From a virus, in IMG/VR virus record IMGVR_UViG_3300037264_008423, positions 124,001 through 188,000 of that record: a stretch of DNA of 64,000 bases; one strand, 5' to 3'. The notes under the pieces are model-generated. The model was given only the letters and a program-made list of their open reading frames with translations, was not told the DNA's origin and did not search any database. Every line of letters begins with the position of its first letter. Positions within the stretch are counted from its first letter, which is position 1. Positions 1-64,000 of this stretch are shown here, one piece after another. A program made the position numbers and the translations under genes.

Positions 1-900
1 CGCCGCTTCATATTGCGTTCGGTGCCGCGCCAGTGACTTATTCGAGGAGCTGCGCGCAATCCACGGAAATTCCGCGTGCAGTTGGCGCAGGACTTCAACT
101 CGCGGGGCGTTTTCGGGCGCTTCCCGCCGGATGTCACCCAAGAAATGGCCGTCCGTCGTGCCCACCAGGTAGTAGCCTACCCAGTCGGGATCGGGCTGGT
201 AAAGAACGAAAGGGTCGTCCATGTCTTTGGGTTCAAAGTCCTCCTCCGCCTCGCGGAGGCCAGCGCGGGTGCGCGGGTCCCAGGAAACCTTGGAATAGCG
301 ACCGGCTTGGGACTGGTTGAGCAGCTTGCGCAGCTTTTCGTGCTTGGCCTTAAGCCGGTCCACCTGTTTATAGTCCGGCAAACCTACCGCTGTGCCGGTA
401 TCCGCAGTCGAGGGGGCCGGGGCGGAAGGTTCGCCATTGGTGCCGTCCGAAAAGTCGGAAGTGCTGTTACTGAGATACTCGGTGACCCGGCGCTTGCGCC
501 GTTTATTGCCGTGGTAAGTCCAGCCGGGAAACTGGCGGTGAAACGCGATTCGGCGGTCCATTTCCTCCCGGTCCTCAGCCCTTCTGCGTCGCAGGTAAGC
601 TTTGCGGCGGACTTCCTGCGCCCAGTAGGTCAAGGGTCTGCCCACCCGCACTCGTCCCCAGCGATCTTTGTAGATGGGCATGCTATCCGCTTCCCACCGG
701 TTTTTCTCCGCCCCCTGCTTGCCGAAAATTCCAGAATAGCTTTGACGGTCGTGGTGTTCAAGGGTGTCAAAGATCCAGGCGCGCGCTTCTGACTCGGACG
801 CGAAGTTTCGGCTACGGGCGTAGCGCGACCACCACTTCACCGTGTCCTCCGGGAGAATCGAATCCGGGTAAATTTCTTTAAAATCGTCTAGTTCGTCCAT
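1..900 (-). CDS. hypothetical protein, C-terminus cut by window edge
   Basis: The frame is open from an ATG at 900 to base 1 (300 codons, no stop), so the C-terminus lies outside the window. The start overlaps the TAA of the upstream gene by one base (TAATG), which supports both the frame and an operon. The product is rich in Arg, Trp and Tyr. It begins MDELDDFKEIYPDS and has a basic stretch (AYLRRRRAEDREEMDRR) near residue 95. A Pro/Ser/Thr linker follows, then a helical Lys/Arg-rich segment. I recognise no family. Its place at the end of a minus-strand run with two other helical proteins fits an accessory or virion role, but that is only inferred. Confidence 0.7.
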   Translation of the reverse strand, partial: MDELDDFKEIYPDSILPEDTVKWWSRYARSRNFASESEARAWIFDTLEHHDRQSYSGIFGKQGAEKNRWEADSMPIYKDRWGRVRVGRPLTYWAQEVRRKAYLRRRRAEDREEMDRRIAFHRQFPGWTYHGNKRRKRRVTEYLSNSTSDFSDGTNGEPSAPAPSTADTGTAVGLPDYKQVDRLKAKHEKLRKLLNQSQAGRYSKVSWDPRTRAGLREAEEDFEPKDMDDPFVLYQPDPDWVGYYLVGTTDGHFLGDIRREAPENAPRVEVLRQLHAEFPWIARSSSNKSLARHRTQYEAA

Positions 901-1607
901 TATCCGGGTGGGTTAGGGGGTAGTTGCGGAATCTGCGGCGCTCGGCCCAGGTCGGGCACGGTTCCGCCGCCGCCAGGGGTGTCGGTAAAAGGACGGGCCG
1001 AGGCCAGTTCGTTGATATTGTCGATGGCACCCTGGACCTCATTACGCTTGTTGCGCATGGCACTATTGAGGACTTGGGTGTTGCTGCCGACCACGTTGCG
1101 GGTATAGTCGTCGAACTCCTTCTTGAAGTCGGTATCCGCGATTTCAGCCACAAAGTTCACCGCCTGCTCGGCGGAGCGACAGGCTTGCTGCAAGCATTGA
1201 AAATACTGCTCCCCCTGCGCCAAAATGTCGTTGACCCGACCCTGCACTTTATCGAGCTGCGCTTGGAGCTTGCCCATCCGCACCCAGGGGTGCTTTAAGA
1301 GTTGGTCGGTGAGCCGGGTGTAGGCGGCGGCAACCTGGGCCTGCAATCTCACAATGTCCTCGGTGGAGGGATTTTTGGGCAGGTTCAAAAACGGACACGC
1401 GCTGACTAAATTAGTATAGGCATCCAAGTTAACGAGGTATAGTGGAACTAAAGCGCCAATATCGGGAATAAATCCGCTCAGGTCGCCGATTTGCTCTAGC
1501 AGTTCAGCTAATCGACGCAGGGCATTAAACTTGCGGTTGATGAGCTTGACCGCTTCGTAGTAGTTATTGGCCAGGAAGTTGGTTAAAGCGCAGGGATTAA
1601 GAGCCAT
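900..1607 (-). CDS. hypothetical helical protein with proline-rich tail
   Basis: This 235-residue protein starts at ATG 1607 and is translationally coupled to the next gene (TAATG). It is almost entirely predicted helix. Residues about 95-200 look coiled-coil-like and rich in Gln and Ala, and the last 30 residues are Gly/Pro-rich. It has no signal peptide or clear membrane segment, although residues 40-65 (GDLSGFIPDIGALVPLYLVN) are hydrophobic. Four Cys are scattered without a metal-site pattern. I do not recognise the family. The order of helical body then flexible tail would fit a minor virion or assembly protein, but nothing in the sequence proves it. Confidence 0.65.
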   Translation of the reverse strand: MALNPCALTNFLANNYYEAVKLINRKFNALRRLAELLEQIGDLSGFIPDIGALVPLYLVNLDAYTNLVSACPFLNLPKNPSTEDIVRLQAQVAAAYTRLTDQLLKHPWVRMGKLQAQLDKVQGRVNDILAQGEQYFQCLQQACRSAEQAVNFVAEIADTDFKKEFDDYTRNVVGSNTQVLNSAMRNKRNEVQGAIDNINELASARPFTDTPGGGGTVPDLGRAPQIPQLPPNPPG

Positions 1608-1617
1608 AGGATAAATC

Positions 1618-1692
1618 GGCGAGCGCGGAATTAAGCCTATTCCAAGTTAGTAGCGGCATGCCCTTTTCTGCTTCAACGGGGCCGCGCTCGCC
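1618..1692. repeat. long inverted repeat in intergenic gap
   Basis: GGCGAGCGCGG at 1618-1628 is the exact reverse complement of CCGCGCTCGCC at 1682-1692, separated by 53 bases. It fills the gap between two minus-strand genes, so it would form an 11-bp helix in the transcript 5' of the 900-1607 gene. There is no T-run on the minus strand, so it is not a classical terminator. A processing site or mRNA-stabilising helix is possible. Confidence 0.5.
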
Positions 1693-1706
1693 TAAATGTT
1701 TACAGT

Positions 1707-2162
1707 TTATTGCCATGTTCCTGGGTTTGTCAACACCATGCGATCAATGTAGGCCGTGACTGTGGCTGCGTCCGCGTCGATGGCATACTGCTCCAGGTAG
1801 GCTTGCATCCGGGACTCGGCCAGCCCTTGCTGGCGTAGCGTCCACCAGTTTTTGACCCAATCAAAGCGGCCTAGCTCGTTTTCGATGAAGTCATAGGCGA
1901 TGTCTTGCAGATCTTCCGGGTCGTCATCCTCCAGCAGGACTTCCACCAGGGATTGCGCCGCCTCCCGTATTGTCCGCGCCTCGGCGGCGCGGCGCATACG
2001 CTCAAACTTGTTGGCGAGCGCCTGCTCTTTAGCGAGCTGTCGGCGCAGCGCGGCCAGCCTGCCCTGGTAGTCCACGCCGCCGTGGCGGTTCTCGATTTCC
2101 TCGGCAGCCTGGGCCAGTTCCGCTTCAAGCCGCGAAACCCGTTCTGTGTAAGTGCTGGACAT
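1707..2162 (-). CDS. coiled-coil hypothetical protein with acidic LLED motif
   Basis: A 151-residue protein from ATG 2162. The first 60 residues are a strong coiled coil (VSRLEAELAQAAEEIE and heptads after it). The middle carries SLVEVLLEDDDPEDLQDI, close to the LLE-acidic-KDI motif that recurs in the 26.5-30.8 kb genes. The C-terminal 60 residues are helical with Trp and Tyr. No enzymatic motif is visible. The shared motif suggests membership of the same set of putative virion or assembly proteins. Divergent from the lipoprotein gene at 2210, with a 47-base shared upstream region. Confidence 0.65.
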   Translation of the reverse strand: MSSTYTERVSRLEAELAQAAEEIENRHGGVDYQGRLAALRRQLAKEQALANKFERMRRAAEARTIREAAQSLVEVLLEDDDPEDLQDIAYDFIENELGRFDWVKNWWTLRQQGLAESRMQAYLEQYAIDADAATVTAYIDRMVLTNPGTWQ

Positions 2163-2209
2163 AGCCAGTGTAAATACGTGTAGAAGAACTCAACCAAAGT
2201 TAAAAGTAT

Positions 2210-2707
2210 ATGAAGAACAATAAAATCCTCTCTCTCCTCCTGATCTTCCTTACGGCCTTGACTGTCCCTCTGGCGCTTACCGGCTGTAAAACCACGGAAA
2301 CAGGCACCAAAGTAGTGGACCCGGAGGTGGCGCGCCGGATCGCTCCGGCGATGCGCACGGCGGTTGCCGGTGCGGTCGTTTACGCCTACACCAAAGATGC
2401 CAATAGCGTTAAGTATATCGACGTGATCAAGACCGCGCTCCAGGAGTTTATTCTTTCAAACGATCTATCTCCCTCCAGTCTGCAAGCCAAGATTTACGCG
2501 CTCCCGGTTCGGGAATTGAAATCGGCTGAGGCCCAACTGATTATTACACCGCTATTGGCCGCCTATAAAGCGTTCGGAGAGGATTACGTCCGGGAGGGGC
2601 TGGGGGAACAAGAGGGGTGGAAGCTCTTAGTCAAGGCCCTCACGGACGGCATTGACGACGGTTTGCAGGGAGTGGACCAGATTAAGCAGGGCCGGTCCGG
2701 TAGCTAA
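2210..2707 (+). CDS. predicted lipoprotein
   Basis: A 165-residue protein with a Lys-Asn N-terminus, a hydrophobic core at residues 7-24 and the lipobox LALTGC, so it should be lipid-anchored after signal peptidase II cleavage before Cys26. The mature part is a helical domain of about 140 residues with no recognisable catalytic motif. The gene ends two bases before the holin-like gene, so the pair is probably co-transcribed. Known phage lipoproteins of this size include outer spanins and superinfection-exclusion or cor-like proteins. The membrane-protein neighbour makes a lysis or exclusion role plausible, but this cannot be decided from sequence. Confidence 0.75.
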   Translation: MKNNKILSLLLIFLTALTVPLALTGCKTTETGTKVVDPEVARRIAPAMRTAVAGAVVYAYTKDANSVKYIDVIKTALQEFILSNDLSPSSLQAKIYALPVRELKSAEAQLIITPLLAAYKAFGEDYVREGLGEQEGWKLLVKALTDGIDDGLQGVDQIKQGRSGS

Positions 2708-2721
2708 GGTTGCTCCTGATT

Positions 2722-3138
2722 ATGATGCGTTTTTGGCTGGCAATTAGCTCTCTGCCGGTGCTGGCGGGGGCGGCGGCTTTGGAGATTACCAACGCCCCGG
2801 CTCCGGTCCCTTTGCCCGTGGCACCCCTGCTGCACAGCGGCTCGGAGCTGGTATCGTTTTGGAACGCTTTGATTGTGGCGGTGGTCCCTTTGGCTGTGGC
2901 CGGTATCCGCAGCGTGTTGCCACGTCTGCCCAAGCTGTTGTGGCCGGTTCTGGCGATGGTTTTTGGCGTGGCGGGGGAGTGGCTTTTGTCACAAAGCGGC
3001 GCGACCGGAGGTTCCTGGGAAGTAGGAGCCTTGTGCGGCGCGGCGGGAATTGGACTGCGCGAGATCACGAAGCAACTTTTGCCAGTTTTAATCCGATTAG
3101 ACGTGCCAAAAGGCAACGATCATAAAGAGTGTCTCTAG
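2722..3138 (+). CDS. small membrane protein, possible holin
   Basis: The open frame reaches back to a TTG at 2710, but ATG 2722 is the likelier start, giving about 138 residues. A hydrophobic N-terminus (residues about 1-18) resembles a signal anchor. Two closely spaced membrane segments follow: SFWNALIVAVVPLAVAGI and LLWPVLAMVFGVAGEWLL. A shorter apolar Gly/Ala stretch (GALCGAAGIGLR) and a charged tail come after them. Two membrane segments with a basic turn and a hydrophilic C-terminus are the class II holin layout. Its position directly after a lipoprotein gene and before a terminator fits a lysis cassette. No endolysin gene was identified beside it, so the call stays tentative. Confidence 0.6.
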   Translation: MMRFWLAISSLPVLAGAAALEITNAPAPVPLPVAPLLHSGSELVSFWNALIVAVVPLAVAGIRSVLPRLPKLLWPVLAMVFGVAGEWLLSQSGATGGSWEVGALCGAAGIGLREITKQLLPVLIRLDVPKGNDHKECL

Positions 3139-3161
3139 CAGAGCTGGGGTCTTAACACGCG

Positions 3162-3195
3162 AAAGCCGACAGGGTATGGGTTCCCTGGCGGCTTT
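3162..3195. terminator. bidirectional rho-independent terminator
   Basis: A hairpin is formed by AAAGCCG-A-CAGGG (3162-3174) and CCCTG-G-CGGCTTT (3183-3195), with an 8-base loop and a T-rich tail on the plus strand (TTTTAAATTT). The matching A-run on the 5' side gives U-runs in both directions. It lies exactly between the convergent genes ending at 3138 and 3201. Confidence 0.8.
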
Positions 3196-3200
3196 TAAAT

Positions 3201-4766
3201 TTATTGTGGCATGATGAGCAGATTAAAGCCCTGCCCCTGGAGCAGTATGCCGTTGGTGCCCAGCGGCACAGGCGTCGGCGGCGCGTTGGTGGTCGGCGGC
3301 GGGGTAGCCTCGCCTGGGCGCGACCTTAAAACGAAGGCATTGAACAGCGGTCCGGTGTGCGCGGGGGCGCTCGGCAGCCCATCAGGTTTGGCCGCCACGC
3401 GCCCACCCAGGGGCAGCGTGATGGGCTGACCCGTGTATTTGCCCGTAGCCACCGGACCGGCAAACCAATTTTGGGCGTCGCGAACCTCATAGTCCGAGTT
3501 GACGGGAATAGTGGACCCCAGGTTGATGGCGAGCTGCGGTTTAAGGTCCCAGTTGAATACCGCGAGGTTGGCTCGCCCCGTCTCGTAGCGATTGGGCCGG
3601 ATGAAGACCCGGCTGCCGGTTGGCTTACCCTTGGTGTAAACACTGGCGCTGTCGAAGCCCGTCGCGGCCCTCCAATTGGCATAAGTCAGTCCGCGCGACG
3701 CGTTGGTGTAAAACATAAAAGGCAGGTAGGGCGTTTCCAGGCTGTAGTAGGTGTTATAGTTCCAGGTGTGCCGGGTGGGCGACCACGGCAGTTGGGTTTG
3801 GTAGAACTCCAGCAGGTTTCCTGACCGGATAAACGTGTTGCCTATGGCGGTGATGCGCTCCCAGTCCGCGATGCGGCAGAAAACGTGGACAAAATTGTTG
3901 GAAAAGATCAGGTCCAGGCTGCGGCCCAGGACTTCGCCGCACTGGATTCCGCCCAAGGTGTCGTTCGGGAAGTAGAATATATTGTTTACAATCTTTATGT
4001 CCTGGGGCGGATCGCCGCCGTAGATGACAAATTCCCGCGCATTACCCGCGCGCGAAAGGCTGCCATTGTTAAAGGCAATATTGCCGTCCACCAGGTAGTG
4101 GCGCAGAAAAGCGGCGCTGGAGCCGTAAATCTGGATGCCATGATCGTAGCTGTTGAAGACGATGTTCTCCTCGATCTGTTTGCGCCCGGTGTTGTTTTGG
4201 GAATAAACTCCGTGCCCGTGTCCCCGGTCGGAACCTTGGAAGCCGTTATTGTAGATGACGCAGCCGTAAAGGAAGGAATCCGGGCCTTCCGTCCACAGGC
4301 ACGCGCCGTTGCCCAGCGTGTCGTGGATGATCAGGTTGACCAGGCCCACTCCGGGCGCTCTGATATTCAGGGCATCCAACGTTTTTAAATCGGAGGGCCA
4401 TGACCCTGGCTGGCTGGAAGTGTGGTTGGTTTGCCCACCCGCCACTTCAAAGTCGCGGTAGATGACATAGCCGCCTGAGTTTTGGGCAATGCCGCCCACC
4501 ACCCTGGCCCACTCGTTAGTGTGCGAGCGCACGGTAATAGGCAGGGAAGCGTTCCCGGCCAGCGTGCTGTAGAAAATGCCGGTGTAGGACCCGCTCCGCA
4601 GCCAGAGGGTATCGCCCGGCTTTAAACCGGCTTCGAGACCGGTTTGCAGCCCAAAAGGGGCGCTGACACTGCCGGTGCCCGTGCCGCCAGGGGCGGCGTA
4701 GAAATTGGCGGCCAGTGCCGTGCCTGCGCACGCCAGCCCCACGATCAGAGTTAAGATTGATTTCAT
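3201..4766 (-). CDS. secreted right-handed beta-helix (pectate-lyase-like) protein
   Basis: 521 residues. The N-terminus is a textbook Sec signal peptide: MKSILTLIVGLACAGTALA, with cleavage after ALA at residue 19. Mature residues about 20-330 contain the Asn-rich rungs of a right-handed parallel beta-helix (NNGF, NIAFNNGS, IVNNIFYF, IGNTFIRSG), and the opening FYAAPGGTGTGSVSAPF is typical of secreted DUF1565/Pel-like proteins. The C-terminal 120 residues are beta-rich, ending with a Pro/Thr linker (TPPPTTNAPPTPVP) and a hydrophobic tail. Proteins of this kind bind or cleave polysaccharides. I see no definite lyase catalytic set. A cleavable signal peptide suggests action outside the infected cell rather than as a virion tailspike. 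Preceded by a short divergent promoter region (4767-4828). Confidence 0.75.
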   Translation of the reverse strand: MKSILTLIVGLACAGTALAANFYAAPGGTGTGSVSAPFGLQTGLEAGLKPGDTLWLRSGSYTGIFYSTLAGNASLPITVRSHTNEWARVVGGIAQNSGGYVIYRDFEVAGGQTNHTSSQPGSWPSDLKTLDALNIRAPGVGLVNLIIHDTLGNGACLWTEGPDSFLYGCVIYNNGFQGSDRGHGHGVYSQNNTGRKQIEENIVFNSYDHGIQIYGSSAAFLRHYLVDGNIAFNNGSLSRAGNAREFVIYGGDPPQDIKIVNNIFYFPNDTLGGIQCGEVLGRSLDLIFSNNFVHVFCRIADWERITAIGNTFIRSGNLLEFYQTQLPWSPTRHTWNYNTYYSLETPYLPFMFYTNASRGLTYANWRAATGFDSASVYTKGKPTGSRVFIRPNRYETGRANLAVFNWDLKPQLAINLGSTIPVNSDYEVRDAQNWFAGPVATGKYTGQPITLPLGGRVAAKPDGLPSAPAHTGPLFNAFVLRSRPGEATPPPTTNAPPTPVPLGTNGILLQGQGFNLLIMPQ

Positions 4767-4828
4767 TTGGTTCTTTTCAGTATATTTGATTTTACTCGCG
4801 ATAACTACCAGTATATCTAATCTACACT

Positions 4829-5287
4829 ATGATTCCTAGGAATGATTTTTACGACCGCCTGGAGCACCACTGCCAGCCCTGTTCCGAGTGGGATGGCGTC
4901 TGCCTGCGGGGCCATGACCTGGCTAGTCCGACCGGCTGTCCCTTGCGCAAGTTCGCGCCCGTCCAGGCAGCCAGCTACGACCCGGACCGTGGCCGAGTCG
5001 TTCAGCCTCGGAATCAGCAGGGTTGCTCCGGCTGCGGAGCGGCCATTGACGCGGACGCGCTGCCGCCCATTACCTGGCCCCAGGTGATCGCTAATTTCGC
5101 CGCCTCGATGACCAACTGGATTAGAGCGGGGATGCCGCTGACCGACGCGAACGAGCATGGCCGCCGCTACGGAATTTGCACCCAGTGCCAGTCGCACTTT
5201 AAAGGCTACTACTGCAAGTTATGCCGGTGTGTCTGCTATATCAAAACCAAGCCGCAAACGGAGTATTGCCCCATCGGCAAATGGTGA
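4829..5287 (+). CDS. cysteine-rich zinc-ribbon phage protein
   Basis: 152 residues with about 16 Cys in paired clusters: HHCQPCSEWDGVC, GCPLRKF, CSGCG (residue 66 onward), then CTQC, YCKLCRCVCY and a final CPIGKW. The C-terminal pattern CTQC-x8-CKLCRC-x13-CPIGKW is shared by small zinc-ribbon proteins found beside tail genes in many phages. Zinc binding is a safe inference. The actual role is unknown. The gene is divergent from the beta-helix gene and convergent with the tail operon, its TGA directly abutting the stop of the gene at 5288. Confidence 0.7.
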   Translation: MIPRNDFYDRLEHHCQPCSEWDGVCLRGHDLASPTGCPLRKFAPVQAASYDPDRGRVVQPRNQQGCSGCGAAIDADALPPITWPQVIANFAASMTNWIRAGMPLTDANEHGRRYGICTQCQSHFKGYYCKLCRCVCYIKTKPQTEYCPIGKW

Positions 5288-5995
5288 TCAAGCAAACCGG
5301 ATGACCGTGAAAGCGCACACTTCGAGCGTGGGCGTGGCGTAGCTCCAACTGAGAAAAGCGTGGTCTTGGGTCAAGGGCTGAGTCGCGCTAAAGGAAAGTC
5401 CGACTAAACGGGTCATATTGGTGATCGTTGTTAAGCCCTGTATCCGCTCGTAAAAGGTCGCCAGGTTTAAATCCAGTATTCCCGCCGCCGTGGTGGGCAG
5501 CCACAGGTCCACGGTAATGGGGGTGGGATTGCCGGTGACATAGGTGCCGCGCGCGATGTCCACAATAATCGGCGCGCGCTGGATCGCTGAGCTGCCGGGG
5601 ACAGGCAGCGCGGGAAGCAGGGCGGTCGATCCGCTGTTATATGACGTTGTAAATACGGAGCCAACTTTTTGAAACGTGGTCGCGCCGGGGGCAGCGGAGG
5701 TCAAGTAGTAGGCTCCGCCGCTGGTTTGAAAGGCCCAGTCCCAGGCGGTCCAACTGCCGGGTCCCGCGCCAATCGCGCTGGTTGTGGAGCCGAGAATCCC
5801 CGACGGTCCGGTCGCCATGCCTAGCGAAATGAGGGGCGCGCTCGTAGGCTGTCTCAAAAGGGAGGCGAGATTGACCTGAATGAGGGCGGCGATGCGGATG
5901 ACATTCCAGTTGCTTCCAAAAGTAACCGGGCGTAGCAGGTCTTCCCGGCCTAGTTGAAGCCGCTGCTCGGTTAAACGCTGAACGATGAAAGCCAT
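5288..5995 (-). CDS. tail-appendage paralogue 1 (last of seven)
   Basis: 235 residues. It shares the family signature of six upstream neighbours. The N-terminus reads MAFIVQRLTEQRLQLGREDL, then LRPVTFGSNW and a beta-strand (IRIAALIQV). The C-terminus has a hydroxylated beta region and ends LSWSYATPTLEVCAFTVIRF. The middle is beta-rich with Gly, Ser and Thr and varies among copies. The gene lies 4 bases downstream of paralogue 2. The conserved ends with a variable middle fit a virion appendage or receptor-binding subunit made in several versions; that role is inferred from family structure and from the fibre genes upstream in the same operon. Confidence 0.7.
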   Translation of the reverse strand: MAFIVQRLTEQRLQLGREDLLRPVTFGSNWNVIRIAALIQVNLASLLRQPTSAPLISLGMATGPSGILGSTTSAIGAGPGSWTAWDWAFQTSGGAYYLTSAAPGATTFQKVGSVFTTSYNSGSTALLPALPVPGSSAIQRAPIIVDIARGTYVTGNPTPITVDLWLPTTAAGILDLNLATFYERIQGLTTITNMTRLVGLSFSATQPLTQDHAFLSWSYATPTLEVCAFTVIRFA

Positions 5996-5999
5996 ATGA

Positions 6000-6680
6000 T
6001 TATTGGAATCGAGAAAGGGTGATCTCCTTAACGTGTAAGACCGGCAAGGAACGGCTCCAGCCGATGAAGAAGTGGTCCCAGGCTTGGTTGCCGCTGAAAG
6101 CGAAATTTACTGTATTTACGCCTCCCGCGTTATATGGCGGAGTGGTGGTTTCCATGTTTATCATGTGCTGATAGGAGGTCAGATTGGTCATGACCGCGAG
6201 GTCCACGTGGGGCGAATAAGTGGTGAGTGTGGCTCCCGTGGCAGTTTTGATGAGGTCCAGGTAGAAGCCTGACACGTTGGGGCCGTGGGGTTGTGAAGCG
6301 ACGCGCAAAGCTAAAGAAGTGGTGGTGGTTTGGCTGTAAGCCGGGCCTACCTTTCTCCAAGCGGTAAATCCGGCAGAGTTACATGACTGATAGCGGTCGG
6401 GGCCGGAAGGGACCGTAATCCAGGTCATAGCGTGCGGGTTGGCGGTGCCCCAGGTGATGCCTAACGTGTCCACGCCATCATCCCGGCTTTTACTGTAAGG
6501 CCCCTCGCTGACTCCCAGGTTAAAATCACCGCCCGTAAAACTGGCGCGCGTGGCCATGAACAGGCGCACCCCGATGCGCAGCCAGGTCCAACCGGAACCG
6601 ATGGCCACTGGCCGGACAAAATCTTCCGCCGCCAGCTCCAGGCGTTGATCGCCGACTAAATTTTGAACAATGAAAGCCAT
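6000..6680 (-). CDS. tail-appendage paralogue 2
   Basis: 226 residues from ATG 6680. The frame is open further upstream, but MAFIVQNL matches the start of the sister genes and leaves one base after the previous stop. It carries the family N-terminus (LELAAEDFVRPVAIGSGWTW then LRIGVRLFM) and C-terminus (FFIGWSRSLPVLHVKEITLS). The central part contains GTANPHAMTWITVPSG and other Gly/Thr/Ser-rich beta strands. No catalytic motif. Predicted structural subunit of a virion appendage. Confidence 0.7.
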   Translation of the reverse strand: MAFIVQNLVGDQRLELAAEDFVRPVAIGSGWTWLRIGVRLFMATRASFTGGDFNLGVSEGPYSKSRDDGVDTLGITWGTANPHAMTWITVPSGPDRYQSCNSAGFTAWRKVGPAYSQTTTTSLALRVASQPHGPNVSGFYLDLIKTATGATLTTYSPHVDLAVMTNLTSYQHMINMETTTPPYNAGGVNTVNFAFSGNQAWDHFFIGWSRSLPVLHVKEITLSRFQ

Positions 6681-6681
6681 G

Positions 6682-7365
6682 TTAATAAAAACGGGTGACG
6701 CAGACCTCACTGACATGCAGCGTCGGCACGCTGCGACCCCAGTGAAGGCAGACGCGGTTGAGGTTAAAGTTGCCGGGGTAGGCGGGAATGTTAATCGGAT
6801 TAAACGCAAGGGACACGGAAGTGGCGTCTTCGGCCTGCATGTCCGCCAGAAAGAGGGAGCGGTCCACGTGCGCGGCGGCGCTGCTGGAGGCTGCCATGCG
6901 CAGCGTAGCTGAGAGTGTCGCGCCGGGCCGACGCGAACTGAAATTGAAATCCACGTAAATCACGCCCAAGTCGGGGCTGAAAGGACCAGCAAGGAGGGTC
7001 GAGCCTCCTGTATAGGCGCTCTGCGTGGAACCCATCCGGTGATAAAGTGTGGAGGGATTGGAGGAGCAGCTCCAGTAGGTGGTGTTGTTAGTGATAGCGA
7101 TGTTGGTGGTAAAAAGCCGCAGGGAGACGGCTTCAATCGGGCTGGGATCAGTGTAGCCCGTGTCTTGGCACAGTCCGATAAAGATGCTGGCCGGGCGGTA
7201 GCAGACACGGCTTCCTCCCACCAGGCCGGAGGGCACGCTCAGGGTGTAGTGCAGGCCCACCCGTATTTTAAGCCACTGGTTGCCGAAGCTCATGGGCCGG
7301 ACAAATTCCTCCCGGCCCAGTTGCAGCGCGCCTTTTTCGATTAAAGATTGGGTGATGAATGCCAT
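6682..7365 (-). CDS. tail-appendage paralogue 3
   Basis: 227 residues from ATG 7365 (MAFITQSLIEKG), chosen because it aligns with the other copies. N-terminal motif LQLGREEFVRPMSFGNQW and IRVGLHYTL; C-terminal motif CLHWGRSVPTLHVSEVCVTR. The two ends are close to those of paralogues 1 and 2, while the middle (residues 60-170) is different, as expected for duplicated genes that diversified in their exposed part. Confidence 0.7.
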   Translation of the reverse strand: MAFITQSLIEKGALQLGREEFVRPMSFGNQWLKIRVGLHYTLSVPSGLVGGSRVCYRPASIFIGLCQDTGYTDPSPIEAVSLRLFTTNIAITNNTTYWSCSSNPSTLYHRMGSTQSAYTGGSTLLAGPFSPDLGVIYVDFNFSSRRPGATLSATLRMAASSSAAAHVDRSLFLADMQAEDATSVSLAFNPINIPAYPGNFNLNRVCLHWGRSVPTLHVSEVCVTRFY

Positions 7366-7369
7366 AGAC

Positions 7370-8047
7370 TTATGCAAAACGAACGACCACCAGGTCAAAT
7401 ATCTCGATGGGCTGGGCATTGTCGTTCCAGGACACGGAGACCGAATCAAAGGGATACAGGCCGTTGTAGGGAATGCTCTGCACCGTGGCCCCATCAATGG
7501 CCCAACTGCCGGAGTAGGGGAGCTGGTCCACTTCCAGGAATCGGTAGAACAGGTCCAGGCTCAGATCGGTTTGGGCCTGGACGGCGCTGCCGGGATAGCT
7601 GGTAAGCGTTCCCACGTTATTGGCGGAGAAGTTTTTCATGATGTCCACGAAAAACAAGGACCGGTTGGGCAGAATGGGTCCATAGGCGGCACCGTAGTTG
7701 AAGTCCGAGATGGTGGATACACCGGCGATGCGCTTAATCCGTCGCGCGTATGCCGTGGAGAAATAGGGATTACCGCCTCCGGCGTTATAGGTCCAGGCCA
7801 CGGTCGCGTGGCTCATCTGCGCTCCGATAAACTCCACCGTGTTGGTGCTGCGATAGCCCTCGGCGGTGCCAGCGTTAACGCCTACGACAAATTGAGAGCT
7901 GGCAATGGTGGAACTCATGACCGCGCCCCAGCGCAAACCGATGCGGATGGACTGCCAGTCGGTGCCAAAGCTCAACTGGCGCAAAAATTCCTCATTGCCC
8001 AGTCGCAGCGACTTGCTTCCCACGATGGTTTCGACAATGCTCGCCAT
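7370..8047 (-). CDS. tail-appendage paralogue 4
   Basis: 225 residues from ATG 8047 (MASIVETIVG). Family motifs: LRLGNEEFLRQLSFGTDWQS then IRIGLRWGA at the N-terminus, and VSVSWNDNAQPIEIFDLVVV at the C-terminus. The middle includes GGGNPYFSTAYARRIKRIAG, a motif also seen in paralogues 5 and 6 (GSGNPYFSPAA, GSGNPYFQSAA). Paralogues 4-7 therefore form a closer subgroup than 1-3. Confidence 0.7.
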   Translation of the reverse strand: MASIVETIVGSKSLRLGNEEFLRQLSFGTDWQSIRIGLRWGAVMSSTIASSQFVVGVNAGTAEGYRSTNTVEFIGAQMSHATVAWTYNAGGGNPYFSTAYARRIKRIAGVSTISDFNYGAAYGPILPNRSLFFVDIMKNFSANNVGTLTSYPGSAVQAQTDLSLDLFYRFLEVDQLPYSGSWAIDGATVQSIPYNGLYPFDSVSVSWNDNAQPIEIFDLVVVRFA

Positions 8048-8049
8048 AA

Positions 8050-9375
8050 TCAGTAAGAATAGAAGGTGCCGTAGCTCTGCCAGCCGGTGCCGCCGTCCAG
8101 CAGCGTAATGCTGCCCAGGCTGTAGGAATTAAAATTGTCCCACGGAAATCCGGCGCTGGTTCCGGCCAAGCCCACCTGCGCGGCTTCATTGGGATAGGTG
8201 GTTCCGGCAAAGTATCGGGCATAAAAGGGTCCTGACCAGTTGGTGCCAAGAGCCAGCATGGCCGCGCTGCCGCTTTGATACTGGTCAAAAGTGTCGTCAT
8301 TGCCCACGGTGGTGCCATACCAGTCGTTGGACATGCCCAGGACCGAGCTATTGCTGTAGGTGCCGCCTGACGCGAGCCACGGCCCCGACCAGTTGGTGCC
8401 GCCGTCCAAGCTTCCGCTGACCACGGTCCCCAGGCTATACTGGTCAAAGGAGTCATCCACGCCGGAGCTGGTTCCGGCCAAGCCATAAGTGGTCACCACG
8501 TTGGAGATGCCTTGCAGCACGTAAGGTCCGCTGAAACCGGAGCCGGAGTTTAGGAGCGTGACGGGACCCGGAGCCTGGGACAGAAAGTCATCGAAGCCTC
8601 CGGCCAGAAAGGGGTAGCTGGGTTGAGGAGTTCCCGCGTCCGTATAGACATTGGCGCACACGGCGTAAAGCTCAAGCGGATACGCCTGGTTAGACCAGAA
8701 GATGCTCAAGGTGTCCAGCGCCCCGGTCAATTCGGTTAGTGTCAGAACTTGCGCGGTAGGAGCCGTCCAAGTTTGGCCGGATATGACGGGCGTCCCCATC
8801 TGATCCACGGCGTCCAGGAGATGGTCGGCCCGGTAATCTTCCGTGGCGGCGTTGGCGGGAAAGAAAACCGAGAAGGTGCATTGTCCTGTGGTTGGGTTTT
8901 TGAGTATGTCCAGAACAATAGGGCTGCGACGCTTTTTGATGCCGACCCCCGCGACCGCGAAAATCGGGGTGCTGGCGTGGGTAACCACGGCGGTGGTGTC
9001 CACCCCGTTGGCTGGATTGCGCCAGCGCCGGTAAAAGTTGCCGCTCGCGGCGGGAGAAAAATAGGGGTTGCCCGATCCGGCGAAGTAAGTCCAACTGCGC
9101 CCCGTGCCGCCCACCACAGAGCCGCACACACTGAGGCCGAGGGCGTGCTCGCACAAAATTTTGGACATCGTGTTGGATCGGCCACTGGTTAGCCCCAGGG
9201 TCAGCATTCCGTCATGGAAGGTGGTTGCCGCCGTGCTGCGAAACGCGATCAGCATGCCGATGCGCAAGCGCATCCAGTCGCCCAAGTGACCCAGGGGGCG
9301 GAGCCATTCCTCGCCGCCCAGCAGCAAGGCTTTGTCTGGCACGTAGTTGAAAAATCGGGTGATGATCTGCGCCAT
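8050..9375 (-). CDS. tail-appendage paralogue 5 with repeat-bearing C-terminal extension
   Basis: 441 residues from ATG 9375 (MAQIITRFFNYV). The first 235 residues are a full family member (LLLGGEEWLRPLGHLGDWMR; LSIFWSNQAYPLELYAVCAN). About 200 extra residues follow, made of degenerate repeats of the form D-D/N-x-F-x-x-Y-x-x-G followed by GGTNWSGP-like turns, e.g. DDSFDQYSLGTVVSGS, DDTFDQYQSGSAAM and WDNFNSYSLGSITLL. Related repeats occur in the gene at 10822-11736. It looks like a fusion of the ~230-residue base unit to a repeat domain that may extend the appendage. Confidence 0.7.
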   Translation of the reverse strand: MAQIITRFFNYVPDKALLLGGEEWLRPLGHLGDWMRLRIGMLIAFRSTAATTFHDGMLTLGLTSGRSNTMSKILCEHALGLSVCGSVVGGTGRSWTYFAGSGNPYFSPAASGNFYRRWRNPANGVDTTAVVTHASTPIFAVAGVGIKKRRSPIVLDILKNPTTGQCTFSVFFPANAATEDYRADHLLDAVDQMGTPVISGQTWTAPTAQVLTLTELTGALDTLSIFWSNQAYPLELYAVCANVYTDAGTPQPSYPFLAGGFDDFLSQAPGPVTLLNSGSGFSGPYVLQGISNVVTTYGLAGTSSGVDDSFDQYSLGTVVSGSLDGGTNWSGPWLASGGTYSNSSVLGMSNDWYGTTVGNDDTFDQYQSGSAAMLALGTNWSGPFYARYFAGTTYPNEAAQVGLAGTSAGFPWDNFNSYSLGSITLLDGGTGWQSYGTFYSY

Positions 9376-9379
9376 AGGG

Positions 9380-10084
9380 TTAATATACTCGATACACGGC
9401 CACGCCGTAGATTTCCACAGCCACGTCAAATCGGGTCCAGGAGATCGCCAGAGCGTTGAGCACGCCGGTGCTCTCGTTGAAGGCTCCGGCTTGGGGGCCA
9501 GCCGAGCAGGCTGATAGCGAGACGCTCCCCACGCGGGGCGCGGCGCTATACTGGGCCACGGCTTCCAGCAGATTTTCGTAGGTGAAGTCCAGCACCACCA
9601 GGGAGGCGCTCAGCGATCCGAAGGCGCTGACCGTGTAGTTGGGGCTTCCTTTGGTGATATCAACGATCCAGATGGACCGGCGCGAGAGGCTGCCACTCGT
9701 GGCTGCCGTATAATTGGGATTGCCGTTACCAGCAATATGCGTGGAGATGGAACCTTTGCGGTAGCGGTAGTAAGCCGCGCTCTGGAAGTAAGGATTGCCG
9801 GAGCCAGCAATGTAGGCCAGGGAGTAGGCACCGGCTGGTCCAAAGCCAAAGCCCAGGTAGTTAGGGCAGTTCCAGGACAGCATGCCATAGGGATGGTTGC
9901 AAAGCCCAAAACAAAAGTCGGCGGCGGAAATGGTCGCATTAGCATCGAAAGCCATAAGCAATCCGATCCGCAGCCGAGTCCAGCCAGATCCCACCGTCAG
10001 GGGCCGGACATACTCATCGTTGCGCAGCGCCAGGCAGTGCTGGCTGTTGCCGCTGAAAAATTTTTGGCTGAGGATAAGTGACAT
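9380..10084 (-). CDS. tail-appendage paralogue 6
   Basis: 234 residues from ATG 10084 (MSLILSQKFFSGN). N-terminal motif LALRNDEYVRPLTVGSGWTR and LRIGLLMAF; internal AYIAGSGNPYFQSAAYYRYR; C-terminal LAISWTRFDVAVEIYGVAVY. It lacks the extension of paralogue 5. Its stop lies 4 bases before that gene's ATG. Predicted virion appendage subunit. Confidence 0.7.
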   Translation of the reverse strand: MSLILSQKFFSGNSQHCLALRNDEYVRPLTVGSGWTRLRIGLLMAFDANATISAADFCFGLCNHPYGMLSWNCPNYLGFGFGPAGAYSLAYIAGSGNPYFQSAAYYRYRKGSISTHIAGNGNPNYTAATSGSLSRRSIWIVDITKGSPNYTVSAFGSLSASLVVLDFTYENLLEAVAQYSAAPRVGSVSLSACSAGPQAGAFNESTGVLNALAISWTRFDVAVEIYGVAVYRVY

Positions 10085-10085
10085 G

Positions 10086-10820
10086 TCAGTTGGTAAGATC
10101 CTGCCAGGTTGCGTAAACGGCTATCCCATAAACCTCCAAGGGCACTGCCGCGTTGGACCAGTAGAGGCTGATACTGTCCACGGGTCCGGTGGATTCGTTG
10201 AAGGCCATAAGTCCGCTATTGTAGGCCACGGCGATCACACTGCCACGCAGAGTCAAGGTGTTTAGCCGCGTTTGATGCACTCCTTCCAGCAGGTCGCTCA
10301 TGCTGTATTCGGTCCGCGCCTCGGCGATGCTGGTGGGAAAGTAAACGGAAGTGGTCCAGTTGGGCGACCCTTTGTAAATGTCCGTAAACATGAATCCGCG
10401 AAATCCCTGTCCCGCCACGGGGTGGTAGCGTGTCCCCCCGTCCGCCCCCGCGTTAAATATCGTGCTACCGCGTCTGCTTGCCACTCCTTTGGCCGCGATG
10501 GAGTAATAGGGTGGAGGACCCGTGTTATACACGGCAGTCGCGGCCCCGTAGTATTCCGTGGCAAGGGTGCCCCCGATCCAGTTGGCGGTGCTGTTGGACT
10601 TCATGCCTTGGGTGTCGTCAATGGGCGAAGCGGACGCGCAGACCCCCAGGCCGTGGCGAGTGATGCTAAAGTTGCCGGAACCCTGGATGGCGTAAAGGAT
10701 GCCAATCCTGATCTTGTTCCAGCCGTTATCCCACTCCAGCTTGCGGACAAATTCCTCGTTGGTCAGGGTGAAGTAAGGATTCACCCCGTCACCAAACGTT
10801 CTGGTAGCAAACGATGACAT
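10086..10820 (-). CDS. tail-appendage paralogue 7 (first of the array)
   Basis: 244 residues from ATG 10820. Family N-terminus (YFTLTNEEFVRKLEWDNGW then KIRIGILYA) and C-terminus (ISLYWSNAAVPLEVYGIAVY). AGGAG lies about 12 bases upstream of its ATG, one of the few Shine-Dalgarno-like matches in the window, though the spacing is long. It directly follows the fibre gene at 10822 with one base between them, so the array appears to be transcribed as the downstream half of the fibre operon. Confidence 0.7.
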   Translation of the reverse strand: MSSFATRTFGDGVNPYFTLTNEEFVRKLEWDNGWNKIRIGILYAIQGSGNFSITRHGLGVCASASPIDDTQGMKSNSTANWIGGTLATEYYGAATAVYNTGPPPYYSIAAKGVASRRGSTIFNAGADGGTRYHPVAGQGFRGFMFTDIYKGSPNWTTSVYFPTSIAEARTEYSMSDLLEGVHQTRLNTLTLRGSVIAVAYNSGLMAFNESTGPVDSISLYWSNAAVPLEVYGIAVYATWQDLTN

Positions 10821-10821
10821 A

Positions 10822-11736
10822 CTATAAAATAGCTCCTGTGCTGGACCAACCCGCTCCCGCGTCGATGTAACCGGGCGTTACCGATCCGTCCGCGTAGGCG
10901 ATCAGGCTGTCCTCGGCCTTGTGCAGAGCCACGGTTCCCGCCGTCCAGGCGGCGCTCCAGTAGGTGCCGCTGTTTAAGGTTCCAGGGGCCAATACCGGCC
11001 CATAGACAGTGCCATAAGTGGTGTAGGCTACCAGCGTGTCCGTGGCCACGAAGCTCAGGGGAGAGTTAAGCGGGTCAGACACCGGGCCGTTAATGCTGGC
11101 GGTGCCATACCAGTGGCTCATTAAGCCCAGTTCGCCTAGTCCACCGGTGGGTCCGTCCGCGTAGTGCTCAAATGTTTCGATGCCGTAGGCGGAGTCGCCA
11201 AAGGCGCAAATGAGACCGTTTTGGATTTGGACGGCCAGATCCGCCCGGTTGGAATTGGGAATTTGAGCCAGGTAAATCGTGTGCGTGCCCGTGCCAGCCA
11301 GCCCTAGCGTGGTGCCCAGCCAAGCCAGGACAAAGGAGTTGAGCAGCGTGCCTTGAACGGCCAGCGCGAAAGCGGCATTGGCCCCGGAAGTGCCGCTCGT
11401 AGCGATATGGTTGACCTGGCTGACGCCGGTGGTGCCGTTCCAGGCGGTTGTCAAGGCGGTGACGGCCACGTTATTGGTGGTGGGATCGAAGCTAGTGACC
11501 TCGGTCCAGTTGCCGTTGAGCGTTCCGCCCACCAGCCGAAACTCCTGCTGGGTGATCGAGACGTAGCAGGTCATGCCCTCGGCGCGGCGCTCGGCGGAAA
11601 TTCCATCGCGGTCCGCCAAGGTTTGGACTGTGTGGTGTCCGCCCCGGATCTCGCTTGTGTCCGCTACCGGAAACGTATTGACGGTGTTACCGGTGGTGAC
11701 TTTCGCTGCTAAAATTGTTCCAGGAATCGCGGCCAT
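10822..11736 (-). CDS. tail fibre protein with conserved N-terminal RGG...LADRD domain
   Basis: 304 residues from ATG 11736. Residues about 28-78 contain EIRGGHHTVQTLADRDGISA then RRAEGMTCYV and FRLVGGTLNGNWTE, a domain I know from the appendage proteins of many myoviruses. Residues 90-150 carry TAWNGTTGVSQVNHIATSGT, repeated in the long fibre gene at 13530-14957. The C-terminal third has repeats of the type found in paralogue 5 (IETFEHYADGP, EDSLIAYADGSVTP, AGAGWSS). The protein is thus a mosaic of three module types that are all found elsewhere in this operon. Confidence 0.7.
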   Translation of the reverse strand: MAAIPGTILAAKVTTGNTVNTFPVADTSEIRGGHHTVQTLADRDGISAERRAEGMTCYVSITQQEFRLVGGTLNGNWTEVTSFDPTTNNVAVTALTTAWNGTTGVSQVNHIATSGTSGANAAFALAVQGTLLNSFVLAWLGTTLGLAGTGTHTIYLAQIPNSNRADLAVQIQNGLICAFGDSAYGIETFEHYADGPTGGLGELGLMSHWYGTASINGPVSDPLNSPLSFVATDTLVAYTTYGTVYGPVLAPGTLNSGTYWSAAWTAGTVALHKAEDSLIAYADGSVTPGYIDAGAGWSSTGAIL

Positions 11737-11737
11737 A

Positions 11738-12778
11738 TCAGCTTACGACAATTTGATAAGTTCCGGTCAGCAGGTTATCGGACCGATACAGGTTATAGCT
11801 GCTTGCGTAACCGGAAGCATTGGTAAAGGAAATAACCGTCAAAGTCCAGGCGGTATTGGGCAGCCCGTTGACCGTGAACGTGGCCGCGCCCCAGGCCGCT
11901 GGATAAGCAAAGTAAACATACTCGGCGGCTGCTGTGAGGGTCCGGCTCTGGCTCCGGCTGCTGGCAAATTCGCCGTTCAGGGCGATGATTTGCGCGTCAT
12001 TCAAGGTGGATTGGTTGGAGACGCCCCAGTAACGCTTGTTACTGAAGCTGATGCTGGTATTGCCGTTGACGGGAGTGGTGCCATCCGTGGCGCTGAGTGT
12101 GTAGGTCCGGTTCGCGGTCCAGGTTCCCGCGTCCGCGTAGCTGCGCTGGGCTACAGGGAGCACCCCGATGCCCTGGTTGATCGACTGACCGGTGACATCC
12201 TTGTTGAACACCCAGTTGAGCGTGACACTGCTGACCGTTTGGCCAATTTCCACCGTGCCGACTGTATTTGTAAACGAAGTCAACTGGAGCGGCACGTAGA
12301 GCAGGTAATTGAGCGCGGCGGCCACGTTCGGGTAATCGAGGCTGGAATAAGGAACATCAACGGCGGAAATCTGGTTGGTTCCGGTGCCGAAGTCAACGTG
12401 GTTGAGATGGACGGTCCGGTCCTCGTCGCGGATGTAGTCCAGCGATCCGACCATCTGGTAAGTGGTCCAGGCCAAGTTGCTGCCGGAGACCGCGATGCTT
12501 TCCACGGCGGCGATCTCGGCCCGGATCTCGACAAAAGGATCGGCGGGTCCCTGGCTGATCATGGCCAGGGCGGACCAGTAGTCGGAATGGTTGCCTTCCG
12601 GGGCGGTGCCGGATACCGAGATTAAGGCAATGTATTTGGCTCCCTGGAAATCAATGGCATCGCGGGGACTATAGGTGCCTGAGTCGGCGTAGGTGCCGCG
12701 CAAGCGCAACTCGGACTCGGCCACGACGGTGCGCCGGTAAAGATGATCCGCGTATGCATATTGGTTTAGAGACGCCAT
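11738..12778 (-). CDS. modular tail fibre protein
   Basis: 346 residues from ATG 12778 (MASLNQYAYADHLYRRT). The first 75 residues are homologous to the N-terminus of the long fibre gene at 13530-14957 (RGTYADSGTYSPRDAIDFQG aligns with RGTWAPGTLYAPPWESVSHG). Residues 190-240 contain VTLNWVFNKDVTGQSINQGI, and the last 100 residues contain KRYWGVSNQSTLNDAQI and YVYFAYPAAWGAATFTVNGL. These C-terminal modules are widespread in tail appendages of T4-like and other phages. Probably a trimeric fibre or baseplate appendage. No chaperone or protease domain is visible. Confidence 0.75.
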   Translation of the reverse strand: MASLNQYAYADHLYRRTVVAESELRLRGTYADSGTYSPRDAIDFQGAKYIALISVSGTAPEGNHSDYWSALAMISQGPADPFVEIRAEIAAVESIAVSGSNLAWTTYQMVGSLDYIRDEDRTVHLNHVDFGTGTNQISAVDVPYSSLDYPNVAAALNYLLYVPLQLTSFTNTVGTVEIGQTVSSVTLNWVFNKDVTGQSINQGIGVLPVAQRSYADAGTWTANRTYTLSATDGTTPVNGNTSISFSNKRYWGVSNQSTLNDAQIIALNGEFASSRSQSRTLTAAAEYVYFAYPAAWGAATFTVNGLPNTAWTLTVISFTNASGYASSYNLYRSDNLLTGTYQIVVS

Positions 12779-12795
12779 CACTTTACTTACATGGA

Positions 12796-13533
12796 TTAAG
12801 GTGGTTGTGAAACCCTGCCGATGACCTGGCCTGTGCGTGTCTGAGTGAGTCCGCCCACGGTTTCTGTCCAAGCGCCCGTCAGAGCGCCGCCCGTGGGCGC
12901 GTCATTCATGGGGCAAAAGAGTAACAGGTTAGCGAGTTCAATGGTAGGAGGAAGATTTCTTGCGCCTGTGGCCAGGGAGAGGATTTGCGCGTCGGATAGC
13001 TGTTTATTCCAGATGGCAGCGTCGCACATGTAGCCGGAAAAATTAACAGTAGTGCTGCCGTTGTCCACGGCAATCCACCAATCATTGCCGCTTCCCCATA
13101 AGGTTGTAATGGGAGAGGGGGTGCCCTCTTGCGCGCCATTCACGTAAAGCCGCATCTGACCTCCATTTTTGGCGCTCACCGTCACATGATACCAGGTATT
13201 TACGGCGACTACAGTCGTGCCATAGACGTTCTTTACGCTGCCATCGTAGGTGTAGGCAATCCAGTTAGTCGCGCCGTTTTGGTGCATCGCGTGGGACCAC
13301 CCGCTGCTAGGGTCGCCCCCGCTGCGCGTAAAAATACCGGCATTATTCAAAACTTGGGCCGGTCTTAGCCACGCGGCCAGTGTGTATTCCGTGGGAGTGG
13401 CCGTCATACCGCCGCCGAAAAAGCGAGTGTAAACAGATCCACTAAAGTCATATACCCGGCTTTCGGCCACGGGCGCTGCTGCCGCTCTGGCCAGGGAGCC
13501 GACAAAAGAAGGATTACGCAGGCTTAAGCTCAT
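12796..13533 (-). CDS. LamG/concanavalin-like lectin appendage protein
   Basis: 245 residues from ATG 13533, overlapping the upstream stop (ATGA). Residues 25-190 are a LamG-like jelly roll: YTLAAWLRPAQVLNNAGIFT, VNTWYHVTVSAKNGGQMRLY, then VNGAQEG and DAAIWNKQLSDAQILSL are the hallmark strands. Such domains bind carbohydrate. In a tail operon the natural inference is a receptor- or glycan-binding subunit. Confidence 0.8.
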   Translation of the reverse strand: MSLSLRNPSFVGSLARAAAAPVAESRVYDFSGSVYTRFFGGGMTATPTEYTLAAWLRPAQVLNNAGIFTRSGGDPSSGWSHAMHQNGATNWIAYTYDGSVKNVYGTTVVAVNTWYHVTVSAKNGGQMRLYVNGAQEGTPSPITTLWGSGNDWWIAVDNGSTTVNFSGYMCDAAIWNKQLSDAQILSLATGARNLPPTIELANLLLFCPMNDAPTGGALTGAWTETVGGLTQTRTGQVIGRVSQPP

Positions 13534-14957
13534 GCTTCGGACGTGGGAGCGCCAATTAAACTAACGGGAGCGTCATTGATACAGGTGAGCGCGAGGAGCA
13601 CGTCTTTAGTGTAAATCTGGCTGGGGGGAGTGGTTCCAAACCACTTGGTGGAGGCAATCTCTCCGCCCATGTAAAGCGGATGAACCACGTCATCCGCTTG
13701 CAGTATCACCGCGATTTCCGCGCCTTTACGGTAGTTTGTGCCGCTGACGGTCAGCGCGCCATTGACGCTCATCTGCTGGTAGGCGGGACCGGTAAAATTG
13801 GCGTAGAGGGTGCCAGCATACCCGGTGGTTCCCACGCCGACAATGGTATTGGGCACGACCAAGTTGCCGGTCATAGTGCCTCCCGCCGAGAAATTCGGCG
13901 AGCTGTTCTGACTGCTGTATGCCAGCCAGGCCAGGTTGCTGCCGGTGGTCGCTAGATTAAAAGCGTTGGTGCCCACGTTGGTGCCGATGGCGGCTAAGCT
14001 GTAGGCGGACTGGGCGAGACCGCGCGCGGTATTGTCCACGCCAGCCTCCGTTAGAGTGCCAATCCAGGTAATGGCCAGGTTTGCAAGCGCGGTTCCCGCC
14101 ACGGCTATGGGATGGGTCTGGTCCACGCCTGCGGTGCCAGATTGCGCCAGGTCATAGGCGCTCTGCGCCAGACTCAAAGCCGTTCCGCTGCCGCCACTGG
14201 CCGCCAGGGCATAGGCTTGTTCGGCGCGGTTACTGCCTGCTTCAGCCAGCACGTAGGCGGTGGTGCCCACGTTGGTGCCGATGGCCGCCAGATCATAGGC
14301 GCTCTGCGCCAAGGAGCGTGCCAGGCTGTCCACGCCGGAAGCGGCGAGGGTGCCGATCCAGGTGATCGCCAAGCCAGCCAGGTTTGTGCCGGTTTCCGCG
14401 ATAGGATACACCTGTTGAACGCCAGAAGTTCCATTCCAAGCCGTCTGGAGAGCCTGGTAGGCGGTTTGGTCGGCGGCTAGCGATGTGGTGAACGCTCCAT
14501 TGGCTAGGATTGTGGCGGTGTCGGCGCTGCTTTGGGCGTTGGTCCCGGCGTAGTAGGCGGCCAGCGCCAGGTTTGTTCCCGCTGCCGCGATCATCAGGGC
14601 GGTGTCGGCGGTTTCCGTGCCGGTTTGGGCCAGAGCCAGCGCCTCGTCCGCGACCGCTTGCGCCTCGGCGGCGGCGTTGGTTCCCGCTACGGCCAGCGCG
14701 TAGGCTTTTTCTTCGACGGTGGGAACGACCGTTTCTTTGAAGAGGACCAACTGCGCCCACATGCGCTGGCGCACAATGGCGCTGGGTGCGCTGTTGGTGC
14801 TGGCGACGATAGAAACGTAGTAGGCCCCGCCGTGAGATACCGATTCCCACGGTGGAGCGTAAAGAGTGCCTGGTGCCCACGTGCCGCGCCAGTTTAACTC
14901 TCCGTCAGACACATAAGTCGTGGTGCGACTTAAATTGCTATAGGCATAAACCGCCAT
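13530..14957 (-). CDS. long alanine-rich tail fibre with 99-residue tandem repeat
   Basis: 475 residues from ATG 14957. The N-terminal 75 residues form the attachment-like domain shared with the fibre at 11738-12778. Residues 80-350 are Ala/Gly/Thr-rich with a short A-x-x-G-T/S-N periodicity. They include a tandem duplication: the segments starting at residue 179 (GVQQVYPIAETGTNLAGLAI) and 278 (GVDQTHPIAVAGTALANLAI) are 99 residues apart and match along about 70 residues. GGTMTGNL near residue 360, a motif common in phage fibres, begins a beta-rich tip. Alanine-rich shaft plus tip is the expected plan for a trimeric tail fibre. It is the first gene of the appendage operon. Confidence 0.75.
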   Translation of the reverse strand: MAVYAYSNLSRTTTYVSDGELNWRGTWAPGTLYAPPWESVSHGGAYYVSIVASTNSAPSAIVRQRMWAQLVLFKETVVPTVEEKAYALAVAGTNAAAEAQAVADEALALAQTGTETADTALMIAAAGTNLALAAYYAGTNAQSSADTATILANGAFTTSLAADQTAYQALQTAWNGTSGVQQVYPIAETGTNLAGLAITWIGTLAASGVDSLARSLAQSAYDLAAIGTNVGTTAYVLAEAGSNRAEQAYALAASGGSGTALSLAQSAYDLAQSGTAGVDQTHPIAVAGTALANLAITWIGTLTEAGVDNTARGLAQSAYSLAAIGTNVGTNAFNLATTGSNLAWLAYSSQNSSPNFSAGGTMTGNLVVPNTIVGVGTTGYAGTLYANFTGPAYQQMSVNGALTVSGTNYRKGAEIAVILQADDVVHPLYMGGEIASTKWFGTTPPSQIYTKDVLLALTCINDAPVSLIGAPTSEA

Positions 14958-14978
14958 GCCCTAATTACGTTTCAATCC

Positions 14979-15005
14979 GCGCCCCGCATTTTTTGACCGG
15001 GGCGC
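14979..15005. repeat. GC-rich hairpin between operons
   Basis: GCGCCCC (14979-14985) pairs with GGGGCGC (14999-15005) around a 13-base loop that contains six T. It lies between the stop at 15008 and the ATG at 14957 of the fibre gene. On the minus strand no U-run follows the stem, so intrinsic termination is doubtful. It may mark the boundary of the fibre operon. Confidence 0.4.
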
Positions 15006-15007
15006 GC

Positions 15008-15610
15008 TTACGGCGGGGAGGAAACGGTTAGGCTGGTGTCTGATTTAAGCTCGGCTTCCATGTGTTCCAACGCTAGGCTAAACTGCTCCGCCAAGTAGGG
15101 GACCTGGGCGTTGAAGATGGAAATCGGGTTTTCGGCTAGCGTGGAAAATTCGGCGCGGTCCGCCTTATTGACGTTGGGTTTGGCCTGAAGCTCCTTGGCG
15201 ATGGTCAGAAGCTTAACACACCCTTCGGTCAGATCGCACATTTGTAAACGAAACTTTTCCACGATCTCCTCACGTAAGGTGGTCTCCTGATCGTAAGGTT
15301 CAATTTGTTTGCCGTCGCGATGGTTGATGGTGCAGGGCACTCCGTTACCGTGGTTCAACGAGCAAAACAACTGGGCAAATTGCAGGGGGGTGAGCGTAAG
15401 ACTGAGAATGCGCTTGCGTTCGTGGTAATAGCGTTTCTTAGTCATAGGGTCTTGCACCATTTCCGCTTCGCTGATTTCCAACGAGACGCGACTGTGAACT
15501 GGCATGGTGCTGCCGAAAACCCGCTCGCTTGTGCCTGTGCTTCGGGCCACGGAAATGAGAGCGAAAGAGGGATGGCTAATGTTGTTGTCTTTTCCTTTGT
15601 CTTTTTTCAT
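15008..15610 (-). CDS. conserved phage protein (GVPCT motif)
   Basis: About 200 residues from ATG 15610; an alternative ATG at 15652 would overlap the small upstream gene more. It contains FGSTMPVHSRVSLEISEAEM, then LSLTLTPLQFAQLFCSLNHG and NGVPCTINHRDG. This series of strands ending in G-V-P-C-T is shared by small early proteins of many siphophages and myophages, but I know of no assigned function. The second half is a long helical region (LREEIVEKFRLQMCDLTEGC). Confidence 0.6.
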   Translation of the reverse strand: MKKDKGKDNNISHPSFALISVARSTGTSERVFGSTMPVHSRVSLEISEAEMVQDPMTKKRYYHERKRILSLTLTPLQFAQLFCSLNHGNGVPCTINHRDGKQIEPYDQETTLREEIVEKFRLQMCDLTEGCVKLLTIAKELQAKPNVNKADRAEFSTLAENPISIFNAQVPYLAEQFSLALEHMEAELKSDTSLTVSSPP

Positions 15611-15767
15611 AGTTTTGGTGTCTTTTTTCAAACTTGGCGCGCGGCAGGGCATCGGTGTCAGCCAGGGTCGAGCAAAGGACCACTTTTCCGGTGTGAAGCT
15701 GGACCGCGTAGGGGGCTTGGGAGGCGCTCAGGCCGTCCTTTCCTAGTTTGGGCAGGTCAAAGGGCAT
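15576..15767 (-). CDS. small hypothetical protein
   Basis: 63 residues from ATG 15767, starting MPFDLPKLGKDGLSASQAPY and ending in a Lys/Arg/Gln-rich tail that overlaps the first 35 bases of the next gene in another frame. The N-terminal half has normal, non-repetitive composition, and the position between two minus-strand genes leaves no other coding option, so I keep it at moderate confidence. Confidence 0.45.
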   Translation of the reverse strand: MPFDLPKLGKDGLSASQAPYAVQLHTGKVVLCSTLADTDALPRAKFEKRHQNYEKRQRKRQQH

Positions 15768-15794
15768 AGGTTTGTAATGTAAATAAGTTTAACT

Positions 15795-16163
15795 CTAATC
15801 CTGATCAGTGGATTCCTCCTGTTCGCTGACTTCTTCGGCACGACTCGCATGCCATTTGATCCAGCGATCAATCGCCCTGGGGCAGGCGGTGCCTTTGATT
15901 TGGTAGCAAATGCTCGGCACCCGGTTATAGATGAAGATGACCAGCTCGGCCAAACTGGCCAAAGCATCCTTGTCGGCTCTCCCCACCGCCTCAAACAGGT
16001 TATTGGACAGAACTGCGCGCAGAAAGTGGCCTGGTCCTGCGCCATGCTGGACGTAGTTGTAGAGTCCCCGCAGAACATGGACCGGGATGTGGCTATACTG
16101 CTCATGCCCGGTTGCGTGGATGTAGTCTATTTCAATTTCAATTTTAATGTCGGTGAGTTTCAT
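15795..16163 (-). CDS. conserved small phage protein (GLYNYVQHG...FLRAVLSNNL)
   Basis: 122 residues from ATG 16163. It contains IPVHVLRGLYNYVQHGAGPG then HFLRAVLSNNLFEAVGRADK and VIFIYNRVPSICY. The pattern G-L-x-x-Y-V/I-x-x-G-x-x-P-G-x-F-L-x-A-V-L-S-N-x-L-x-x-A-x-x-R-A-D is a very common small phage protein found in early regions. It is soluble and helical. The biochemical role is not known to me. Confidence 0.7.
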   Translation of the reverse strand: MKLTDIKIEIEIDYIHATGHEQYSHIPVHVLRGLYNYVQHGAGPGHFLRAVLSNNLFEAVGRADKDALASLAELVIFIYNRVPSICYQIKGTACPRAIDRWIKWHASRAEEVSEQEESTDQD

Positions 16164-16175
16164 GAGAGCGGCTGG

Positions 16176-16418
16176 CTAGCGGTAAACGATGACCACGGTG
16201 ACGGTATCAGGGTTGGCGGAACTGGCAATGCCCTGGTTGGCAATAGTGGATAGCGCCTCCAAGACCTGGAGTTTTTCCTCGCGGCTGAGGCAGTGGACCG
16301 TGCAAAAGATCTTGTCCGTCAGGGCTTCGTAAGTGACGTGAGGCTGGCAGTTCAGTGTGCCCAGGCTGGCCTGAACCAGCGCGATAGCGGCGAGCTGTTG
16401 GGGTGTGGCGTTTAACAT
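16176..16418 (-). CDS. small hypothetical protein
   Basis: 80 residues from ATG 16418, beginning MLNATPQQLAAIALVQASLG and ending in a beta strand (DTVTVVIVYR). It looks like a small alpha/beta fold without a recognisable motif. It sits in the run of small early genes between the conserved 122-residue protein and the Arg-rich protein at 16452. Confidence 0.55.
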   Translation of the reverse strand: MLNATPQQLAAIALVQASLGTLNCQPHVTYEALTDKIFCTVHCLSREEKLQVLEALSTIANQGIASSANPDTVTVVIVYR

Positions 16419-16451
16419 AGTTCAATCGGGTGTTCGCAGTTTCTTTACATT

Positions 16452-16826
16452 TTAATTCGCGTTCCGTGTTTCTACGCGGAACGATTTCAGTTGACGACGC
16501 TCGCGCTCGCGCTCCCGTCGCCGGGCCTTTTGGACTTTGCGCAGGCGCGCTTTTTCCAAAAGTTGGCGCGCGACCGCGCCCCGGACCAGCCAGGCATAGA
16601 CGTGCTTGAGTTCAGCGGTGTAACGCTGGCGCGTGCCCAGCGCCCACATCTCCAGAACGTCCCCCGCTTTAAGGCGGACCACCAGCTTGCGGTTTTTATC
16701 GCAGCCGTAGTGCCCGTCCAGGGTGCCGCGCGTGCAGCGGGTTACCTCGGCGGCCACGGTTTTCGTGACAGGCTGCCCGTTCGCGTCCCGCTTGGGCTGG
16801 AACTGGCCTTGCAGGCGCTCGCGCAC
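16452..16826 (-). CDS. small basic phage protein
   Basis: 124 residues from GTG 16826. The frame continues eight codons upstream to an ATT at 16850 that would give an N-terminus MGKSKTIIVRERLQG, so a rare ATT start is possible. Residues 30-75 form a beta-rich unit (RNRKLVVRLKAGDVLEMWAL-like, then GTRQRYTAELKHVYAWLV), and the C-terminus is a long highly basic helix (QKARRRERERERRQ). The fold resembles small phage proteins with a regulatory or nucleic-acid role, but I cannot name one. Upstream (16851-17031) is an AT-rich gap with GTTTAC-type elements and probably divergent promoters. Confidence 0.6.
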   Translation of the reverse strand: MRERLQGQFQPKRDANGQPVTKTVAAEVTRCTRGTLDGHYGCDKNRKLVVRLKAGDVLEMWALGTRQRYTAELKHVYAWLVRGAVARQLLEKARLRKVQKARRRERERERRQLKSFRVETRNAN

Positions 16827-17031
16827 AATTATCGTTTTGCTTTTTCCAATTTAAATCATAGTGTTGATTATTAGAGCTAAGCCGACTGTCTGGTATAAAA
16901 TGTAAACTATTTTAAGTTTGGTGTAAAGCTCTAAAATGTAAAATCGCGCATAAGCTTGATGGGAGCGGGGTTGGGCCGCTACCTCGACGGTTTAAAAAAG
17001 TTAGGGCTGCCAACAATGTAATTAAGCCAGA

Positions 17032-17352
17032 ATGTCAGAACACCGCATTCCAAGATATCAGGAACTCGAAAAACCGGAGTTCAAATCGGCCATTCCGCTA
17101 CACTTGGTTAACAAGCTGTCGGAACAGGAACAGTATTTGGTCGGCACGCTCTCCCGGATGGAGGCGCAGAACGAGTGGCTGATTCGGGCTGTGCTGGAGT
17201 CGAACCGCAGCATCATTGAGACGGATTTGCGCGTTCAGGATGTGCAGGACTGGAAGTCCATGATCAGCTCCAAATGGGCCGTGATCGTGGTCTTTATCCT
17301 GATGTGTATTCCAGTAGCTTTAAAGGCGCTCCTGGAGCGACTCTGGAAGTAG
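17032..17352 (+). CDS. small tail-anchored membrane protein
   Basis: 106 residues from ATG 17032. The first 80 residues are hydrophilic and helical. The C-terminus has a single membrane segment (WAVIVVFILMCIPVALKALL, residues 82-101) and a short basic tail. Such an N-in/C-anchor arrangement occurs in phage inner-membrane accessory and some lysis proteins. Its 3' end overlaps the convergent gene at 17294 by 59 bases. Confidence 0.5.
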   Translation: MSEHRIPRYQELEKPEFKSAIPLHLVNKLSEQEQYLVGTLSRMEAQNEWLIRAVLESNRSIIETDLRVQDVQDWKSMISSKWAVIVVFILMCIPVALKALLERLWK

Positions 17353-17626
17353 CCGTGATCAGGGCGGCAGCGAGCACATACCAGCGGTAAAGGGCTTGCC
17401 AGTGCCGGATACGGCGGTCCCACAGGGAACGGTAATGGAGCAGCGTCCAGGCGTGAGTGACTCCATTTATGAGCAGGAGAAAAACCAGAAGCTCGTCGGC
17501 GTAAAAATTACAGGTCAGCAGCGCGCCGCTGAGGATCGCGGAGACGAGCACCAGGCAGTTGTCGATGTGGCGCTGGCGCTCGCAACGGACGATACTCACT
17601 AAAGCATGGTATCTCAATTCGTCCAT
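17294..17626 (-). CDS. small multi-span membrane protein
   Basis: About 110 residues from ATG 17626 (a GTG lies 9 bases upstream). Hydrophobic stretches CLVLVSAILSGALLTC, LLVFLLLINGVTHAWTLL and WYVLAAALITATS suggest two or three membrane helices with a basic loop. Function unknown. Convergent overlap with the membrane protein at 17032 is unusual, and one of the two could be spurious. Confidence 0.45.
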   Translation of the reverse strand: MDELRYHALVSIVRCERQRHIDNCLVLVSAILSGALLTCNFYADELLVFLLLINGVTHAWTLLHYRSLWDRRIRHWQALYRWYVLAAALITATSRVAPGAPLKLLEYTSG

Positions 17627-17689
17627 GTCGTTCACGTTATAGGAGCTGTAGTTGATAAACTATAGCGTGTTTGAGGTTAAGGGCAAGCT

Positions 17690-18106
17690 TCAAGGCACGG
17701 CTCTGTTGGTTTCTGCCTGGATTCTGTAAAACATCAGCGGCGTTAAGTTAGCGGTCCCGTCCAAAATAATCAGGGTGTTGGTTAAGGGATCGGCGCTGGA
17801 TTGAACCGTGCTGCCCAGCGTGCGCCAGTCTATCAGGTTGGTGCTGGACTGCAAGACAAAGTGGGTGCTCAGAAAAGGAGGCCACTCCACGTGAACCACT
17901 CGTGTCAATTGGCCGCCGATTTCCAGGACTTCCGTCCAGCCCCGCGCGCCGCTGGGGGCGGTCGAAAAACTGAGACTTTGGGCCGGGACCAAACCCTGGA
18001 CGGCGACACGCCGGGCTTTGAGCGCCGGGGGCAGCGGCGGAGGGGGCACGTTTTTAAACTGGCAGCCGACCCATCCAAGCAGGGCAATAAAGCAGAGATA
18101 CCTCAT
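17690..18106 (-). CDS. lipoprotein with Verrucomicrobia-type LQSSTNL...W module
   Basis: 138 residues from ATG 18106. A short signal peptide ends in a lipobox (LLGWVGC, Cys15), followed by a Pro-rich spacer (VPPPPLPPAL). The C-terminal 60 residues contain FVLQSSTNLIDWRTLGS and end LMFYRIQ. This beta-sandwich module is very frequent at the ends of secreted proteins of Verrucomicrobiota, with the pattern V-L-Q-x-S-T-N-L-x-x-W ... F-Y-R. Its presence on a phage lipoprotein suggests acquisition from, or mimicry of, such a host. An exclusion or envelope role is possible. Confidence 0.7.
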   Translation of the reverse strand: MRYLCFIALLGWVGCQFKNVPPPPLPPALKARRVAVQGLVPAQSLSFSTAPSGARGWTEVLEIGGQLTRVVHVEWPPFLSTHFVLQSSTNLIDWRTLGSTVQSSADPLTNTLIILDGTANLTPLMFYRIQAETNRAVP

Positions 18107-18117
18107 AACGAGAATAA

Positions 18118-18405
18118 CTACGGAAGGATCAAGCTTATCGGAATGCCCATGACGTTGAGCATCCGCTGGCGCAAACGGTCAATCTCCTGCTCGACATCAG
18201 TAAAGTGCGCGCCGTCAGGCATTGTCTTAAAGTCAAGTGTGATGTAGTTGGCGGGTGCCTCCACCACCCGCATGGCAAGCAGCCCTACGTGTGATTCAGT
18301 CGCTAAGTCAAAGGACTTGGCCCACCGGTCCAACCATTCTTGACTGTGCTCGATGAGTCCGGGCGGCGGGTAATCATCAGACATGAGTTCAAGGGATTCG
18401 TTCAT
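18118..18405 (-). CDS. hypothetical protein
   Basis: 95 residues from ATG 18405. The sequence starts MNESLELMSDDYPPPGLIEH and ends with a helix (EQEIDRLRQRMLNVMGIPI). The start overlaps the end of the membrane-protein gene at 18389 by 17 bases, in keeping with tight packing in this operon. No family recognised. Confidence 0.55.
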   Translation of the reverse strand: MNESLELMSDDYPPPGLIEHSQEWLDRWAKSFDLATESHVGLLAMRVVEAPANYITLDFKTMPDGAHFTDVEQEIDRLRQRMLNVMGIPISLILP

Positions 18406-18559
18406 GGTCGTGGTGCTTTAAGTGGCAGATGACGGTCAGGAGCATCAAGAGCGCGAGGGCCATAAAGGGAAAGTAGATGTGGATACCGTGCAGTTGAATG
18501 ACGCGGGTAAACAAAATTCCCACCAAGGTCCCCGCCAGTAAAAAAGTTATATGGATCAT
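18389..18559 (-). CDS. small two-span membrane protein
   Basis: 56 residues from ATG 18559, coupled to the zinc-ribbon gene by an ATGA overlap. Two membrane segments (HITFLLAGTLVGILFTRVI and IYFPFMALALLMLLTVIC) are followed by a His-rich tail (HLKHHDHERIP). Its size and topology fit a holin-like or other small phage membrane protein. The role is unknown. Confidence 0.55.
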   Translation of the reverse strand: MIHITFLLAGTLVGILFTRVIQLHGIHIYFPFMALALLMLLTVICHLKHHDHERIP

Positions 18560-18748
18560 CCTTGCCCCCGGCTGTATTCGTCCCACATCCAGTCCCAATA
18601 AGACTTATACTCGTCCCAGCACATAGGACATAGAACGGGATCGACGTTTAGTTTTTTTGTCCGTGTAAGCGGTCTGGCAGGGAATTGCGTGAACCTCCGG
18701 GCCGAGGACGCCGCAGCGTTCGCAGGCTTCCCAGGTCATCTCCAACAT
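18556..18748 (-). CDS. zinc-ribbon protein interrupted by +1 frameshift at an A7 run
   Basis: From ATG 18748 one frame gives MLEMTWEACERCGVLGPEVH and reaches an A7 run (T7 at 18652-18658 on the plus strand). In that frame the protein ends shortly after. One base over, the reading continues LNVDPVLCPMCWDEYKSYWD then WMWDEYSRGQG and stops at 18556, with an ATGA overlap to the next gene. Removing one A joins the two halves into a single protein with C-x2-C...C-x2-C, and the CPxCW-DEY-WDEMW-type ending is common in small phage zinc proteins. So this is either a homopolymer sequencing error, a true frameshift mutation or programmed +1 slippage. Confidence 0.55.
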
Positions 18749-18770
18749 GAGGCTTTTCAGGTCTTCCGAA

Positions 18771-19055
18771 TCACATGCCAGGCTGGAAATCGTCTCGCTT
18801 CTGGCGGGGTTCCCAGGTGCGCCGCTCGATGGCGTCCCACACTCTTTTACAGGCGGGGAAGGCCATGCCGAGGGCGCGCCAGAGGGTTCTCCAGAAGGAG
18901 TAATCCTCGACGAAGATCCGCTCGCCGGTGAAGGTCCAGTAAGAACGGAAGCCCGACACCGCCCGAACGCGCCGGGGGCGAGCACTGTGACTTTCCCAAA
19001 ACCAGCAGGCGCTCCAGCATAAGAGGCGATTCTTTGAGGCATGGCGATTTTTCAT
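18771..19055 (-). CDS. small hypothetical protein
   Basis: 94 residues from ATG 19055. The middle, SGFRSYWTFTGERIFVEDYS then FWRTLWRALGMAFPACKRVW, looks like genuine protein and ends DDFQPGM. Two other frames are open across the same stretch, but this one abuts the previous stop (14 bases) and ends just before the zinc-ribbon gene. Function unknown. Confidence 0.45.
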   Translation of the reverse strand: MKNRHASKNRLLCWSACWFWESHSARPRRVRAVSGFRSYWTFTGERIFVEDYSFWRTLWRALGMAFPACKRVWDAIERRTWEPRQKRDDFQPGM

Positions 19056-19069
19056 GGTTCGGTGCGCCG

Positions 19070-19411
19070 TTATCGGTCCTTTGATCGGAGCACTTTGAGT
19101 TCCTCTTCTGTAAATTCCCGATTGCCAAAATTTTTAATGACGGGAAAGACCCACTTAGCGAAATTGCCTACGGGCCGCTGTTTGGCTTTTTGCTCGGCGG
19201 CGCGCTTCTCAAGGGCAGCGTCTTCACGCTGGTTGAGGCTGCTTTCCTGGTCCTCGGTAAGCGAGGGGCAGCGAGGATCGTGCTCACAGGGAAAAGTGGA
19301 AAAGTGGCCGCAACGCTGGTTATAGTCCATCGCTTCCACCAGCCGGGTAAAACATTGTTCGTCCCCAAGACCGGCTTTAGAGACCAGGCAGTGTGATATA
19401 GGTATGCTCAT
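19070..19411 (-). CDS. hypothetical protein
   Basis: 113 residues from ATG 19411. Cys and His residues occur in the first half (CFTRLVEAMDYNQRCGHFST, then FPCEHDPRCPSL), perhaps a metal site. A charged helix (EDAALEKRAAEQKAKQ) follows, and the end is FTEEELKVLRSKDR. The large palindrome at 19424-19455 lies 13 bases upstream of its start codon. Confidence 0.5.
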   Translation of the reverse strand: MSIPISHCLVSKAGLGDEQCFTRLVEAMDYNQRCGHFSTFPCEHDPRCPSLTEDQESSLNQREDAALEKRAAEQKAKQRPVGNFAKWVFPVIKNFGNREFTEEELKVLRSKDR

Positions 19412-19423
19412 GTCTCAGCAATA

Positions 19424-19455
19424 TCCACTTGAAATTGTAAACAATTTCAAGTGGA
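19424..19455. promoter_or_regulatory. 32-bp perfect palindrome containing TTGTTTAC
   Basis: TCCACTTGAAATTGT (19424-19438) is the exact reverse complement of ACAATTTCAAGTGGA (19441-19455), with only AA between. The arms include TTGT/ACAA, so the core reads ATTGTAAACAAT, a double version of the TTGTTTAC element found in other intergenic gaps here. It lies between two minus-strand genes, just upstream of the ATG at 19411. It is AT-rich without a U-run, so an operator or promoter site is more likely than a terminator. Confidence 0.55.
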
Positions 19456-19489
19456 AAAACAATTCCACCCAGGAGACAGAACGGCTCTT

Positions 19490-20101
19490 TTAAAGGGCGA
19501 TGTTTTCGAGGTCGGCCAGCTTAATAGGACCGGCTGCGGTTACTTCCGCTGCCGGTTCCGAAAGGCTCTCCGCATCCGGGTAAAAATGAATGGAACTGCG
19601 GCTGCCGTGTTCCATCGTGTAGCCTAAGCCGCGCGCGGTCAGGTCTAACTCGTCAAGCAGCTTGGAGTTTTCTTCCAGGTGATCGGCCAGCAGTCCGCTC
19701 AGGGTCATGGAGAACGCGGCGTTTTGCGCGTATTCCGGGTAGGGTCCCCGATAAGCTCCCTGGGGCCACACCTTGAACTCGCCGGACAGCCCCTTGTTAT
19801 TCATGAACTCGGTAATGCTTTGGACCGCTTGGTCGGGCTGAAGCGAGCCGGTGTAGTCCTTGGGGTCCAGATCATCGATTTCCGCTTCTCCGATGTCCTG
19901 AAGCAACTTGTGAAGCTGGTAGAGCTGACCCGCGCGCTGGCGCGAAACATTGAGCTGCCTGCCGATGGTCCGGTAGGGCAGCTTGAGTTTGTCGCGCATG
20001 CGCGCGACGTAGGCGGCGCGCTCCCGCCGCACCGGATTGTCCGCTTCCGTCAGCAGGTCCACGACCGCGCTGATTAACCAGTTGTTATGCTCGTCCGCCA
20101 T
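19490..20101 (-). CDS. helix-turn-helix DNA-binding protein
   Basis: About 203 residues from ATG 20101 (a TTG one codon upstream is also open). Residues 24-62 contain RRERAAYVARMRDKLKLPYR then TIGRQLNVSRQRAGQLYQL, a helix-turn-helix of the sigma-region-4/Trp-repressor-like type (LPYRTIGRQLNVSRQRAGQL). The remainder is acidic, alpha/beta and unrecognised. It probably regulates phage genes. The large palindrome lies 35 bases beyond its stop. Confidence 0.6.
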   Translation of the reverse strand: MADEHNNWLISAVVDLLTEADNPVRRERAAYVARMRDKLKLPYRTIGRQLNVSRQRAGQLYQLHKLLQDIGEAEIDDLDPKDYTGSLQPDQAVQSITEFMNNKGLSGEFKVWPQGAYRGPYPEYAQNAAFSMTLSGLLADHLEENSKLLDELDLTARGLGYTMEHGSRSSIHFYPDAESLSEPAAEVTAAGPIKLADLENIAL

Positions 20102-20110
20102 CAAGGCTAA

Positions 20111-20524
20111 CTACTCCACCCAGGGCACCTTGGCCGTGGCCAGCCGATGGGCATCGTCATTTTTAACGGTGCCAGCCGAATCTTCGGTAAGAACCTGGAG
20201 CTGGCCTTCGGCAAATCCCAGGCGCACGCCTGGGGGACAGTTGCGCGCCAGGCGCTTCAAGGCGCTGATCCAAAGGCGCACGGGCGGCGGCGGCGGGTCT
20301 TGGAGCCGATACTTGAGCTGGACCTTGGCGCTTTCCAGGAAGTCCCGGCCTCGCGCGCTAAGCTGAAATCGCTCCACTTGGTCGGGCGCGGCCAGCGCGC
20401 CCTGATGGTCCACCGGCTGGATAAAGGCCCGGTAGCGCATCATTTTGAGATAGTTGGCGCTCGTGGGCTGAAGGCGGCCATCGGCAACCGTTTGCAGCAA
20501 AGAGACAGGCGGGGTTCGGGTCAT
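20111..20524 (-). CDS. hypothetical protein
   Basis: 137 residues from ATG 20524, coupled by ATGA to the zinc-ribbon gene upstream. The N-terminal segment (SLLQTVADGRLQPTSANYLK then MMRYRAFIQPVDHQGAL) and QLSARGRDFLESAKV could be a winged-helix-like unit; the rest is basic with a Pro run (DPPPPPVR). No firm assignment. Confidence 0.5.
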   Translation of the reverse strand: MTRTPPVSLLQTVADGRLQPTSANYLKMMRYRAFIQPVDHQGALAAPDQVERFQLSARGRDFLESAKVQLKYRLQDPPPPPVRLWISALKRLARNCPPGVRLGFAEGQLQVLTEDSAGTVKNDDAHRLATAKVPWVE

Positions 20525-20712
20525 GGCCGTAAAGCGCGCCGGGGGCTGACCACGGGCAGATGGGCAGGCAGGGGCGGTTGGGGACGGAGCACCGTTCCCG
20601 GTTCCTGGTTGCAGACCGGGCAGCGCAGGACACCTTGTGTAAGCTGCAACCGACCACGGCAGAAAGCGCAGGGGTCTCCCGCTTTTGCATTATTTTTGTT
20701 TACTTTAGACAT
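20521..20712 (-). CDS. small zinc-ribbon protein
   Basis: 63 residues from ATG 20712. A single zinc ribbon, CAFCRGRLQLTQGVLRCPVC (C-x2-C...C-x2-C), is followed by a Pro-rich basic tail. It overlaps the next gene by four bases (ATGA). A nucleic-acid-binding or adaptor role is likely, but the family is unknown. Confidence 0.6.
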   Translation of the reverse strand: MSKVNKNNAKAGDPCAFCRGRLQLTQGVLRCPVCNQEPGTVLRPQPPLPAHLPVVSPRRALRP

Positions 20713-20781
20713 AACGACAAGGCCGTAAGGGTGCATAAAGCCAAGACCCAGCCGAGGACGCTGGCCTGCAAGTGACCGGGG

Positions 20782-21213
20782 TTAGCCTGGGCGCACCAGG
20801 ATTTCAGGGTTAAAAGCAGCGGGTCCGTGTGGCGGGGGCGGCGCGACGGGAAGCAGCGGAGCATGAGCCACAGGGGCAGCAGGACCAGCATCCTTAAACA
20901 CTGTTTGTTCAGAGATTCGCCAGCGGATATAGGCGCGGTCCTGGCTAAGCCGGGCAAACGGCTTTCGGCTGAGGTCATTGCGCAGTCGCCGCAAAAATTT
21001 GGCGTGCCCCGCCTCAGTGTCGAAGCAAAAGGCCGCGCCTTTATCCAAAGACTGGACCAATTCGGTGTAGGTGAGGCGCACCGCCTGGTGCTGAAGGCTA
21101 CAGACGACTTGCGCGTCACTCTGTTTCTCGAATATTCGGGCAGCATGATCTTTACCTTCCAACAGGTAGCCGTTGTTGCTGTTAACTACAAGCCAACCTA
21201 GATTATCACTCAT
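20782..21213 (-). CDS. hypothetical protein with Pro/Ala-rich tail
   Basis: 143 residues from ATG 21213, overlapping the upstream TAA by one base. Residues 1-90 form a mixed fold (LGWLVVNSNNGYLLEGKDHA then ARIFEKQSDA). The C-terminal 30 residues are Pro/Ala-rich (APLLPVAPPPPHGPAA). No family recognised. Confidence 0.55.
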   Translation of the reverse strand: MSDNLGWLVVNSNNGYLLEGKDHAARIFEKQSDAQVVCSLQHQAVRLTYTELVQSLDKGAAFCFDTEAGHAKFLRRLRNDLSRKPFARLSQDRAYIRWRISEQTVFKDAGPAAPVAHAPLLPVAPPPPHGPAAFNPEILVRPG

Positions 21214-21602
21214 TAATGTTCCTTTCGCATCTGTGCCAGGAGTTTTTGAAAATTGTCCAAAAGCCACTTCACCATGCGCTTCACCCGGTGGGTCCCGCCA
21301 AAGTCACGGCACTCCGTAAGCGCCGGTAGTCCATTGACGTAGTAGTCGGCCTGATAGCCGTGCCCGACCAGCCACATATCCACCCGGAAATCAGGCTGGT
21401 GCTTGGAGAGCAGGATTTGAATCTGGCGCGCGGGGACGCGCACGCGTTTGGGCACACCGGCTAAAGTGAGAATGACGTTCTCGGTGCGGTTGTCCGGGTC
21501 TTCCTCGATCAAGCGGCAAGTCTTGATTTCGTCCTCGCTGAAGGACACGTAGCCGCTTTTTTCATTGCCAGCCGTGAGATGGTTAAGAAATATAATTTTC
21601 AC
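21213..21602 (-). CDS. hypothetical protein
   Basis: 129 residues from a GTG at 21602 that overlaps the preceding stop (GTGA). Sequence MKIIFLNHLTAGNEKSGYVS through a beta-rich centre (VILTLAGVPKRVRVPARQIQ) to a helical end (MVKWLLDNFQKLLAQM). Coupled to genes on both sides. Unknown function. Confidence 0.55.
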   Translation of the reverse strand: MKIIFLNHLTAGNEKSGYVSFSEDEIKTCRLIEEDPDNRTENVILTLAGVPKRVRVPARQIQILLSKHQPDFRVDMWLVGHGYQADYYVNGLPALTECRDFGGTHRVKRMVKWLLDNFQKLLAQMRKEH

Positions 21603-22258
21603 GTGAGGAGCAGGTTAATCCGTTCAAGCAAACTTTCAACTTGACCAGGCTGAACCAGCTCGCTAATGCGCTGGTTTAAGATGTCATACTTGGCCTTGAG
21701 TATGCCGAGGGACGCCAGGTAACTTTCCTTGTAGGGCAGGACGTGGACGCAATCCTTGTCGAAGCAGAACCCATGCAGTAGCTCGCAGGGCCTGGTGTAG
21801 TAGAGGCCCGTGTCCGGCGTGCCTTTGAGCCGGTAGTAGCTCGCGGCTTGTTCCGCAGGCGTGTAATCAAAAGTCATGTCCACGGCGGGTTCCCGGTTGC
21901 TCTCAAATATCGAATCACCCTGGCTGCCCTTTACTTTAAAGCCGACAATGATTACGGGATGCCAGTCCAGGTGCAGCAGTTCCCGGATTTGTTCCTCGCA
22001 CATTTTGCGCAAGTGATTGATATTGGCGTGCGCCAGGTGTGTGAAGGTAAACGCGGCGGATTTTATACCCGCTTTGTTCAAGTCACCGTGGTTTAGCGCC
22101 GCGTAAAAGCTAATCTTGGGGTCGGCGTTACTTGCGTTAGCCTGGGCATCGCGAGGACGTTCCAGGTAGATTTCATAGCGCACTATAAACTGGTTAAATT
22201 TAAAGTGCCAGGTGTCAATGAGCTTGCGGACGGGAGTGCTAATGCGCGAGGGATTCAT
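21599..22258 (-). CDS. hypothetical protein
   Basis: 219 residues from ATG 22258 (ATGA overlap with the ATPase gene upstream). It has two alpha/beta halves, with EEQIRELLHLDWHPVIIVGF then KVKGSQGD in the centre and a helical end (KYDILNQRISELVQPGQVES). It may work with the adjacent P-loop protein, since the two are translationally coupled, but no family is evident. Confidence 0.55.
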   Translation of the reverse strand: MNPSRISTPVRKLIDTWHFKFNQFIVRYEIYLERPRDAQANASNADPKISFYAALNHGDLNKAGIKSAAFTFTHLAHANINHLRKMCEEQIRELLHLDWHPVIIVGFKVKGSQGDSIFESNREPAVDMTFDYTPAEQAASYYRLKGTPDTGLYYTRPCELLHGFCFDKDCVHVLPYKESYLASLGILKAKYDILNQRISELVQPGQVESLLERINLLLT

Positions 22259-22842
22259 AGCGTGCGGGTTTGATAGCGCCGCTGTTCCTCGACCCAGGTC
22301 ATCCGGTCAGCCAGGCTGGGGGAAGTATAAGCGCGCCGATGCACCAGCTCATAGGCGGGTCCTAGGTCAAGCGCGCCGCTGAAGTCTAGCGTGCCGACGA
22401 CTCCGGCAGTTCCCTGGCGATTTTTGACGAGAGTCCAGCGGTTGCTGTGAAGAACGAGGACGACCTCCGCCAGGTTTTGGAGCCTGGCGGTGTTGTAGCA
22501 ATGAATCGAATGGCATACCGGGAGCAGGGCATATTTGGCGTGGCCCGTTACACAGACGACGGCAGGAACTTGAAGCCGGTCGGCTTGATGGATCATGCGC
22601 AGCAGCCGACCGTTATCATCATCAAATGGCACGGCATACTCGTCCAGATAGAGCAGTTTATGGCCGAGAGCGAGCGTCAGCGCGGCCAGCAGCGCGGTCT
22701 TGCCCGACTTGGGTCCGCCCGTGATCAGCCACAGGCCCCGAGGAGCCAGGCGGGAGAGAAGCGGGGCGACCTGGTAGTCCACGGAACCCGCGCTCGTCAT
22801 GTCCAGCGCGAGCTGCTTAAATTCCAGGTCCTCGTCGGTCAT
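22255..22842 (-). CDS. P-loop (RecA-like) ATPase
   Basis: 195 residues from ATG 22842. The Walker A motif is GGPKSGKT (residues 42-49) after the strand GLWLIT. LLYLDEY may be a Walker B-like strand, and later strands (AVVCVTGHAKYAL, AEVVLVLHSNRW) fit a RecA/KaiC-type core. LDFSGALDLG is near the C-terminus. It could be a phage DnaB- or RadA-like accessory ATPase. The exact family cannot be set by eye. Coupled on both sides by ATGA overlaps. Confidence 0.6.
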   Translation of the reverse strand: MTDEDLEFKQLALDMTSAGSVDYQVAPLLSRLAPRGLWLITGGPKSGKTALLAALTLALGHKLLYLDEYAVPFDDDNGRLLRMIHQADRLQVPAVVCVTGHAKYALLPVCHSIHCYNTARLQNLAEVVLVLHSNRWTLVKNRQGTAGVVGTLDFSGALDLGPAYELVHRRAYTSPSLADRMTWVEEQRRYQTRTL

Positions 22843-23036
22843 GGTTCCGAGCGTTGTTTTCGGGCGCTGTAGCCGGAGCGGATTAGCTCATTGACCCGGC
22901 GATTGGCTTCTTTGGCCGGGATGTTTTCCACTTGGGTGCTGATGCTGCTTCCCACGCCGACAGTTACTTCGGCGTTTTCCTCGTCCGTGAAGCGGATGCG
23001 GATGCGGCTTTTGCCTTTGGTCAGGGTATAGGTCAT
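22839..23036 (-). CDS. small hypothetical protein
   Basis: 65 residues from ATG 23036: beta-hairpin-like start (MTYTLTKGKSRIRIRFTDEE), then a helix and a basic end (ELIRSGYSARKQRSEP). Coupled to the ATPase gene by ATGA. Unknown function. Confidence 0.55.
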   Translation of the reverse strand: MTYTLTKGKSRIRIRFTDEENAEVTVGVGSSISTQVENIPAKEANRRVNELIRSGYSARKQRSEP

Positions 23037-23039
23037 AGC

Positions 23040-23723
23040 TTAGGATTCCATTGTCAATGGGTTAGCGCGGTTTAGCATGTGTTGAATCAGTTTGCGCGCC
23101 ACAGCCAGGCGCTCAAAATTAGACCCGGCACTGGCATGCTCCTTCAGGAGGTCATCGGGCCGTCCCGCGCGCGCCTCCGCAGCGGTAAACCCGCTGGCCG
23201 TAATCCGCAAGCAGTAGGTGCCGTCCTCGTTACGCTGGCGGCTAAAGCCCATCAGCGTGGGCGCGGGATCGCCGTAGGGGCCGGGGGCGATAGGCAGGGG
23301 CACTTCCTGCTGGGCCAGGTCTGCCAGATCCTCCTGCGCCTTTCTGTTTTTGAGCACCGACACGTTGCCTGCCAGGCGCGAGTCCAGCTCGGCCAGGTGG
23401 TATTGCACGATCTTATCCCAGGGAAAATCCTGCCATTCGGCGTGGGACCGGTTAAAGGTGATGGGATGCCGCGTGCGCTCCACCTGCACCTGAATCCGGG
23501 TGTAAGTCCGGGTGTAGCGGCTGCCGCGCGGCACAATCGTAACCCTGGCCTCGGCCACGCAGCCGGTGGGAAGGTCTTTGGCGCGCGTAACGACAGCGTA
23601 GTGCTCCACCGCGCTCTCACGCCCTAGAGCACGCAGCAGGCCCACCAGGCGCACCACCGCCTCGCCGCACTTTTTGGCGTAGTGGCTGTTATTCGCCTGC
23701 GTATCGTCTTTGTCTTCGTTCAT
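23040..23723 (-). CDS. hypothetical protein
   Basis: 227 residues from ATG 23723. The segment RGSRYTRTYTRIQVQVERTR is beta-rich and basic, and the C-terminus is helical (SNFERLAVARKLIQHMLNRA). No family recognised. Its start lies just downstream of a TTGTTTAC element (23740-23733 on the minus strand), with only 9 bases between motif end and ATG, so it may head the operon running down to 19 kb. Confidence 0.55.
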   Translation of the reverse strand: MNEDKDDTQANNSHYAKKCGEAVVRLVGLLRALGRESAVEHYAVVTRAKDLPTGCVAEARVTIVPRGSRYTRTYTRIQVQVERTRHPITFNRSHAEWQDFPWDKIVQYHLAELDSRLAGNVSVLKNRKAQEDLADLAQQEVPLPIAPGPYGDPAPTLMGFSRQRNEDGTYCLRITASGFTAAEARAGRPDDLLKEHASAGSNFERLAVARKLIQHMLNRANPLTMES

Positions 23724-23790
23724 AGCGAAAATGTAAACAAAATAAACTCCGCGTCAAGCCCAAATGCTAACTATTTCGTGGTTTAGCGGG

Positions 23791-24150
23791 TCACCAGATC
23801 TTCGTAGCCACGTTTTGGCGCGCGCTGTCCCGCCATTCCACGCAGAATTTCTGGCCGAACGTCAGCAGCAGGCCATCGTCCGAGCAGCCCGGCTCGCCAG
23901 CCAGTTGGATGTAGAGGCCGGTCTCCGCGTCCGTGCAGGCAGCGACCACCAGACTTTGATCCGTAAGCCGCGAGCGCCAAATGGTCTGGTCCTGGAACAG
24001 GCCGGGGCTGGGCTGGGACTCGTAAAAAAGCTTTTTAGCTTCCCGGTAAAGGATAGTGACTCGGTTGCCATCGAGTTTGGATCGGTTACCCAGGAGCGCC
24101 GCGTTCAGGGAGGGCAGGTGCTTGGGACTGATTAGGTGTGGATTTAGCAT
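23791..24150 (-). CDS. hypothetical protein
   Basis: 119 residues from ATG 24150, overlapping the C-terminus of the RusA-like gene by 65 bases. It has alternating strands (DGNRVTILYREAKKLFYESQ, then SLVVAACTDAETGLYIQLAG). The large overlap is unusual, so the start could be internal. Unknown function. Confidence 0.45.
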   Translation of the reverse strand: MLNPHLISPKHLPSLNAALLGNRSKLDGNRVTILYREAKKLFYESQPSPGLFQDQTIWRSRLTDQSLVVAACTDAETGLYIQLAGEPGCSDDGLLLTFGQKFCVEWRDSARQNVATKIW

Positions 24151-24670
24151 AAAGTATTTTAACCTGGACCCTGGCTTCCTCGGCCCGGCACCAGTATTTG
24201 GCCGTCAAGCCCAGCCAGATGGAGGAATCCTGCGCGAAAAGTGCGTCGCTTACCGCTTTGCCGATGTTGTCCCAGTCCGGTGTCTGCCGACAGGGCTGGC
24301 CCTGCATTTGCCCCTTCTTTTTGCCGGACCACGAGGGCGGCATGGGCACGTGCGCGGTCACCAGGAGGATATCCGGCGCGCCCGGCAGCGATCCCGCCGC
24401 CTCGCGCAGGCCGTCCGCGAAGGCCCGGTAGCGCATCACACAGGGACGGTGCAGGAACTTGTCCCGGCGCGTCATGCGGGGCTTGCCCACGGGTGTGCCC
24501 CGGCAGCAAAACTCCCGCACCGTGAACCGAGCCAGCGCCAGAACCGGCCACAGCTCTTTTTCATCCGCCGTGGTCGGGGGAGGGGCCACGGAGGGTGGCC
24601 CCAACGGCGCTAACCGCTGGGTATTGACCCTGGCGGCCATCGCTCTAAACTCTTGGGGTGTGATGCCCAT
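24086..24670 (-). CDS. rusA: RusA-like Holliday-junction resolvase
   Basis: 194 residues from ATG 24670. Residues 128-148 carry the RusA signature RQTPDWDNIGKAVSDAL with D132, D134, K138 and D148, which line up with the catalytic D70, D72, K76 and D91 of E. coli RusA. The flanking strands GTPVGKPRMTRRD and ILLVTAHVPMPPSW are also typical. RusA-type enzymes cut four-way junctions and are common in phages, helping to resolve recombination or packaging intermediates. The first 45 residues (Pro/Thr-rich) are an extension, and the last 25 residues are unrelated to the core. Confidence 0.8.
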   Translation of the reverse strand: MGITPQEFRAMAARVNTQRLAPLGPPSVAPPPTTADEKELWPVLALARFTVREFCCRGTPVGKPRMTRRDKFLHRPCVMRYRAFADGLREAAGSLPGAPDILLVTAHVPMPPSWSGKKKGQMQGQPCRQTPDWDNIGKAVSDALFAQDSSIWLGLTAKYWCRAEEARVQVKILYAKSTPNQSQAPALPERGAPG

Positions 24671-24741
24671 GTTTACATTTTATTTTACAAGTTGTGAACC
24701 GGCGCTATCCTGCTCCCCAAGAGAACGTATTTAAAGTTGCT

Positions 24742-26481
24742 ATGCCGGATCAAGTTGAACCAGTGGGCCAGGCTCCCGTCGCCGAGACACCGCCAGCCAA
24801 GCCAGCGCGAAAACCGAAAGTTTCTCCCCTGGAGAAGCTGAAGCAGAAGTATCGGCTGGACGATACGGTGCGCATTTTGGAAGCGGGACCCGATGGCAGG
24901 CCGCTGGGATCGGGGCCGCTGCTGGACCCGGAGGTCTTCAACCGGTTTGCCGCGCTGGACCCCTCCAAGGATAAGCGTTACCTGGACTGGATGCTGTTTC
25001 AAGTTGGGGGCGGCGTGGCGGCTTTTAAGCGGAGCATGGAGCAGTGGGGCGTGGATATTCCCGAAGTCCAGCCCGACGATTTAATCCGGCGATTTAACAC
25101 CGAGATCACGAACCGGCTCTCCACGGTGGATTTGAATGAGATTGCCAGGTCAACGGGCATACCGCAGCTTCCCCGCCTGTCCGCCGAGATCAGCCAGGCC
25201 ATGACTCCCCGTGATCCGGTCGCATCCTACCAGAGCTTATTGGCTTTGCTCCAGCAGCGCCAGCTCCGTCCGGGCAAGGAGGAAAAGCTGGCCATGGAGC
25301 TGGTCAGCCACAAGCTGAAGAAGTGGATCAAAGACCAGAGCGACGTGCGCGTGCGCGACCGGGTTCACATCATGACGGTGTGGAGCCGCACGCTGCGAGG
25401 CATGACCCGCGAACAGGCCGAGGCCGAGTGGCAGCGGATCATGCCCACCCGGATGCGGGAGTATATGCTGGGCGACCAGGATAGCTCCAAGCGGACGCTC
25501 TTCGGATTCAATCGGCACTGGCCGGGCCGGGAAAGCCGTTACGAAACCGTTCACGACGAAATGAAGACCTTTCTGCAAAACGCGGAGCGGGTCAAGCGGC
25601 GCAACGATCAGTTGGAAAAGTATAACGCGCAGATCGCGATCAAGAACGCGCAGCTTCCCCCGGAGCGCCAGTTGCCGCTGCGGGAACCCATCGAGGTTGA
25701 CTTGAATATCGGGAAAGTGACGCTAGACGAGAAAAACATGGTTCTGAGCTATCGCGGCCCTTATCCCACGGTGCAGGAATTGTCCAAGGCGAATGAGGCG
25801 ATTTCGGAAATGCCGCTGCGGGATCGAGTCCGGGCGGATGTGCGCTACGCGGGTCCGCAGGGAAAAGAAGGCCCCGGAGAGAAACTTTACTCCGACGAAA
25901 ACCTGGATGTGTTTGTGCCTTTGACGATGGCGGCCAGTGTGCAGTCAGGCCATCCCGGTTGGGAGATCAGCGATCCAGCGCAGTATCAAAGCATTAAGGC
26001 CAAAAGCCAAGGCCACAGCATGACCGCTTGGACGGCCAATTACTCCGGGCTGGATGTGGTCGGTGATGAGGGTGGAGGGGGTCGCGATTACATGCGCGTG
26101 CCCATCATCTTCCATTTAAAGAGAGCGGTTAAACCGGAGTTTAGTCGGCTCCTGCTGGCCACGCCTATTGACGAGTTGGTGGAGCTGAGTCCTCCCTACT
26201 TAGGCTTAAAGTTCCGCATGGGAGAGACCAGAGAAGTGATCCTCAAAGATCTGGTGCAGCAAATGAAGAGCACCCTGCCGCGCGACGTGTATCTGTCCAC
26301 GCTGCGCAGCGTGCGCGACGCCATCCGCTTTATTCAAAAGTGGGCCGGAGGTTTTGATCCGGGCCGCGTCGTGGCTGATCCCACCGCCTATCACCTGCGA
26401 CGCATGGGCGGTCCCGCGCGCAGCTTCAAGGAGGAGATCGAGCTGAGAGCGCGCCAAACCATGAATTTGCTTATCGCATGA
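24742..26481 (+). CDS. large hypothetical phage protein, possible virion component
   Basis: About 579 residues from ATG 24742; an in-frame GTG at 24694 would add 16. The N-terminus is Pro/Lys-rich. DPSKDKRYLDWMLFQVGGG near residue 75 resembles a motif seen in large uncharacterised proteins of other big phages. Residues 180-400 are helical with many Arg and Glu (EYMLGDQDSSKRTLFGFN, QLEKYNAQIAIKN), and the C-terminal half contains KSQGHSMTAWTANYSG. No enzyme motif stands out. It is coupled by ATGA to the acidic LLE-motif gene downstream, which suggests a shared pathway. The region upstream is shared with rusA and contains ATGTTTAC. Confidence 0.6.
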   Translation: MPDQVEPVGQAPVAETPPAKPARKPKVSPLEKLKQKYRLDDTVRILEAGPDGRPLGSGPLLDPEVFNRFAALDPSKDKRYLDWMLFQVGGGVAAFKRSMEQWGVDIPEVQPDDLIRRFNTEITNRLSTVDLNEIARSTGIPQLPRLSAEISQAMTPRDPVASYQSLLALLQQRQLRPGKEEKLAMELVSHKLKKWIKDQSDVRVRDRVHIMTVWSRTLRGMTREQAEAEWQRIMPTRMREYMLGDQDSSKRTLFGFNRHWPGRESRYETVHDEMKTFLQNAERVKRRNDQLEKYNAQIAIKNAQLPPERQLPLREPIEVDLNIGKVTLDEKNMVLSYRGPYPTVQELSKANEAISEMPLRDRVRADVRYAGPQGKEGPGEKLYSDENLDVFVPLTMAASVQSGHPGWEISDPAQYQSIKAKSQGHSMTAWTANYSGLDVVGDEGGGGRDYMRVPIIFHLKRAVKPEFSRLLLATPIDELVELSPPYLGLKFRMGETREVILKDLVQQMKSTLPRDVYLSTLRSVRDAIRFIQKWAGGFDPGRVVADPTAYHLRRMGGPARSFKEEIELRARQTMNLLIA

Positions 26482-27143
26482 GAGCCGAAACGCTAGCCCT
26501 GGTCCCCCCCATCCTCGGTCACCTGCTGGAGGACAACGACGAGGACGACTTCGACATGAAGGATCTGGCGGAGCTGGGTACCGAGGACATGTGGATTCAG
26601 ATTGATGGCGACTTTGGCGATCCCTGGGAATACGGGGGCGACTGGTATAACTCCGTGACCAACGAGGTTATCCACTGGGACGGCATGGAGATGGAAACCG
26701 AGGGGCCGGACGCGCCCACGGACCCGGACGATGTGGAGGTTCCGGCCAGCATGACCGCCGCGTTGGACCGGCGTTTCCCCTTGGACTACATGGACCCGGA
26801 TGGAGACGAGGAGTGGACGCGGCGCGTGCGGGACGACAATGAGCGCGAGCGCGAGCGTTTAATCGGCCAGTATCAGTATGCGCGCGCGGCCTATTTGGAC
26901 GCGCGCAAACCTCACACGGTGTTTATTATTGACATCAATCCCGATGGCGTGCTGGACCACTGGCTGCAAGGCAGGGTGGAAGATGCCGCGCGGACAATGG
27001 GCATGCCCGTGGCGGATTTCACGGCCATGCCCTTAGCCAGCCAGATGGTGGAGTTTGGCCGCTATCTTGGATACAGCGACCTCGGTTATTCGGAAAGAAT
27101 GTCCAAAATTGAGCTGGCGCGCCAGCTCAACACCACGCTTTAG
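26478..27143 (+). CDS. acidic protein with LLE-DDFDMKDL motif
   Basis: 221 residues from ATG 26478. Near the N-terminus PPILGHLLEDNDEDDFDMKD ends in KDL, the motif shared with the minus-strand genes at 28.8-30.8 kb. The rest is very acidic (EGPDAPTDPDDVEVP) with Trp/Tyr and helical segments. No catalytic motif. Its stop overlaps that of the convergent gene at 27140. By analogy with capsid-targeted internal proteins of T4-like phages it could be a processed head protein, but this is inference. Confidence 0.6.
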   Translation: MRAETLALVPPILGHLLEDNDEDDFDMKDLAELGTEDMWIQIDGDFGDPWEYGGDWYNSVTNEVIHWDGMEMETEGPDAPTDPDDVEVPASMTAALDRRFPLDYMDPDGDEEWTRRVRDDNERERERLIGQYQYARAAYLDARKPHTVFIIDINPDGVLDHWLQGRVEDAARTMGMPVADFTAMPLASQMVEFGRYLGYSDLGYSERMSKIELARQLNTTL

Positions 27144-27835
27144 CGCAGGCCGTTGAGTAGGTCCCGCACTAGCTCGTGCGCGGCCTCCGCCACACTGGAC
27201 TCGGTAATACCCTGAGTGCCGCAGATCCAATCCGCCAGCGCCGCCCCGAAGTCCTCGAAAATTTCCTGGGAAGAGTAGGCGGAGATCAAGGGAACCAGCG
27301 GGTGATAGCGGCGCAGATTGGCGTAAGCCTGAGTGGCTCCCCACTTGCGCAGGTTCACGTTTTGTGATTGCGCGTAGGGCACGCCGTTAGCGATCATGGC
27401 GTTGGCCAGGTTGAGGGCCACGTAGCGGTCCATTGCCGTTTTAAACGACTCCACCATGTCCCGGTAACTTTTAAAGTCCGGGGTCAGCTTGCGCTGAACG
27501 GCGTCGATCTGCTCGGACTTGGGCAGGCAGAGCTTATTGGTCCAGCGCCGCTTAAGGGGCGTCTTAGCCTGAGCGTAAAGCAGATGGCCGAACTCCCGGA
27601 TCAGGGCGTAGCAACCGGCTTGGCTGGATTTTTCCAGCAGGGAGGGGTAAAGGGAAATGCGGTGCGAGCCGTCCCGCGCCACTTCCGTATCGCTGGTCAC
27701 CCGCTGCTCCTCCATCTTGTTCCAGACGATCTCGCTCCACAGCCGATTCACGTGGCTCAGCTCGGCGACGGGACCGTCCTTCAAGAGTGTCCCCGCCGCT
27801 TGAATCAGGCTATCGTAGCGGGTTTCCGCTGGCAT
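27140..27835 (-). CDS. zincin-like protein with degenerate REFGH site
   Basis: 231 residues if started at ATG 27835 (MPAETRYDSL), which lies inside the 3' end of the upstream gene; the frame is open to 27925. Residues about 75-95 read CYALIREFGHLLYAQA, like the active helix of zincin metallopeptidases (H-E-x-G/x-H), but with Arg in place of the first His. Further on, SSQEIFEDFGAALADWI resembles the downstream helix with the third ligand. It may be an inactive relative or have lost zinc. Function in the phage unknown. Confidence 0.5.
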   Translation of the reverse strand: MPAETRYDSLIQAAGTLLKDGPVAELSHVNRLWSEIVWNKMEEQRVTSDTEVARDGSHRISLYPSLLEKSSQAGCYALIREFGHLLYAQAKTPLKRRWTNKLCLPKSEQIDAVQRKLTPDFKSYRDMVESFKTAMDRYVALNLANAMIANGVPYAQSQNVNLRKWGATQAYANLRRYHPLVPLISAYSSQEIFEDFGAALADWICGTQGITESSVAEAAHELVRDLLNGLR

Positions 27836-28793
27836 CGACGGGGATGCTGCTGAACTCGCGCGCGTTAGCTTGGGTGATATAAAGGTTCTGATAAAGTCCG
27901 TATTTGACGGGGAGTTTAAATTCATTGGGTCTTGTTTTCCAGGTTTTGCACTTTCCGCTGACGCGCACCCGCTTGGGTTGCCCGGTGGTGTAGCGTTCCG
28001 TGCGGCTATAAAATTCCTGCCCGTAATGGGCGCTCATGCAGACGAGTTTGGTCACTTCCCCAGGGTAGGTGGGTTCGTCGGTTGAGAGGGTGCCGCCCAG
28101 GATGTCTTTGATGGATTCGTCGTCATCATCCAGTGACTCAACCAAGTCTCCAAGAAATATCGGGTGCGACAGCTTATGGATCTTCGCTTTCCGGCCCCAA
28201 CGCCGATAGGAGCCGTGGTCATAGTCCAATGGATAGCCTTGCAGGGCTTCTCCCGCGTTCAGGCGGTATTTTATTTCCCGCCAGGGACCAAAGCGCCTTG
28301 CGCTCCGGGTCGGATAGAGTCCCATAAGTCGCCAGGACTTGTCAAAAGAGCTGCCGTGCTTATTACCTTGGCGGCCAATTTCCCCCTCCTCCGTCACGGG
28401 GAAGTATTCGCTGCCATCGTAGATTTCATAGGCGATCTGGCGCGCGCGGGGAGCGACGCCGGAGATGTCCTTCAGGTCATAGTCTTCCTCCTCCTCGTCC
28501 TCTCTTAGCGCAGGCTTCTTAAGTGGATGCTTGAAGATGTCTTTCTGCGGATCGGGATCGTTTACTTTCTCAACCTCTTTTTTCAGGCGTTCAATCTCGT
28601 GACGGTTGCAGGTGACGCATTTGCGGTTGACTTCGGCCTCGCCGTAGCTGCGGAAAGCGCCGTGCAGGGTGCTGCAACCGGGGCAGCGGCAGGTGTAGAT
28701 GGGTCCGTTGCGCAGGCGCTTGACAAAGATGCCCGTGCCCTTTTCCTCCAGGGTGCCCAGCAGATTTTCAATGATGATGTCGGCGGCGCTCAT
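27810..28793 (-). CDS. acidic zinc-ribbon protein with two DDD-KDI motifs
   Basis: 327 residues from ATG 28793 (ATGA overlap with the next gene). Zinc-ribbon cysteines occur near residues 35-65 (CRCPGCSTLHGAF...RKCVTCNRH). Two copies of the acidic motif follow: REDEEEEDYDLKDISG near residue 98 and GDLVESLDDDDESIKDILGG near residue 218. Each comes before a separate globular-looking segment, suggesting domain junctions. The C-terminus contains RPNEFKLPVKYGLYQNLYIT. Not recognised as an enzyme. Confidence 0.55.
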   Translation of the reverse strand: MSAADIIIENLLGTLEEKGTGIFVKRLRNGPIYTCRCPGCSTLHGAFRSYGEAEVNRKCVTCNRHEIERLKKEVEKVNDPDPQKDIFKHPLKKPALREDEEEEDYDLKDISGVAPRARQIAYEIYDGSEYFPVTEEGEIGRQGNKHGSSFDKSWRLMGLYPTRSARRFGPWREIKYRLNAGEALQGYPLDYDHGSYRRWGRKAKIHKLSHPIFLGDLVESLDDDDESIKDILGGTLSTDEPTYPGEVTKLVCMSAHYGQEFYSRTERYTTGQPKRVRVSGKCKTWKTRPNEFKLPVKYGLYQNLYITQANAREFSSIPVDASGNPLR

Positions 28794-29569
28794 TCGTTCC
28801 AAATGGTTTTGCCGGTGAGTCCGTCTAAGAGCGCCACGTAGTCTCCATTCTGGTTGGTGACGACAACATACTGGCTGCCTTTAGGCATGCGTTCCCCCTG
28901 GACCATCGACTGGAGCTTGTCCGTGTCCTCGTAGCGCAAGTCGTCGTCCAGAGCCTCGGTCGCGACCCAAACGCCATAGTCGCTGCCATCGCCTGGATGC
29001 GAGCCGACGTAGGTGTAAGGCGGAGTGTGCTCTTCCAGCGCACTGATCAGGGTTTCCCAGCAAAACTCCGGGTCGGATTGCGCGATTTCCTCGGTGTAGT
29101 TCTGGCGCAGTTCCTCGGCTTCCTGGGGGGCGACCGATTCCAAGGCATCCAGAAAGGCGGGGATCAGGTCCTCTTCATGCATCGTGGCGTGGCTGATGGT
29201 GCCCAAGGGTAGATACCGTTTTTCCACGTAGTCCGGCAGGATGTCTTTGATATCATCCTCGTCCTCGACGCTCTCCACCAACTGCCAGCCGTGAGTGGGG
29301 TGTTGATAGAGCAGCGTGGCCATAACGCGGCGCGGTTCGCGGCTGCCGAACTGGCCATAGATGTAGGTTTCACCCTGGGGATTGGTGTGCTGAAAAGTGC
29401 CGGTGCAGCACAGGCCCAGGTGTTTAAATTTGCGCTCGATGGCCTGGTCAAGCATCTGGTTTTTCGTGAACTCGGCCCCGGCTTCGTCCGGCGCGGACAG
29501 ATCTTTCAGATCAAAGTCATCATCGTCGGATTCAAGTAGCGCCCGGAGAATTTCATTAATCCGTTTCAT
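28790..29569 (-). CDS. acidic protein with N-terminal LLESDDDDFDLKDL tag
   Basis: 259 residues from ATG 29569, chosen over an upstream start because MKRINEILRALLE matches the N-termini of the next genes. The sequence ALLESDDDDFDLKDLSA follows, and a second acidic element, LVESVEDEDDIKDILP, lies near residue 95. The body includes LGLCCTGTFQHTNPQGETYI and EEHTPPYTYVGSHPGDGSD. No catalytic pattern. The short amphipathic helix ending in LLE is what T4-type prohead proteases recognise (cleavage after L/I-x-E). Hence a head-localised protein is a reasonable hypothesis. Confidence 0.55.
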   Translation of the reverse strand: MKRINEILRALLESDDDDFDLKDLSAPDEAGAEFTKNQMLDQAIERKFKHLGLCCTGTFQHTNPQGETYIYGQFGSREPRRVMATLLYQHPTHGWQLVESVEDEDDIKDILPDYVEKRYLPLGTISHATMHEEDLIPAFLDALESVAPQEAEELRQNYTEEIAQSDPEFCWETLISALEEHTPPYTYVGSHPGDGSDYGVWVATEALDDDLRYEDTDKLQSMVQGERMPKGSQYVVVTNQNGDYVALLDGLTGKTIWNE

Positions 29570-30248
29570 GGGGGTCTTGACTCCGATAATCACTTTGCTG
29601 CCAGGCCCAAAACTCAGGATCGTCCGGGTCAAAGTCCTGGAAGAAGGAAGCGTAAGGGTCGGAGCCGAAGCCCGTGGGGCGTGGCAACCCCTGTTCGCCG
29701 GAATCTTTGTGCTTGAGATGACCGGAGCGATAGTGTCGCGCACGCTCTTGGCCTACGGAGCCAGCGCGCATCTTGGGGTCCACGTGATACAGGCGGCGCT
29801 TGGCAGCCGAACTGATCTTCATGCTGTGCAGGAGCTGACGAAAGAGGGCGGATATTTCAGATTGGCGCTTGCGCTGAAAGTGGGGATAAGTGACATATTT
29901 ACCTTCCGGGTCATGCTCGCTGGGCCGGTAGTTATCAGGGTTTTCCTTCCATTCTGGCGATTTCCAGATCATGCCCCGCCAGTCCCGTATATGACCATTC
30001 GTCGTCGGAGACCACTGTTTTTTTGTCTCGTAGTAAACTCCCAGGCTTTTGTCCAAGTAGGCAACCGGCGTCAAAAACGAGATGAGGAAGGTGTAGCCCG
30101 GCATGTCCACCAGCTTCCAACGGCCAAACCGCTTGACCTGGGTTTTACCGGCAATGGGTGCCGCCTCCGGCTCGGCGATGTCCTTAACGCTGAAATCATC
30201 CTCGTCCGCCTCCAACAGGCGATTAATAATGGAGACGCAGAAGTGCAT
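29556..30248 (-). CDS. acidic-tag protein, paralogue of the next gene
   Basis: 230 residues from ATG 30248 (TAATG overlap). N-terminal tag: IINRLLEADEDDFSVKDIAE. The following segment KRFGRWKLVDMPGYTFLISF then LTPVAYLDKSLGVYYETKKQ is clearly related to ERFDRWANVTIGQRQFCVSY then LTPVAMYEPGKGVVITDRYW in the neighbouring gene, so the two are tandem duplicates. The C-terminal 90 residues, basic and helical (RKRQSEISALFRQLLHSMKI), are unique. Probably a small structural domain. Unknown role. Confidence 0.55.
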   Translation of the reverse strand: MHFCVSIINRLLEADEDDFSVKDIAEPEAAPIAGKTQVKRFGRWKLVDMPGYTFLISFLTPVAYLDKSLGVYYETKKQWSPTTNGHIRDWRGMIWKSPEWKENPDNYRPSEHDPEGKYVTYPHFQRKRQSEISALFRQLLHSMKISSAAKRRLYHVDPKMRAGSVGQERARHYRSGHLKHKDSGEQGLPRPTGFGSDPYASFFQDFDPDDPEFWAWQQSDYRSQDPHETD

Positions 30249-30757
30249 TAAAAGTCGGAGGAGCTAATGCGCTCGTCGCTGGCTGATTTGCAAAACGGCA
30301 TTTTGTTCCAGGGCACCCTGGTCGCGGCGGACGCTTGGCGTTTCGACCAGCGCACGTGCTGGGCCAGCTCCTTGAACCGCTGCAAAAGTTCGTCCTGGGG
30401 CATCCGGGGATAGCGGGGTTCCACTTCGCTCCAGCGGCGGTAGCCGCCTGCGGGTCCCATGCCAATCTCATTGAGCCACTTGACCACGTGCCGCCAGGTC
30501 GCGTTGGACCAGTAGCGGTCCGTGATGACCACGCCTTTGCCCGGCTCATACATGGCCACGGGGGTCAGGTAGGAGACGCAGAATTGGCGCTGGCCGATGG
30601 TCACGTTGGCCCACCGGTCGAAGCGTTCCACGCGGCCTTCCTCGTGCGAAGGCTCAGGCGGCTCGTTGGGATCACCGCCGAGGATGTCCTTAATCGTCTC
30701 CTCATCCTCGCCGTTGTCTTCCAACAGCGCCTCAACCAGATCCTCGATCTCTTTCAT
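30248..30757 (-). CDS. acidic-tag protein, paralogue of the previous gene
   Basis: 169 residues from ATG 30757 (ATGA overlap). The N-terminus MKEIEDLVEALLEDNGEDEE then TIKDILGGDPNEP is a typical member of the tag family. The ~60-residue domain after it is homologous to that of the gene at 29556. The C-terminal part is basic (RWSEVEPRYPRMPQDELLQR). The shared tag plus shared domain show local duplication. Confidence 0.55.
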   Translation of the reverse strand: MKEIEDLVEALLEDNGEDEETIKDILGGDPNEPPEPSHEEGRVERFDRWANVTIGQRQFCVSYLTPVAMYEPGKGVVITDRYWSNATWRHVVKWLNEIGMGPAGGYRRWSEVEPRYPRMPQDELLQRFKELAQHVRWSKRQASAATRVPWNKMPFCKSASDERISSSDF

Positions 30758-31365
30758 CTTACGGCGGTGACCGGCACGGGTGTCCGCTGCGGATTCTGTG
30801 GCACCAGGCCCAGTTCTTCTTGGGAGTAAACGCTGTCACCCTGGGGTTTCTGCTGGTCGGGCGCGAAGCCCACTTGAAACCGGCCATCGGGCATTCGCTT
30901 CTCGATGACGCCATTGGCTTTAACGCCCTGGCGCGCCACAGTCACCGGCACTCCCACCGCGTAGGGTTCAGGCGGTTGGCCGCTGGCGGGATTGGGCATG
31001 GCGATGCTGATCAAACCCGGCGCGGGTTTTCCCGTGGCGGGAGCGGCCACTTCACTCAGGACGTGGCGGCGGCGGGTGTGCAGCACGGCCAAGTCATGGC
31101 TCTCCGCGACGGGCAGCGCCTCCGGCGTGTATTGCTCCGGTTTGACCTGGGCCAGTTGGCGCATGGACTCAATGACACCCAGGTCATTGGTCACCCGCAG
31201 GAAACCGGAATCTTCCAAGTCGGGCAGCAGCCAGCGCCGTTTAAGGGCCTCCGCCACGCCTTCCACCCCGATGGCTGACCGAATTTCTCCAGGCAGAACA
31301 ATGGGGTTCATGCGGTTGCGCCGATCCAACAGGGATTTGGCGATTTCAGGGGGTGTCATATTCAT
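30754..31365 (-). CDS. hypothetical protein
   Basis: 203 residues from ATG 31365 (another ATG two codons later). Helical N-terminal half (EGVAEALKRRWLLPDLEDSG), Pro-rich middle, then a small beta domain (YAVGVPVTVARQGVKANGVI then EKRMPDGRFQVGFA), reminiscent of SH3-like barrels. It is coupled to the acidic-tag gene downstream. Unknown function, but probably part of the same head/assembly block. Confidence 0.5.
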   Translation of the reverse strand: MNMTPPEIAKSLLDRRNRMNPIVLPGEIRSAIGVEGVAEALKRRWLLPDLEDSGFLRVTNDLGVIESMRQLAQVKPEQYTPEALPVAESHDLAVLHTRRRHVLSEVAAPATGKPAPGLISIAMPNPASGQPPEPYAVGVPVTVARQGVKANGVIEKRMPDGRFQVGFAPDQQKPQGDSVYSQEELGLVPQNPQRTPVPVTAVR

Positions 31366-31371
31366 ACTTAT

Positions 31372-31950
31372 CTATACTTTTCGCGCTAGCTCTTTGTCTA
31401 TGGCTTTGTCCGCGCCCAGGTCTTCTTCCGCTTCCGATCCAAGATCGCCTGCCAGCCCCTCCTCGGATTCCGCGTCCAGCGCGCCGGGAGCGTCCTCTTC
31501 CGGCCCGAAATCAGGACTCATGGGCGGAGCGCCCCGGCCCAGTCCACCGGCCATCGGGTCCAGTTGGTTGGTATCGATGCCACGGGGTAGTTCCTCTTCG
31601 GAGGCAATGAGTCGCCGTAGCTGGTTCAGCAGGGAGGAAAAATAGTTGCGCAACGGCCACTTGGCGGAAGATTGCTGCTCGGCGGCGGCTTTTAGAGGTT
31701 CCAACTCGTCGATGTTGATGGAACCGGTAATCTCGTTGTCCCGCCAGGTGTTTAAAAAAGCCCGGATGCGGTCGGCGTTCTCGAAATTTCGGGCGGCTTC
31801 TTGATCGTCGAGCTTTTGTTGAAGCTGGTTTTCGATGGTGCCATACCAGGAAACTATCGCCTGGCCGGAGAATGCTTCCAGCAGGGGCGGCAGCACATTC
31901 TCCAACGTCCTGAGCGTGCCCAGGCTCTCGTAATCATGGTAGGTTTTCAT
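31372..31950 (-). CDS. hypothetical acidic protein with LPPLLE N-terminal helix
   Basis: 192 residues from ATG 31950. The N-terminus MKTYHDYESLGTLRTLENVL then PPLLEAFSG ends in the L-L-E sequence found in its neighbours. A helical body follows (ENQLQQKLDDQEAARNFENA), then a strongly acidic disordered tail (GPEEDAPGALDAESEEGLAG) of a kind found in scaffold or core proteins. No enzyme motif. It overlaps the gene upstream by 17 bases. Confidence 0.5.
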   Translation of the reverse strand: MKTYHDYESLGTLRTLENVLPPLLEAFSGQAIVSWYGTIENQLQQKLDDQEAARNFENADRIRAFLNTWRDNEITGSINIDELEPLKAAAEQQSSAKWPLRNYFSSLLNQLRRLIASEEELPRGIDTNQLDPMAGGLGRGAPPMSPDFGPEEDAPGALDAESEEGLAGDLGSEAEEDLGADKAIDKELARKV

Positions 31951-33139
31951 TAGGGTCATCATCGTCAGGCAACGGAGGTAGCGCAGGTAATCCCGTTTTA
32001 GGAGCGGGTAAACCGTTAGGGTTTTCCCGGTGCCAGCGTTCCCGCTCGGAGGCGCTCATGCCCAGGTAGGTCATGGGCGCGAATTTGCGTCCCGAAGGCG
32101 CAGCGGGGGGTGGCTCGCTCAAAAACTCTTCAGCAGACCCCGCCTGGCCTCCCTGCGCGCTCGCACCAAAGGCTTCACTCTGAACGCGGCGCTTGACTTG
32201 CTTGTTGACAATGGGCTGCTTGACGGTCCATTGCTTGGGCATGGCAAATTTAGTGCCCCTGCCGTAGGGCGCTGGTTTCTTAATAATGCCAGCTCCCGCG
32301 ATCCCCTGGGGTCCGCCGTCCACGGTGCCCATGCTGCCCGTGGTGGTCATCTCCTGGAGGCCCCCTTCCTTGATACCCATCTTTTTTAGAAACTTAGCTT
32401 TTTTTCCCTGATATTGAGCACGGTCTTGGGACTTGTTCACAGCGGCCAGGGAGCCGCGTTTAAAGGTGCCTTTTTTAACGGGCTGCATCGCCTGCTTGTC
32501 GGCTTGAGCTTCGGGCAAGTCGAGCAAGTCATCCACGTTGACATCATCCATTTTTAGGCTGTCGTGGATGGCTTTCTCCGGCGTCTCGCCCTGTTTGGGT
32601 TTGCCGACCCCCGCTTGGCGCTGGCCCATTTCACCATCGTCGGTTTCGACCGGATTCAGCTCGTCGCTGCGGTCCAGCGGTTCGGTCGCAAATTCTCTCG
32701 CCTGCTGGTTGATGGCCTTGACCTTTTGGTCCGGTTTGTCCTTGTCGCCCGTGTCCACGGTGGTGATTTCCAGAAAACGAACTCGATATTCGGCAGGTTC
32801 GCTGGTCATGGCGGCATCGCCAGGCTTGGTGACCACCCAGCCCATCTCCGCCAGCTTATGCATGGCTTCGGCGGTGCCCAGGACGGTCAGGATGTCGCTG
32901 TAACGTTCGCGGTTATCCGTGCAAAGGCAGAATCCCTCCGGGTCCATCTGGAGATCGGAGTCACTGATGCCGAACTCGCTCAGGGCCTTGGCTAAAGGCG
33001 TTTTCTTGGCCTTCAACTCGCCTTCCACTTCATCGGCGGCGGCCTCGAACAATTGCTCCAGGTTTTCCGCCAGATTCGTTTCCACCGAATCCGACTCAGC
33101 CGACTCCAGGAACAGGAAGCTTAGCAAATTCTTTTTCAT
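31934..33139 (-). CDS. hypothetical structural/assembly protein with FLFLE N-terminus
   Basis: 401 residues from ATG 33139 (MKKNLLSFLFLESAESD); the open frame reaches 33202. The N-terminal hydrophobic helix ending in FLE and followed by an acidic stretch is like the T4 capsid-targeting sequences. Residues 45-130 form an alpha/beta unit (PLAKALSEFGISDSDLQMDP). The long middle is low-complexity Lys/Gln/Gly, and the end is Pro-rich with an acidic tail (PLPDDDDPNENLP). A scaffold-like or internal head protein would fit; this is inferred only. Confidence 0.5.
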   Translation of the reverse strand: MKKNLLSFLFLESAESDSVETNLAENLEQLFEAAADEVEGELKAKKTPLAKALSEFGISDSDLQMDPEGFCLCTDNRERYSDILTVLGTAEAMHKLAEMGWVVTKPGDAAMTSEPAEYRVRFLEITTVDTGDKDKPDQKVKAINQQAREFATEPLDRSDELNPVETDDGEMGQRQAGVGKPKQGETPEKAIHDSLKMDDVNVDDLLDLPEAQADKQAMQPVKKGTFKRGSLAAVNKSQDRAQYQGKKAKFLKKMGIKEGGLQEMTTTGSMGTVDGGPQGIAGAGIIKKPAPYGRGTKFAMPKQWTVKQPIVNKQVKRRVQSEAFGASAQGGQAGSAEEFLSEPPPAAPSGRKFAPMTYLGMSASERERWHRENPNGLPAPKTGLPALPPLPDDDDPNENLP

Positions 33140-33290
33140 GCCTTTAACTGTCGTAACTACAATCTGCCCCGCCCTGCCATCGGCGCTCGGTTTTGTAAAC
33201 AATTAGCGGCTTGCTTTGTGCCTACAAGCATATGGATGCTGTTTTGGATTTATTGACAGGTATTATACGCTCTGGTAGATCATATAGTAT

Positions 33291-33860
33291 ATGCAAGCCA
33301 CTAAGCTGACGTTTGTGAAATCGCTCGGTGTCAACAACTATCATCAAAGGGTGTCCCTTTGGCGTTGTGAGTGTGGGCGAGAAAAAGCGATTATCCACAG
33401 CCGGGCGGTTAGAGGTGCGACTAAGAGCTGCGGCTGTCTTCAGCGCGAAGCTCTGGCCAAAACAGTTGCGATTTATCGCAGGAAACCTTACGGCGAATCC
33501 TGTTTCAATAGTCTGTTTGGACTTTACCGGGCAGGAGCTAAAAGGCGCGGCTTCTGCTTTGATCTTACTCCGAATGAGTTTGCGAAACTTGTAGCGCAAC
33601 CGTGCTTTTACTGCGGGTGCCAGCCCAGTTCCAAACACCGTAGAAGTAGCTGCTACGGAGAATTTGTTTACAGCGGCATTGACAGAGTGAAAAACACGGT
33701 CGGTTATACCTTGGAAAATTGCGTTCCGTGCTGCCAGATTTGCAACAATGCGAAACGGACTCTCAGCTTGGTAGAATTTGTAGAATGGATTACGCGGATA
33801 CACAGGCACATTAATAGGTCCGGCGTCTTGGAAAAATTAAAGCATCTGACCACCACCTAG
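33291..33860 (+). CDS. HNH homing endonuclease
   Basis: 189 residues from ATG 33291. An N-terminal zinc finger (WRCECGR...SCGCL: C26, C28, C47, C49) of the type that begins many phage HNH proteins precedes the nuclease. Residues 105-153 give C-x2-C...SGIDRVKNTVGYTLENCVPC then CQICNNAK, the standard HNH signature G-I-D-R-x2-N-x2-G-Y-x3-N-x2-P-x-C-x2-C-N. The gene is in the opposite orientation to both neighbours, overlapping the end of the helicase gene by 50 bases, as expected for an inserted selfish endonuclease. Confidence 0.85.
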   Translation: MQATKLTFVKSLGVNNYHQRVSLWRCECGREKAIIHSRAVRGATKSCGCLQREALAKTVAIYRRKPYGESCFNSLFGLYRAGAKRRGFCFDLTPNEFAKLVAQPCFYCGCQPSSKHRRSSCYGEFVYSGIDRVKNTVGYTLENCVPCCQICNNAKRTLSLVEFVEWITRIHRHINRSGVLEKLKHLTTT

Positions 33861-35493
33861 GAAACATATGACTGCACCTGTCATAAAGTGATAGGAAATC
33901 AGAATCTAGGATATACGTTTGACCAACATCAGTGTCGCTTCTTACTATTCTACCGCAGGCTTGAATGATACTTTTAACGGCTTCCATGTCATACCAACTG
34001 GCGTCCATCTCTTTTTTGGCGGCGACTTGCCGGTCGCCCAGGTAGGGGTAAGGAACCTTGGCAATGATCTGCCAGCGCGCCAATTCCTCGGCAAAATCAA
34101 AGCCCTCGGTCATGGAGGGGCTGATGATGACCGTGGGTTCGTCGATGAACTTGTGCTGGCGAAAGGCGCTGTCCCGGTCGTCCGAACTGGTGGGAAAAAT
34201 CAGGCGGGGGCCGTGAGGCGTGGACCGGAGCGCCTGGTATATGACTTGGCCCAGCTCGTAGCTGTTGCAGTGGATGATGCCCTTGGTGTCAGGGTGACAT
34301 TCGAGGATTTTTTGAGAGAATCGGAGGAAGGCAGGCAGGGTCTCGCTGCGATTGCGACGGCTCATGGAGCCGATTGTGGTCAGGAAGATGGGCCGATTGG
34401 CAATCGGGAACGTGCTATTCAGATTAAGCCAGGCCACATCGTTAGGGTCAAGACCCAAGCTTCGGCAAAACACGGGCTTACTGCCGGGATAGGCGCTCAT
34501 AAATACGCGGATATGGCCCATCTCCAGGATCAGTTTTTGGCTAAAGGGGGCGGCGTCCAGGGGCTTCGCTATCGCTTCCATAGCGCCGTGCCGGTTCGGT
34601 TCCTGCCAGAATACCCAGTTACCAGGGTCGTCGTGGATCAGCTTGGCTCCCTGTAAAGTCTTGCCGTAGTGCGTTTCCAGATCCAGCTTCTCTTGGGCGA
34701 TTTTGCGGTCTTCCGGCGAGTCCGCGGTCGGTTCCCAACCGGCGAGCGCCTCCAACCGGGTGCTCAGGATGGGCAGATACCGGGCGAGAAGCCATTCGGA
34801 AAAGTGAATGACACTATCAAAGCCAGGCACCGACTTAATCGTGGGGGTCCACCGGCCCAAAGTTTCCTGGGTGAGGCTAACCTCCGCAAACTTAAGGATT
34901 TGCCTCTCCAGGGAATGGCACTCATCCAGGACCAGGACTTTGCGCGGCAGCATCCGGCCCACATTTTGGTGCTCGGTGAACAAGTAGGGGTAGTTGGTGA
35001 CCGACATCGTGGCTTTGGACCAGGCGTTGCGCGCCCGGATGTAGGCGCAGGAACCGTCCCGCACGCAGGCGCATTTGGTCTTGCGGCTGAGTCCATAGGC
35101 GCAAGTGCCGAAGTTCAGGCACTTATACTCCGAGGAGGACTTGATCGACCGGCACAGCAGATCCGCATGGGGGACGATATAGCGGCTGATATCGTTTTGC
35201 ATCTGGTCCTGGAGCATTTTTTGCGTGACCAGGTAGTAGCCGCCGTTATCGCCGGGGACCTCCTGGGTCTGCGCCCAAAAGCAGCACGTAGCCCCGATAG
35301 CGGACTTGCCGATCCCAGTGGGAGCGGCGATGACGATGTTCAGGAAGCCCTCGCTGACCTTGCGCTCAATATACTCCAGGGAGGAAACCTGCTTGGCACG
35401 CGGTTCTCTGAGCACAAAGTGCCGCATGATTTCGGAAGCGGTTGCTGGTGCGTTTACATTCACAGGCAGACAGAACGGGTTTTTCGTAAGCAA
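33811..35493 (-). CDS. DinG/XPD-type superfamily 2 DNA helicase
   Basis: 560 residues if started at TTG 35493. GTG 35463 and ATG 35427 (MRHFVLREPRAKQ) are alternatives, the latter fitting the family start. Walker A is APTGIGKS (residues 57-64); Walker B is LDECHS; motif VI is QACGRIVRSDTD. Between I and II are clustered cysteines (LLCRS, YKCLNFGTCAY, KCACVRDGSC) like the Fe-S domain of XPD/DinG enzymes, which unwind 5'-3' and are used in repair and R-loop removal. The C-terminus is Arg-rich. It is divergent from the baseplate operon at 35515. Confidence 0.85.
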   Translation of the reverse strand: MLTKNPFCLPVNVNAPATASEIMRHFVLREPRAKQVSSLEYIERKVSEGFLNIVIAAPTGIGKSAIGATCCFWAQTQEVPGDNGGYYLVTQKMLQDQMQNDISRYIVPHADLLCRSIKSSSEYKCLNFGTCAYGLSRKTKCACVRDGSCAYIRARNAWSKATMSVTNYPYLFTEHQNVGRMLPRKVLVLDECHSLERQILKFAEVSLTQETLGRWTPTIKSVPGFDSVIHFSEWLLARYLPILSTRLEALAGWEPTADSPEDRKIAQEKLDLETHYGKTLQGAKLIHDDPGNWVFWQEPNRHGAMEAIAKPLDAAPFSQKLILEMGHIRVFMSAYPGSKPVFCRSLGLDPNDVAWLNLNSTFPIANRPIFLTTIGSMSRRNRSETLPAFLRFSQKILECHPDTKGIIHCNSYELGQVIYQALRSTPHGPRLIFPTSSDDRDSAFRQHKFIDEPTVIISPSMTEGFDFAEELARWQIIAKVPYPYLGDRQVAAKKEMDASWYDMEAVKSIIQACGRIVRSDTDVGQTYILDSDFLSLYDRCSHMFPRWWSDALIFPRRRTY

Positions 35494-35514
35494 TTTTAAT
35501 CTGGTATGTAGTTT

Positions 35515-35922
35515 ATGGCGAATATTCGATTTAGCTATGCCAATGAGCGTTTTTTAAGCGGACAGCTCAATTGGCTGGCGCAGACCTTCCGAGTGGTGAT
35601 GGTCGATACCACCATTTACCAGGTCCAGGCTACGGTTCACCGGCATTTGGCCGACGTGCCGCTGACCGCTCGAATCCACGTCTCTCCCCCCTTGACGGGA
35701 ATGACCGCGACCGGGGGCCGGGCGATGGCGGATAACGTAACCACCAGCGTCGTGATCGGTCCCACGGTGCAGGCTGTGATCATTTTTCATGACACCGGCG
35801 ACGCAAGCACTTCCGAGCTGATCGTTTACCTGGACACATTGTATGGGCTGCCTTACCACCCGCAGGGCGAACCCGTGGTTATCCACTGGGATACCGGACC
35901 CAACGGGATCTTCCTACTATAG
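35515..35922 (+). CDS. conserved phage structural protein (baseplate-operon)
   Basis: 135 residues from ATG 35515. ANIRFSYANERFLSGQLNWL then VVMVDTTIYQ and IIFHDTGDASTSELIVYLD are features of a small beta-rich protein found next to tail or baseplate genes in many phages, where it is annotated as a hypothetical structural protein. It begins the operon with the small gene and the baseplate wedge gene. A virion role is likely, though the precise position is unknown. Confidence 0.65.
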   Translation: MANIRFSYANERFLSGQLNWLAQTFRVVMVDTTIYQVQATVHRHLADVPLTARIHVSPPLTGMTATGGRAMADNVTTSVVIGPTVQAVIIFHDTGDASTSELIVYLDTLYGLPYHPQGEPVVIHWDTGPNGIFLL

Positions 35923-35939
35923 CCGGTAAAGCCCCGATT

Positions 35940-36137
35940 ATGAAGCTTAAATATCCTTTACGGGTTGGATCGAGCCTGCTGGCGGCTGGCACGGAATTGC
36001 GCCCGGCCTCGCTGGAGGAAACACAAAAAGTCTGGCCTGGGATCAGCTATCAACCGGGGAGCAAGCAAGTGGCGGCTTGGCTTCCCCTGGAAACAGACCA
36101 TCCCATTATTTTGCACCGGATACAGGTTGACTTATGA
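35940..36137 (+). CDS. small baseplate-operon protein
   Basis: 65 residues from ATG 35940, ending MANY-like beta strands (DHPIILHRIQVDL). Its TGA overlaps the start of the baseplate gene (ATGA). Unknown function. The tight coupling suggests a structural or chaperone role for the baseplate. Confidence 0.55.
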   Translation: MKLKYPLRVGSSLLAAGTELRPASLEETQKVWPGISYQPGSKQVAAWLPLETDHPIILHRIQVDL

Positions 36138-38461
36138 ACACTGAAAACACACTGCGGTATATCCGCACGGATTACCAGGCGCACAAAGACGCGCTTTTGC
36201 AGCGGGTGCGCGCCCGTTACCCCAGGGTTTGGAACGATTTTTTAAACAACTCCTTCGGCATTTTGCTGGTGGACCTGATTGCCTGGGCCACGGCGACCCT
36301 GGCTTTTCTGATCAACCGGGTTGCGGGAGAGCAGTTTGTCAATACCATGACCCTGCGGGAGTCGGCGGTCAATATCGGCAGTTTTACCGCTTATCAACTG
36401 CGTGGACCGACCGCCGCGACGGTGTTCTGCGAGGCGCGGATCAGCGCGGCGCAACCCGTGGCCACAGTCACCATCAGCCAGGGAACCGTTATTCGCAGCT
36501 CCGAAAACTCCCTGTCTTACGAAGTGGTCAGGGACTACTACATTCTGCCAGGCGATACGACACCGGTAACGCCCATCGTCAACATTTCGCCGTTTTTATC
36601 CGGCGCGCAAGTATTGTCCACCTACGCGCTGGTCACGCCCGGCTCCAGCAATGTGGATCTGCTGGATACGACCATTAACTTGCGGGACTACCTTCAGGCT
36701 GGCCAGGTCTTCAGGGTGGAGGGGGAATCGGAAGGCTATGTCATCCAGGATATTCAAGCCTCGCCGGGCGCGGTCAGCAATAATCGAATTGTATTGACTA
36801 CTCCCTACAGCGGCGCGGTCCAGGCCAGTCTGGCCGCCCTGGCCTACGATCAGCGCATCGAGTGCGTGCAGGGCTTAACCGTTCGGGATGGCTTTGCTTC
36901 TCCGCCCGATCAGGCGCTCTCCTACGTGTTAAAGTTGAGCGCGACGCCGGTGATCGAAGGTTCGGTTTCCGTGGCGGTAAATGGCGCGCCTTGGGCGCGT
37001 GTTACCAGCTTTGCCCGTTCGACCGGTGACGCGCAGGTCTATATGTTCAAAGTGACGGCCTCCGGTCAGCCTTTGGTGATTTTTGGCGATGGCACGCTGG
37101 GCGCGGTTATTCCCACGGAAGCGACTATCCCGGTGACCTACCGGGTGGGCGGCGGGTCCGAGGGCAATCTGTCCCTGAATGCCATCGACACTTCAGTAAC
37201 CGGGCTGCTGGCCTCCGCCAACAATCCGATTACCGTCGCGATTACGAACCAGACTTCCGAGGGAATCGGGGGCCGGGACGCTGAAACGCTCGAAGAGGCG
37301 CGCATTGGCATTCCTGCCGCCACGCGCGCCAATGACCGGGCCGTAACGCTGGACGATTACCAGACTATCGCCATGACCTACCCCAGCGTGGCGTTTGCCC
37401 GGTCGGCGGTGCGCCCGGAAAACGCGCTTTTAGAAGGCAATGTGGTTTTTGTTTACGCCTGGGCCAGGGGGCCTTTAGGCACGCTGGTGAACCTGTCTCC
37501 CGCGCTGAAGCTAGGTCTGGAAGACTACATGCAGACCAAAGCTATCGGCACTGATTTGGTGCGGATTGGCGATGGCACCGCCCGGCCCATGCCGGTGAGT
37601 CTGCGCTTTCGGGTCCTGCATGGCTTCAGCGTCACGGATACGACGCTGTTGGTGCAGGATACGCTCAATCAGCACGTGGACGTTTTGCGACCCGGACAGC
37701 CCGTGCTTTACTCCAACCTGGTGCGCGCCCTGGATGAGGTTTATGGCGTGGATACCGTCACAATGGCCGCGCCCACGAGCGACCTTTTTCCCTCTAATTC
37801 CCTGGAGCTTTTTACCCGGCCTGACGCCAACTACGCTTACGCCCTGGATAAAAATGGCGTGGGCACCCCCACTTTCAGCGCGGTGGACGGGGTAGTGGTT
37901 AGCCAATATCTCGCCCAGTTGCCTGTTTATCCGCTGCAAGCCTGGTCCCTGCGCCTGTTCCTGGGCGTGCGCGAGTTGACGATCCAGCCGGGGATTCTGC
38001 CCGGCTCGGCCCAGCTTTTCGGAGACAATCTGAGCGCGGACCTGGCTTTTCCCTCCACCGTGAATCTGTTGACTGGATCGGTTACCCTGTTTATCAAGGG
38101 CGCGCCGGGTGACCTAGCCCTGAAGCTCGTTCCGGTAAAAGGCTACGCCACGGAGAAGAATATTAACATCTACGTGGGCTATTCCGGCAATACCTCGCAA
38201 ACGAAGCGCCGCGAAATTCGTTCCGCGATCCGGTCCTATGGCGAGGGTCTCGCGGTGGGCGCGCCCCTTTACGCTTCCCAGGTATCCGGCATTGTCGGTT
38301 CCAAGTCCAACTTGACCGAGGTTATCCGCGCGATTAGCGGGGTCACGGCGGTGAATCGGGTCGCGTTGGACGTGCCGGGCAATACCGAGGCCGTGCTCAA
38401 TACGGTGGAGACCGAGTTGCTGCGAATCAAGGACGTGATTCTCAATAACGACGTGGATTAG
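36134..38461 (+). CDS. baseplate wedge protein (T4 gp6 / Mu gp47 / J-like)
   Basis: 775 residues from ATG 36134. The N-terminus contains WNDFLNNSFGILLVDLIAWA then TATLAFLINRVAGEQFVNTM, and later GGGSEGNLSLNAIDTSVTGL and GGRDAETLEEARIGIPAATR then LDDYQTIAMTYPSVAFARSA. These are the core signatures of the baseplate J/gp47 family, whose members dimerise around the contractile-tail baseplate. The C-terminal 250 residues are beta-rich and larger than in P2 gpJ, as in T4 gp6. This is the main evidence that the phage has a contractile tail. Confidence 0.85.
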   Translation: MNTENTLRYIRTDYQAHKDALLQRVRARYPRVWNDFLNNSFGILLVDLIAWATATLAFLINRVAGEQFVNTMTLRESAVNIGSFTAYQLRGPTAATVFCEARISAAQPVATVTISQGTVIRSSENSLSYEVVRDYYILPGDTTPVTPIVNISPFLSGAQVLSTYALVTPGSSNVDLLDTTINLRDYLQAGQVFRVEGESEGYVIQDIQASPGAVSNNRIVLTTPYSGAVQASLAALAYDQRIECVQGLTVRDGFASPPDQALSYVLKLSATPVIEGSVSVAVNGAPWARVTSFARSTGDAQVYMFKVTASGQPLVIFGDGTLGAVIPTEATIPVTYRVGGGSEGNLSLNAIDTSVTGLLASANNPITVAITNQTSEGIGGRDAETLEEARIGIPAATRANDRAVTLDDYQTIAMTYPSVAFARSAVRPENALLEGNVVFVYAWARGPLGTLVNLSPALKLGLEDYMQTKAIGTDLVRIGDGTARPMPVSLRFRVLHGFSVTDTTLLVQDTLNQHVDVLRPGQPVLYSNLVRALDEVYGVDTVTMAAPTSDLFPSNSLELFTRPDANYAYALDKNGVGTPTFSAVDGVVVSQYLAQLPVYPLQAWSLRLFLGVRELTIQPGILPGSAQLFGDNLSADLAFPSTVNLLTGSVTLFIKGAPGDLALKLVPVKGYATEKNINIYVGYSGNTSQTKRREIRSAIRSYGEGLAVGAPLYASQVSGIVGSKSNLTEVIRAISGVTAVNRVALDVPGNTEAVLNTVETELLRIKDVILNNDVD

Positions 38462-38482
38462 GTTTTCGGTTCTTGGGTGCGT

Positions 38483-39229
38483 ATGGCAAAAACCAAAGCA
38501 CCCGATGTCAGCACCCTGTGCGAAGCGGCCTATCAAAAAGGACTGGCGCTCGGCCAGGCGCAATGCGCCCAGCTTCAGATAGAAAAGATGTCCCTGGTTC
38601 AGCAAGTCAACGGGCTGAACGTGCGCTGCCTGGACCTGCTGCTCGATGTGGACAAACTGCGGTCCAAAGTGGGGCTGCCGTTTCGACGGCGACTGCCGGA
38701 CACGCGCCGGTCCGTTACGCACAAGTTCACCGTGGGCGGCCACGAGGGCTACATGTCGGTCGGCATGTTTGACGATGGCGCTCCGGGCGAGCTTTTCATC
38801 ACGATGGCCAAGGAAGGCTCGACGATTGGCGGCCTCATGGACACGATTGGCACGCTTACCAGCCTGTGCTTGCAGTATGGGGTGGGCATTGAAGTGCTGT
38901 CGGACAAGTTCAGCTACCAGAGATTTGAGCCTTCCGGCTGGACCGGCAACGCGGAAATTCGCAATGCTACGTCCATCATCGATTATGTTTTCCGCTGGCT
39001 CCAGTTTCAGTTTGTCGCGGTCCGTGCCGTCGCGCCTCCCGAAACCGTAAAGGCGCTTGTTGTCGCCACGCCGAAACCGCAGCGGGAGATGGCTTTGGCC
39101 TTGTCCGCAGCGGCGATCAACGAAGTGCAGAACGATAATCCGCCTTGCCCCAAGTGCGGCCACATTACCGAGCGCGCGGGAAAATGCCATCGGTGCCCCA
39201 ACTGCGGCGAACAAACCGGCTGCTCTTAA
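38483..39229 (+). CDS. orphan C-terminal domain of class II ribonucleotide reductase (NrdJb/TSCPD-like)
   Basis: 248 residues from ATG 38483. Residues 70-175 (RLPDTRRSVTHKFTVGGHEG, MAKEGSTIGGLMDTIGTLTS, DKFSYQRFEPSGWTGNAEI) match the TSCPD region found at the C-terminus of B12-dependent NrdJ. The extreme C-terminus, CPKC...CHRCPNCGEQTGCS, is the thiol-rich tail that recycles the active-site cysteines in that enzyme. There is no catalytic barrel in front of it, only a 65-residue helical lead. Some bacteria split NrdJ into a and b subunits, and this resembles the b part. The catalytic part may be elsewhere in the phage or supplied by the host. Confidence 0.75.
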   Translation: MAKTKAPDVSTLCEAAYQKGLALGQAQCAQLQIEKMSLVQQVNGLNVRCLDLLLDVDKLRSKVGLPFRRRLPDTRRSVTHKFTVGGHEGYMSVGMFDDGAPGELFITMAKEGSTIGGLMDTIGTLTSLCLQYGVGIEVLSDKFSYQRFEPSGWTGNAEIRNATSIIDYVFRWLQFQFVAVRAVAPPETVKALVVATPKPQREMALALSAAAINEVQNDNPPCPKCGHITERAGKCHRCPNCGEQTGCS

Positions 39230-39232
39230 GCT

Positions 39233-40225
39233 ATGGAAGCGAGAATTGTTTTTACCACCATCTATCCGCCCACGGCCAGCCTGATGAGCTGGCAAGCGAC
39301 CGGCTTGAAAATGTTCGGGATCGGGGACCGCAAAACACCAGCGGACTGGTCCCTGCCGGGCTGCTGTTTTACGTCGGCTCACGAGCAGGACCTTATGAGC
39401 CACGCTTTTGCGAGCAAGCTGCCCTGGAACCATTACGCGCGAAAAAACCTCGGTTACGTGATGGCGCTCAAGGACGGCGCGGACGCCATTGTGGATGTGG
39501 ACGATGATACCGCGCCCAAACCAAGCTGGTCCCTGCCTGATTTCAGTTTTTACGGGCGCGTGGTTGGCACAGACACCGGTTGGCTTAATGCTTATCGTAT
39601 TTTCATGGATCAATTTGTTTATGTTTGGCCCAGGGGCTTTCCCCTGAGTCAGGTCAGTCGTTCCAGGGATGAGCCGACTGTGTGTTCCATCCAGCGTGTT
39701 AAAGTGGGAGTCTGGCAGGGCTTGGTGGACGTAAACCCGGATGTGGACGCGATTCACCGGCTGATTTTTCCCTTTGATTTTAATTTTGCGGAACGCGCGC
39801 CCATCGCGTTGAACGCAGGCAGCGTTTGTCCTTTCAATTCACAAAATACGGTGATCTGCCGCGCGCTGTTTCCTCTGCTGTATCTGCCGACCACCGTGAG
39901 CTTTCGCTACACGGACATTCTGCGCGGCCTGGTTGCCCAGCCCATTATGTGGAAATATGACTACCGGTTGGCATTCGCGCCGCCCAACGCCATCCAGTGC
40001 CGCAATCCGCATGACTTGATGGCGGATTTCCGGTCGGAAGTGCCCATGTATCTTTCAGCGGAGAGTGTCCCGGCGCTGGTGGGGGAAGCCATTAAAAACG
40101 GTAAAAATATGCTGGACTGCCTGACGCTAGCTTACTACGAACTGGCGCGTAGAAGTATCGTGGAACTCTCGGAGTTGACGCCGCTCTGCGAGTGGTGTGA
40201 AATCATGAAACCTCATTACCTATGA
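39233..40225 (+). CDS. STELLO-like (DUF288) glycosyltransferase
   Basis: 330 residues from ATG 39233. RIVFTTIYPPTASLMSW, GIGDRKTPADWSLPGCCFTS then ARKNLGYVMALKDGADAIVD and VDDDTAPKPSW are the family hallmarks. The DDD after the strand IVDV is the likely metal/nucleotide-sugar site, and DRKTP is strictly conserved. Later strands contain ALNAGSVCPFNSQNTVICRA. Members transfer sugars in glycan assembly. It is the first gene of a cluster of ten glycan-modifying genes and is coupled to the next by ATGA. Confidence 0.75.
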   Translation: MEARIVFTTIYPPTASLMSWQATGLKMFGIGDRKTPADWSLPGCCFTSAHEQDLMSHAFASKLPWNHYARKNLGYVMALKDGADAIVDVDDDTAPKPSWSLPDFSFYGRVVGTDTGWLNAYRIFMDQFVYVWPRGFPLSQVSRSRDEPTVCSIQRVKVGVWQGLVDVNPDVDAIHRLIFPFDFNFAERAPIALNAGSVCPFNSQNTVICRALFPLLYLPTTVSFRYTDILRGLVAQPIMWKYDYRLAFAPPNAIQCRNPHDLMADFRSEVPMYLSAESVPALVGEAIKNGKNMLDCLTLAYYELARRSIVELSELTPLCEWCEIMKPHYL

Positions 40226-41013
40226 AATACAAATATCTGGCGGTTATCCTGGCGATTAAAAATGACTTCTGTCTGGAGGAAACCATCCGCGAGCTGCGGA
40301 ACCAGGACGTGGCCGATGTGCTTATTATTTCACCGCGCTACTATTGGTCGGATCACGCGCCTCAGTCGGAGGCGGACCTGGAGGAAATCATGGCCATCGC
40401 GCGGCGCGGCGACGCGTCTGTTGTCCAGGCGGACCTGCTCGCCAGCCATAAAACCAACCAGGCGATTTACACCGAGGCCCTTTACCGGAATTATGGCGGT
40501 AAGCTGGCCGCCAAGCGCGGCGCTCAGTATGTCTTGACGGTGGACGCGGACGAGCTGTGGCTGCCCGGCACCCTGGAGGAGATTGACGCGCTGGCCACGG
40601 CGGAGCCGGTGACCGTCTGCCTCCCCGCCATTCCCGTGCTGGGTGTGCCGGGGCTGCCGGTCTTGGGGGCGAAGGACACGATTCTAGTGGCCAGCGCGGT
40701 GGACATCCGGTTTGAGTGGGGACGCGCGACCACGGGACCGCGCGTAATGGGAACGACCCCGGTCCTGCACTTTAGCGCCACGCGGCGCTCCCTCCAGGAA
40801 GTGATTGACAAAAGCCGCAAGTCCGCGCATTACCCCGATCCCACTTATGATTTTGAGGGTTGGATCAGGGATACTCTTCCCCAGGTTCGGGTGGGCATGA
40901 AAAACGTCCACATGTATAAGTCCCCGGACAACATCTGGCCGGAAGTGCGCGCCTGGACCCAAACGGAGCTGGAGCTAATTCCCACCAGCCTGCATCCGTA
41001 TCTTAAGCGGTAA
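40222..41013 (+). CDS. glycosyltransferase family 2-like protein
   Basis: 263 residues from ATG 40222. It opens with YLAVILAIKNDFCLEETIRE, has a Rossmann-like nucleotide-binding half, and carries the D-x-D motif in YVLTVDADELWLPGTLEEI (residues 103-121). Later HFSATRRSLQEVIDKSRKSA fits acceptor-side helices. GT2-like enzymes use NDP-sugars and add residues to glycans. The last 11 bases overlap the convergent gene at 41003. Confidence 0.7.
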   Translation: MKYKYLAVILAIKNDFCLEETIRELRNQDVADVLIISPRYYWSDHAPQSEADLEEIMAIARRGDASVVQADLLASHKTNQAIYTEALYRNYGGKLAAKRGAQYVLTVDADELWLPGTLEEIDALATAEPVTVCLPAIPVLGVPGLPVLGAKDTILVASAVDIRFEWGRATTGPRVMGTTPVLHFSATRRSLQEVIDKSRKSAHYPDPTYDFEGWIRDTLPQVRVGMKNVHMYKSPDNIWPEVRAWTQTELELIPTSLHPYLKR

Positions 41014-41638
41014 GCACGCTATTCGAGCAAATTTCCAGAAACCCGTCCAGGGTGACAAAAGGACCGGGATGCTCCTTTTGCATCACGGCGCAGACCTCCC
41101 AGCCATCAATCGCGTTGCCCACGGCAGGCGCTTCAAAGACGGCCAAGACCCGGTATTTGCAGGCTTCGGCCAGCCGGTAGTAGTGATGGCAGGTAAAGTA
41201 GTGGTAGCCGTGCCGGGGCCAACTGCCCGTTTTGGGATTATTGAAAAAGAGCAAGCCGTCTGCGCGGCACCAACGATGGCAGTTGGCGCGGCACTGGCAG
41301 TTGGCGCGGCACTGGTAAAGGCGGGGCAAGCCCGGACCCACGTGCTCGCTGGTGCCGAAGTCCGTCACTACGTCAAAGGCATCGTTCCATTCGGATCGGT
41401 TGATAGGTTCCGCCAGGTCAAGGGCAACGGAATCCCGCTCCCCGTTCAGGTCCACGGACGTGTGGTAAGCGCCGTGGGCTTCAAACCACGCTTTGGCGGA
41501 ATAGCCTTCCGGCACGGTGCCGTGGCAATACATCTGCTGCGAACCCAGCTCCATGATCTTCAGGCCGATCCAGTTGCGATTCAACGCTCTTCGGATTTGT
41601 TTTTGAAGGCTATCCAGGCTGAACGGAACCACTCCCAT
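41003..41638 (-). CDS. class I SAM-dependent methyltransferase with internal hexapeptide duplication
   Basis: 211 residues from ATG 41638. The SAM-binding strand KIMELGSQ (residues 27-34), the acidic end of strand 2 (TSVDLNGERDSVALDLAEP) and DVVTDFGTSEHVG give the class I methyltransferase pattern. YQCRANCQCRANCHRW contains a duplicated CRANCQ caused by an 18-bp tandem repeat (unit GGCAGTTGGCGCGGCACT at about 41278-41313). Probable role in modifying the glycan made by the cluster. Confidence 0.7.
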   Translation of the reverse strand: MGVVPFSLDSLQKQIRRALNRNWIGLKIMELGSQQMYCHGTVPEGYSAKAWFEAHGAYHTSVDLNGERDSVALDLAEPINRSEWNDAFDVVTDFGTSEHVGPGLPRLYQCRANCQCRANCHRWCRADGLLFFNNPKTGSWPRHGYHYFTCHHYYRLAEACKYRVLAVFEAPAVGNAIDGWEVCAVMQKEHPGPFVTLDGFLEICSNSVLTA

Positions 41639-41643
41639 AGATT

Positions 41644-42186
41644 TTATTTCCTTTCCAGCACGGTTAAACCGTGGCAGCGACTAAATCGCTCTTTAATTTT
41701 CCATTCTTCAGCCTGGGCAGTAAACTCCTCAATAGCCTGCCACAGTCCTGGTTTAAGGCCACACTGGTCCACGTCGCCAAAAGTGGTGGTATCATGCAGT
41801 AGAATGTAAGTTTTTACCTGTTTGGCGTGCCGGTCTAGCTCAACTTTTAAGTGATCGTAGGTATGGTATGAGTCGATAAAGAGCAAATTCGTAGGTTCAA
41901 TACTAACTTCGGCGGTATTACCGAGCAAGAACTGAAAATCAATCCCCGCCGCCGTCGCGCACGCTTCTACCTCGTCCACTTCAAGTCGCCGGATTACGTC
42001 ATATGAGCGCATGCGCCGGGGATAACCGGCAAGCAGCGCCCAGGTGGAAGTGCAGTCATAGACGCCAAATTCGGTTATGAGCGCGCACTGGCGCGCGTAG
42101 TCGCGGATGACGCGCATGTGGCCCACCATGTCGGTGGGGGCTAGCACTTGTTCTTCAAATTTGCGCTCAAGGGTTGGACAGGTCAT
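41644..42186 (-). CDS. class I SAM methyltransferase (Methyltransf_24-like)
   Basis: About 180 residues from ATG 42186 (ATGA with the upstream gene). Motif I is ALITEFGVYDCTSTWALLAG, and LLFIDSYHTYDHLKVELDRH then TYILLHDTTTFGD are the strand-4/metal-binding pattern seen in the sugar or macrolide O-methyltransferase group. The frame extends 8 codons further upstream. Within the glycan cluster, methylation of a sugar is the natural inference. Confidence 0.75.
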   Translation of the reverse strand: MTCPTLERKFEEQVLAPTDMVGHMRVIRDYARQCALITEFGVYDCTSTWALLAGYPRRMRSYDVIRRLEVDEVEACATAAGIDFQFLLGNTAEVSIEPTNLLFIDSYHTYDHLKVELDRHAKQVKTYILLHDTTTFGDVDQCGLKPGLWQAIEEFTAQAEEWKIKERFSRCHGLTVLERK

Positions 42187-42923
42187 GGCGCGCCATGTCC
42201 CTTCTGCCATTCGCGCAGCGATTCCGCGTCTTTTACCGGGTGCCAGATTCCAGGCTTATCCGGTGTAACCGGGTTTGCGTATTGGTAATGAATGCCGGGT
42301 CCTTTCGGGCCGTTGAAGCTCTCCGGTTCAAATCCCGCTACCGCCGCCAGCGATCCGAATCGCAGCTCTGGAGAGCCGGGTGCCTGGCACCAGGGGTTTG
42401 ACTTGAAAGCTTCGGCGATGCCGCTGAGGCATCGCCGGGAAAAGAGGCAGACAATGGGCATCATGCCGCGCAGGCAGTGCGCCAGGCCGTGGTCTCGAAA
42501 TTCCTGATGGCCCGGCGTGTTCTTAAACCAGTAGTCAAAGGTGTTTCCCGCTGGCATGGTCGCTTGGGGTTGACGGGCGTCCATGACACAGGCGGCTACC
42601 GCGTCCCGGTCGTAGCTGGCCCCGTAAAATAATTTGGGGTGCAAGGTAAACCATGTATCATACTCCACGACCATGTAGCGATCAAAATCGATTCGGGCTT
42701 CGGAAAACCACCACTCATAAACTAGGTGGTCCATATGACCCCAGCGCCAACGCGCGTAACCGCTGTAGGTTTCCGGTGTTTGTCCAGGGGGCGGAGGCCG
42801 CTCGCCAAAAGAAAGCGGAATAGCGGTTAGTCCGAGGTCTGCAATGGCGGCCAGGTGTTTGGTGACCAGGGGGTTGTCTAAGGGTTGGTGGTGCAGGAAA
42901 AGCACGCCACATTCTTTATTCAT
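42183..42923 (-). CDS. glycosyltransferase-like protein
   Basis: 246 residues from ATG 42923. Strand and loop pattern GVLFLHHQPLDNPLVTKHLA, then YMVVEYDTWFTLHPKLFYGA (E-x-D in place of D-x-D) and AVAACVMDARQPQATMP fit a GT-A fold, with FSRRCLSGIAEAFKSNPWCQ on the acceptor side. I know no exact family. The setting between glycosyl- and methyltransferases supports the call. Confidence 0.55.
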   Translation of the reverse strand: MNKECGVLFLHHQPLDNPLVTKHLAAIADLGLTAIPLSFGERPPPPGQTPETYSGYARWRWGHMDHLVYEWWFSEARIDFDRYMVVEYDTWFTLHPKLFYGASYDRDAVAACVMDARQPQATMPAGNTFDYWFKNTPGHQEFRDHGLAHCLRGMMPIVCLFSRRCLSGIAEAFKSNPWCQAPGSPELRFGSLAAVAGFEPESFNGPKGPGIHYQYANPVTPDKPGIWHPVKDAESLREWQKGHGAP

Positions 42924-42931
42924 AGGTTTGA

Positions 42932-43504
42932 TTATTTAATGACTACTAATACGTCGTCAAATCGATTTTTGGCGTAGCGGAGATCAACAATGCGCACCGT
43001 GCGCTGCGGATCGAGTGCCTTGAACAGTTCTCGGTCGCGGTCGATGTTTTCAATATCCTCGATGATGTAAATGCCTCCCGGTGCCAGCCGGTGCCGGAAA
43101 TTTTGGTAAATGGCCAGTTGGTCGGCGACCGCGTGGCTGGCATCCTCGATGATGACGTTGAAGAGCAAGCCGCTGAGGTGCTGTTCGACTTGGGCGGGAT
43201 CAACCGCGTTAAAGAGCAGGATACGATGCGTGCCCTCGTCGATCACGGGCCGTAGATTAACCAAGCCCAACGGGTGGTCATTTAAGTCAACGCCATAGAC
43301 GCTGCCATCACTGAAATACTCCTCCAGCGCCCTGAGCGAGGAACCGGTTAATATCCCGATCTCCAGCACACGAGCGCCGGGTAGGCGGTAAGGTGCCAGG
43401 AGTATCTCGTAGGCGTCCACGAAGCTATGGACGGTTGCTTTATCGGAGCCGGAATGACAATCCGGGCCGCCATAACGGCGGAAAATTTCCGCGAGTGTTT
43501 TCAT
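42932..43504 (-). CDS. class I SAM methyltransferase (macrocin O-methyltransferase-like)
   Basis: 190 residues from ATG 43504, coupled to the previous gene (ATGA). SDKATVHSFVDAYEILLAPY is the typical N-terminal helix of this group. ARVLEIGILTGSSLRALEEY is motif I and SVYGVDLND motif II. FNVIIEDASHAVADQLAIYQ and GGIYIIEDIENID match motif IV and post-IV. These enzymes O-methylate sugars in antibiotics and glycans. Confidence 0.8.
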   Translation of the reverse strand: MKTLAEIFRRYGGPDCHSGSDKATVHSFVDAYEILLAPYRLPGARVLEIGILTGSSLRALEEYFSDGSVYGVDLNDHPLGLVNLRPVIDEGTHRILLFNAVDPAQVEQHLSGLLFNVIIEDASHAVADQLAIYQNFRHRLAPGGIYIIEDIENIDRDRELFKALDPQRTVRIVDLRYAKNRFDDVLVVIK

Positions 43505-44415
43505 GCGTCTTCCAAGAGCTGCCGCAATTGGCCTGAGTCAGGTCGGCGCAGGTCCAGCAGCGTGCCTTTAATCTCGACCCTGGTAAGATCAAAACTGTAG
43601 CCCAGGTTCTCCGGGTGCGCCAGATTGATGATGGTTCCGCTGGATAACCAGCTCGCCACGCCACCCGAACTGGACCTGTTCTTGACGTAATATTTGCACT
43701 TGGAAAATAGCCAAACCATGAGCGCCGGTTGCAGTCCGCGCTCGAATCCGCTGACGGGTGTGAAGCGTTCCGGGTTTTGCAGGCAGCCAGCGGGTGAGGA
43801 GAGAAATTCCTGGATCATGAAGGCGGAGGGATAGCGCCTCAACAGGGGCAGGAGCACGCCGGTCTCCTCGGCGGTTGCCATAATTCTCAAATTTGGTTCC
43901 CGTGCCAGGATCGCGTCCAGGTAGGGGTAATAGGTTTCGATGGGCAGACGTGGGCGGCCATCGGTCACGCAATCGGTTCCGCGCCAGGTCAAGCCAATTA
44001 GCTGGCTAAAATTCAGGTTGTATTTTTGAACCAGGGCCTCGCCGCGCAAGTTTACCGAATCGCTGAAGATCAAGTTTTTTCGGTAGTAGGCTTTAATCTC
44101 TGTCAAAGGCAACCCCATCAGGCTATGCTGCCCGGCCTCCGGGCAGTTTTCCCACAGCCAGGTAAGATCGCACGGCGGCGGCGGGGCTTTCCGAAATACA
44201 GGTTGAACAAAATACCAGTCATACATGTTGGGACACCCCTTGAACATGGCGGGGTCCTGGTAGGGCTGCAACGAGCGGTTGGGCGCTTGCGGCCAATGAA
44301 GGTAGCCTTGATGGCCCATTTTTTCGGCGGCGTAAAGCTGCCATAGACCACAATAGACCCACGTGGTCAGCGTAGCGCCGGTGTCGGATTTTTCCAAGTA
44401 AACGGTTTTCGTCAT
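43501..44415 (-). CDS. NodZ/fucosyltransferase-like glycosyltransferase
   Basis: 304 residues from ATG 44415. The key segment is IGLTWRGTDCVTDGRPRLPI then ETYYPYLDAILA, resembling the H/W-x-R-G-T-D element that starts the GDP-fucose site in GT23/GT11 enzymes. LRIMATAEETGVLLPLLRRY and GFERGLQPALMVWLFSKCKY then YVKNRSSSGGVASWLSSGTI are the later nucleotide-binding motifs. The likely donor is a GDP-sugar, but specificity cannot be read. Part of the ten-gene cluster. Confidence 0.65.
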   Translation of the reverse strand: MTKTVYLEKSDTGATLTTWVYCGLWQLYAAEKMGHQGYLHWPQAPNRSLQPYQDPAMFKGCPNMYDWYFVQPVFRKAPPPPCDLTWLWENCPEAGQHSLMGLPLTEIKAYYRKNLIFSDSVNLRGEALVQKYNLNFSQLIGLTWRGTDCVTDGRPRLPIETYYPYLDAILAREPNLRIMATAEETGVLLPLLRRYPSAFMIQEFLSSPAGCLQNPERFTPVSGFERGLQPALMVWLFSKCKYYVKNRSSSGGVASWLSSGTIINLAHPENLGYSFDLTRVEIKGTLLDLRRPDSGQLRQLLEDA

Positions 44416-44416
44416 A

Positions 44417-45070
44417 TTAAGGGTCAAAATGTTTGGACAGGTAGGGCCAGAATCCGTGGAATCCGAAGGTCTGAGCAACAAAAAGCCAGGGATTTCCGCC
44501 GTAGGCGTAGCGCATGGCTTGATCCGGGGTTCCGAAGCACAGTCCACTTTGGACCAGTTGCTCGCGCAAATGACAGCTAATCACGCCGTCCTCGTGGCTC
44601 CAATTGTTTCCGGGTGTTCCGTCATAGGAGTGCTGGCCGTCTTTGGGCGGCAATAGCTCCGCCACGCGGTCGAGCAGCGCCTTGGACCGCAGGGAAAAGC
44701 CTCCGCTGCCCACGGAGCTGGACATTAGAGTCTGGTGCTGGATAAATAGGGGACCCAGGTAGTCGCAGAGCAGCCATTTCGGGTCCCATTGGCTGGTGTC
44801 GATGATCCATCCGTCATGCTGCACCACCTGCACGTGGCTGGTATGGATGTGACCGGCGAGGTCTTTGAGCATAAATGCCGAGTAGCCGTTTAGTCCGTCA
44901 AAATGCTGAATGGCCACTTTGTGCGCGTAAGCGGTAGGCAGTGACGTGAAGAGCTTTATGTCTGCAAAGTCGCAGAGCGATTTGCACTTTTCGATTACTC
45001 TTATGGCGCGCTCTACGTTGAAACAGTCCGCGCAGACGAGGGTGACAGAGGCTAGATTAAGTTTGTTCAC
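44417..45070 (-). CDS. DUF5672-type glycosyltransferase
   Basis: 217 residues from GTG 45070 (GTGA overlap). Conserved segments: LASVTLVCADCFNVERAIRV, then GYSAFMLKDL, TSHVQVVQHDGWIID (Q-x-D-G), and GSGGFSLRSKALLDRV (donor-site G-G-F-S-x-R-S). The C-terminal SHEDGVISCHLREQL has the E-D acidic pair used in GT-A folds. This family is found in O-antigen and phage glycan clusters. Confidence 0.8.
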   Translation of the reverse strand: MNKLNLASVTLVCADCFNVERAIRVIEKCKSLCDFADIKLFTSLPTAYAHKVAIQHFDGLNGYSAFMLKDLAGHIHTSHVQVVQHDGWIIDTSQWDPKWLLCDYLGPLFIQHQTLMSSSVGSGGFSLRSKALLDRVAELLPPKDGQHSYDGTPGNNWSHEDGVISCHLREQLVQSGLCFGTPDQAMRYAYGGNPWLFVAQTFGFHGFWPYLSKHFDP

Positions 45071-45795
45071 GAGTTCATGCCTTGGGCAAGCAGAATTACA
45101 CTATCAGAGATGCCGGTCATGTCGTTGGTTTCGCCATATTTATACATACCATTGTTAAAATAGTGGAGATAAACAGGTTCAGAAGTGAGTGTCATGCCGA
45201 GTTTATAGGCCAGGATGCTGGCCACAGACTGGTCATGGCGATGACCCAGGCACCGTTCGTCCTGAGATTCGGCGCGAGTCTGGTTGTCCCACCCGCCGCG
45301 CACGCAATCGGTGTTTAGCACGTAGTGGTTAAACTGCTTCAGGAACTCACGCGCCTGGGGGTGGGATAGACACAGGCCGAAGCAGATGGCCATCAACATG
45401 GGCATCTGTTGCGCCGCGTCCCGGCTGACACCCAAAATATCGAGCGCGCGGTCGTTGGTCCACTGGGCGCAGTTCCAACCCGCAGGGAGAAAGAGGTAGC
45501 CCTTTTCTTCGATCCGGTCAAAGAGGGGTTCCAATGGCTTGATCGCGAAAACGGAAGCGTCAGCCCAAAGCAGGGTGACCATGCGCAAGCTGGCGGCCCG
45601 GTTGAGCGCCGCCACTTTAAACGCGTAGGGTCGGTCCGCGTGGGTGGGGCAGTCCAGTTGGTATTCATCCTGGAAACAAAGAGTGTGCCCGGACCACCGG
45701 TGATCCTCCAGACTGCGGCGCAGCCGGGCCTGTCCACGGGGATACCAGAGGTTAGGCCAGTTGCCGGGCTTGGCAAAATTTAAAACGCATCTCAT
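45067..45795 (-). CDS. glycosyltransferase-like protein
   Basis: 242 residues from ATG 45795 (ATGA). RMVTLLWADASVFAIKPLEP then LFDRIEEKGYLFLPAGWNCA shows a D-A-S variant of the D-x-D motif, and DERCLGHRHDQSVASILAYK is the acceptor-site pattern H-R-H-D-Q-S seen in several GT families. The family is not firmly named, but the pattern and neighbours support a GT-A enzyme. Confidence 0.65.
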   Translation of the reverse strand: MRCVLNFAKPGNWPNLWYPRGQARLRRSLEDHRWSGHTLCFQDEYQLDCPTHADRPYAFKVAALNRAASLRMVTLLWADASVFAIKPLEPLFDRIEEKGYLFLPAGWNCAQWTNDRALDILGVSRDAAQQMPMLMAICFGLCLSHPQAREFLKQFNHYVLNTDCVRGGWDNQTRAESQDERCLGHRHDQSVASILAYKLGMTLTSEPVYLHYFNNGMYKYGETNDMTGISDSVILLAQGMNS

Positions 45796-46415
45796 CGGCG
45801 CGCCAGAATCAGATTTTCGCCGTTCATGTGAATCTTTTTAAAACCGTGGGAGGCAACCAGATTTTCCATCGGCTGGGCGCAGCCGTCGTGCTCCACGCAG
45901 ATGACGGCGGTTTCAGTGAGGTAATCCCACGGGAAGTTGGAAAACAGGTCCCAATTGCAGCTTTCCACATCCAGGTTGATGAACTCGAACCGCTTGCCAA
46001 AACGGTTAAACAGCTCCTCCAGAGACACGGATTTCAGCGTGTAGTTTCTGAATTTCACCCCACCGGCACCCGCCGACCACTTCTTCACGTGTTCCGGGTT
46101 GGAAGAGGAAACCGCGTCGCCGCCAGCATCCCAAAAGTCCAGCCAGCCGCCTTCCACGGTGATGGCGGCGTTCACGCAAATGACATTGGGGTTACCCCGG
46201 TGGACCTGGAGCAGGCCGGAGAAGGGCAGGGGTGACGGTTCCACGCAGATCCCCGACCAGCCCATCTCGGCCAGGCGCAGGGTATTGCTAAAGGTTTTGC
46301 CGTCATACGCGCCGATGTCCAGGAAATGGCCTGCGGATGCTTTTTCGGTCAGGAAACCGGCTTGCCGGAGCAGGTCGAGGATGACCGATTCCTCGTTGTT
46401 TTGACTGTAGCTCAT
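45792..46415 (-). CDS. FkbM-family methyltransferase
   Basis: 207 residues from ATG 46415 (a TTG six codons upstream is open but less likely). Motif I is HFLDIGAYDGKTFSNTLRLA, and WSGICVEPSPLPFSGLLQVH, NPNVICVNAAITVEGG and then FEFINLDVESCNWDLFSNFP are the family hallmarks. ILARR ends the protein. FkbM-type enzymes O-methylate sugars or lipids. It is the first gene transcribed of the minus-strand half of the glycan cluster. Confidence 0.85.
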   Translation of the reverse strand: MSYSQNNEESVILDLLRQAGFLTEKASAGHFLDIGAYDGKTFSNTLRLAEMGWSGICVEPSPLPFSGLLQVHRGNPNVICVNAAITVEGGWLDFWDAGGDAVSSSNPEHVKKWSAGAGGVKFRNYTLKSVSLEELFNRFGKRFEFINLDVESCNWDLFSNFPWDYLTETAVICVEHDGCAQPMENLVASHGFKKIHMNGENLILARR

Positions 46416-46509
46416 AGTATCATCTTTTCCCAAAAGAACGGGCTGGACGGGGGTCCTTTTTGGAAAAAGTAAAAAATATGCATTTTGCCTATTGACGGCT
46501 AACTATAAA

Positions 46510-46529
46510 TTGTTTACCTTTTCTACCTA
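46510..46529 (+). promoter_or_regulatory. TTGTTTAC-N4-TCTACC element before peptidase gene
   Basis: TTGTTTACCTTTTCTACC runs to within two bases of the ATG at 46530. The same arrangement, TTGTTTAC then four bases then TCTACC and an ATG two bases on, appears in front of the ligase gene. The repetition in two independent AT-rich gaps argues for a promoter or leader element. If it is a promoter, the mRNA would have almost no 5' leader. Confidence 0.4.
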
Positions 46530-47441
46530 ATGAACAAGAAACTGCTAAAAGAGTTGCTGCGGATTCCCTCGCACGTGCGCGAGGAAAACCTTCTTACGGA
46601 TTGGCTTATGGCTTATTTTAACAGTCGTCACGACTGCGCGGTCCGGCGCGATAAGATGGGAAATGTTTACGTTACTAAGGGCATCCAGCCGCCCTACCCC
46701 TGTGTGTGCGCTCACCTGGACACTGTTCACCCCTTGACGAACTACCTGATTCAAGAGGAGGGGGACACGCTTTACGCCGTGGATTGGACGGAACAGCGAG
46801 TGGGCTGCGGCGGAGACGATAAGGCCGGAGTTTATCTGTGCCTGCGCATGCTGGACCGCTACCCCAGCCTGAAAGCGGCCTTTTTCGTGCAGGAGGAAAT
46901 CGGCTGTCAAGGGTCAAGAGCTGCGGACCCTCAGTTTTTCACCGATGTGGGCTATGTGATCGAATTTGACTCACCCTGCGATGATATTCTAAGCTTCACT
47001 TGCGACGGGGTGCGCTTGTTCCCGCTAGAGGGTCCCTTCTACGAGGCGGTCTATCCGCAGTTGCAGAAATTTGGAGTGCTCAATTGGCAGCACCACCCCT
47101 ACACGGATGTATCCATTTTGAAGCGGCGCTTTCCTTTTCCCTGTTTGAACCTTCCCGCAGGCTATTTCCGCATGCATTCCTCCCTGGAGTATGTGCAGAT
47201 GGCGGCGGTGGAAAACACAGAGCAATTGGCCGTGTCGCTGATCGATGCCCTGGGATGCTGCGTTTACTCTTTTCGGGTCATCGAGAATGGCGCAGCGGAC
47301 CACAAATCGCCCGTGCTGGTGACTTACCTTAAGACGCACGATTATGAGAAGCGCGTTCCTGTCCCGCCCAGCACGGAGGGCGCGCGGGGATCAATCGAAA
47401 ACCGACTGAGAAAACTGGGAGCATCCCAACCCAAGCCATGA
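46530..47441 (+). CDS. M20/M42-like zinc metallopeptidase
   Basis: 303 residues from ATG 46530. CVCAHLDTVHPL (H62, D64) is the first metal-binding motif. GCGGDDKAG (D96/D97) supplies the bridging Asp, FFVQEEIGCQGS (E122/E123) the catalytic and metal Glu, VIEFDSP (D147) another ligand, and YFRMHSSLEYVQM the final His. This is the full site of the PepT/M42 aminopeptidase superfamily. Inside the phage it could trim peptides for amino acids or process a protein. It overlaps the next small gene by ATGA. Confidence 0.8.
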   Translation: MNKKLLKELLRIPSHVREENLLTDWLMAYFNSRHDCAVRRDKMGNVYVTKGIQPPYPCVCAHLDTVHPLTNYLIQEEGDTLYAVDWTEQRVGCGGDDKAGVYLCLRMLDRYPSLKAAFFVQEEIGCQGSRAADPQFFTDVGYVIEFDSPCDDILSFTCDGVRLFPLEGPFYEAVYPQLQKFGVLNWQHHPYTDVSILKRRFPFPCLNLPAGYFRMHSSLEYVQMAAVENTEQLAVSLIDALGCCVYSFRVIENGAADHKSPVLVTYLKTHDYEKRVPVPPSTEGARGSIENRLRKLGASQPKP

Positions 47442-47560
47442 TCACACCCGAAGACAACCCGGTGAACGAGAAAATGCTGCGCCGCCATGCGCGGCAAGTG
47501 CAGACCAAACTCAAAAGGATGTTTGGCACAGATGAAAGCGGCGAACCGCGCGCCGCTTAA
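47438..47560 (+). CDS. 40-residue hypothetical protein
   Basis: ATG 47438 overlaps the TGA of the peptidase gene, and the frame runs 40 codons to TAA 47558-47560, which itself overlaps the stop of the convergent helicase gene. Sequence begins MITPEDNPVNEKMLRRHARQ, with a basic middle (VQTKLKRMFG). The precise fit between two genes supports it. Function unknown. Confidence 0.5.
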   Translation: MITPEDNPVNEKMLRRHARQVQTKLKRMFGTDESGEPRAA

Positions 47561-50004
47561 TCCTCGATCCGGTCCAAGGGGGGGCGCTGGCGACGGCGGC
47601 GCAGGCGGTGTCCTGGCCGCTCGCCGCCTTGGTCTTCCTCTGGCCGCCATTCCAGCTTCTCCAGAATGCTCATGGTCATGCTGCGCGGTTCCACGTTGCC
47701 CCGGAAGTGCTGATAGGCGGTCCCATGCCGATTCAGAAATACGAAGTAACGGATGATGTTTTGGGCATACTCGTCGTCCGTGGCGCACAGGCCAATGGCC
47801 ACGTCCACAATTCCCGCCTTCTCAAACGATCCCTGGAAGCTCTTCATGCTGGGCACCGCCAGGTCCACCGTTTCCTTGTTGCACCGGTCGGGCAGGATGA
47901 CCGGGCAGCCAAATTCGGAACCCAGGGCGCGCGCTTCCAGATAAATCTCACCCTGGGCGCGCCACTCGCTGGTCCGCTTGGGATCGGAACTGGGCTTTAC
48001 GGTTTCGGCGAAGTCGATGATGATGGCCTTGGGTTTGACGCCGAAGCGCGCGCTGGCAGTCAGCGCATGGGAGCGGATGTCGCCGCTAATCGTGGCCGCG
48101 CGCGAGGGAAAGCCTTTGATCAGCAGGGTGGAATTAAGCCTTTCGTTGGCCATTTGCAAGGCTTTTTCCGTAAACGTTTTCTTGTTCTGGTAGATCATGT
48201 CAAACGGCAGATCGGTCAGATTGCAGAGACAGCGCACGGCGGCAAGCTCCTGGCTGATCTCGCAGGGATAGTAGAACACGGGGGAGCCGGTGTTCTCGAT
48301 CATGTTCATGGCCAGGTTGATGCAGAAGGCGGTGTTATGGGTGACCGTGAAGTCGCTGTGCAGGTAGCGGCGATTTCCGTCGATTTCTATGCCAAACCAC
48401 TCTTGGTTGCCTACTGGCGCTACTTTTATCGTTGTTCTGTCCGAGGCTTTTTTAGAATCGGTTCCGTGCTTCCTGGCAACCTTGGTTGGAATTTCGCTGA
48501 TTCGGCCCTGAACATAAGTTCTATAGGCGATTGAGAATATCTTTTTTCCTTTTACGATGCATTGGCTGCGAAACGGGCGTATGAAGCTTTTAAAGCCTAA
48601 ACTTCTAGCAAGCCAGCAAGTATCTTCGCATAGCAGTCGGTTTGTGTCTGTAAAAATGAATCCACGGTTATTGGCGTGGCTACCGTCACTGTCAATTAGT
48701 CCGGCCAACAGTCGCAGGCGTGTGGCTTGGCTATTTATTTTGTAAACAAATGGGATATGCTTGTTGCGCAGGAGATTTAAAGCGCGCAGTCCGTTTATGA
48801 TCGGATTTTGGCCTTTGCCCTGTCCAACGAGAGACACCTGCGTGCAGCGCGTTTTCTTTCTATAGGTGGTTACGCGTAACCCTGCCTTAGTGGCAAAGTC
48901 GTGTAGAAAAGGCGTAATTTCCGGGTCATCGTCCCCTACGCTTATAGAAGCTTCATGCGAACTGCCATCCCCAAGCCAAAGACCAAGAAAATAAGGATCT
49001 AACGGCACGCTCACTGCGGGGAAGTCAACTCTGACTTTGTAACCTTTCCAATCTCGGTGGAAGTTTGCTGATTTTTTCGCATAGTCTTCAGCCGTAATCT
49101 CCAGAATTTCACCCAAGTGATACCTGTCTGTAAACCTTCCAACCGGCACCGTGCCCGGTGGTCTTTTCACACAGAGAATGTGGTCGTGGGTGACCGTATA
49201 GCTGTCGCCGTTTGCTTGGGTGACCCGATACATAGGGGCGCAGCCCCGGCCACAACTAAGCACGTTGCGGGGTGTTCCGTCGTCTCCCATGATTTTATCT
49301 CCGGGAGCAAGCTGGCAAATTTGTTTAATGGTGCCGTCAAACATTAGTATCTGCGTGTCAGGGCTTTCACATTTATATCTTTTAGGCGGAGCTAAAATTG
49401 CAATGAGCCAGCCGGGACCCCAGCCAAAGGGCCAGATGCGGTCCAGATCTCCAAAGCCAGTCTGGATGCCGTAGTCGCGCTTGGTCACGGTGTCCAGGAC
49501 CAGTTGGATGTCGCTCTCCCCGGATTTGATGCGGTAGCCAATGTCTTTGAGGTTCTGCCCCACTTTGAGCGCGTCCTCGAACAGTTTGGTAAACCCACCA
49601 GGGGGAGCCTCACCGGTTTTGTGGTAATTGATGGCTTTGTCGCAGGCGATGTAGAGGGCGCGCTCCCGCGCGAACTCCACGGTCTTTTCCACCGCGTAAT
49701 CCACGTCCGACGTGTCCAGCGTGGTGATCTTGCGCACAAAGGCCATGATGTTGCCTTCCTCCTTGGCGTCGGAGGACCGCAAGATGGCGTCGTAAACAAT
49801 TTGGCTGAGGGCTTCAGGCTGAGGGAAACGTCCGTTTTTATTCCAGTAGGCGAAGAGCGCGCGCGCTGTGGCCACACGCGGCACGCTGGTAAAATAGGCG
49901 GAGTTCAACGTTCCCGCGTTGTGCATGAACCTTTCCGGGTGCGCGATAATCGACGCCAGGAGCAGGTCTTGGAACGAACCGTCGTATGAGTATTTTTCAA
50001 ACAT
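47557..50004 (-). CDS. dnaB: DnaB-type replicative helicase containing an intein
   Basis: 815 residues from ATG 50004; 469 after intein removal. The N-terminal helical domain (YSYDGSFQDLLLASIIAHPE) and linker (DIGYRIKSGESDIQLVLDTV) resemble phage DnaB/gp41 helicases. After splicing, the Walker A region reads AILAPPKRYKTAFCINLAMN, with Tyr where Gly is usual. Walker B is AIIIDFAETVKP. RCNKETVDLAVPSMKSFQGS fits the later ATPase motif. The C-terminus is Arg-rich. It unwinds DNA at the fork, probably with the polymerase encoded 1 kb away. Convergent overlap with the 40-residue gene. Confidence 0.85.
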   Translation of the reverse strand: MFEKYSYDGSFQDLLLASIIAHPERFMHNAGTLNSAYFTSVPRVATARALFAYWNKNGRFPQPEALSQIVYDAILRSSDAKEEGNIMAFVRKITTLDTSDVDYAVEKTVEFARERALYIACDKAINYHKTGEAPPGGFTKLFEDALKVGQNLKDIGYRIKSGESDIQLVLDTVTKRDYGIQTGFGDLDRIWPFGWGPGWLIAILAPPKRYKCESPDTQILMFDGTIKQICQLAPGDKIMGDDGTPRNVLSCGRGCAPMYRVTQANGDSYTVTHDHILCVKRPPGTVPVGRFTDRYHLGEILEITAEDYAKKSANFHRDWKGYKVRVDFPAVSVPLDPYFLGLWLGDGSSHEASISVGDDDPEITPFLHDFATKAGLRVTTYRKKTRCTQVSLVGQGKGQNPIINGLRALNLLRNKHIPFVYKINSQATRLRLLAGLIDSDGSHANNRGFIFTDTNRLLCEDTCWLARSLGFKSFIRPFRSQCIVKGKKIFSIAYRTYVQGRISEIPTKVARKHGTDSKKASDRTTIKVAPVGNQEWFGIEIDGNRRYLHSDFTVTHNTAFCINLAMNMIENTGSPVFYYPCEISQELAAVRCLCNLTDLPFDMIYQNKKTFTEKALQMANERLNSTLLIKGFPSRAATISGDIRSHALTASARFGVKPKAIIIDFAETVKPSSDPKRTSEWRAQGEIYLEARALGSEFGCPVILPDRCNKETVDLAVPSMKSFQGSFEKAGIVDVAIGLCATDDEYAQNIIRYFVFLNRHGTAYQHFRGNVEPRSMTMSILEKLEWRPEEDQGGERPGHRLRRRRQRPPLDRIED
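48334..49371 (-). mobile_element. intein with LAGLIDADG endonuclease in the helicase Walker A
   Basis: Residues 212-557 of the helicase gene. Block A starts CESPDTQILMFDG at Cys212; block B is SYTVTHDHIL. The two LAGLIDADG helices are YFLGLWLGDGSS (residues 338-349) and RLLAGLIDSDGSH (431-443). Block F/G reads YLHSDFTVTHN with Asn557, followed by the +1 Thr558. Codons were checked: TGT at 49371-49369, AAC at 48336-48334, ACC next. The insertion splits K and T of the P-loop, the same site used by many DnaB inteins. Self-splicing and homing are predicted. Confidence 0.9.
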
Positions 50005-50026
50005 AGCCAGGCCACACAGAACGAAA

Positions 50027-51088
50027 TCAACCAGGTCGATGGTCGTAGAGGGATGGATAGCCTTGGACCAGGTTCAGGCACTCGTAGTGCTGAATAGCGG
50101 CGGCCAGCCAGATCCAGACCTTAACGGGATCGGTAAACGTGGTTGCGCTGTCGGCCAGGAAGTCGTCCGTTTGAAACCCGCGCAGGGCCAGGACGCGCGT
50201 AACGGCTTCCGGGAAAACTCTCTGGCGCATGTGGAACAGGGCTACCGCCTGCGTGGGGTGGGTTTTAAGCTTGCCCAGGATGTGCGCCACTTGCCAGCGA
50301 TGCCGCCGAAAAACTTCGGGGACCTCTTTTTGTTTTCGCTCCAAGTGCGCGGACAGCACATCGTGGAAGTAGGAAGGCTCCAGCGCCAGCCAGCAGGGGT
50401 GCAGTTGAAGCTCCCTGGATTGGTAAAGCTGCCCGGTGATCTGGCCCGACCGGAACAGCTTATAGCCGATAATCCAGGAGCCTGCGGTGATTTCAGAGCT
50501 AAGGAGCAAGCTTTCAAAATCCTGCTTGGCGATCTCTGTTCCCATCATCCGGTCAAGGCTGCGGATGTCAAACGTTCCGTATTGACGCTGACAGGCCGCC
50601 GCGAAGACTTTGACCTGGCGCACGGCATGCTCCGTGGTCAAGACTCTGGCGTGGAAATTTTCATCGGGCCGGGACTGCGCCCAGCCGGTCATGTTGGCCA
50701 GGATAAACAGTTTAACAGAAGTGCCACTCTGGCGCGCCCTGGCCAGGACCAGATCGCGCTGGCGGCCCACCCGACCGGGCGCTCGGTGCTCGAAGACCCA
50801 TTCGTGGCATAGCGCGTAAACATGTTCCAGGTCCGCCGCGTCGGGGTCCAGGCTGTAAACATCTCCGTGCTCGTAGCGATGCAGGGTATAGGGCACAAAG
50901 TTAAACTCGGCCCGGTGGAGGGGCACGCGCCGCGCCAAGTGGCCCATGAGTTCCGCGCAGGCGGCGCGATGGGGGCATACGGGACAGGCGGGGTTATCCC
51001 GGTTTTGTTCCAGCCCGAAGCAGGGCAGCGGCGGATCGTAGGCTTGTCTTTCCACAGCCTTAAAGAACGATTTGGTTCTAGCCCTCAT
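50027..51088 (-). CDS. hypothetical replication-region protein with Cys cluster
   Basis: 353 residues from ATG 51088. An N-terminal metal-binding patch, CPVCPHRAACAELMG (residues about 34-48), is followed by a helical protein with HRYEHGDVYSLDPDAADLEH and several Trp-rich helices (WIWLAAAIQHYECLNLVQGY). It lies between the helicase and polymerase genes, so a role in replication (primase-associated or loader-like) is possible but unsupported by a motif. Its start codon overlaps the polymerase start on the other strand. Confidence 0.55.
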   Translation of the reverse strand: MRARTKSFFKAVERQAYDPPLPCFGLEQNRDNPACPVCPHRAACAELMGHLARRVPLHRAEFNFVPYTLHRYEHGDVYSLDPDAADLEHVYALCHEWVFEHRAPGRVGRQRDLVLARARQSGTSVKLFILANMTGWAQSRPDENFHARVLTTEHAVRQVKVFAAACQRQYGTFDIRSLDRMMGTEIAKQDFESLLLSSEITAGSWIIGYKLFRSGQITGQLYQSRELQLHPCWLALEPSYFHDVLSAHLERKQKEVPEVFRRHRWQVAHILGKLKTHPTQAVALFHMRQRVFPEAVTRVLALRGFQTDDFLADSATTFTDPVKVWIWLAAAIQHYECLNLVQGYPSLYDHRPG

Positions 51089-54000
51089 GCCAGAAAATGA
51101 GCAAGTCGATGCGGAGACCAAAAAACCACGGGCACCCCTGCGGGTTTTTCGCACCCACGCGGGTGAGCCGGTCAGCTACACGGGGGTCAAAAAGTTTTTT
51201 AAGGACATCATCACCTACCACAACGGCTCCCGGATGGAGGGCAAGCGCGAGCTGGTGGAGCTGGCGGACCCCAACCTGCCGTTAGGCGACCGTCCGCTGA
51301 TACCCGGCAGGCACAGCCCGGTGTGCGCCGCGTGCGGCCTGGACCAGATGGGAGCCAAGCGGCCCTACCTGGAATATGCGGGGCCAGACCGACCGGTGGT
51401 CACGATCCTGGTGGAATGCGTGTCTAAAAGGGACGATGATCGGGGACAGATCGGGGTGGGCAACCCTATCGCCTACCTGTCCAGCCTCATCTACCGGCTG
51501 GAATCGGTCCATAAGGTAAGCCTGGGCGAGATCCGCTGGGTTCCCATCACACGGTGCGCCTACCGGGAGGGAAAACCTCCCAACTACAAAACGAAAGGCA
51601 ATTGGTGCCGTTACCACGCCATCCAAGACCTGATCCTCCATCCGCCCAAAGTGGTCATTCCCGTGGGCACGGACGTGCTGGGCCTTCTATCCCACAAAAG
51701 CAACGCCCAAGACTGGAGCGGACGGCTTTTAACCTGGCGGGGCTGGCCTGATGACTGGCTCACGGAACCGGACTACATACTGGACCGGACCGATCCCGCG
51801 CACAAGGAAGGCACGGTGCGCGGACACCCTATCTTTGGACCGGCCCCCCAGGTAAGGATACCAATGGTGCCACTGCAAAGTCAGCGAATCGTGCTGGCCG
51901 CGCAGAACGAAGTGGTCACCCGGCGCTGGGTGGACCATTTGATTTACGCGCTTAAGGTGGGAAAAATGGAAATCCCGCCTCCCGACTATATCCGGCCCTG
52001 GTATCACCTTAGCCTCGATCCGCAGGAGATTATCCAAATCTTGCAGACGGTGATTCAGTATGCTAATGCGCACCCGCCCTTTCGCGTGGCTTACGACACC
52101 GAAACTACCGGGTTGAAGGCATGGGCTTACTATAAGCGCGTGAGCGCCGATGAGGTCACCCGCTCCGCTGATCCCCGCATTGTGTTCATGATGTTCCGCT
52201 GGGTTAACCCGGAAACACAGCAGCCGGAATCGCTGGGCTTTCCCTGGGACTACCCGGAGAGCGAGCTGAAGCCGTTTTTACAGGCCATCACACCCTACGT
52301 GGTCGAACTGCTGGCCACGGCCAGCATCGTGGGCCACAACTTGACCTTCGATGAATTGTTCACCATCGCGACGGTGGGCACCGAGCCAGCCGAGCACGAG
52401 CCTTTTACGCCGGACGGCGCGCTCAATCCATCCTGGCTGTGGCTGCAAGACCGAATTAACCTGCTCGCAAGCGCGATGGGCTGGGATACCTGGCACATGG
52501 CTTTCACCGTTCAGAAGCGACGCGGGAGCTTGGGTCTGGAAGTCATTACTTATGGCTACGCCCCTGATTTGGCCGGTTACGAGGAGGACATGACCCTGCT
52601 GATTGATCTGCATGGCGATCTGATGAACCCCGCCAATAATAAGGGAGGCCACTACGCCAATTGTCCCAAGCCTCTGTGGGAGACTCACTTAAAACCCTAC
52701 GTGATGGGCGACGTGGAAGCGACCTATCGGGCCAGGGACGCGCTGGCCGTGGAACTGAGCCAGACCCAAGGCTACCGTATCCCGATGGCCAAGCCAGGGG
52801 TTCCCGGACGCTTCCGCTACTACACCTGTCCCAACCGGGAGTGGGTTTACCAAAATATCATGGTCCCCGCCTCGCGAACGCTCACCAAAATAATGGCCAG
52901 GGGTATGCACATCGACGCCGAGGAACTGATCACCCAGGAACAGGTTTACCCCGAACGCGTGGAAGCCGCCAAGCGCGAATTGCGCGACGTGGACCCGGCC
53001 ATTAGCGCCTGGTGCCAGACCAAACTGAGCGAATCCCAGCAGGTGAAAGAGGGCCAGTCCTCCGAGGATCGGGTGCTGTGGGAACTGGATCTGGAAAATA
53101 AAAGTCAGTTGAAGGAGCTGCTGTTCCAGGTCTTAAAGTGTCCCATCCAACGCATGACAAAGAGCGGACGTAAAATTTATGGCGATGAACTCGCTGGCTG
53201 GGAACACCTGGAATGCGCGATCAAGCTCGAATACGCGGCAGTGGACAAATACACCCTGAACCGGCTAGCCGTGGATCACCCCAACCTGCGTCCGCTCCAG
53301 CAATATCGTAAAGAGTTCAAGCTCTATTCCACCTATGTGCGGCCTTTGCGCAACATGATGGCCGAGCGCCTGGACAAAAAGCAGCGGGTCAAGGAGCCAC
53401 ACCTGTCCGTGGACCACTGCATTCATGCTCAATTTATGCTGACCGGGACACGGGGAGGGCGTCTGTCCTGCCGCGACCCCAACCTGCAACAGCTTCCGAA
53501 TGACGGCAAGGTGAAGCGCCTTTTTAGTTCCCGATTTGGCTCTCGTGGCTGTATCTATGCCGCCGATCTCAGCCAGATCGAGCTGCGCCTTATGGCGGCG
53601 GCCTGTGGTGACGCGTCAATGGTTGGCGCGTATTTGAACGATGTTGATCTTCACTCCTTGACCGCCAGCAAAATCGCCTGGAGCGACGGTAAGATCTCCT
53701 ACGAGGAGTTCACGAAGAAGCACATGGAGAAGCTCCAGCACGAGGGCCACGCGGACCAGGCCAAGGATTTGGAACTGAAGCGTAAGATCGCAAAAACCGT
53801 AAACTTTTTAACGGGTTACGGCGGCGGTGCTTTTGGTTTACAAAATGTTCTTGCGAACAACCAGGTTTACATTACGCTGGAAGAGTGCGAGCACATTATC
53901 GACTCGTTCTTTGAAGCTTATCCCGCGCTTCAGCGTTTCCTGGGGGTTTACAAGGATTTCATCTTAACCAACGCGTGCGCCGTGTCGCTCTTTGGCCGGG

Positions 54001-54419
54001 TGCGCTTTTTCGAGGAAGTCCGGGGCGAAGACCAGGAGGCGACCAGCAAGGCGCTTCGCGCTGGCTGCAACCACCTGATTCAAAGCACGGCCAGCGACAT
54101 GATGCTGCTGTGCCTGATCACTATCGAGGCGCTCATGCGCGATGCCGGATTAAATTCCCTGCTGGTTTCCACGGTCCACGACAGCTTGGTTGTGGATGCG
54201 CTGCGCGAAGAGTTGCCGCAGATCCATGACATCGCGTATGGGGTGATGAACGACATCCCCACGGTCATTCAGTCCATGCTGCCTGGCTACGATACGTCCT
54301 GGATGATTGTGCCGCTGGCCGGGGATAGCGAAGTGGGCTTGAACTACCTGGAAACCAATAAAATATCCGGGTCCAACCCGGACTGGGAGGCTCTGCTGCA
54401 ACCCTGGAAGAAGGGATAG
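51087..54419 (+). CDS. polA: family A DNA polymerase with N-terminal UDG-like domain
   Basis: 1110 residues from ATG 51087. Domain 1 (residues about 70-290) resembles family 4 uracil-DNA glycosylase, with four Cys spaced as Fe-S ligands (C80, C83, C157, C174) and PPKVVIPVGTDVLGLL, but it lacks the glycosylase His motif. Domain 2 is a 3'-5' exonuclease: YDTETTG (D337, E339), GHNLTFDE (N418, D422), YVMGDVEATY (D542). Domain 3 is the polymerase: motif A YAADLSQIELRLM (D827), motif B KRKIAKTVNF (K903) then GYGGG, motif C STVHDSLVVD (D1032, with Ser for the usual Glu). It is the replicative polymerase. The upstream start overlaps a divergent gene. Confidence 0.92.
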   Translation: MPENEQVDAETKKPRAPLRVFRTHAGEPVSYTGVKKFFKDIITYHNGSRMEGKRELVELADPNLPLGDRPLIPGRHSPVCAACGLDQMGAKRPYLEYAGPDRPVVTILVECVSKRDDDRGQIGVGNPIAYLSSLIYRLESVHKVSLGEIRWVPITRCAYREGKPPNYKTKGNWCRYHAIQDLILHPPKVVIPVGTDVLGLLSHKSNAQDWSGRLLTWRGWPDDWLTEPDYILDRTDPAHKEGTVRGHPIFGPAPQVRIPMVPLQSQRIVLAAQNEVVTRRWVDHLIYALKVGKMEIPPPDYIRPWYHLSLDPQEIIQILQTVIQYANAHPPFRVAYDTETTGLKAWAYYKRVSADEVTRSADPRIVFMMFRWVNPETQQPESLGFPWDYPESELKPFLQAITPYVVELLATASIVGHNLTFDELFTIATVGTEPAEHEPFTPDGALNPSWLWLQDRINLLASAMGWDTWHMAFTVQKRRGSLGLEVITYGYAPDLAGYEEDMTLLIDLHGDLMNPANNKGGHYANCPKPLWETHLKPYVMGDVEATYRARDALAVELSQTQGYRIPMAKPGVPGRFRYYTCPNREWVYQNIMVPASRTLTKIMARGMHIDAEELITQEQVYPERVEAAKRELRDVDPAISAWCQTKLSESQQVKEGQSSEDRVLWELDLENKSQLKELLFQVLKCPIQRMTKSGRKIYGDELAGWEHLECAIKLEYAAVDKYTLNRLAVDHPNLRPLQQYRKEFKLYSTYVRPLRNMMAERLDKKQRVKEPHLSVDHCIHAQFMLTGTRGGRLSCRDPNLQQLPNDGKVKRLFSSRFGSRGCIYAADLSQIELRLMAAACGDASMVGAYLNDVDLHSLTASKIAWSDGKISYEEFTKKHMEKLQHEGHADQAKDLELKRKIAKTVNFLTGYGGGAFGLQNVLANNQVYITLEECEHIIDSFFEAYPALQRFLGVYKDFILTNACAVSLFGRVRFFEEVRGEDQEATSKALRAGCNHLIQSTASDMMLLCLITIEALMRDAGLNSLLVSTVHDSLVVDALREELPQIHDIAYGVMNDIPTVIQSMLPGYDTSWMIVPLAGDSEVGLNYLETNKISGSNPDWEALLQPWKKG

Positions 54420-54429
54420 TAATTAGAGT

Positions 54430-55344
54430 GTGAATGCGAGATTGATCATCGAAAAGTTGGCGGCTCTGGATGAAGCACCGGTCGCACCAGAAGTTGAGCC
54501 GGATGTGAAACCGGGAGTGGAGCCAGATGCGCCTCCCGCGCCGTCACGTCCCAGGCGGACTGAACCGGCGCGGCCCACGCGCCCTTCCCCCAGCCCGTGG
54601 ACGGTGCCCCCGGACTACGAGCCGGGCACTTTTCCGAGGCCCAAGGCGGAGGACGAATCCGAATCGATTGAATCCTGGCTGGAAGTGACCCAGCAGCCGA
54701 TCCGCGATTGGGAGTGGGATGGCAATCATCTGCGATTGATCATGCTGGACGGCTCCGTGGAGACCTACACCCGCGATCAACTGTCTGAATTTGGCGTGTT
54801 TGACTCCGGGGAAAGCCAGGCTTTCGCGGAGAGCCAGGACGACGATGATGACGACGCTGGCCAGGCGGAGGCAGAAGAGGATGATACCGAGGATGAAGAG
54901 GGCGCTGCCGAGAGTCCTTTTGGCGATGAGGGAGAGAGCTTAGATTCCTGCCCTTGTCCCGCTGGAGCGCCTTCCGGGCCGGACAGCACCATCCAGAGCA
55001 TTCTAGGGGGTGAGGACACGCAAGTTATCACCGGCGAGCCAGCCGAGCGCCTCGCCTCGGCGGTGAGTGACGTAGTTTCGGCGATTATCGGATTGGTCAC
55101 CGGCGACAGTCCGCCTGCGGGTGATCCCACAGGTGATTCCGCCTGCGGCGCGGCTTCAGGAGAATTAGATTTGGCCGCCTCGGATCAGCGGCCCGACGAG
55201 GATTACGACCAGGGCCAACTGGCCCAAGGCGTCGAAGTGGAGCAGGAGCACACCCAGGACATGGACGAGGCCAAAAAGATCGCCAAAGACCACCTGGACG
55301 AGGACCCGCGTTACTACACCAAACTTAACCAGATGGAGGGCTGA
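54430..55344 (+). CDS. acidic protein with DUF5661-like C-terminus
   Basis: 304 residues from GTG 54430. The N-terminus (MNARLIIEKLAALDEAPVAP) is followed by a Pro-rich stretch, a small beta unit (RDWEWDGNHLRLIMLDGSVE), an extremely acidic region (FAESQDDDDDDAGQAEAEED) and AESPFGDEGES. The C-terminus EVEQEHTQDMDEAKKIAKDH then LDEDPRYYTKLNQMEG is a motif I know from structural proteins of large phages. Probably a head or assembly protein. Coupled to the next gene by TGATG. Confidence 0.6.
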   Translation: MNARLIIEKLAALDEAPVAPEVEPDVKPGVEPDAPPAPSRPRRTEPARPTRPSPSPWTVPPDYEPGTFPRPKAEDESESIESWLEVTQQPIRDWEWDGNHLRLIMLDGSVETYTRDQLSEFGVFDSGESQAFAESQDDDDDDAGQAEAEEDDTEDEEGAAESPFGDEGESLDSCPCPAGAPSGPDSTIQSILGGEDTQVITGEPAERLASAVSDVVSAIIGLVTGDSPPAGDPTGDSACGAASGELDLAASDQRPDEDYDQGQLAQGVEVEQEHTQDMDEAKKIAKDHLDEDPRYYTKLNQMEG

Positions 55345-56585
55345 TGCGCGCTTGGGAAATCATCGAGGCCATCGACGACCCCAGCGGCCTGATCCACCCG
55401 GAAAAGCATCAGGCCATCGGCGGTCGCACCCACCCGCTGGGCAGGCACCCCGCTTACCCGGAGCACACGCCTGGACCCGAGGAGCGCACGACCAACTACG
55501 AGGAAGTGCTGGCCAGCCGTCAATGGCAGAAGATTTTGCAAAAGGGCCAGCGTTACCTGGGGGTTCCCTTGACGCGGCAAGCGTTGCCGGTTATCCAGCG
55601 CAAGCTGATCCAGGCCATGCAGTTGATTGCCCAGGCGGAGGCCGAGCATAAGGAGGAGCTGGAAGCCCTGGCCATCGAGCTGGTGTTCGAGCTGCCGGAG
55701 TTTAAAAGCGCCCGGCAAGCGTATGAGTCCAACCAGATTGTCATTGACGCTCAACTGACCGATGAACCCAGTCTGGAGGGGACCCTGACGAGCGACGAGC
55801 CGGAGGCTCAGGCTCCCCTGCACCAAGAGCGAACGCCTGCTGAAAAAGAGTGGATCAACAAGATGATCCAGCGGCGGCACTTTACCAACGCCATGATCCA
55901 AGGCTCCGCTGTCTCCAACAACTACCTGTTCGAGTTGGCTGGGCAAGCCCTGGACCGCATTCATCCTCAACTGCGCCAAGCCTATGGCACGCTCATGGTC
56001 GCCACGGAGACCGGCTACTGGATGTTCCCGCAAAGCGCCGTCATTCAAGGGGCGCGCGCTCAAACTCAGGTAGGTTCCACCAAAGTGGATTTTACGGACG
56101 AGCAGGAAATGGACCAGGACGAGCCGGAGGCTACCCCCGCCCAGCGCCGACCTAAAGTAAGCGCCCAGGCGCTTCATTTTCCCGTTTTGATTCAGGAAAT
56201 CATCAAAGGCTTGACGGAATTAGCCTCGCTGCCCAGCCTGCCGCGTGACCCGGATGAACGCCAGGAAGTCATGAACAAAGCCGACCTGGTGGACATGGAG
56301 GCGTGGCACATGATCCTGGGTCCACAGCTTTGGGACCAGTTCGTGGCCGCTACGGACGCCGAAAACGAGCGCGAGCTGACTTTTCACCTTTATCGCTATA
56401 TCCAACAGATGGATGTGGACCAGTTCAACTCTTTCATGCGCGAAATCTACGCCAAGACACCCAGGGGCATCCAATTGTTGCGCCAACTGGCGCAGCGGGT
56501 AAAGGCGGATCTACAGGCGTACGAGGAGGGCCAGGCAGGCATGGGTGAGTCCGTGCGCTGGCTGATTCGCGCGCTCATTGATTAA
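55344..56585 (+). CDS. conserved phage structural/assembly protein
   Basis: 413 residues from ATG 55344. RRHFTNAMIQGSAVSNNYLF then ELAGQALDRIHPQLRQAYGT, GYWMFPQSA and HFPVLIQEIIKGLTELASLP form a pattern present in virion-associated proteins of T4-like and jumbo phages. The second half (LVDMEAWHMILGPQLWDQFV, IYAKTPRGIQLLRQLAQRVK) is helical. The N-terminus (MRAWEIIEAIDDPSG) resembles a short tag. The stop overlaps that of the convergent membrane protein gene (TTAA). Confidence 0.6.
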   Translation: MRAWEIIEAIDDPSGLIHPEKHQAIGGRTHPLGRHPAYPEHTPGPEERTTNYEEVLASRQWQKILQKGQRYLGVPLTRQALPVIQRKLIQAMQLIAQAEAEHKEELEALAIELVFELPEFKSARQAYESNQIVIDAQLTDEPSLEGTLTSDEPEAQAPLHQERTPAEKEWINKMIQRRHFTNAMIQGSAVSNNYLFELAGQALDRIHPQLRQAYGTLMVATETGYWMFPQSAVIQGARAQTQVGSTKVDFTDEQEMDQDEPEATPAQRRPKVSAQALHFPVLIQEIIKGLTELASLPSLPRDPDERQEVMNKADLVDMEAWHMILGPQLWDQFVAATDAENERELTFHLYRYIQQMDVDQFNSFMREIYAKTPRGIQLLRQLAQRVKADLQAYEEGQAGMGESVRWLIRALID

Positions 56586-56980
56586 ACTTTGACCTCCACT
56601 ACCGCGCCACAGTGTTCGCATTTGTAGCGCATTTCCGTTTTACCGTTCGCCGATTGCACGCGGGTCGCCGCGCTCTTAATGCTTTTCCGGCACGCGCCGC
56701 AAAGCAGGACAAAATCCGCAGGAATTTCCGGCTGCGGCTTGGGGGGTGGGGCCGGGCTGGGTTCCGGTTCTAGCGGGGGTAGGACTTGAGCGGCGGGAGC
56801 ATTAATCGAAATCGAGGAAGTGGTGACAGGCTCAGCCGGGTTCATCCAGACATGTGTCTGCGTCGCGGACCGGCTGCCCCGCACGAAGTCGTAAGCCAAT
56901 TTTAGCAGGACCACGGTCAAGGTCAATAGCCAGGCTGCGCCGCAGATCCAAAAAGTTTGAGCGCAAATATTTTTAAGCAT
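56582..56980 (-). CDS. membrane-anchored zinc-ribbon protein
   Basis: 132 residues from ATG 56980. One N-terminal membrane helix (FWICGAAWLLTLTVVLLKLA), a Pro-rich linker (PPLEPEPSPAPPPKPQPEIP) and a C-terminal zinc ribbon, LLCGACRKSI...YKCEHCGAVV. The ribbon would lie in the cytoplasm if the N-terminus is out. Function unknown. Confidence 0.6.
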   Translation of the reverse strand: MLKNICAQTFWICGAAWLLTLTVVLLKLAYDFVRGSRSATQTHVWMNPAEPVTTSSISINAPAAQVLPPLEPEPSPAPPPKPQPEIPADFVLLCGACRKSIKSAATRVQSANGKTEMRYKCEHCGAVVEVKV

Positions 56981-56988
56981 AATTATTT

Positions 56989-57008
56989 TTGTTTACAAAT
57001 TCTACCCC
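56989..57008 (+). promoter_or_regulatory. TTGTTTAC-N4-TCTACC element before ligase
   Basis: TTGTTTACAAATTCTACC is followed by CCATG at 57009, matching the element at 46510 base for base outside the four-base spacer. The ATG at 57009 begins a 14-codon open frame (MHHLNGKNRIYDHN) that ends at 57053, just past the ligase ATG at 57040. It could be a leader peptide or a chance ATG. Confidence 0.4.
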
Positions 57009-57039
57009 ATGCATCATCTTAATGGAAAGAACCGAATAT

Positions 57040-59109
57040 ATGACCATAACTGACGCCCAACGGATCGTGGCTCTTAGAACTGAACTCACTGACCACGCCT
57101 ATCGCTATTACATCGCCAACTCGCCTTTTATTTCCGATGACGAGTATGACCTGAAGTTTAAACAGCTCGTGGAAATGGAGAATCAGCACCCCGAAATGTT
57201 CGACCCCAATTCGCCCACTCAGCGCGTTGGTTCGCCAATTCCCGGAGAGCAGCGCAAAATGCATCACCGGGTGCGTATGCTGTCGCTGGATAACACGAAC
57301 AGTCTTGACGAAGCGATGGATTTTCTGTCGGGTCAAGAGGGGAGAGAAGTGACTTTGGAGATGAAAATTGACGGCCTGAGCCTGCACCTGGACTACGAAA
57401 AAGGCAGGCTGGTCCGCGCCATCACGCGCGGCGATGGATCGGATGGCCAGGACGTGACGGAAAACGCGCGCACCATCCATACCCTCCCCCTGGTGCTGCG
57501 CCGACCCGTGGACATTTCAGTGCGCGGCGAGGTTTATTGGAGTCTGACCCAGTTTGAAAAGTATAACACGACGGTCGCCGAGGGAGACCGGTTTGCCAAT
57601 CCGCGCAATGGGGCTTCCGGCAGTCTTCAGCTCAAGGATTCCAGGGAAGTGGCGCGCCGCCACTTGAGTTTTGTGGCCTACAGCGTCCCCACGGATCTTC
57701 CCCCAGCCGTTACCACCCAGGAGGCCCTGCTGGAATATCTGGAAAGCCTGGGATTTATCAGCACCATGACGCTGCCGGTGCGCGCGGACATGGCCGGGCT
57801 GCCCTACTTGACCAGCGTGATTCAGCGGGAGGAGTTAGAGCGCGCGATTGGGTTTCTGAAAGAGTATCGGGCAAGCTTGGACCTGGAGACCGATGGCCTG
57901 GTGATTAAGCTTTCCTCCCTGGCGCTTCAGCGCGATTTAGGCGAGGGCACGCGCGCGCCTAAATGGGCGGCGGCCTACAAATTTCCCCCGGAGAGCAAAG
58001 AGGCGCTGCTCCTGTCCATCGCTCCGCAACTAGGTCGAACGGGACAAATTACGCCCGTAGCTAAAATCGAACCTGTGACGCTGGATGGCGTGGTGGTTCA
58101 GAGCGTGTCCCTGTGCAATCAGGACGAACTGGACCGGCTGGGCATTGATATCGGCGACTATGTTCAGGTCCAGCGCAGCGGCAAAGTGATTCCCAAGATC
58201 GTGGGCCTGGCGCGGCCCTCTCCTTCCAAGTCCAGCCCCCATCAGAGTTTTCAACTTCCCAAAACCTGTCCGTGTTGCGCCACAACTTTGATCCGCCCCC
58301 AGGGCATGGTCCACCTATACTGCCCCAACCCGGACTGCCCGGATCAGGTTTACGCTCGCCTGGTTTACGCCCTGGGCAAAGAGGCGCTGGACATTGACGG
58401 TTGCGGGGACATTACCGTGCGCTTGCTGGTGGAAAAAGCAGGTGTGAAGAAACTGTCCGATCTGTTCGCTTTAACCGAGTTTGGATTCATTAAGGGCGCG
58501 GCCCAGCGCAAGCTGAAGGAGGGTATCGAGGCCGCCAAGAAAGCTCCGCTTTGGCGCAAGTTGGCGGCGCTCAGCATCGAAGAAGTGGGCAGGGTCAAGT
58601 GCCAGGACTTGGCCACTAAATTCAGCCAACCGGTGCCTGCGGATGAATTACAAAAAGAGGAGACGGCGGAAAAGCCGGAAGACCAGCTCAACCCCATCCT
58701 GCGCATGATGAACTACTCCGGGCAGGTCGAACGCCTGATCGGCGCATCAGCTAAAGACCAGCTTATCAACTATCTGTATGACCATATCGACGAGCTGGAG
58801 CGCCTGGCCGATCACGGTTTTATTTTCAGCGCGGACGCCCGGTCTGCCGGTCCGCTCAGTGGCAAGACTTTTTGCATCACGGGCACGCTCATGAGCGGCA
58901 AGCGGGATGAAGTTAGCGCCTTGATCGAGAAGCTAGGCGGTGTGGTCAAGGGCGAGGTCACCAAGAACGTCGGGTTTTTAATTCAGGGGATGGGCGGGGG
59001 CAATAAAAAGGCGGCAGGCGCGCTCAAACACGGCACCCGGACGATCACTGAGGAGGAACTTTATCAGATGATGGGTGTCCCTATGCCGATCATGGGAAAA
59101 ATTGAGTAA
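57040..59109 (+). CDS. ligA: NAD-dependent DNA ligase
   Basis: 689 residues from ATG 57040 (GGAAAG lies 10 bases upstream); ATG 57022 is also in frame. N-terminal Ia-like helices (YRYYIANSPFISDDEYD), the adenylation Lys in EMKIDGLSLH, RGEVYWSL, FANPRNGASGSL, ETDGLVIKLSS and KWAAAYKFPPE are the nucleotidyltransferase motifs. OB fold, a four-Cys zinc finger (CPCCATTL...YCPNPDCPDQ), helix-hairpin-helix region and a C-terminal BRCT (GPLSGKTFCITGTLMSGKRD) complete the bacterial LigA plan. It seals nicks during phage replication. Confidence 0.95.
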   Translation: MTITDAQRIVALRTELTDHAYRYYIANSPFISDDEYDLKFKQLVEMENQHPEMFDPNSPTQRVGSPIPGEQRKMHHRVRMLSLDNTNSLDEAMDFLSGQEGREVTLEMKIDGLSLHLDYEKGRLVRAITRGDGSDGQDVTENARTIHTLPLVLRRPVDISVRGEVYWSLTQFEKYNTTVAEGDRFANPRNGASGSLQLKDSREVARRHLSFVAYSVPTDLPPAVTTQEALLEYLESLGFISTMTLPVRADMAGLPYLTSVIQREELERAIGFLKEYRASLDLETDGLVIKLSSLALQRDLGEGTRAPKWAAAYKFPPESKEALLLSIAPQLGRTGQITPVAKIEPVTLDGVVVQSVSLCNQDELDRLGIDIGDYVQVQRSGKVIPKIVGLARPSPSKSSPHQSFQLPKTCPCCATTLIRPQGMVHLYCPNPDCPDQVYARLVYALGKEALDIDGCGDITVRLLVEKAGVKKLSDLFALTEFGFIKGAAQRKLKEGIEAAKKAPLWRKLAALSIEEVGRVKCQDLATKFSQPVPADELQKEETAEKPEDQLNPILRMMNYSGQVERLIGASAKDQLINYLYDHIDELERLADHGFIFSADARSAGPLSGKTFCITGTLMSGKRDEVSALIEKLGGVVKGEVTKNVGFLIQGMGGGNKKAAGALKHGTRTITEEELYQMMGVPMPIMGKIE

Positions 59110-59208
59110 GCTGTAAAGGGTTGGCTGGCATGACTTTGCGTTGTCCGTAAAAATATTTTCATTTTTAATTTGCATTGTTTACGAAAATAATTTAGTTTCT
59201 GCTTGTCA

Positions 59209-59397
59209 ATGAGACGTAATGTCTTTACGGTGAAAGTGCAAATCAGAATGAACTTAGAGCGTCACATGTCAGTCAATTTAAAACCCGCCAATTCGGGACG
59301 GCATTATGCTGCCCTGATTCAAGGGTGGGATAGTGCCGCCGTGTTGTGCTTTAGCGCCCGTAGCACACGCGAACCAGGTCAGGAGGTAGCAGGATAG
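59209..59397 (+). CDS. possible small protein upstream of tRNA cluster
   Basis: 62 codons from ATG 59209 (MRRNVFTVKVQIRMNLERHM) to TAG 59397. Preceded by a TTGTTTAC element at 59175-59182. Its last codons lie in the first arm of the alternative stem-loops at 59384-59450, an arrangement like a leader peptide with attenuator. Composition is plausible but no family is recognised, and the frame could be part of a non-coding RNA. Confidence 0.3.
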   Translation: MRRNVFTVKVQIRMNLERHMSVNLKPANSGRHYAALIQGWDSAAVLCFSARSTREPGQEVAG

Positions 59398-59460
59398 GGT
59401 CGCACTCCAAAGAATTTTCATCCTGCTACCTCGAAAGAAGTCAGCAGGATTTTTCATTTT
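59384..59460 (+). promoter_or_regulatory. alternative stem-loops, attenuator-like
   Basis: AGGTAGCAGGAT (59384-59395) is complementary to ATCCTGCTACCT (59420-59431). The 5' part of the latter, ATCCTGCT (59420-59427), is also complementary to AGCAGGAT (59443-59450), which is followed by TTTTCATTTT. The two helices exclude each other: the first is an antiterminator-like 12-bp stem, the second a short terminator-like stem with a U-rich tail. This is the layout of an attenuator. Confidence 0.45.
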
Positions 59461-59621
59461 ATGCCCCAGTGGGGACGAGAGCCAGGCCGTTAATCTGGTA
59501 AACGCCACAGTTAAAGACCCGTGGGTTCAACTCAGACTTGAGATCGTAGGTGTGTGTTCTTTGTTGAAAGGCCCCACGGCCTGTAGCCGCAAGCCGGTGA
59601 CCGCCGTGGGGCTTTTATTTT
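59461..59621 (+). ncRNA. candidate structured RNA ending in an intrinsic terminator
   Basis: There is no convincing reading frame between 59461 and the terminator. Several short helices are possible: CCCC-AGT-GGGG (59464-59474), CCAG/CTGG (59483-59499 region), CCAC/GTGG, and CTCA-GACT-TGAG (59531-59542). The stretch finishes in the strong terminator at 59571-59621. A small phage RNA is plausible. Not matched to any known class. Confidence 0.3.
59571..59621 (+). terminator. rho-independent terminator
   Basis: GCCCCACGGC (59571-59580) pairs perfectly with GCCGTGGGGC (59603-59612), followed by TTTTATTTT. It has a 10-bp GC-rich stem, with a further small helix in the loop (GCCGCAAGCCGG region). 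It separates the candidate RNA from tRNA-Gly. Confidence 0.8.
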
Positions 59622-59696
59622 AAACCGTATTTAGAGAAAGAAAATTATGCCGACGCGCCAAGCCGAATCACAGAAGATCGCAGCCGCCGCGCGCAC

Positions 59697-59770
59697 GCGG
59701 GTATGGTCTAACAGCAGAACGAGGCGGTGCCAGCGCTTAGGTGGGGGTGCGATTCCCCCTACCCGCTCCA
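59697..59770 (+). tRNA. tRNA-Gly(GCC)
   Basis: Acceptor GCGGGTA pairs with TACCCGC, discriminator T, CCA encoded. Anticodon loop GTGCCAG on stem AGGCG/CGCTT gives GCC (codon GGC). T-arm GGGGG-TGCGATT-CCCCC: position 55 is G instead of T. D-loop AACAGCA has A-G instead of G18-G19. The D-stem is weak (GTCT/GAAC, one mismatch). 74 nt. Confidence 0.85.
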
Positions 59771-59780
59771 AATTTAGAAT

Positions 59781-59848
59781 GCTACCGGTCTCAACGGTGA
59801 CGTGATTCAGACCACTGAGTCATCCGAGTTCTATCCTCGGCGGCTGCA
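59781..59848 (+). tRNA. tRNA-like element, anticodon arm not canonical
   Basis: A perfect T-arm CCGAG-TTCTATC-CTCGG (canonical T54-T55-C56) precedes CGGCTGC-A and then CCG rather than CCA. The 5' side GCTACCG pairs with CGGCTGC at five of seven positions. The D-loop contains GG. In place of a 5-bp/7-nt anticodon arm there is an 8-bp hairpin TGATTCAG-ACCA-CTGAGTCA with a 4-nt loop. No anticodon can be assigned. It may be a degenerate tRNA, a pseudo-tRNA or a tRNA mimic. Confidence 0.4.
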
Positions 59849-59852
59849 CCGT

Positions 59853-59928
59853 GGGGGCGCATGTTCCGTAGCGGCGAGATTGCCTTGCAAGCAAACTGGG
59901 TCGGGTGCGACTCCCGTCACCTCCACCA
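59853..59928 (+). tRNA. tRNA-Ala(TGC), weak D-stem
   Basis: Acceptor GGGGGCG against CACCTCC with the G3-T70 pair that identifies Ala, discriminator A, CCA. Anticodon loop CTTGCAA gives TGC (codon GCA). T-loop TGCGACT (G55). The D-arm is poorly paired (TGTT/GCGA), and acceptor position 6-67 is a C-A mismatch. The D-loop has TAGC, i.e. A18-G19. 76 nt. Confidence 0.7.
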
Positions 59929-59968
59929 AATCTTTTGACAGATTTTTTTGCGCGCGGTAAGGTCAAGT

Positions 59969-60157
59969 ATGAAACGTAAACACTTTCTATATGGCCTGCT
60001 CGCAGGCGCGGCGTCCACTTTAATGCTGGTCTTGTTCCTAGGCGCGGCAGATCCCACTTGGCTGGACATCGCAAGCAGCCTGAAGCGGATCGCCCATTCC
60101 CTGGAGATGATCTCCGGCCAGCGGCCCGGTTGGAAAATTCCATACGCGGGTAAATGA
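59969..60157 (+). CDS. small membrane-anchored protein inside tRNA cluster
   Basis: 62 residues from ATG 59969. MKRKHFLYGLLAGAASTLML then VLFLGAADPTW is a signal-anchor-like segment, followed by an amphipathic helix (LDIASSLKRIAHSLEMISGQ) and a short tail. It lies between tRNA-Ala(TGC) and tRNA-Ala(CGC), five bases before the latter. Function unknown. Confidence 0.55.
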   Translation: MKRKHFLYGLLAGAASTLMLVLFLGAADPTWLDIASSLKRIAHSLEMISGQRPGWKIPYAGK

Positions 60158-60162
60158 CCTTC

Positions 60163-60236
60163 GGGGCCATAGCTCAATAGCAGAGCGGGTCGTTCGCAAC
60201 GACTAGATCGGGGTGCGACTCCCCGTGGTTCCACCA
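60163..60236 (+). tRNA. tRNA-Ala(CGC)
   Basis: Acceptor GGGGCCA/TGGTTCC with G3-T70 (Ala identity), discriminator A, CCA. D-arm GCTC-AATAGCA-GAGC. Anticodon arm GGTCG-TTCGCAA-CGACT gives CGC (codon GCG). T-arm CGGGG-TGCGACT-CCCCG: G55. D-loop A18-G19. Well formed, 74 nt. Confidence 0.9.
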
Positions 60237-60241
60237 GATTT

Positions 60242-60316
60242 CGGCTGCGTAGCTCAATAGCAGAGCGTGCGCGTCACATGCACAAGGAACCCGTGCGATT
60301 CGGGCGTGGCCGACCA
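60242..60316 (+). tRNA. tRNA-Val(CAC) with 8-bp acceptor and 4-bp T-stem
   Basis: CGGCTGCG pairs over eight positions with CGTGGCCG (two wobble pairs), then A and CCA. The T-arm is CCCG-TGCGATT-CGGG, only four pairs, so acceptor plus T-stem still total 12. D-arm GCTC-AATAGCA-GAGC is perfect. Anticodon loop GTCACAT on TGCGC/GCACA (one mismatch) gives CAC (codon GTG). G55 and A18-G19 as in the others. Confidence 0.75.
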
Positions 60317-60332
60317 TTTTGTTCTAAAGCTT

Positions 60333-60776
60333 GTGATCAATAGTAAACAAATCAAAGCTGAATTAGCCGTCATAAAGGTGCAGGAAGCGGCACTTAAAAT
60401 GGGCCGGATATGCAGCAAACCTGTCATTGAAGGGACGCGCTACGATTTGATAGTTGATGACGGTAAGCGTCTTATGCGCGTTCAAGTCAAATACTGTGGT
60501 GGTTATTACGATGGCGTTGTTGCGGTTAAACTTAAAAGTTATGGTAGGCAGGGGGCAGACCGTAGCTATTGCGCCAGTGAAATCGACGCCGTTATAGCCT
60601 ATTCTGATGTGAATGACCGGCTTTATTGTCTGCCGATTACTATGCTAGCGGACAAAACAACCATCCGCTTGCGCCATGCTCGTCCTAGAAACAATCAAAA
60701 GCAGCGGATTTGGCAGGCAGAAGACTTTATATGGGGCTGTAGCTCAAATAGGCAGAGCAGCACGATGGCATCGTGA
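60333..60776 (+). CDS. PD-(D/E)XK homing endonuclease (group I intron-associated type)
   Basis: 147 codons from GTG 60333. It begins MINSKQIKAELAVIKVQEAA, then EGTRYDLIVDDGKRLMRVQV and KY: catalytic Asp in RYDLIV and Q-V-K in place of E-x-K, as in the I-Ssp6803I-like PDDEXK_5 family. AVIAYSDVNDRLYCLPITML then LRHARPRNNQKQRIWQAEDF are the later conserved parts. The frame reads on into the tRNA-Ala(GGC) gene for 44 bases and ends in its anticodon stem, so the nuclease gene and the tRNA overlap. Confidence 0.75.
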   Translation: MINSKQIKAELAVIKVQEAALKMGRICSKPVIEGTRYDLIVDDGKRLMRVQVKYCGGYYDGVVAVKLKSYGRQGADRSYCASEIDAVIAYSDVNDRLYCLPITMLADKTTIRLRHARPRNNQKQRIWQAEDFIWGCSSNRQSSTMAS

Positions 60777-60809
60777 AGGTTGAGGGTGCGATTCCCTTCG
60801 GTTCCACCA
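60733..60809 (+). tRNA. tRNA-Ala(GGC)
   Basis: Acceptor GGGGCTG/CGGTTCC with G3-T70, discriminator A, CCA. D-stem GCTC/GAGC, loop AAATAGGCA. Anticodon loop ATGGCAT on GCACG/CGTGA gives GGC (codon GCC), with a mismatch at 27-43. T-arm GAGGG-TGCGATT-CCCTT: G55. In this D-loop a GG is present, so A18 versus G18 is ambiguous. The 5' half overlaps the endonuclease gene. Confidence 0.85.
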
Positions 60810-60823
60810 ATTTTTGCCAATAA

Positions 60824-61014
60824 GCTGGGCGGTTGATCGAGACTTCCGTCTGGCCGAACGCGGTTACGATCAGCCGGGGGAACCGGTAAAACCTACGGCT
60901 GTTGGGAGCGAGGCTTGCCGAGCAGCAGGCCGCTTTGGCAGTATTTCACGGCACCCAACGTGGGACGGCGGCAGGCCGGTCGTGCGGTCTGTAAACGCGA
61001 CTCCGCCCGTCAGC
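60824..61014 (+). ncRNA. candidate structured RNA between tRNA-Ala and tRNA-Trp
   Basis: Ends close on each other: GCTG-GGCGG (60824-60832) with CCGCC-CGT-CAGC (61003-61014), nine pairs with a 3-nt bulge. Inside are CAGCCG/CGGCTG and GTTGGG/CCCAAC helices and several GC-rich hairpins. No tRNA signature and no convincing reading frame. Helix content in a GC-rich stretch can arise by chance, so confidence is low. Confidence 0.3.
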
Positions 61015-61034
61015 GTAAAACAGGTGCCGTGTTT

Positions 61035-61110
61035 ACGGCAGTAGCTCAATTAGCAGAGCGGCGGTCTCCAAAACCGTTGGTTGGGGGTGCGAGTCCTCCC
61101 TGCCGTGCCA
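61035..61110 (+). tRNA. tRNA-Trp(CCA)
   Basis: Acceptor ACGGCAG/CTGCCGT, discriminator G, CCA. D-arm GCTC-AATTAGCA-GAGC. Anticodon arm GCGGT-CTCCAAA-ACCGT gives CCA (codon TGG). T-arm GGGGG-TGCGAGT-CCTCC: G55. The D-loop has a single G preceded by A (A18-G19). 76 nt, well formed. Confidence 0.92.
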
Positions 61111-61113
61111 TTT

Positions 61114-61353
61114 TTAGCGCGCGGGTTTTACTTTGCGCCGGGCGCGCGCCTTGCTTTTAGCAATGGGCGCTTGTTGGACATAACTCGGACACTTCGGGTT
61201 TTCGCAGTGACCGCCTTTTTTCACCAACCAGCCGCAAGCGCATTGGCTGAAGCAGTCACATTTTAAGAATCCCTGGGTGCCGCACGTGGGACAGACCACC
61301 GTGGCATCGATCAGGCGCTCAATGGCGCTCAAAGGTTTAGTTTGCATCGGCAT
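61114..61353 (-). CDS. small zinc-binding protein opposite the tRNA cluster
   Basis: 79 residues from ATG 61353, the only minus-strand gene in the cluster. VVCPTCGTQGFLKCDCFSQC then ACGWLVKKGGHCENPKCPSY holds ten Cys plus one His in paired arrangement, followed by a basic tail (KSKARARRKVKPAR) that suggests nucleic-acid binding. Ends 3 bases from tRNA-Trp. Confidence 0.6.
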   Translation of the reverse strand: MPMQTKPLSAIERLIDATVVCPTCGTQGFLKCDCFSQCACGWLVKKGGHCENPKCPSYVQQAPIAKSKARARRKVKPAR

Positions 61354-61377
61354 ACACTAAGTCATAGAATCAATTTT

Positions 61378-61464
61378 ACCCACAGTCCAGAAAGAGTGGA
61401 GGAAGGTCCCTACGCGCCACAGCGGAAGTAACGGGGCCAGGACCACAGTGGTTTGGACTGGGGT
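61378..61464 (+). ncRNA. candidate structured RNA before tRNA-Tyr
   Basis: An 11-bp closing helix pairs ACCC-A-CAGTCCA (61378-61389) with TGGACTG-GGGT (61454-61464), with one bulged A. Inside, GGTCC can pair with GGACC, and the strand GGAGGAAGGTCC is close to the GAGGAAAGUCC element of RNase P RNA. The rest of RNase P is missing. It ends 5 bases before tRNA-Tyr. Confidence 0.35.
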
Positions 61465-61468
61465 GAAC

Positions 61469-61556
61469 GGGCGTGTGACCGGAGCAGCAATCGGCACGGG
61501 CTGTAAACCCGTCGGCCTAAAAACCTACGCAGGTGCGAGTCCTGCCACGCCCCCCA
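61469..61556 (+). tRNA. tRNA-Tyr(GTA), class II
   Basis: Acceptor GGGCGTG pairs perfectly with CACGCCC; discriminator C, CCA. D-arm CCG-GAGCAGCAAT-CGG. Anticodon arm ACGGG-CTGTAAA-CCCGT gives GTA. A long variable region CGGCCTAAAAACCTAC is as expected for bacterial Tyr. T-arm GCAGG-TGCGAGT-CCTGC: G55. GAGCAGC replaces the usual GAGCGGC, so position 18 is A. Discriminator C is unusual (A in bacteria). Confidence 0.88.
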
Positions 61557-61562
61557 TTTTAA

Positions 61563-61650
61563 GCGCCGTAGCTCAGAGGCAGAGCAAACCCAAAGCCTGT
61601 AACCAGGTGAGCGGTGGGGATGAGAGGTTCGAGTCCAATCCGGCGCACCA
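61563..61650 (+). tRNA. tRNA-like element with canonical T-loop, odd anticodon arm
   Basis: GCGCCG pairs with CGGCGC, then A and CCA; D-arm GCTC-AGAGGCA-GAGC is perfect and has G18-G19; T-loop TTCGAGT has T55. The T-stem is weak (AGAGG/CCAAT). Between D and T arms is a hairpin GCCTG-TAAC-CAGGT instead of a 7-nt anticodon loop, then a long purine-rich stretch. No anticodon can be given. 88 nt, the size of a class II tRNA. It may be degenerate, or need re-folding with a model. Confidence 0.45.
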
Positions 61651-61679
61651 TTCTTCCGTCTGGCGGTGTAATTAAAGGC

Positions 61680-62102
61680 ATGAACAGCAAGATTATCGGG
61701 GATATTTCCGAAGCATCCGTAATTGCGGCTCTTTTAAAATCGGGTTTGAACGTGTTAATGCCTTTCGGTGACAGGAACAGGTATGATATCGTGATTGAAC
61801 ATGACGGAAAATTTGAACGTGTGCAGATAAAAACAGGTAGGCAGCGCGGGAGAGTTATAGTCTATAATACACAGAGTTCAACTCGCGTTAACGGCAAACG
61901 GTGTGAATTAGGCTACCAAGGCCAAGTTGAAACTTTTGCGGTTTATCACCGTGAGCTGGATCGGGTCTATATGGTTCCTGTCGGTAAAGCAGCTACCGGT
62001 AAAGGGAGTTTGCGCTTGGGGCCTAAAGGCGGTTCTGGTGTAGGACCAAGATGCCTTTACGCTGATGACTATATTTTAAGGAGCGTTAGCTCAGTCCAGT
62101 AG
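61680..62102 (+). CDS. second PD-(D/E)XK homing endonuclease
   Basis: 140 residues from ATG 61680. It is homologous to the gene at 60333: MNSKIIGDISEASVIAALLK, then RYDIVIEHDGKFERVQIKTG with the catalytic Asp and Q-I-K, and FAVYHRELDRVYMVPVGKAA. The C-terminus runs through the first 23 bases of tRNA-Asp, with the TAG inside the tRNA's D-loop. The first gene shows the same overlap with the tRNA that follows it. Confidence 0.75.
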   Translation: MNSKIIGDISEASVIAALLKSGLNVLMPFGDRNRYDIVIEHDGKFERVQIKTGRQRGRVIVYNTQSSTRVNGKRCELGYQGQVETFAVYHRELDRVYMVPVGKAATGKGSLRLGPKGGSGVGPRCLYADDYILRSVSSVQ

Positions 62103-62156
62103 AGCAATCGACTGTCTATCGAAAGGTCAGGGGAGCAAAGCCCCTACGCTCCGCCA
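62080..62156 (+). tRNA. tRNA-Asp(GTC)
   Basis: Acceptor GGAGCGT/ACGCTCC, discriminator G (Asp identity), CCA. D-stem GCTC/GAGC, loop AGTCCAGTA (A18-G19). Anticodon loop CTGTCTA gives GTC (codon GAC). T-arm AGGGG-AGCAAAG-CCCCT: A54, G55, C56. The anticodon stem has one mismatch at 27-43. 77 nt. Confidence 0.85.
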
Positions 62157-62161
62157 TTTTT

Positions 62162-62266
62162 GCTTCCACAGCGCCGCCCCTGAAAGCGGCGACTGTTACG
62201 ATCCAGACAGGACAGATCGAGCCGGTTAAATAGAGTCCTTCTTTAATTGGCGGACAGCATGGAAGC
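62162..62266 (+). ncRNA. candidate structured leader RNA before uracil-DNA glycosylase
   Basis: GCTTCCA (62162-62168) is the exact complement of TGGAAGC (62260-62266), giving an acceptor-like closing stem 105 nt long overall. Inside, ACAGCGCCGC (62168-62177) pairs with GCGGCG-A-CTGT (62086+100 to 62196) around CCCTGAAA, and AGGAC (62209-62213) with GTCCT (62235-62239). The element ends 18 bases before the UDG start codon, so it could be a tRNA-derived or regulatory leader. Not matched to any class. Confidence 0.35.
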
Positions 62267-62284
62267 AATTTGTTCTTACGCGGT

Positions 62285-62899
62285 ATGACGAAACAGGAAC
62301 AGCTACAGGCCCTTTCTTACCGCGTGATCCGCTGCCGCCAGTGTCCGCACCTGGTCCTATCCAGGACGCAGACCGTGTTTGGCACCGGTAATCCCGACGC
62401 GGAGTTCATGTTCGTAGGAGAGGCACCCGGCAAAGATGAAGACCGGATCGGCGAGCCGTTTGTTGGCCGCGCCGGGAAATTTTTAACCAGCTTGATCCGC
62501 CTGATGGGATTTACCCGCGATCAGGTTTACATCGCCAACGTGCTCAAGTGCCGCCCGGACGCGGAATCAGGCAATCGCAAGCCGGAAGCGGAGGAGATGG
62601 AAAACTGCCTGCCGTTTTTAAAGGAGCAGATCCAGATCATCCAGCCCAAAGTTTTAATCGCCCTGGGCGCGACCGCCCTGGAGGGCTTGAAGGGCAAAAT
62701 CGCGCCCATCAGCCAAGTGCGCGGCCACATCTATGACTTTCACGGCACGCCCCTGGTGCCCACGTTTCACCCGGCCTACGTGCTGCGCAATTCGGCCACG
62801 GAAGTCCGCAGCCTGGTCTGGCGGGATTGCTGCCGCGCAATGGACTTGGCCGGTTATGACACCCTGGACCGGCGCGAATGGGTGCCGGACATGGCTTAG
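62285..62899 (+). CDS. udg: family 4 (Fe-S) uracil-DNA glycosylase
   Basis: 204 residues from ATG 62285. CRQC (C17, C20), VLKCRP and MENCLPF supply four cluster Cys. FVGEAPGKDEDRIGEPFVGR is the water-activating motif and THPAY-like FHPAYVLRN the second catalytic motif. The enzyme removes uracil from DNA. With the UDG-like domain on the polymerase, the phage encodes two members of this fold. It converges on the structural gene at 62896 (stops overlap). Confidence 0.9.
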   Translation: MTKQEQLQALSYRVIRCRQCPHLVLSRTQTVFGTGNPDAEFMFVGEAPGKDEDRIGEPFVGRAGKFLTSLIRLMGFTRDQVYIANVLKCRPDAESGNRKPEAEEMENCLPFLKEQIQIIQPKVLIALGATALEGLKGKIAPISQVRGHIYDFHGTPLVPTFHPAYVLRNSATEVRSLVWRDCCRAMDLAGYDTLDRREWVPDMA

Positions 62900-63999
62900 G
62901 ATTGAGCGATGAAATTAAGGCTGGCGTAAATGGTTTCCCCAGCGCCAGTGAGCCTTTGCGCGCAGAGCCATAGCTCGTCGCGCCTGCCGCCGATGGACAT
63001 GCCCAGCCCAAAAAAGCCCGTCATTCCAATGTTGGCCAGGCTGGTGCTGGCAATCGCGTAAGCGGCCATAACCTCCGTGCCGCTGACACACGTGTTCGTG
63101 TTGGTCGTCGCGGCGGCATACTCCACGGCGCTGTTCGGGATGGGCACCCAGGAAATCGCGCCTGCGCCGTTGATGGTTGGGTTGACCACCAGGGAGCACC
63201 GCAGCGCGGCGTTGCTGGTGCAGGCGGCGGATAAGCCCGTGGGGCTGACCGTGGCGTGGGTGCCGCTCGTCGTGAGGCGGAGGCCCAGGACCGCGTATAA
63301 ATTCGCGTCGTTGCCGGTGGCAAAAGGATTAGTTCCCCGGCTCACCGCGCGCGGGTAGCCCGTATTGATAATGCCGCCCTCGCTAATGACCGTGGAGCAG
63401 ATGCAGCTCAGCGTGGCCGCCGCCCCCGCGCCGCTGCTGGCGAGTTCGTAGCGCAGCGGCAAATTCGGTGAGGAGGTATAAACGTCGGTGGACTGGTTGG
63501 AGTGGTGCGCGTCATGGACCCGGACCATGTGATGGCCAAGGATAAACCCGAAATGGACCGTGCCCACCCCTAGCCACTCAAAGTCGATAAACATGATTTG
63601 CGCTTTGGACAGATCCAGCGTAATCCCGGAGGGTCCGGTCCCGTCCAGCCGGTCCATGTTCCAATCCGCCTGAGCAAACGTTTCCGCCGCCAAGCCGTTT
63701 TTCCGCAGCACAAAGGCTGGTCCGCTGGCCGTCTGCTCCAATAAAAATCCGTTGAAATCGTCGAAGTAGCCGACACGCCGGGTAATGCCGGTGGAGGCGG
63801 CTCCCATCACGAAGGTCATCATGACCAACTGCGATTTTCCGGGTTGATAATTGAATCGGCGATAGGTCTGCCGGACGCGCGTGCCAGCAGTGCTGGCCGA
63901 GACCCCCAGCAGGACTTTGGCATTGGTCCGATCATGGGTGCTGGAGGTTCCCGTGCCGCTGGTCGGCTGGTCGTCCCACAGGTGGGGCGCGGCGTCCAT
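62896..63999 (-). CDS. phage structural protein, 5' end at window edge
   Basis: 367 residues from ATG 63999; coding may continue outside the window. VRQTYRRFNYQPGKSQLVMM then TFVMGAASTGITRRVGYFDD and FNGFLLEQTASGPAFVLRKN are features of a virion protein family found in many marine and large myoviruses. IMFIDFEWLGVGTVHFGFIL then VHDAHHSNQS and YTSSPNLPLRYELAS continue the family pattern. Probably a tail or head appendage protein. Confidence 0.65.
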   Translation of the reverse strand: MDAAPHLWDDQPTSGTGTSSTHDRTNAKVLLGVSASTAGTRVRQTYRRFNYQPGKSQLVMMTFVMGAASTGITRRVGYFDDFNGFLLEQTASGPAFVLRKNGLAAETFAQADWNMDRLDGTGPSGITLDLSKAQIMFIDFEWLGVGTVHFGFILGHHMVRVHDAHHSNQSTDVYTSSPNLPLRYELASSGAGAAATLSCICSTVISEGGIINTGYPRAVSRGTNPFATGNDANLYAVLGLRLTTSGTHATVSPTGLSAACTSNAALRCSLVVNPTINGAGAISWVPIPNSAVEYAAATTNTNTCVSGTEVMAAYAIASTSLANIGMTGFFGLGMSIGGRRDELWLCAQRLTGAGETIYASLNFIAQS

Positions 64000-64000
64000 G

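Follow-up and report, generated by a model that had tools for sequence, protein, structure and literature searches.

Lineage-specific L-x-E elements on accessory proteins and at domain junctions of a 238-kb phage genome: a putative expanded T4-like capsid-targeting system

The window, i.e., the whole 64,000-nucleotide stretch of DNA that was analysed, is part of a 238-kb phage genome (G000 in the comparisons) and bears a set of genes whose products share a short tag, in which an L-x-E site is followed by an acidic K[DE][LIVMY] motif (Table 1). The original prediction had described this tag as a hydrophobic N-terminal helix ending in LLE or FLE with acidic residues behind it, present in at least five genes and repeated inside some proteins. 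The peptides quoted there were all found in frame, and apart from two they carry the motif, namely four N-terminal copies, two internal ones and that of a 151-aa protein; the motif is also more widespread than had been reported, and three copies of the window were added here. Comparison with orthologues, which read MRKNLLEFLFGPAA or MNKMLAYLFGDSQ and lack the LE plus acidic run, does not support SFLFLESAESD as a tag, and neither is PPLLEAFSG, proposed as a less exact version, supported, as it sits in a conserved domain start. Concerning the tagged products, the 221-aa protein had no Pfam or PHROG match, and the neighbouring 230-aa and 169-aa proteins have phrog_5643 in common. Relatives have the C-terminal domain of the 330-aa protein as a tagged protein by itself (G004_094, G002_085), and in one relative domain 2 of the two-domain protein likewise stands alone with a tag (G001_193, MRPAEQLARAVLEDGESPKRV...). 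For the two-domain protein, single-sequence AlphaFold was uninformative (pLDDT 44), with a helix drawn at residues 2-12. The copy in the 151-aa protein is absent in three orthologues, and the G008 orthologue has an N-terminal tag instead.

Table 1. Tagged genes, tag copies and the two discarded candidates in the window; a slash within a sequence marks the putative cleavage site.
Feature	Position	Strand	Tag, site or remark
300-aa protein, missed in the original prediction	1..900	-	internal copy GLRE/AEEDFEPKDM at 220-261
151-aa protein	1707..2162	-	copy LVEVLLEDDDPEDLQDI at 1899-1949
204-aa protein, missed in the original prediction	19490..20104	-	copy DIGE/AEIDDLDPKDY at 19853-19897
Tagged small protein, 221 aa	26478..27143	+	tag ILGHLLEDNDEDDFDMKDL at 26511-26567
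Multi-domain tagged protein, 330 aa	27810..28802	-	likely start MSAADIIIENLL (28793)
Internal copy in 27810..28802	28101-28148	-	LVESLDDDDESIKDI; site LVE/SLDDDDESIKDI
Internal copy in 27810..28802, absent from the original prediction	28464-28511	-	ALREDEEEEDYDLKDI; site ALRE/DEEEEDYDLKDI
Tagged two-domain protein	28790..29569	-	likely start ATG at 29569
N-terminal tag of 28790..29569	29498-29569	-	MKRINEILRALLESDDDDFDLKDL; site NEILRALLE/SDDDDFDLKDL
Internal copy in 28790..29569	29240-29284	-	LVESVEDEDDIKDI; site QLVE/SVEDEDDIKDI
Tagged protein, 230 aa	29556..30248	-	tag IINRLLEADEDDFSVKDI at 30177-30230; site IINRLLE/ADEDDFSVKDI
Tagged protein, 169 aa	30248..30757	-	tag LVEALLEDNGEDEETIKDI at 30683-30739; site LVEALLE/DNGEDEETIKDI
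PPLLEAFSG gene, outside the tag system	31372..31962	-	peptide at 31864-31890; conserved domain start
SFLFLESAESD gene, not supported as tagged	31934..33202	-	peptide at 33089-33121; orthologue comparison

A motif scan of the complete genome and of its relatives, suggested as a check of the original prediction, gave 29 matches to the acidic K[DE][LIVMY] signature in the called proteins of the genome versus none in the reversed proteins, and distinct variants in the relatives. Matches lie at the N-termini of small proteins and between the domains of giant ORFs (790-1538 aa); about 20 further copies are located outside the window, the majority between domains of giant proteins. When 30 copies were aligned with the first Glu as the sole anchor, P3 was L, V or I in 25 (L16/V5/I4), P1' was S, D or A in 26 (S10/D8/A8) and P2 was mostly variable. 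[LIVM]-x-E stands upstream of the motif in 27 of the 30 (13.7 ± 2.5 after shuffling) and [LI]-x-E in 22; around the same copies, [LIVM]-x-x-E, used as control spacing, is under-represented. Given this enrichment over shuffles, the depleted control spacing and the empty reversed set, the recurrence of the motif is not due to chance. Internal copies miss the helix and retain only L-x-E and the downstream element. In the unfiltered pool of internal sites from five genomes, P3 is L/I/V in 63% (background 22%) and P1' is S/A/T in 55% (background 21%). The PWM and the family lists were in part hand-curated. Some internal copies have no L/I/V at P3.

Tagged genes are accessory: core genes account for one of 95 tagged genes versus 245 of 994 untagged ones (Fisher p 3e-10), a status which resembles that of the T4 internal proteins. 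Could the motif simply be a conserved first strand or linker of related domains, without any signal function? Some tagged domains are indeed paralogous, such as the phrog_5643 pair, but 83 tagged proteins, chosen for the tag, align with a mean column identity of 4% and only M1 and one Glu near-invariant, the tagged domains belong to unrelated folds (NUDIX, 2H, HAD and others), and the same domain bears different variants of the tag in different genomes. We consider ordinary homology extremely improbable.

The prohead protease gene, whose presence had been named as a further check, was located as g210 at L013:7236-8849 and belongs to the gp21 family (phrog_207, E 2.3e-30); its protease domain is matched by 710 phage records. 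A gp23-family major capsid protein (MCP; phrog_138, E 3.5e-25) and a T4-type sheath are also encoded, and comparison of gp21-type proteases and gp23-type capsid proteins across relatives showed conserved GLLEHP and VSSRG segments. At the protease N-terminus L-x-E is invariant in eight sequences with a varying middle residue (LAE, LLE, LVE, LIE), and L-D-E is invariant in the MCP propeptide region across relatives. Additionally, the second gene upstream of the protease begins with ...ILGEAEDD, with LGE in its relatives.

In T4, gp21 cleaves behind L/I-X-E, and a CTS of 10 residues is sufficient for targeting (PMC9026906). The gp21-family protease, the invariant L-x-E and the non-core nature of the tagged genes together favour the original reading of the tag as a T4-like, expanded leader cleaved after L/I-x-E. 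An amphipathic helix at the N-terminus, closed by L-x-E, would serve as capsid-targeting sequence and take accessory proteins into the prohead core, where the gp21-type protease would cut after Glu (consensus [L/I/V]-x-E followed by [S/A/D]); the lineage-specific element behind the Glu, here acidic-DDF-x-x-KDL, may be part of the recognition by this shared machinery. In giant 'polyvalent' proteins a putative cut site and the element precede each domain, so that one targeting event could load a whole string of domains, which the protease would release as individual effectors ahead of their ejection into the host. We regard such an expanded capsid-targeting system, with the prohead protease dividing polyvalent fusions into single effectors, as probable on the basis of the sequence evidence; targeting, cleavage, location in the virion, ejection and an anti-host role are all what we infer.

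As in the T4 IPI-III and Alt proteins, a short N-terminal leader ending in L/I-x-E stands on otherwise unrelated accessory proteins that vary between relatives, next to a gp21-family protease and a gp23-family capsid protein. The phage presented here differs in having tens of tagged proteins instead of a handful, a conserved element after the Glu, interdomain copies and a separate variant per lineage. Direct comparison with the T4 IP leaders gave no similarity to the T4 CTS MKTYQEFIAE beyond a hydrophobic helix and the x-E pattern. The leader sequence differs among T4-like phages, and similarity to the T4 CTS is therefore a weak criterion. In phiKZ and SPN3US the propeptides are mostly long, and the majority of head proteins in SPN3US stay uncut (PMC10052503). 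Those phages are jumbo phages that eject head proteins and cut after the Glu of x-E with a small P1' residue, which the tag system described here would have in common with them, but the A-x-E or S/A/G-x-E motif of the phiKZ/SPN3US type is not the pattern of the 30 copies, where P3 is L/V/I in 25 and leaders are short.

Head function is assigned by analogy, and the tag might instead direct proteins elsewhere in the infected cell (an early-infection compartment, a host protease adaptor or the membrane); tagged NUDIX, HAD, thymidylate kinase and 2H phosphoesterase domains could well work in the cytoplasm. One tagged protein, a NUDIX domain fused to thymidylate kinase, is an odd capsid cargo and counts against head loading. 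Since hardly any core gene of the family bears a tag, and L-x-E is common to the tags, the protease, the MCP and the LGE-bearing gene two upstream of the protease, targeting unrelated to the head appears quite improbable.

The original prediction had noticed copies at domain junctions, which were confirmed, but not that they recur systematically across giant multi-domain proteins. Specifically, g055, g070, g101 and g046 each have several distinct domains per polypeptide and the same domains also occur solo, as in polyvalent proteins (2-15 domains). Domains that are internal in this phage are mostly stand-alone tagged proteins in relatives, including 2H ligase-like (G001_089, G004_214), NUDIX (G002_123), HAD (G002_033) and three unknown domains; the solo homologues G004_125 and G004_057 have no clear tag. 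Matches were obtained for NUDIX (E 1.4e-17) and 2H ligase-like (E 1.7e-10) domains, a putative ART-like domain matches an ADP-ribosylating toxin structure only weakly (E 0.67), and a candidate GNAT domain was picked out by visual inspection only.

Polyvalent proteins are likely packaged, and cutting by embedded zincin-like metallopeptidases has been proposed for P1 DdrB and others; 'prohead' occurs there once, inside a reference title (Iyer et al., 2017, PMC5512222). The proteins studied here resemble them in being giant, multi-domain and accessory, with NUDIX, 2H phosphoesterase-like, HEXXH and possibly ART/GNAT domains that are also found solo, and differ in having junctions marked by a repeated lineage-specific L-x-E element, which suggests that the prohead protease, acting in trans, cuts them in place of embedded zincins. 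Self-cutting could draw on the HEXXH domains of two giant proteins (HELVHH, HELTH; mutual resemblance E 1e-4) and of G008_057; we find it highly unlikely, as numerous small proteins that lack a peptidase domain also bear the motif, as do giant ones without HEXXH, e.g., G004_042, and the Glu-directed signature is in keeping with serine proteases of the gp21 type. Another giant packaged protein is the 250-kDa DarB of P1, which a 30-residue N-terminal leader targets to the head; in the excerpted text of PMC9024508 it is a single system with no repeated junction motif reported, whereas the tag here is genome-wide.

An unbiased motif search recovered a dialect of the tag for each of four relatives, above shuffles. 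In G001, G002 and G004 the dialects mark internal junctions as well as N-termini, and the G001 pattern has 11 matches in G001 versus one across all eight other genomes. Homologous domains carry different dialects in different genomes. Each relative has its own dialect, common to terminal and internal copies, which goes beyond the original prediction. The N-terminal search in G000 gave a modest excess (300 versus 264-273 in shuffles), and G008 was not above shuffles. Nothing above shuffles was found in 50 kb of T4 or in Listeria phage LIS04, a cultured phage among the better capsid-protein matches; an abundant tag is therefore no general feature, and the method does not reach down to the three leaders of T4.

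Because T4 gp21 needs L/I-x-E only, cleavage alone does not explain a conserved element after the cut. That element and the shared dialects point to a binding partner, and a conserved leader helix (MxARxxID) goes with a weak L-x-E in G003 and the related G011, all of which would suit tags that dock intact proteins onto the scaffold core or some other hub protein of the phage. Docking without cleavage nevertheless seems unlikely, as a P1 Glu, L/I/V at P3, a variable P2 and a small or acidic P1' form a cleavage-type signature paralleled by the invariant L-x-E of protease and MCP, and internal copies keep L-x-E and the downstream element without the helix. Returning to capsid targeting with cleavage, it may be a lineage-wide mode of delivering effectors as prohead-protease-processed polyproteins, in which one leader loads the protein, all junctions are cut in the head and the address and cut element drifts jointly as a dialect; we see the chances of this wider proposal as evenly balanced. 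If true, the tag would single out the genes that these uncultured giant phages inject when infection begins, and the tagged set would be mostly uncharacterised candidate anti-defence proteins, readable from sequence without experiment. It would also join through one protease the capsid-targeted internal proteins of T4 and the polyvalent fusions, known separately, and offer a clean test case for the co-evolution of a head-assembly receptor with dozens of cargo signals.

Concerning the wider distribution, a degenerate DNA pattern for DDF[DE]xKDL gave 23 single matches in IMG/VR, nearly all attributable to chance, and the giant protein g101 had no close relative there. Against cultured phages, tblastn returned no match for g055 or the 169-aa tagged protein; g101 was matched over one domain of about 80 residues only, mostly by rV5-like, GAP32-like and Erwinia jumbo phages among the matches listed.

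The tag followed here, an N-terminal hydrophobic helix ending in L-x-E and then a short acidic K[DE][LIVMY]-type element, had been noticed in the original prediction as a recurring LLE with an acidic KDL or KDI. All the peptides quoted there were in frame where it had placed them, and two of them, SFLFLESAESD and PPLLEAFSG, were withdrawn as tags. The record of the phage under study (G000) is 238,436 bases long, with the window at 124001-188000; the sequence outside the window was read piecewise, and start codons are approximate because genes came from a simple codon-usage caller; since position-specific matrices and tag lists were also partly hand-curated, counts are indicative. Searching for the C-terminal part only (at least five D/E in the nine-residue stretch preceding K[DE][LIVMY]) gave 29 copies in the called proteins and 0 in reversed proteins. 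The same search gave six copies in G008 and one in G007, whose capsid proteins are the most similar to that of G000 among the relatives read, and none in the six other relatives searched. When 30 copies were aligned solely on their first Glu, L (16), V (5) or I (4) stood two residues before it in 25, the residue directly before it was mostly variable, and S (10), D (8) or A (8) commonly followed. Upstream [LIVM]-x-E was present in 27 of the 30 against 13.7 ± 2.5 in shuffles, while the mis-spaced control [LIVM]-x-x-E matched 7 against an expected 12.9.

Small proteins carry the motif at residues ~8-25, behind the hydrophobic helix (ILxxLLE), and giant ORFs carry repeated copies between domains (g055, 1538 aa; g101, 1190 aa; g070, 1145 aa; g046, 790 aa; g103, 443 aa). 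Internal copies lack the preceding helix and retain [LIV]-x-E and the acidic-KDL part (RLSE/SEEEDFDTKDL, QLPE/SVEDDFETKDL and RALE/SVEDDFEIKDL in g070, NLLE/ADEDDFDAKDV in g101; the slash marks the predicted cut after Glu), which suggests a dual role: targeting, exerted once per protein, and a further function at each junction. Domains following internal copies are solo or otherwise fused in the relatives, most of them starting with a leader: a 2H ligase-like domain (G001_089, G004_214), NUDIX (G002_123), HAD (G002_033) and domains of no known type (G004_094, G002_085, G001_193, G008_058, G008_057), with G004_125 and G004_057 as exceptions. This points to signal and domain together as the mobile unit. 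Across four genomes, the 2H boundary reads LEE/A and IME/A internally and LLE/Q and LLE/A terminally.

Tagged genes are almost all accessory: of 95, 1 has conserved counterparts in three or more of four other genomes, compared with 245 of 994 untagged genes (p 3e-10). The sole tagged gene scored as core is the G003 orthologue of a 413-aa protein (see table). Alignment of 83 tagged proteins, selected for the tag, gave 4% mean column identity, only M1 and one Glu being near-invariant. In most of the tagged proteins no domain is recognisable; in the rest, the domains include 2H phosphoesterase, NUDIX, HAD and thymidylate kinase, besides a few more. The proteins g070 and g101 have HEXXH domains similar to one another; ART-like and GNAT-like assignments were made by eye only, and the ART-like region weakly matches an ADP-ribosylating toxin structure (E 0.67).

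A search of IMG/VR with the G000 capsid protein led to 36 related loci, and eight records were read. In unbiased motif discovery on the first 45 residues, compared with shuffled controls, the leader was the top motif in four relatives and exceeded the controls, with a distinct spelling in each: MSRARAILEAETPRSxLKR (G001), MxAKQLVNRLLEVGPDELRPKDYL (G002), MxARxxIDE (G003) and MxxAxxIVxRLLEDxxxDPxDYI (G004). G000 itself gave a weaker signal (300 vs 264-273 in shuffles), G008 gave one not above shuffles, and L-x-E is weak in G003 and G011. By the same N-terminal method, no such abundant leader was found in the cultured Listeria phage LIS04, which has a related capsid protein, or in 50 kb of T4. 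Internal junctions bear each genome's own dialect in G001 (VAE/AVDPRSLLRK, VVE/AVNPREFFKR), G002 (IKE/ALDPDAVDPKAY, VNE/ALDPDEIKPKDY) and G004 (IIE/SEDDVDAQDYV, VQE/SADLDAPDTYI). The G001 pattern matched 11 times in G001 and once in all eight other genomes together; that of G002 matched 8 times in G002, twice in its near-duplicate G010 and once in the remaining genomes. At pooled internal sites, noise included, P3 is L/I/V in 63% (background 22%) and P1' is S/A/T in 55% (background 21%). The simplest account would be a single recognition machinery per lineage reading terminal and internal copies.

Among the G000 gene products are a T4-type sheath and a capsid protein of the gp23 family (g211; phrog_138, E 4e-25). 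The G000 prohead protease belongs to the T4 gp21 family and is fused to a scaffold-like tail (g210; phrog_207, E 2e-30); its protease domain has matches in 710 phage records, T4-like prohead proteases included. T4 gp21 cuts after L/I-X-E and, like the G000-type proteases, carries L-x-E near its start (LIE-9) (PMC9026906); across the relatives L and E are invariant there and the middle residue varies (YLAEG, QLLEG, YLVEG, YLIEG, LLLED). In the capsid protein, LDE is invariant across the relatives and lies ahead of the mature-like region. Two genes upstream of the protease gene is a small gene that starts MDSTIKRILGEAEDD, and the relatives' versions start with similar LGE leaders.

We consider the tag real and a sorting signal used across the lineage. 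It most probably represents a capsid-targeting system that has been strongly expanded and coupled to polyvalent (giant multi-domain fusion) proteins. The best-supported candidate account is T4-like targeting with gp21-type cleavage: the leader helix would direct the protein to the capsid, a gp21-type protease would make the maturation cut after [LIV]-x-E, and this cutting would extend to each polyvalent junction, so that several effectors could be loaded by a single targeting event. Neither this combination nor the lineage dialects turned up in the literature searched. The separate parts have experimental precedents in other phages. In T4, a 10-residue leader suffices for packaging and is then cleaved (PMC9026906), and internal proteins with the leader alone in common inhibit different restriction enzymes (PMC12373910). 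For the 250-kDa DarB of P1, the first 30 residues direct a reporter into the head (PMC9024508). Packaging of polyvalent proteins has been thought likely, with cleavage by embedded zincins proposed (PMC5512222).

Segments common to different G000 genes are possibly shuffled insert domains. A set of five paralogues is perhaps an appendage family, and one ORF resembles a homing endonuclease.

Coordinates of individual features in G000 (L006, L008, L009 and L013, stretches of its record)
Feature	Location	Strand	Observation
413-aa protein	window 55344-56585	plus	two genes past DNA polymerase gene; conserved in relatives, with N-terminal leaders RILTE/A or VFE/M
Three genes with a common segment	G000 45861-47714 and 49236-50039 (both in L006); G000 85644-86867 (in L008)		~70-100 residues, 40-55% identity
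Major capsid protein and g063	G000 235901-237355 (in L013); G000 83306-83917 (in L008)		common 80-residue segment, 52% identical
Five paralogous genes	window 5288-10820	minus	~225-460 aa; similar N-terminal regions, e.g. ...LGNEEFLRQLSFGTDWQSIRIGL
Homing endonuclease-like ORF	window 33291-33860	plus	HNH-like CxxC...CxxC pattern; overlaps minus-strand ORF
Three related genes	L009:2437-3719; window 42932-43504		similar starts LGLRHQTDKADRYHTF..., CHSGSDKATVHSFVDAYEILLAPYR
Five tRNA genes	window 59697-61556		Gly, Ala, Val, Trp, Tyr

Follow-up and report, generated by a model that had tools for sequence, protein, structure and literature searches.

Covarying elbow pairs in the near-complete tRNA arrays of a jumbo-phage clade

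The tRNA genes of the window

The window, a stretch of 64,000 nucleotides from a 238 kb jumbo-phage record, holds eight tRNA genes which form the start of an array of about 30; all window features described in this section lie on the + strand. The first gene, a tRNA-Gly(GCC) (59697..59770), has AACAGCA as D-loop (A18 G19) and TGCGATT as T-loop (G55 C56), encodes its CCA end and was retrieved by ARAGORN, by cmscan (45.4 bits) and by a structure-only search which specifies stems and no loop letters. It is followed by an irregular tRNA-Ala(TGC) (about 59853..59928), missed by ARAGORN and Rfam and read by eye, which has a poor D arm, the T-loop TGCGACT (G55), the G3-U70 pair and an encoded CCA. 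The tRNA-Ala(CGC) (60163..60236; AATAGCA and TGCGACT, with G3-U70) and the tRNA-Val(CAC) (60242..60316; AATAGCA and TGCGATT, with a T stem of 4 bp) both carry A18-G55 and were found by ARAGORN and cmscan, the former also by the structure-only search. The other four genes are a tRNA-Ala(GGC) (60733..60809; AAATAGGCA and TGCGATT, with G3-U70; cmscan 49.5 bits and structure-only search), a tRNA-Trp(CCA) (61035..61110; AATTAGCA and TGCGAGT; cmscan 61.1 bits, ARAGORN and structure-only search), a tRNA-Tyr(GTA) with a long variable arm (61469..61556; GAGCAGCAA and TGCGAGT; found by all three approaches) and a tRNA-Asp(GTC) (62080..62156; AGTCCAGTA and AGCAAAG; cmscan 51.3 bits and structure-only search). 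The last three have A18-G55, combined in tRNA-Asp with A54. A tRNA-like RNA with an irregular middle (61563..61650), read from the sequence and folded, encodes CCA and has a canonical elbow (AGAGGCA and TTCGAGT). Two open reading frames among the tRNAs (60267..60776 and 61614..62102) are predicted to encode PD-(D/E)XK endonucleases (PDDEXK_5; Pfam, 2.2e-20 and 9.1e-30, respectively).

ARAGORN detects five of the eight window tRNAs, and seven exceed the RF00005 gathering score (29 bits) in cmscan, which returned 24 matches across the record. The structure-only search recovered 29 CCA-ended tRNAs between record positions 183500 and 223000; since none with CCA appeared in 10 shuffles, these tRNAs are not chance cloverleaves. 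An earlier note on this DNA had placed G at position 55 in all eight T-loops, which the sequence and the cmscan alignments bear out (TGCGAYT, TGCGAGT, AGCAAAG). It had also read A-G at 18-19 in seven tRNAs and left tRNA-Ala(GGC) ambiguous. This reading is unambiguous in six; the D-loop of tRNA-Ala(GGC), ambiguous when taken alone, is assigned A18-G19 by the clade-wide rule described below, and structure-aware alignment did not place a G at position 18 in these tRNAs. Two irregular elements had been said to combine GG with T55, which is true of the one at 61563..61650, the only one delimited. Lastly, the proposed retention of G19-C56 holds inside the window, whereas later in the array and in relatives 19-56 varies with compensation.

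Covariation of the elbow pairs in five arrays

Similar near-complete arrays were identified in four relatives found via their DNA polymerase (G001, G004, G005 and G011), and the structure-only search of the five phages provided a sample of 177 tRNAs. When superwobble is allowed, 57 of the 61 sense codons are covered in G005 and 59 of 61 in G011. A change of genetic code in the window phage was not supported, the standard code already giving high coding density. In these arrays, T54-T55-C56 is absent from 166 tRNAs and present in 11, the UUYRA signature is missing in 165 and GG occurs anywhere in the D-loop of 47. Three amber suppressors are among the 11 canonical tRNAs, as are initiator tRNAs of G000 and G011. 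As a description of the regular tRNAs in the arrays, the whole phage set of the earlier note is correct apart from these 11 of 177; it does not extend to amber suppressors, to the Y RNA-like elements or to the majority of the irregular tRNA-like RNAs. The tRNAs detected by ARAGORN alone are canonical more often.

With the D-loop register set solely by 19-56 pairing, the combinations at 18 and 55 in the five phages are A-G in 111 tRNAs, G-U in 12, G-C in 2 and A-U in none (p = 8e-16). The same rule holds in unrelated phages, in which A-G, G-U and A-U were counted 22, 111 and 2 times. Positions 19 and 56 are Watson-Crick in 172 of 177 tRNAs, versus 139±3 after permuting T-loops within genomes, and all four pair types occur (G-C, C-G, U-A and A-U), while 54-58 may be A-A, A-U or G-G. 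The proposal of a joint switch at 18-55, with G-U giving way to A-G, is strongly supported by this covariation. A Y20-G55 contact in place of A18-G55 was rejected as a general rule, base 20 being A in 18 of 111 A18-G55 tRNAs and A18 accompanying G55 in 111 of 118 cases in the fixed register. Collectively, these sequence comparisons give good support to covariation of two putative tertiary elbow pairs, with 18-55 moving as a unit and 19-56 independently staying Watson-Crick.

A18-G55 is only one of several solutions. In G001, G18-U55 is kept in most tRNAs but with A54, while others swap 19-56, so that what the solutions share is the disappearance of the UUYRA/GG signature, and not that of G18-Psi55 in itself. 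In this phage, a tRNA with a lesion at 54 hardly ever has one at 55/56 as well (one tRNA with both, 25 and 11 with one or the other, three with none; p = 1.7e-6), a mutual exclusivity which depends mainly on G001.

It could be argued that the array arose by amplification of a single A18-G55 ancestor, whose copies took on other anticodons and inherited its elbow. Such a founder effect would fit the dominance of A18-G55 in four of the five arrays and the finding that a tRNA agrees in amino acid with its closest match by stems in another phage in only 253 of 554 cases. We consider it very improbable, however: stem likeness is 0.56 for the same anticodon in different phages versus 0.44 for different amino acids in one phage, identity elements match the amino acid, one anticodon has differing elbow solutions across phages and all four 19-56 pairs are present.

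Outside the elbow, the tRNA consensus is largely kept, and so presumably is the L-shape. Among the 177 tRNAs, U55 occurs in 51, G53-C61 in 175, R57 in 176, U8 in 163 and A14 in 159; A21 (143) and R15-Y48 (138) are mildly relaxed, and position 33 is C in 18 and A in one. Stems are full, CCA is encoded in nearly all, and identity features include G3-U70 in Ala, C73 in His, C1xA72 in initiators and A20 in many Arg tRNAs. The earlier suggestion of selection instead of decay gains support from these retained stems, CCA ends and identity elements and from the elbow-specific nature of the change. The same features, together with near-complete codon coverage, make it scarcely credible that these RNAs are pseudogenes or non-decoding decoys, even if ARAGORN recovers only five of eight in the window and some array RNAs are indeed not regular tRNAs. 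Phage T5 has a tRNA-Ile(GAU) with A19-U56 for which the annotation states that it can be converted into an amber suppressor.

Candidate selecting agents

The explanation we favor, held with about as much doubt as confidence, is that these are functional replacement tRNAs whose elbow has been rebuilt and whose host-tRNA signature has been removed to escape an elbow-reading agent, most likely a tRNA-inactivating defence or host shutoff. This jumbo-phage clade would have been selected to drop the G18 G19 and U54 U55 C56 R57 A58 signature from its decoding tRNAs. Signature-free tRNAs could then escape recognition by a tRNA-inactivating (abortive) defence or by host shutoff during infection, and near-complete codon coverage would allow the phage to translate with a tRNA pool of its own even as those of the host are being destroyed or inactivated. 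We infer that the selecting agent is probably a tRNA-inactivating defence, possibly TruB/TrmA. The earlier note had named escape from a tRNA-cleaving defence, independence from TruB and altered EF-Tu handling as candidates, and the present data do not single out one of the three. Both tRNA-inactivating defences and phage tRNAs evading such defences are known (PMC10264068, PMC11555353, PMC12851939). Most known tRNA-directed effectors cut in the anticodon arm, Cas12a3 touches the T-arm backbone, and no defence reading the T-loop sequence was found among described systems.

Alternatively, constraint may be relaxed in phage tRNAs, compensated elbow changes being tolerated and accumulating neutrally. 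In line with this, unrelated phages show scattered cases of elbow alteration: 18 of 151 tRNAs from viral loci, 13 of 28 in G023 and single cases in T5 and Jay2Jay. The Streptomyces phage Jay2Jay has a tRNA-His with A18/G55 (NC_029098, 95456-95529). U33, A21 and R15-Y48 are likewise less conserved. Drift is nonetheless unlikely, as the changes focus on 54/55/56/18/19 and are nearly complete in the five phages, where tRNAs without lesion number 12 versus the 21.3±1.9 expected under independence. Moreover, within these genomes the elbow stays canonical in the Y RNA-like elements and in the amber suppressors, as it does in the same-clade phages carrying few tRNAs.

The phage tRNAs may also avoid, or dispense with, the enzymes that modify the T arm (TruB and TrmA/TrmFO), shunning Psi55/m5U54 or the associated handling with no nuclease involved. 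The minimal TruB substrate motif is GUUYRANYC (PMC7912444). At 53-61, it is left in only 11 of 177 array-phage tRNAs, versus 131 of 139 in unrelated canonical phage arrays and 8 of 9 in same-clade phages with few tRNAs, and each lesion type found (A54, G55 or C55, R56, non-A58) disrupts it. Furthermore, swaps at 19-56 change the letters while presumably leaving intact the flat stacking face on which shape-readers rely (PMC4810234); this favors a sequence-specific reader such as TruB/TrmA. Yet the motif is retained in the Y RNA-like elements of the same arrays, and a nuclease reading the same letters is indistinguishable from these enzymes in the present data. Absence of Psi55 usually causes a mild defect, so the benefit of avoidance is unclear, and we regard this possibility as doubtful, if somewhat less so than drift.

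Each of the five arrays includes a gene for Ro60 (PF05731, 2.5e-47; Ro60 vWA domain, 2.2e-53), which was not found in same-clade canonical phages. Ro60 belongs to known RNA-repair operons responsive to tRNA cleavage (PMC7790460). The Y RNA-like elements of the arrays have a canonical elbow in 5 of 6 cases, versus 11 of 177 tRNAs (p = 1.5e-5). Their permuted order of T-arm, acceptor and D-arm and the adjoining Ro60 gene fit the Y RNA kind, although the best YrlA (RF02553) score, 36.6 bits in G000, misses the gathering score of 69. Ro60 as the cause of the altered elbow was rejected: the cultured Ro60 phages Jay2Jay and Pumpernickel, which carry big arrays, have canonical elbows. Ro60 thus goes with arrays and not with the elbow, and a full tRNA set is possible without elbow change.

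An origin of the altered elbow as a host-lineage trait was not supported by an indirect survey of genomes. One common A18/G55 signature, a pattern which represents one D-stem class, matched 13 stretches in 84,980 species genomes. Eleven are archaeal, mostly from Micrarchaeota and Woesearchaeota and apparently intron-bearing; the others are one Verrucomicrobia and one Deltaproteobacteria MAG contig. A scan of viral contigs gave no matches with the strict first elbow pattern and nine stretches with a loosened one; these resemble tRNAs but have odd middles, and two pairs among them are alike. No published description of elbow-altered phage tRNAs was found in the open-access literature searched; D/T-loop selections have been carried out in vitro and in vivo.

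Significance and comparison with known systems

In cells, 18-55 and 19-56 are so conserved that natural covariation is hardly ever seen. The array phages supply examples, which include every type of Watson-Crick pair at 19-56 and a defined substitute for G18-Psi55. Whether folding, or recognition by modification enzymes and nucleases, accounts for the conservation of the universal TPsiC loop thereby becomes testable. The altered arrays point to an elbow-reading effector not yet known, offer natural orthogonal tRNA scaffolds and indicate that many phage tRNAs escape tRNA gene finders. More tentatively, they may embody a self/non-self tRNA code. This clade, and perhaps also Ro60-RtcB tRNA arrays such as that of the Verrucomicrobia MAG contig G017:C39, would hold a complete tRNA pool invisible to a pan-tRNA effector reading TPsiC/GG, while Y RNA-like elements would keep the signature as decoys or guides. 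The exchange rules, {G-U, A-G, G-C} at 18-55 and any Watson-Crick pair at 19-56, would then constitute an orthogonal elbow alphabet.

Phage cases of Ro60 (Rsr)/Y RNA/RtcB modules have been described (PMC7824862), and the array phages resemble them in holding a gene for Ro60 together with Y RNA-like elements of permuted order. They differ in that RtcB was not found in the five array phages, and the cultured Ro60 array phages differ from these five in being canonical. With the canonical elongator elbow (G18-Psi55, G19-C56, U54-A58), the array tRNAs share the cloverleaf, a 7-base T-loop, G53-C61, R57, mostly A58 and contacts at 18 and 19; unlike it, they mostly have A-G at 18-55 and accept any Watson-Crick pair at 19-56. 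The staphylococcal peptidoglycan tRNA-Gly, which has GUGC and therefore G at 55, has lost its translation function and is devoid of GG. G55 is common to both, but the array tRNAs keep A18 and a paired 19 in register, extend to all isoacceptors and have intact CCA and identity elements.

A G at the second position is familiar in general T-loop motifs. As it occurs in riboswitches, RNase P and rRNA, this motif likewise consists of a U-turn pentaloop and a base intercalating from elsewhere (PMC4810234); in the array phages, by contrast, it is used within decoding tRNAs and replaces U55. Finally, defence-evading phage tRNAs with anticodon-loop mutations (PMC10264068) are similarly phage sets altered at otherwise conserved positions, and some array tRNAs also have C33. 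That paper does not mention the T-loop, D-loop or elbow, whereas in the array phages the change lies in the elbow and is compensated.

The phage record and its tRNA array

The IMG/VR virus record, 238,436 bases long (the window is its bases 124001-188000), belongs to a jumbo myophage encoding a DNA polymerase, a baseplate wedge, a Gp23-like capsid protein and a prohead protease. On its + strand, a tRNA array begins with the window tRNAs at 59697-62156 and ends at about record position 212,176, with further T-loop types downstream (ATCGAAG, TGAGAAT, TGGGAGT, AGTGTTA, TGTGAAT). Cmscan detected 25 tRNAs in the whole record. Because tRNA finders rely on loop letters, a search scoring stem pairing only was written; at record 183500-223000 it returned 29 CCA-ended tRNAs, with none bearing CCA in ten shuffles. 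This search misses irregular and long-armed tRNAs; ARAGORN detects additional ones in the arrays, and those detected by ARAGORN alone have a canonical elbow (G18-Psi55, G19-C56) more frequently than the stem-only set.

Relatives of the DNA polymerase were found among viral contigs at 40-52% identity, and large tRNA arrays occur in G001 (with its near-duplicate G006), G004, G005 and G011, which with the window's record (G000) are termed the array phages. By the conservative stem-only count, allowing superwobble, sense codon coverage reaches 57/61 in G005, 59/61 in G011 and 44-52 in the others. The relatives G003, G010, G012 and G014 carry one to four tRNAs each, all with T54-T55-C56, many relative records being fragments in which a low tRNA count is no proof of absence.

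Beyond the arrays, G001, G004 and G011 encode amber (CTA) suppressor tRNAs with canonical elbows, located in stretches L045 (868-937, minus strand), L047 (1082-1153) and L078 (838-909). Canonical elbows are also present in tRNA-like RNAs whose 78-92 base middle is of common design (L046 minus 3209-3340 and 3783-3908; L049 minus 12489-12628).

Covariation at the elbow

The earlier note claimed that A18-G55 replaces G18-Psi55 in the window tRNAs. G55 is present in 8/8; A18-G19, claimed for seven, is unambiguous in six, the D arm of Ala-TGC being poor and Ala-GGC being ambiguous alone. The further claim that 18-55 changes as a unit is borne out by the 177 tRNAs of the five array phages. Watson-Crick pairing at 19-56 is possible in 172/177, versus 139±3 with T-loops permuted within genomes (0/5000 permutations as high). 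In the 132 tRNAs whose register is set by 19-56 pairing alone (40/177 with ambiguous register in longer D-loops were omitted), 18-55 is A-G in 111, G-U in 12, G-C in 2, C-G in 3, U-G in 3, G-G in 1 and A-U in 0 (Fisher p = 8e-16; p-values here overstate independence, since sequences within one genome are related). Which pair stands at 18-55 does not depend on the pair at 19-56: C19-G56 accompanies both A18-G55 (8) and G18-U55 (5). U-A and A-U pairs were also seen at 19-56.

The same 18-55 rule is followed in cultured phages and in unrelated viral loci, the latter retrieved with a canonical tRNA as bait that was omitted from the counts (A-G 22, G-U 111, G-C 2, A-U 2). This recurrence is a stronger argument for covariation than the p-values. 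Phage T5 tRNA-Ile(GAU), whose record states that an anticodon change yields an amber suppressor, has G18 A19 opposite U55 U56. Collectively, these data show that, as encoded, the elbow is compensated and covaries in otherwise regular tRNAs. Its novelty is judged against the open-access literature.

Altered elbows were also observed elsewhere. An unrelated phage record, G023 (L256), where the window's DNA polymerase found no relative, carries a mixed array with altered elbows in 13/28 tRNAs. The cultured Streptomyces phage Jay2Jay has a single A18/G55 tRNA (His, T-loop GGCAGTA, L263:32333-32406), the others being canonical. A scan of cell genomes, covering one D-stem class only, returned A18/G55 tRNAs for Gly, Asp and Pro from a Verrucomicrobia MAG contig (JAKLFY010000030.1, L084, 2871-3662), their variable arms being unusually long, and apparently intron-bearing A18/G55 tRNAs from Micrarchaeota, Woesearchaeota and one Marsarchaeota MAG (L082, L083, L085-L091, L093, L094). 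Phage tRNA-like elements with this signature, odd anticodon arms and no CCA occur in L053-L061.

Retained positions and loss of the TruB motif

Among the 177 tRNAs, G53-C61 is retained in 175, R57 in 176, R37 in 172, U8 in 163, A14 in 159 and U33 in 158, versus U55 in 51, U54 in 123 and C56 in 148. Encoded CCA, Ala G3-U70, His C73 and initiator C1xA72 are visible in the array sequences. Judged from these positions, the elbow change is not a general decay of the tRNAs. Departures from C56, i.e. 19-56 swaps, are enriched in Arg/Ser tRNAs (22/35 versus 7/142 in others, p = 2e-13), and many Arg tRNAs retain A20, a known ArgRS determinant. In G000, G001, G005 and G011, C33 replaces the near-universal U33 in 18/177 tRNAs, and A33 occurs in one.

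A18-G55 is the main elbow type in G000, G004, G005 and G011; G001 has mostly G18-U55 with A54, its remaining tRNAs having C55 or a swapped 19-56. Each of these changes (A18-G55, A54, 19-56 swap, C55) breaks GUUYRANYC, the minimal TruB substrate (PMC7912444), which is matched by 11/177 array-phage tRNAs versus 8/9 in same-clade phages with few tRNAs. The core UUYRA is matched in 131/139 tRNAs of unrelated arrays other than G023, 15/28 in G023, 27/28 in Jay2Jay and 30/30 in Pumpernickel. The tRNAs of G001 combine a lesion at 54 with one at 55/56 less often than chance would give (p = 1.7e-6), and over the five phages 12 tRNAs are lesion-free versus 21.3±1.9 expected. Selection for loss of the signature by any route would give this pattern, which is silent on the signature's reader and makes drift less likely. 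The chief alternative to escape from inactivation is that the tRNAs avoid TruB/TrmA, the two being inseparable by sequence.

Ro60, Y RNA-like elements and a possible role

A Ro60 (TROVE + vWA) gene lies inside the tRNA array (record 205450-207144, L027:2051-3745) and is present in every altered-array relative; it was not found in the same-clade G002, G003, G010, G012 and G014, many relative records being fragments. The big-array cultured Ro60 phages have canonical elbows, so Ro60 tracks the array and not the elbow. A 15-kb Verrucomicrobia MAG contig (G017:C39, L095), which may be bacterial or viral, encodes Ro60, RtcB and 15 tRNAs, with UUYRA in 0/15; other sampled tRNAs of the MAG are canonical (21/21).

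The arrays also contain tRNA-like elements whose parts are permuted (in the order T arm, acceptor, D arm), as fits Y RNAs; two of these elements lie at L027:1197-1249 and L027:8293-8353 (one A18/G55, one canonical). In the array phages their elbow is canonical in 5/6, the A18/G55 exception being in G000, which makes drift of the elbow less likely still. The encoded changes are shown to be concentrated on decoding tRNAs and to recur in unrelated phages.

The readings on the array phages were drawn from the DNA sequence of metagenomic contigs. We infer that the fold is retained, that the tRNAs are probably active and that selection would act against their recognition. The most economical account would be that the array is a replacement tRNA pool, functioning during inactivation of host tRNAs. 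Such a pool would resemble two known cases of phage tRNAs, escape at the anticodon loop (PMC10264068) and escape from a retron (PMC11555353), in working amid host tRNA inactivation.
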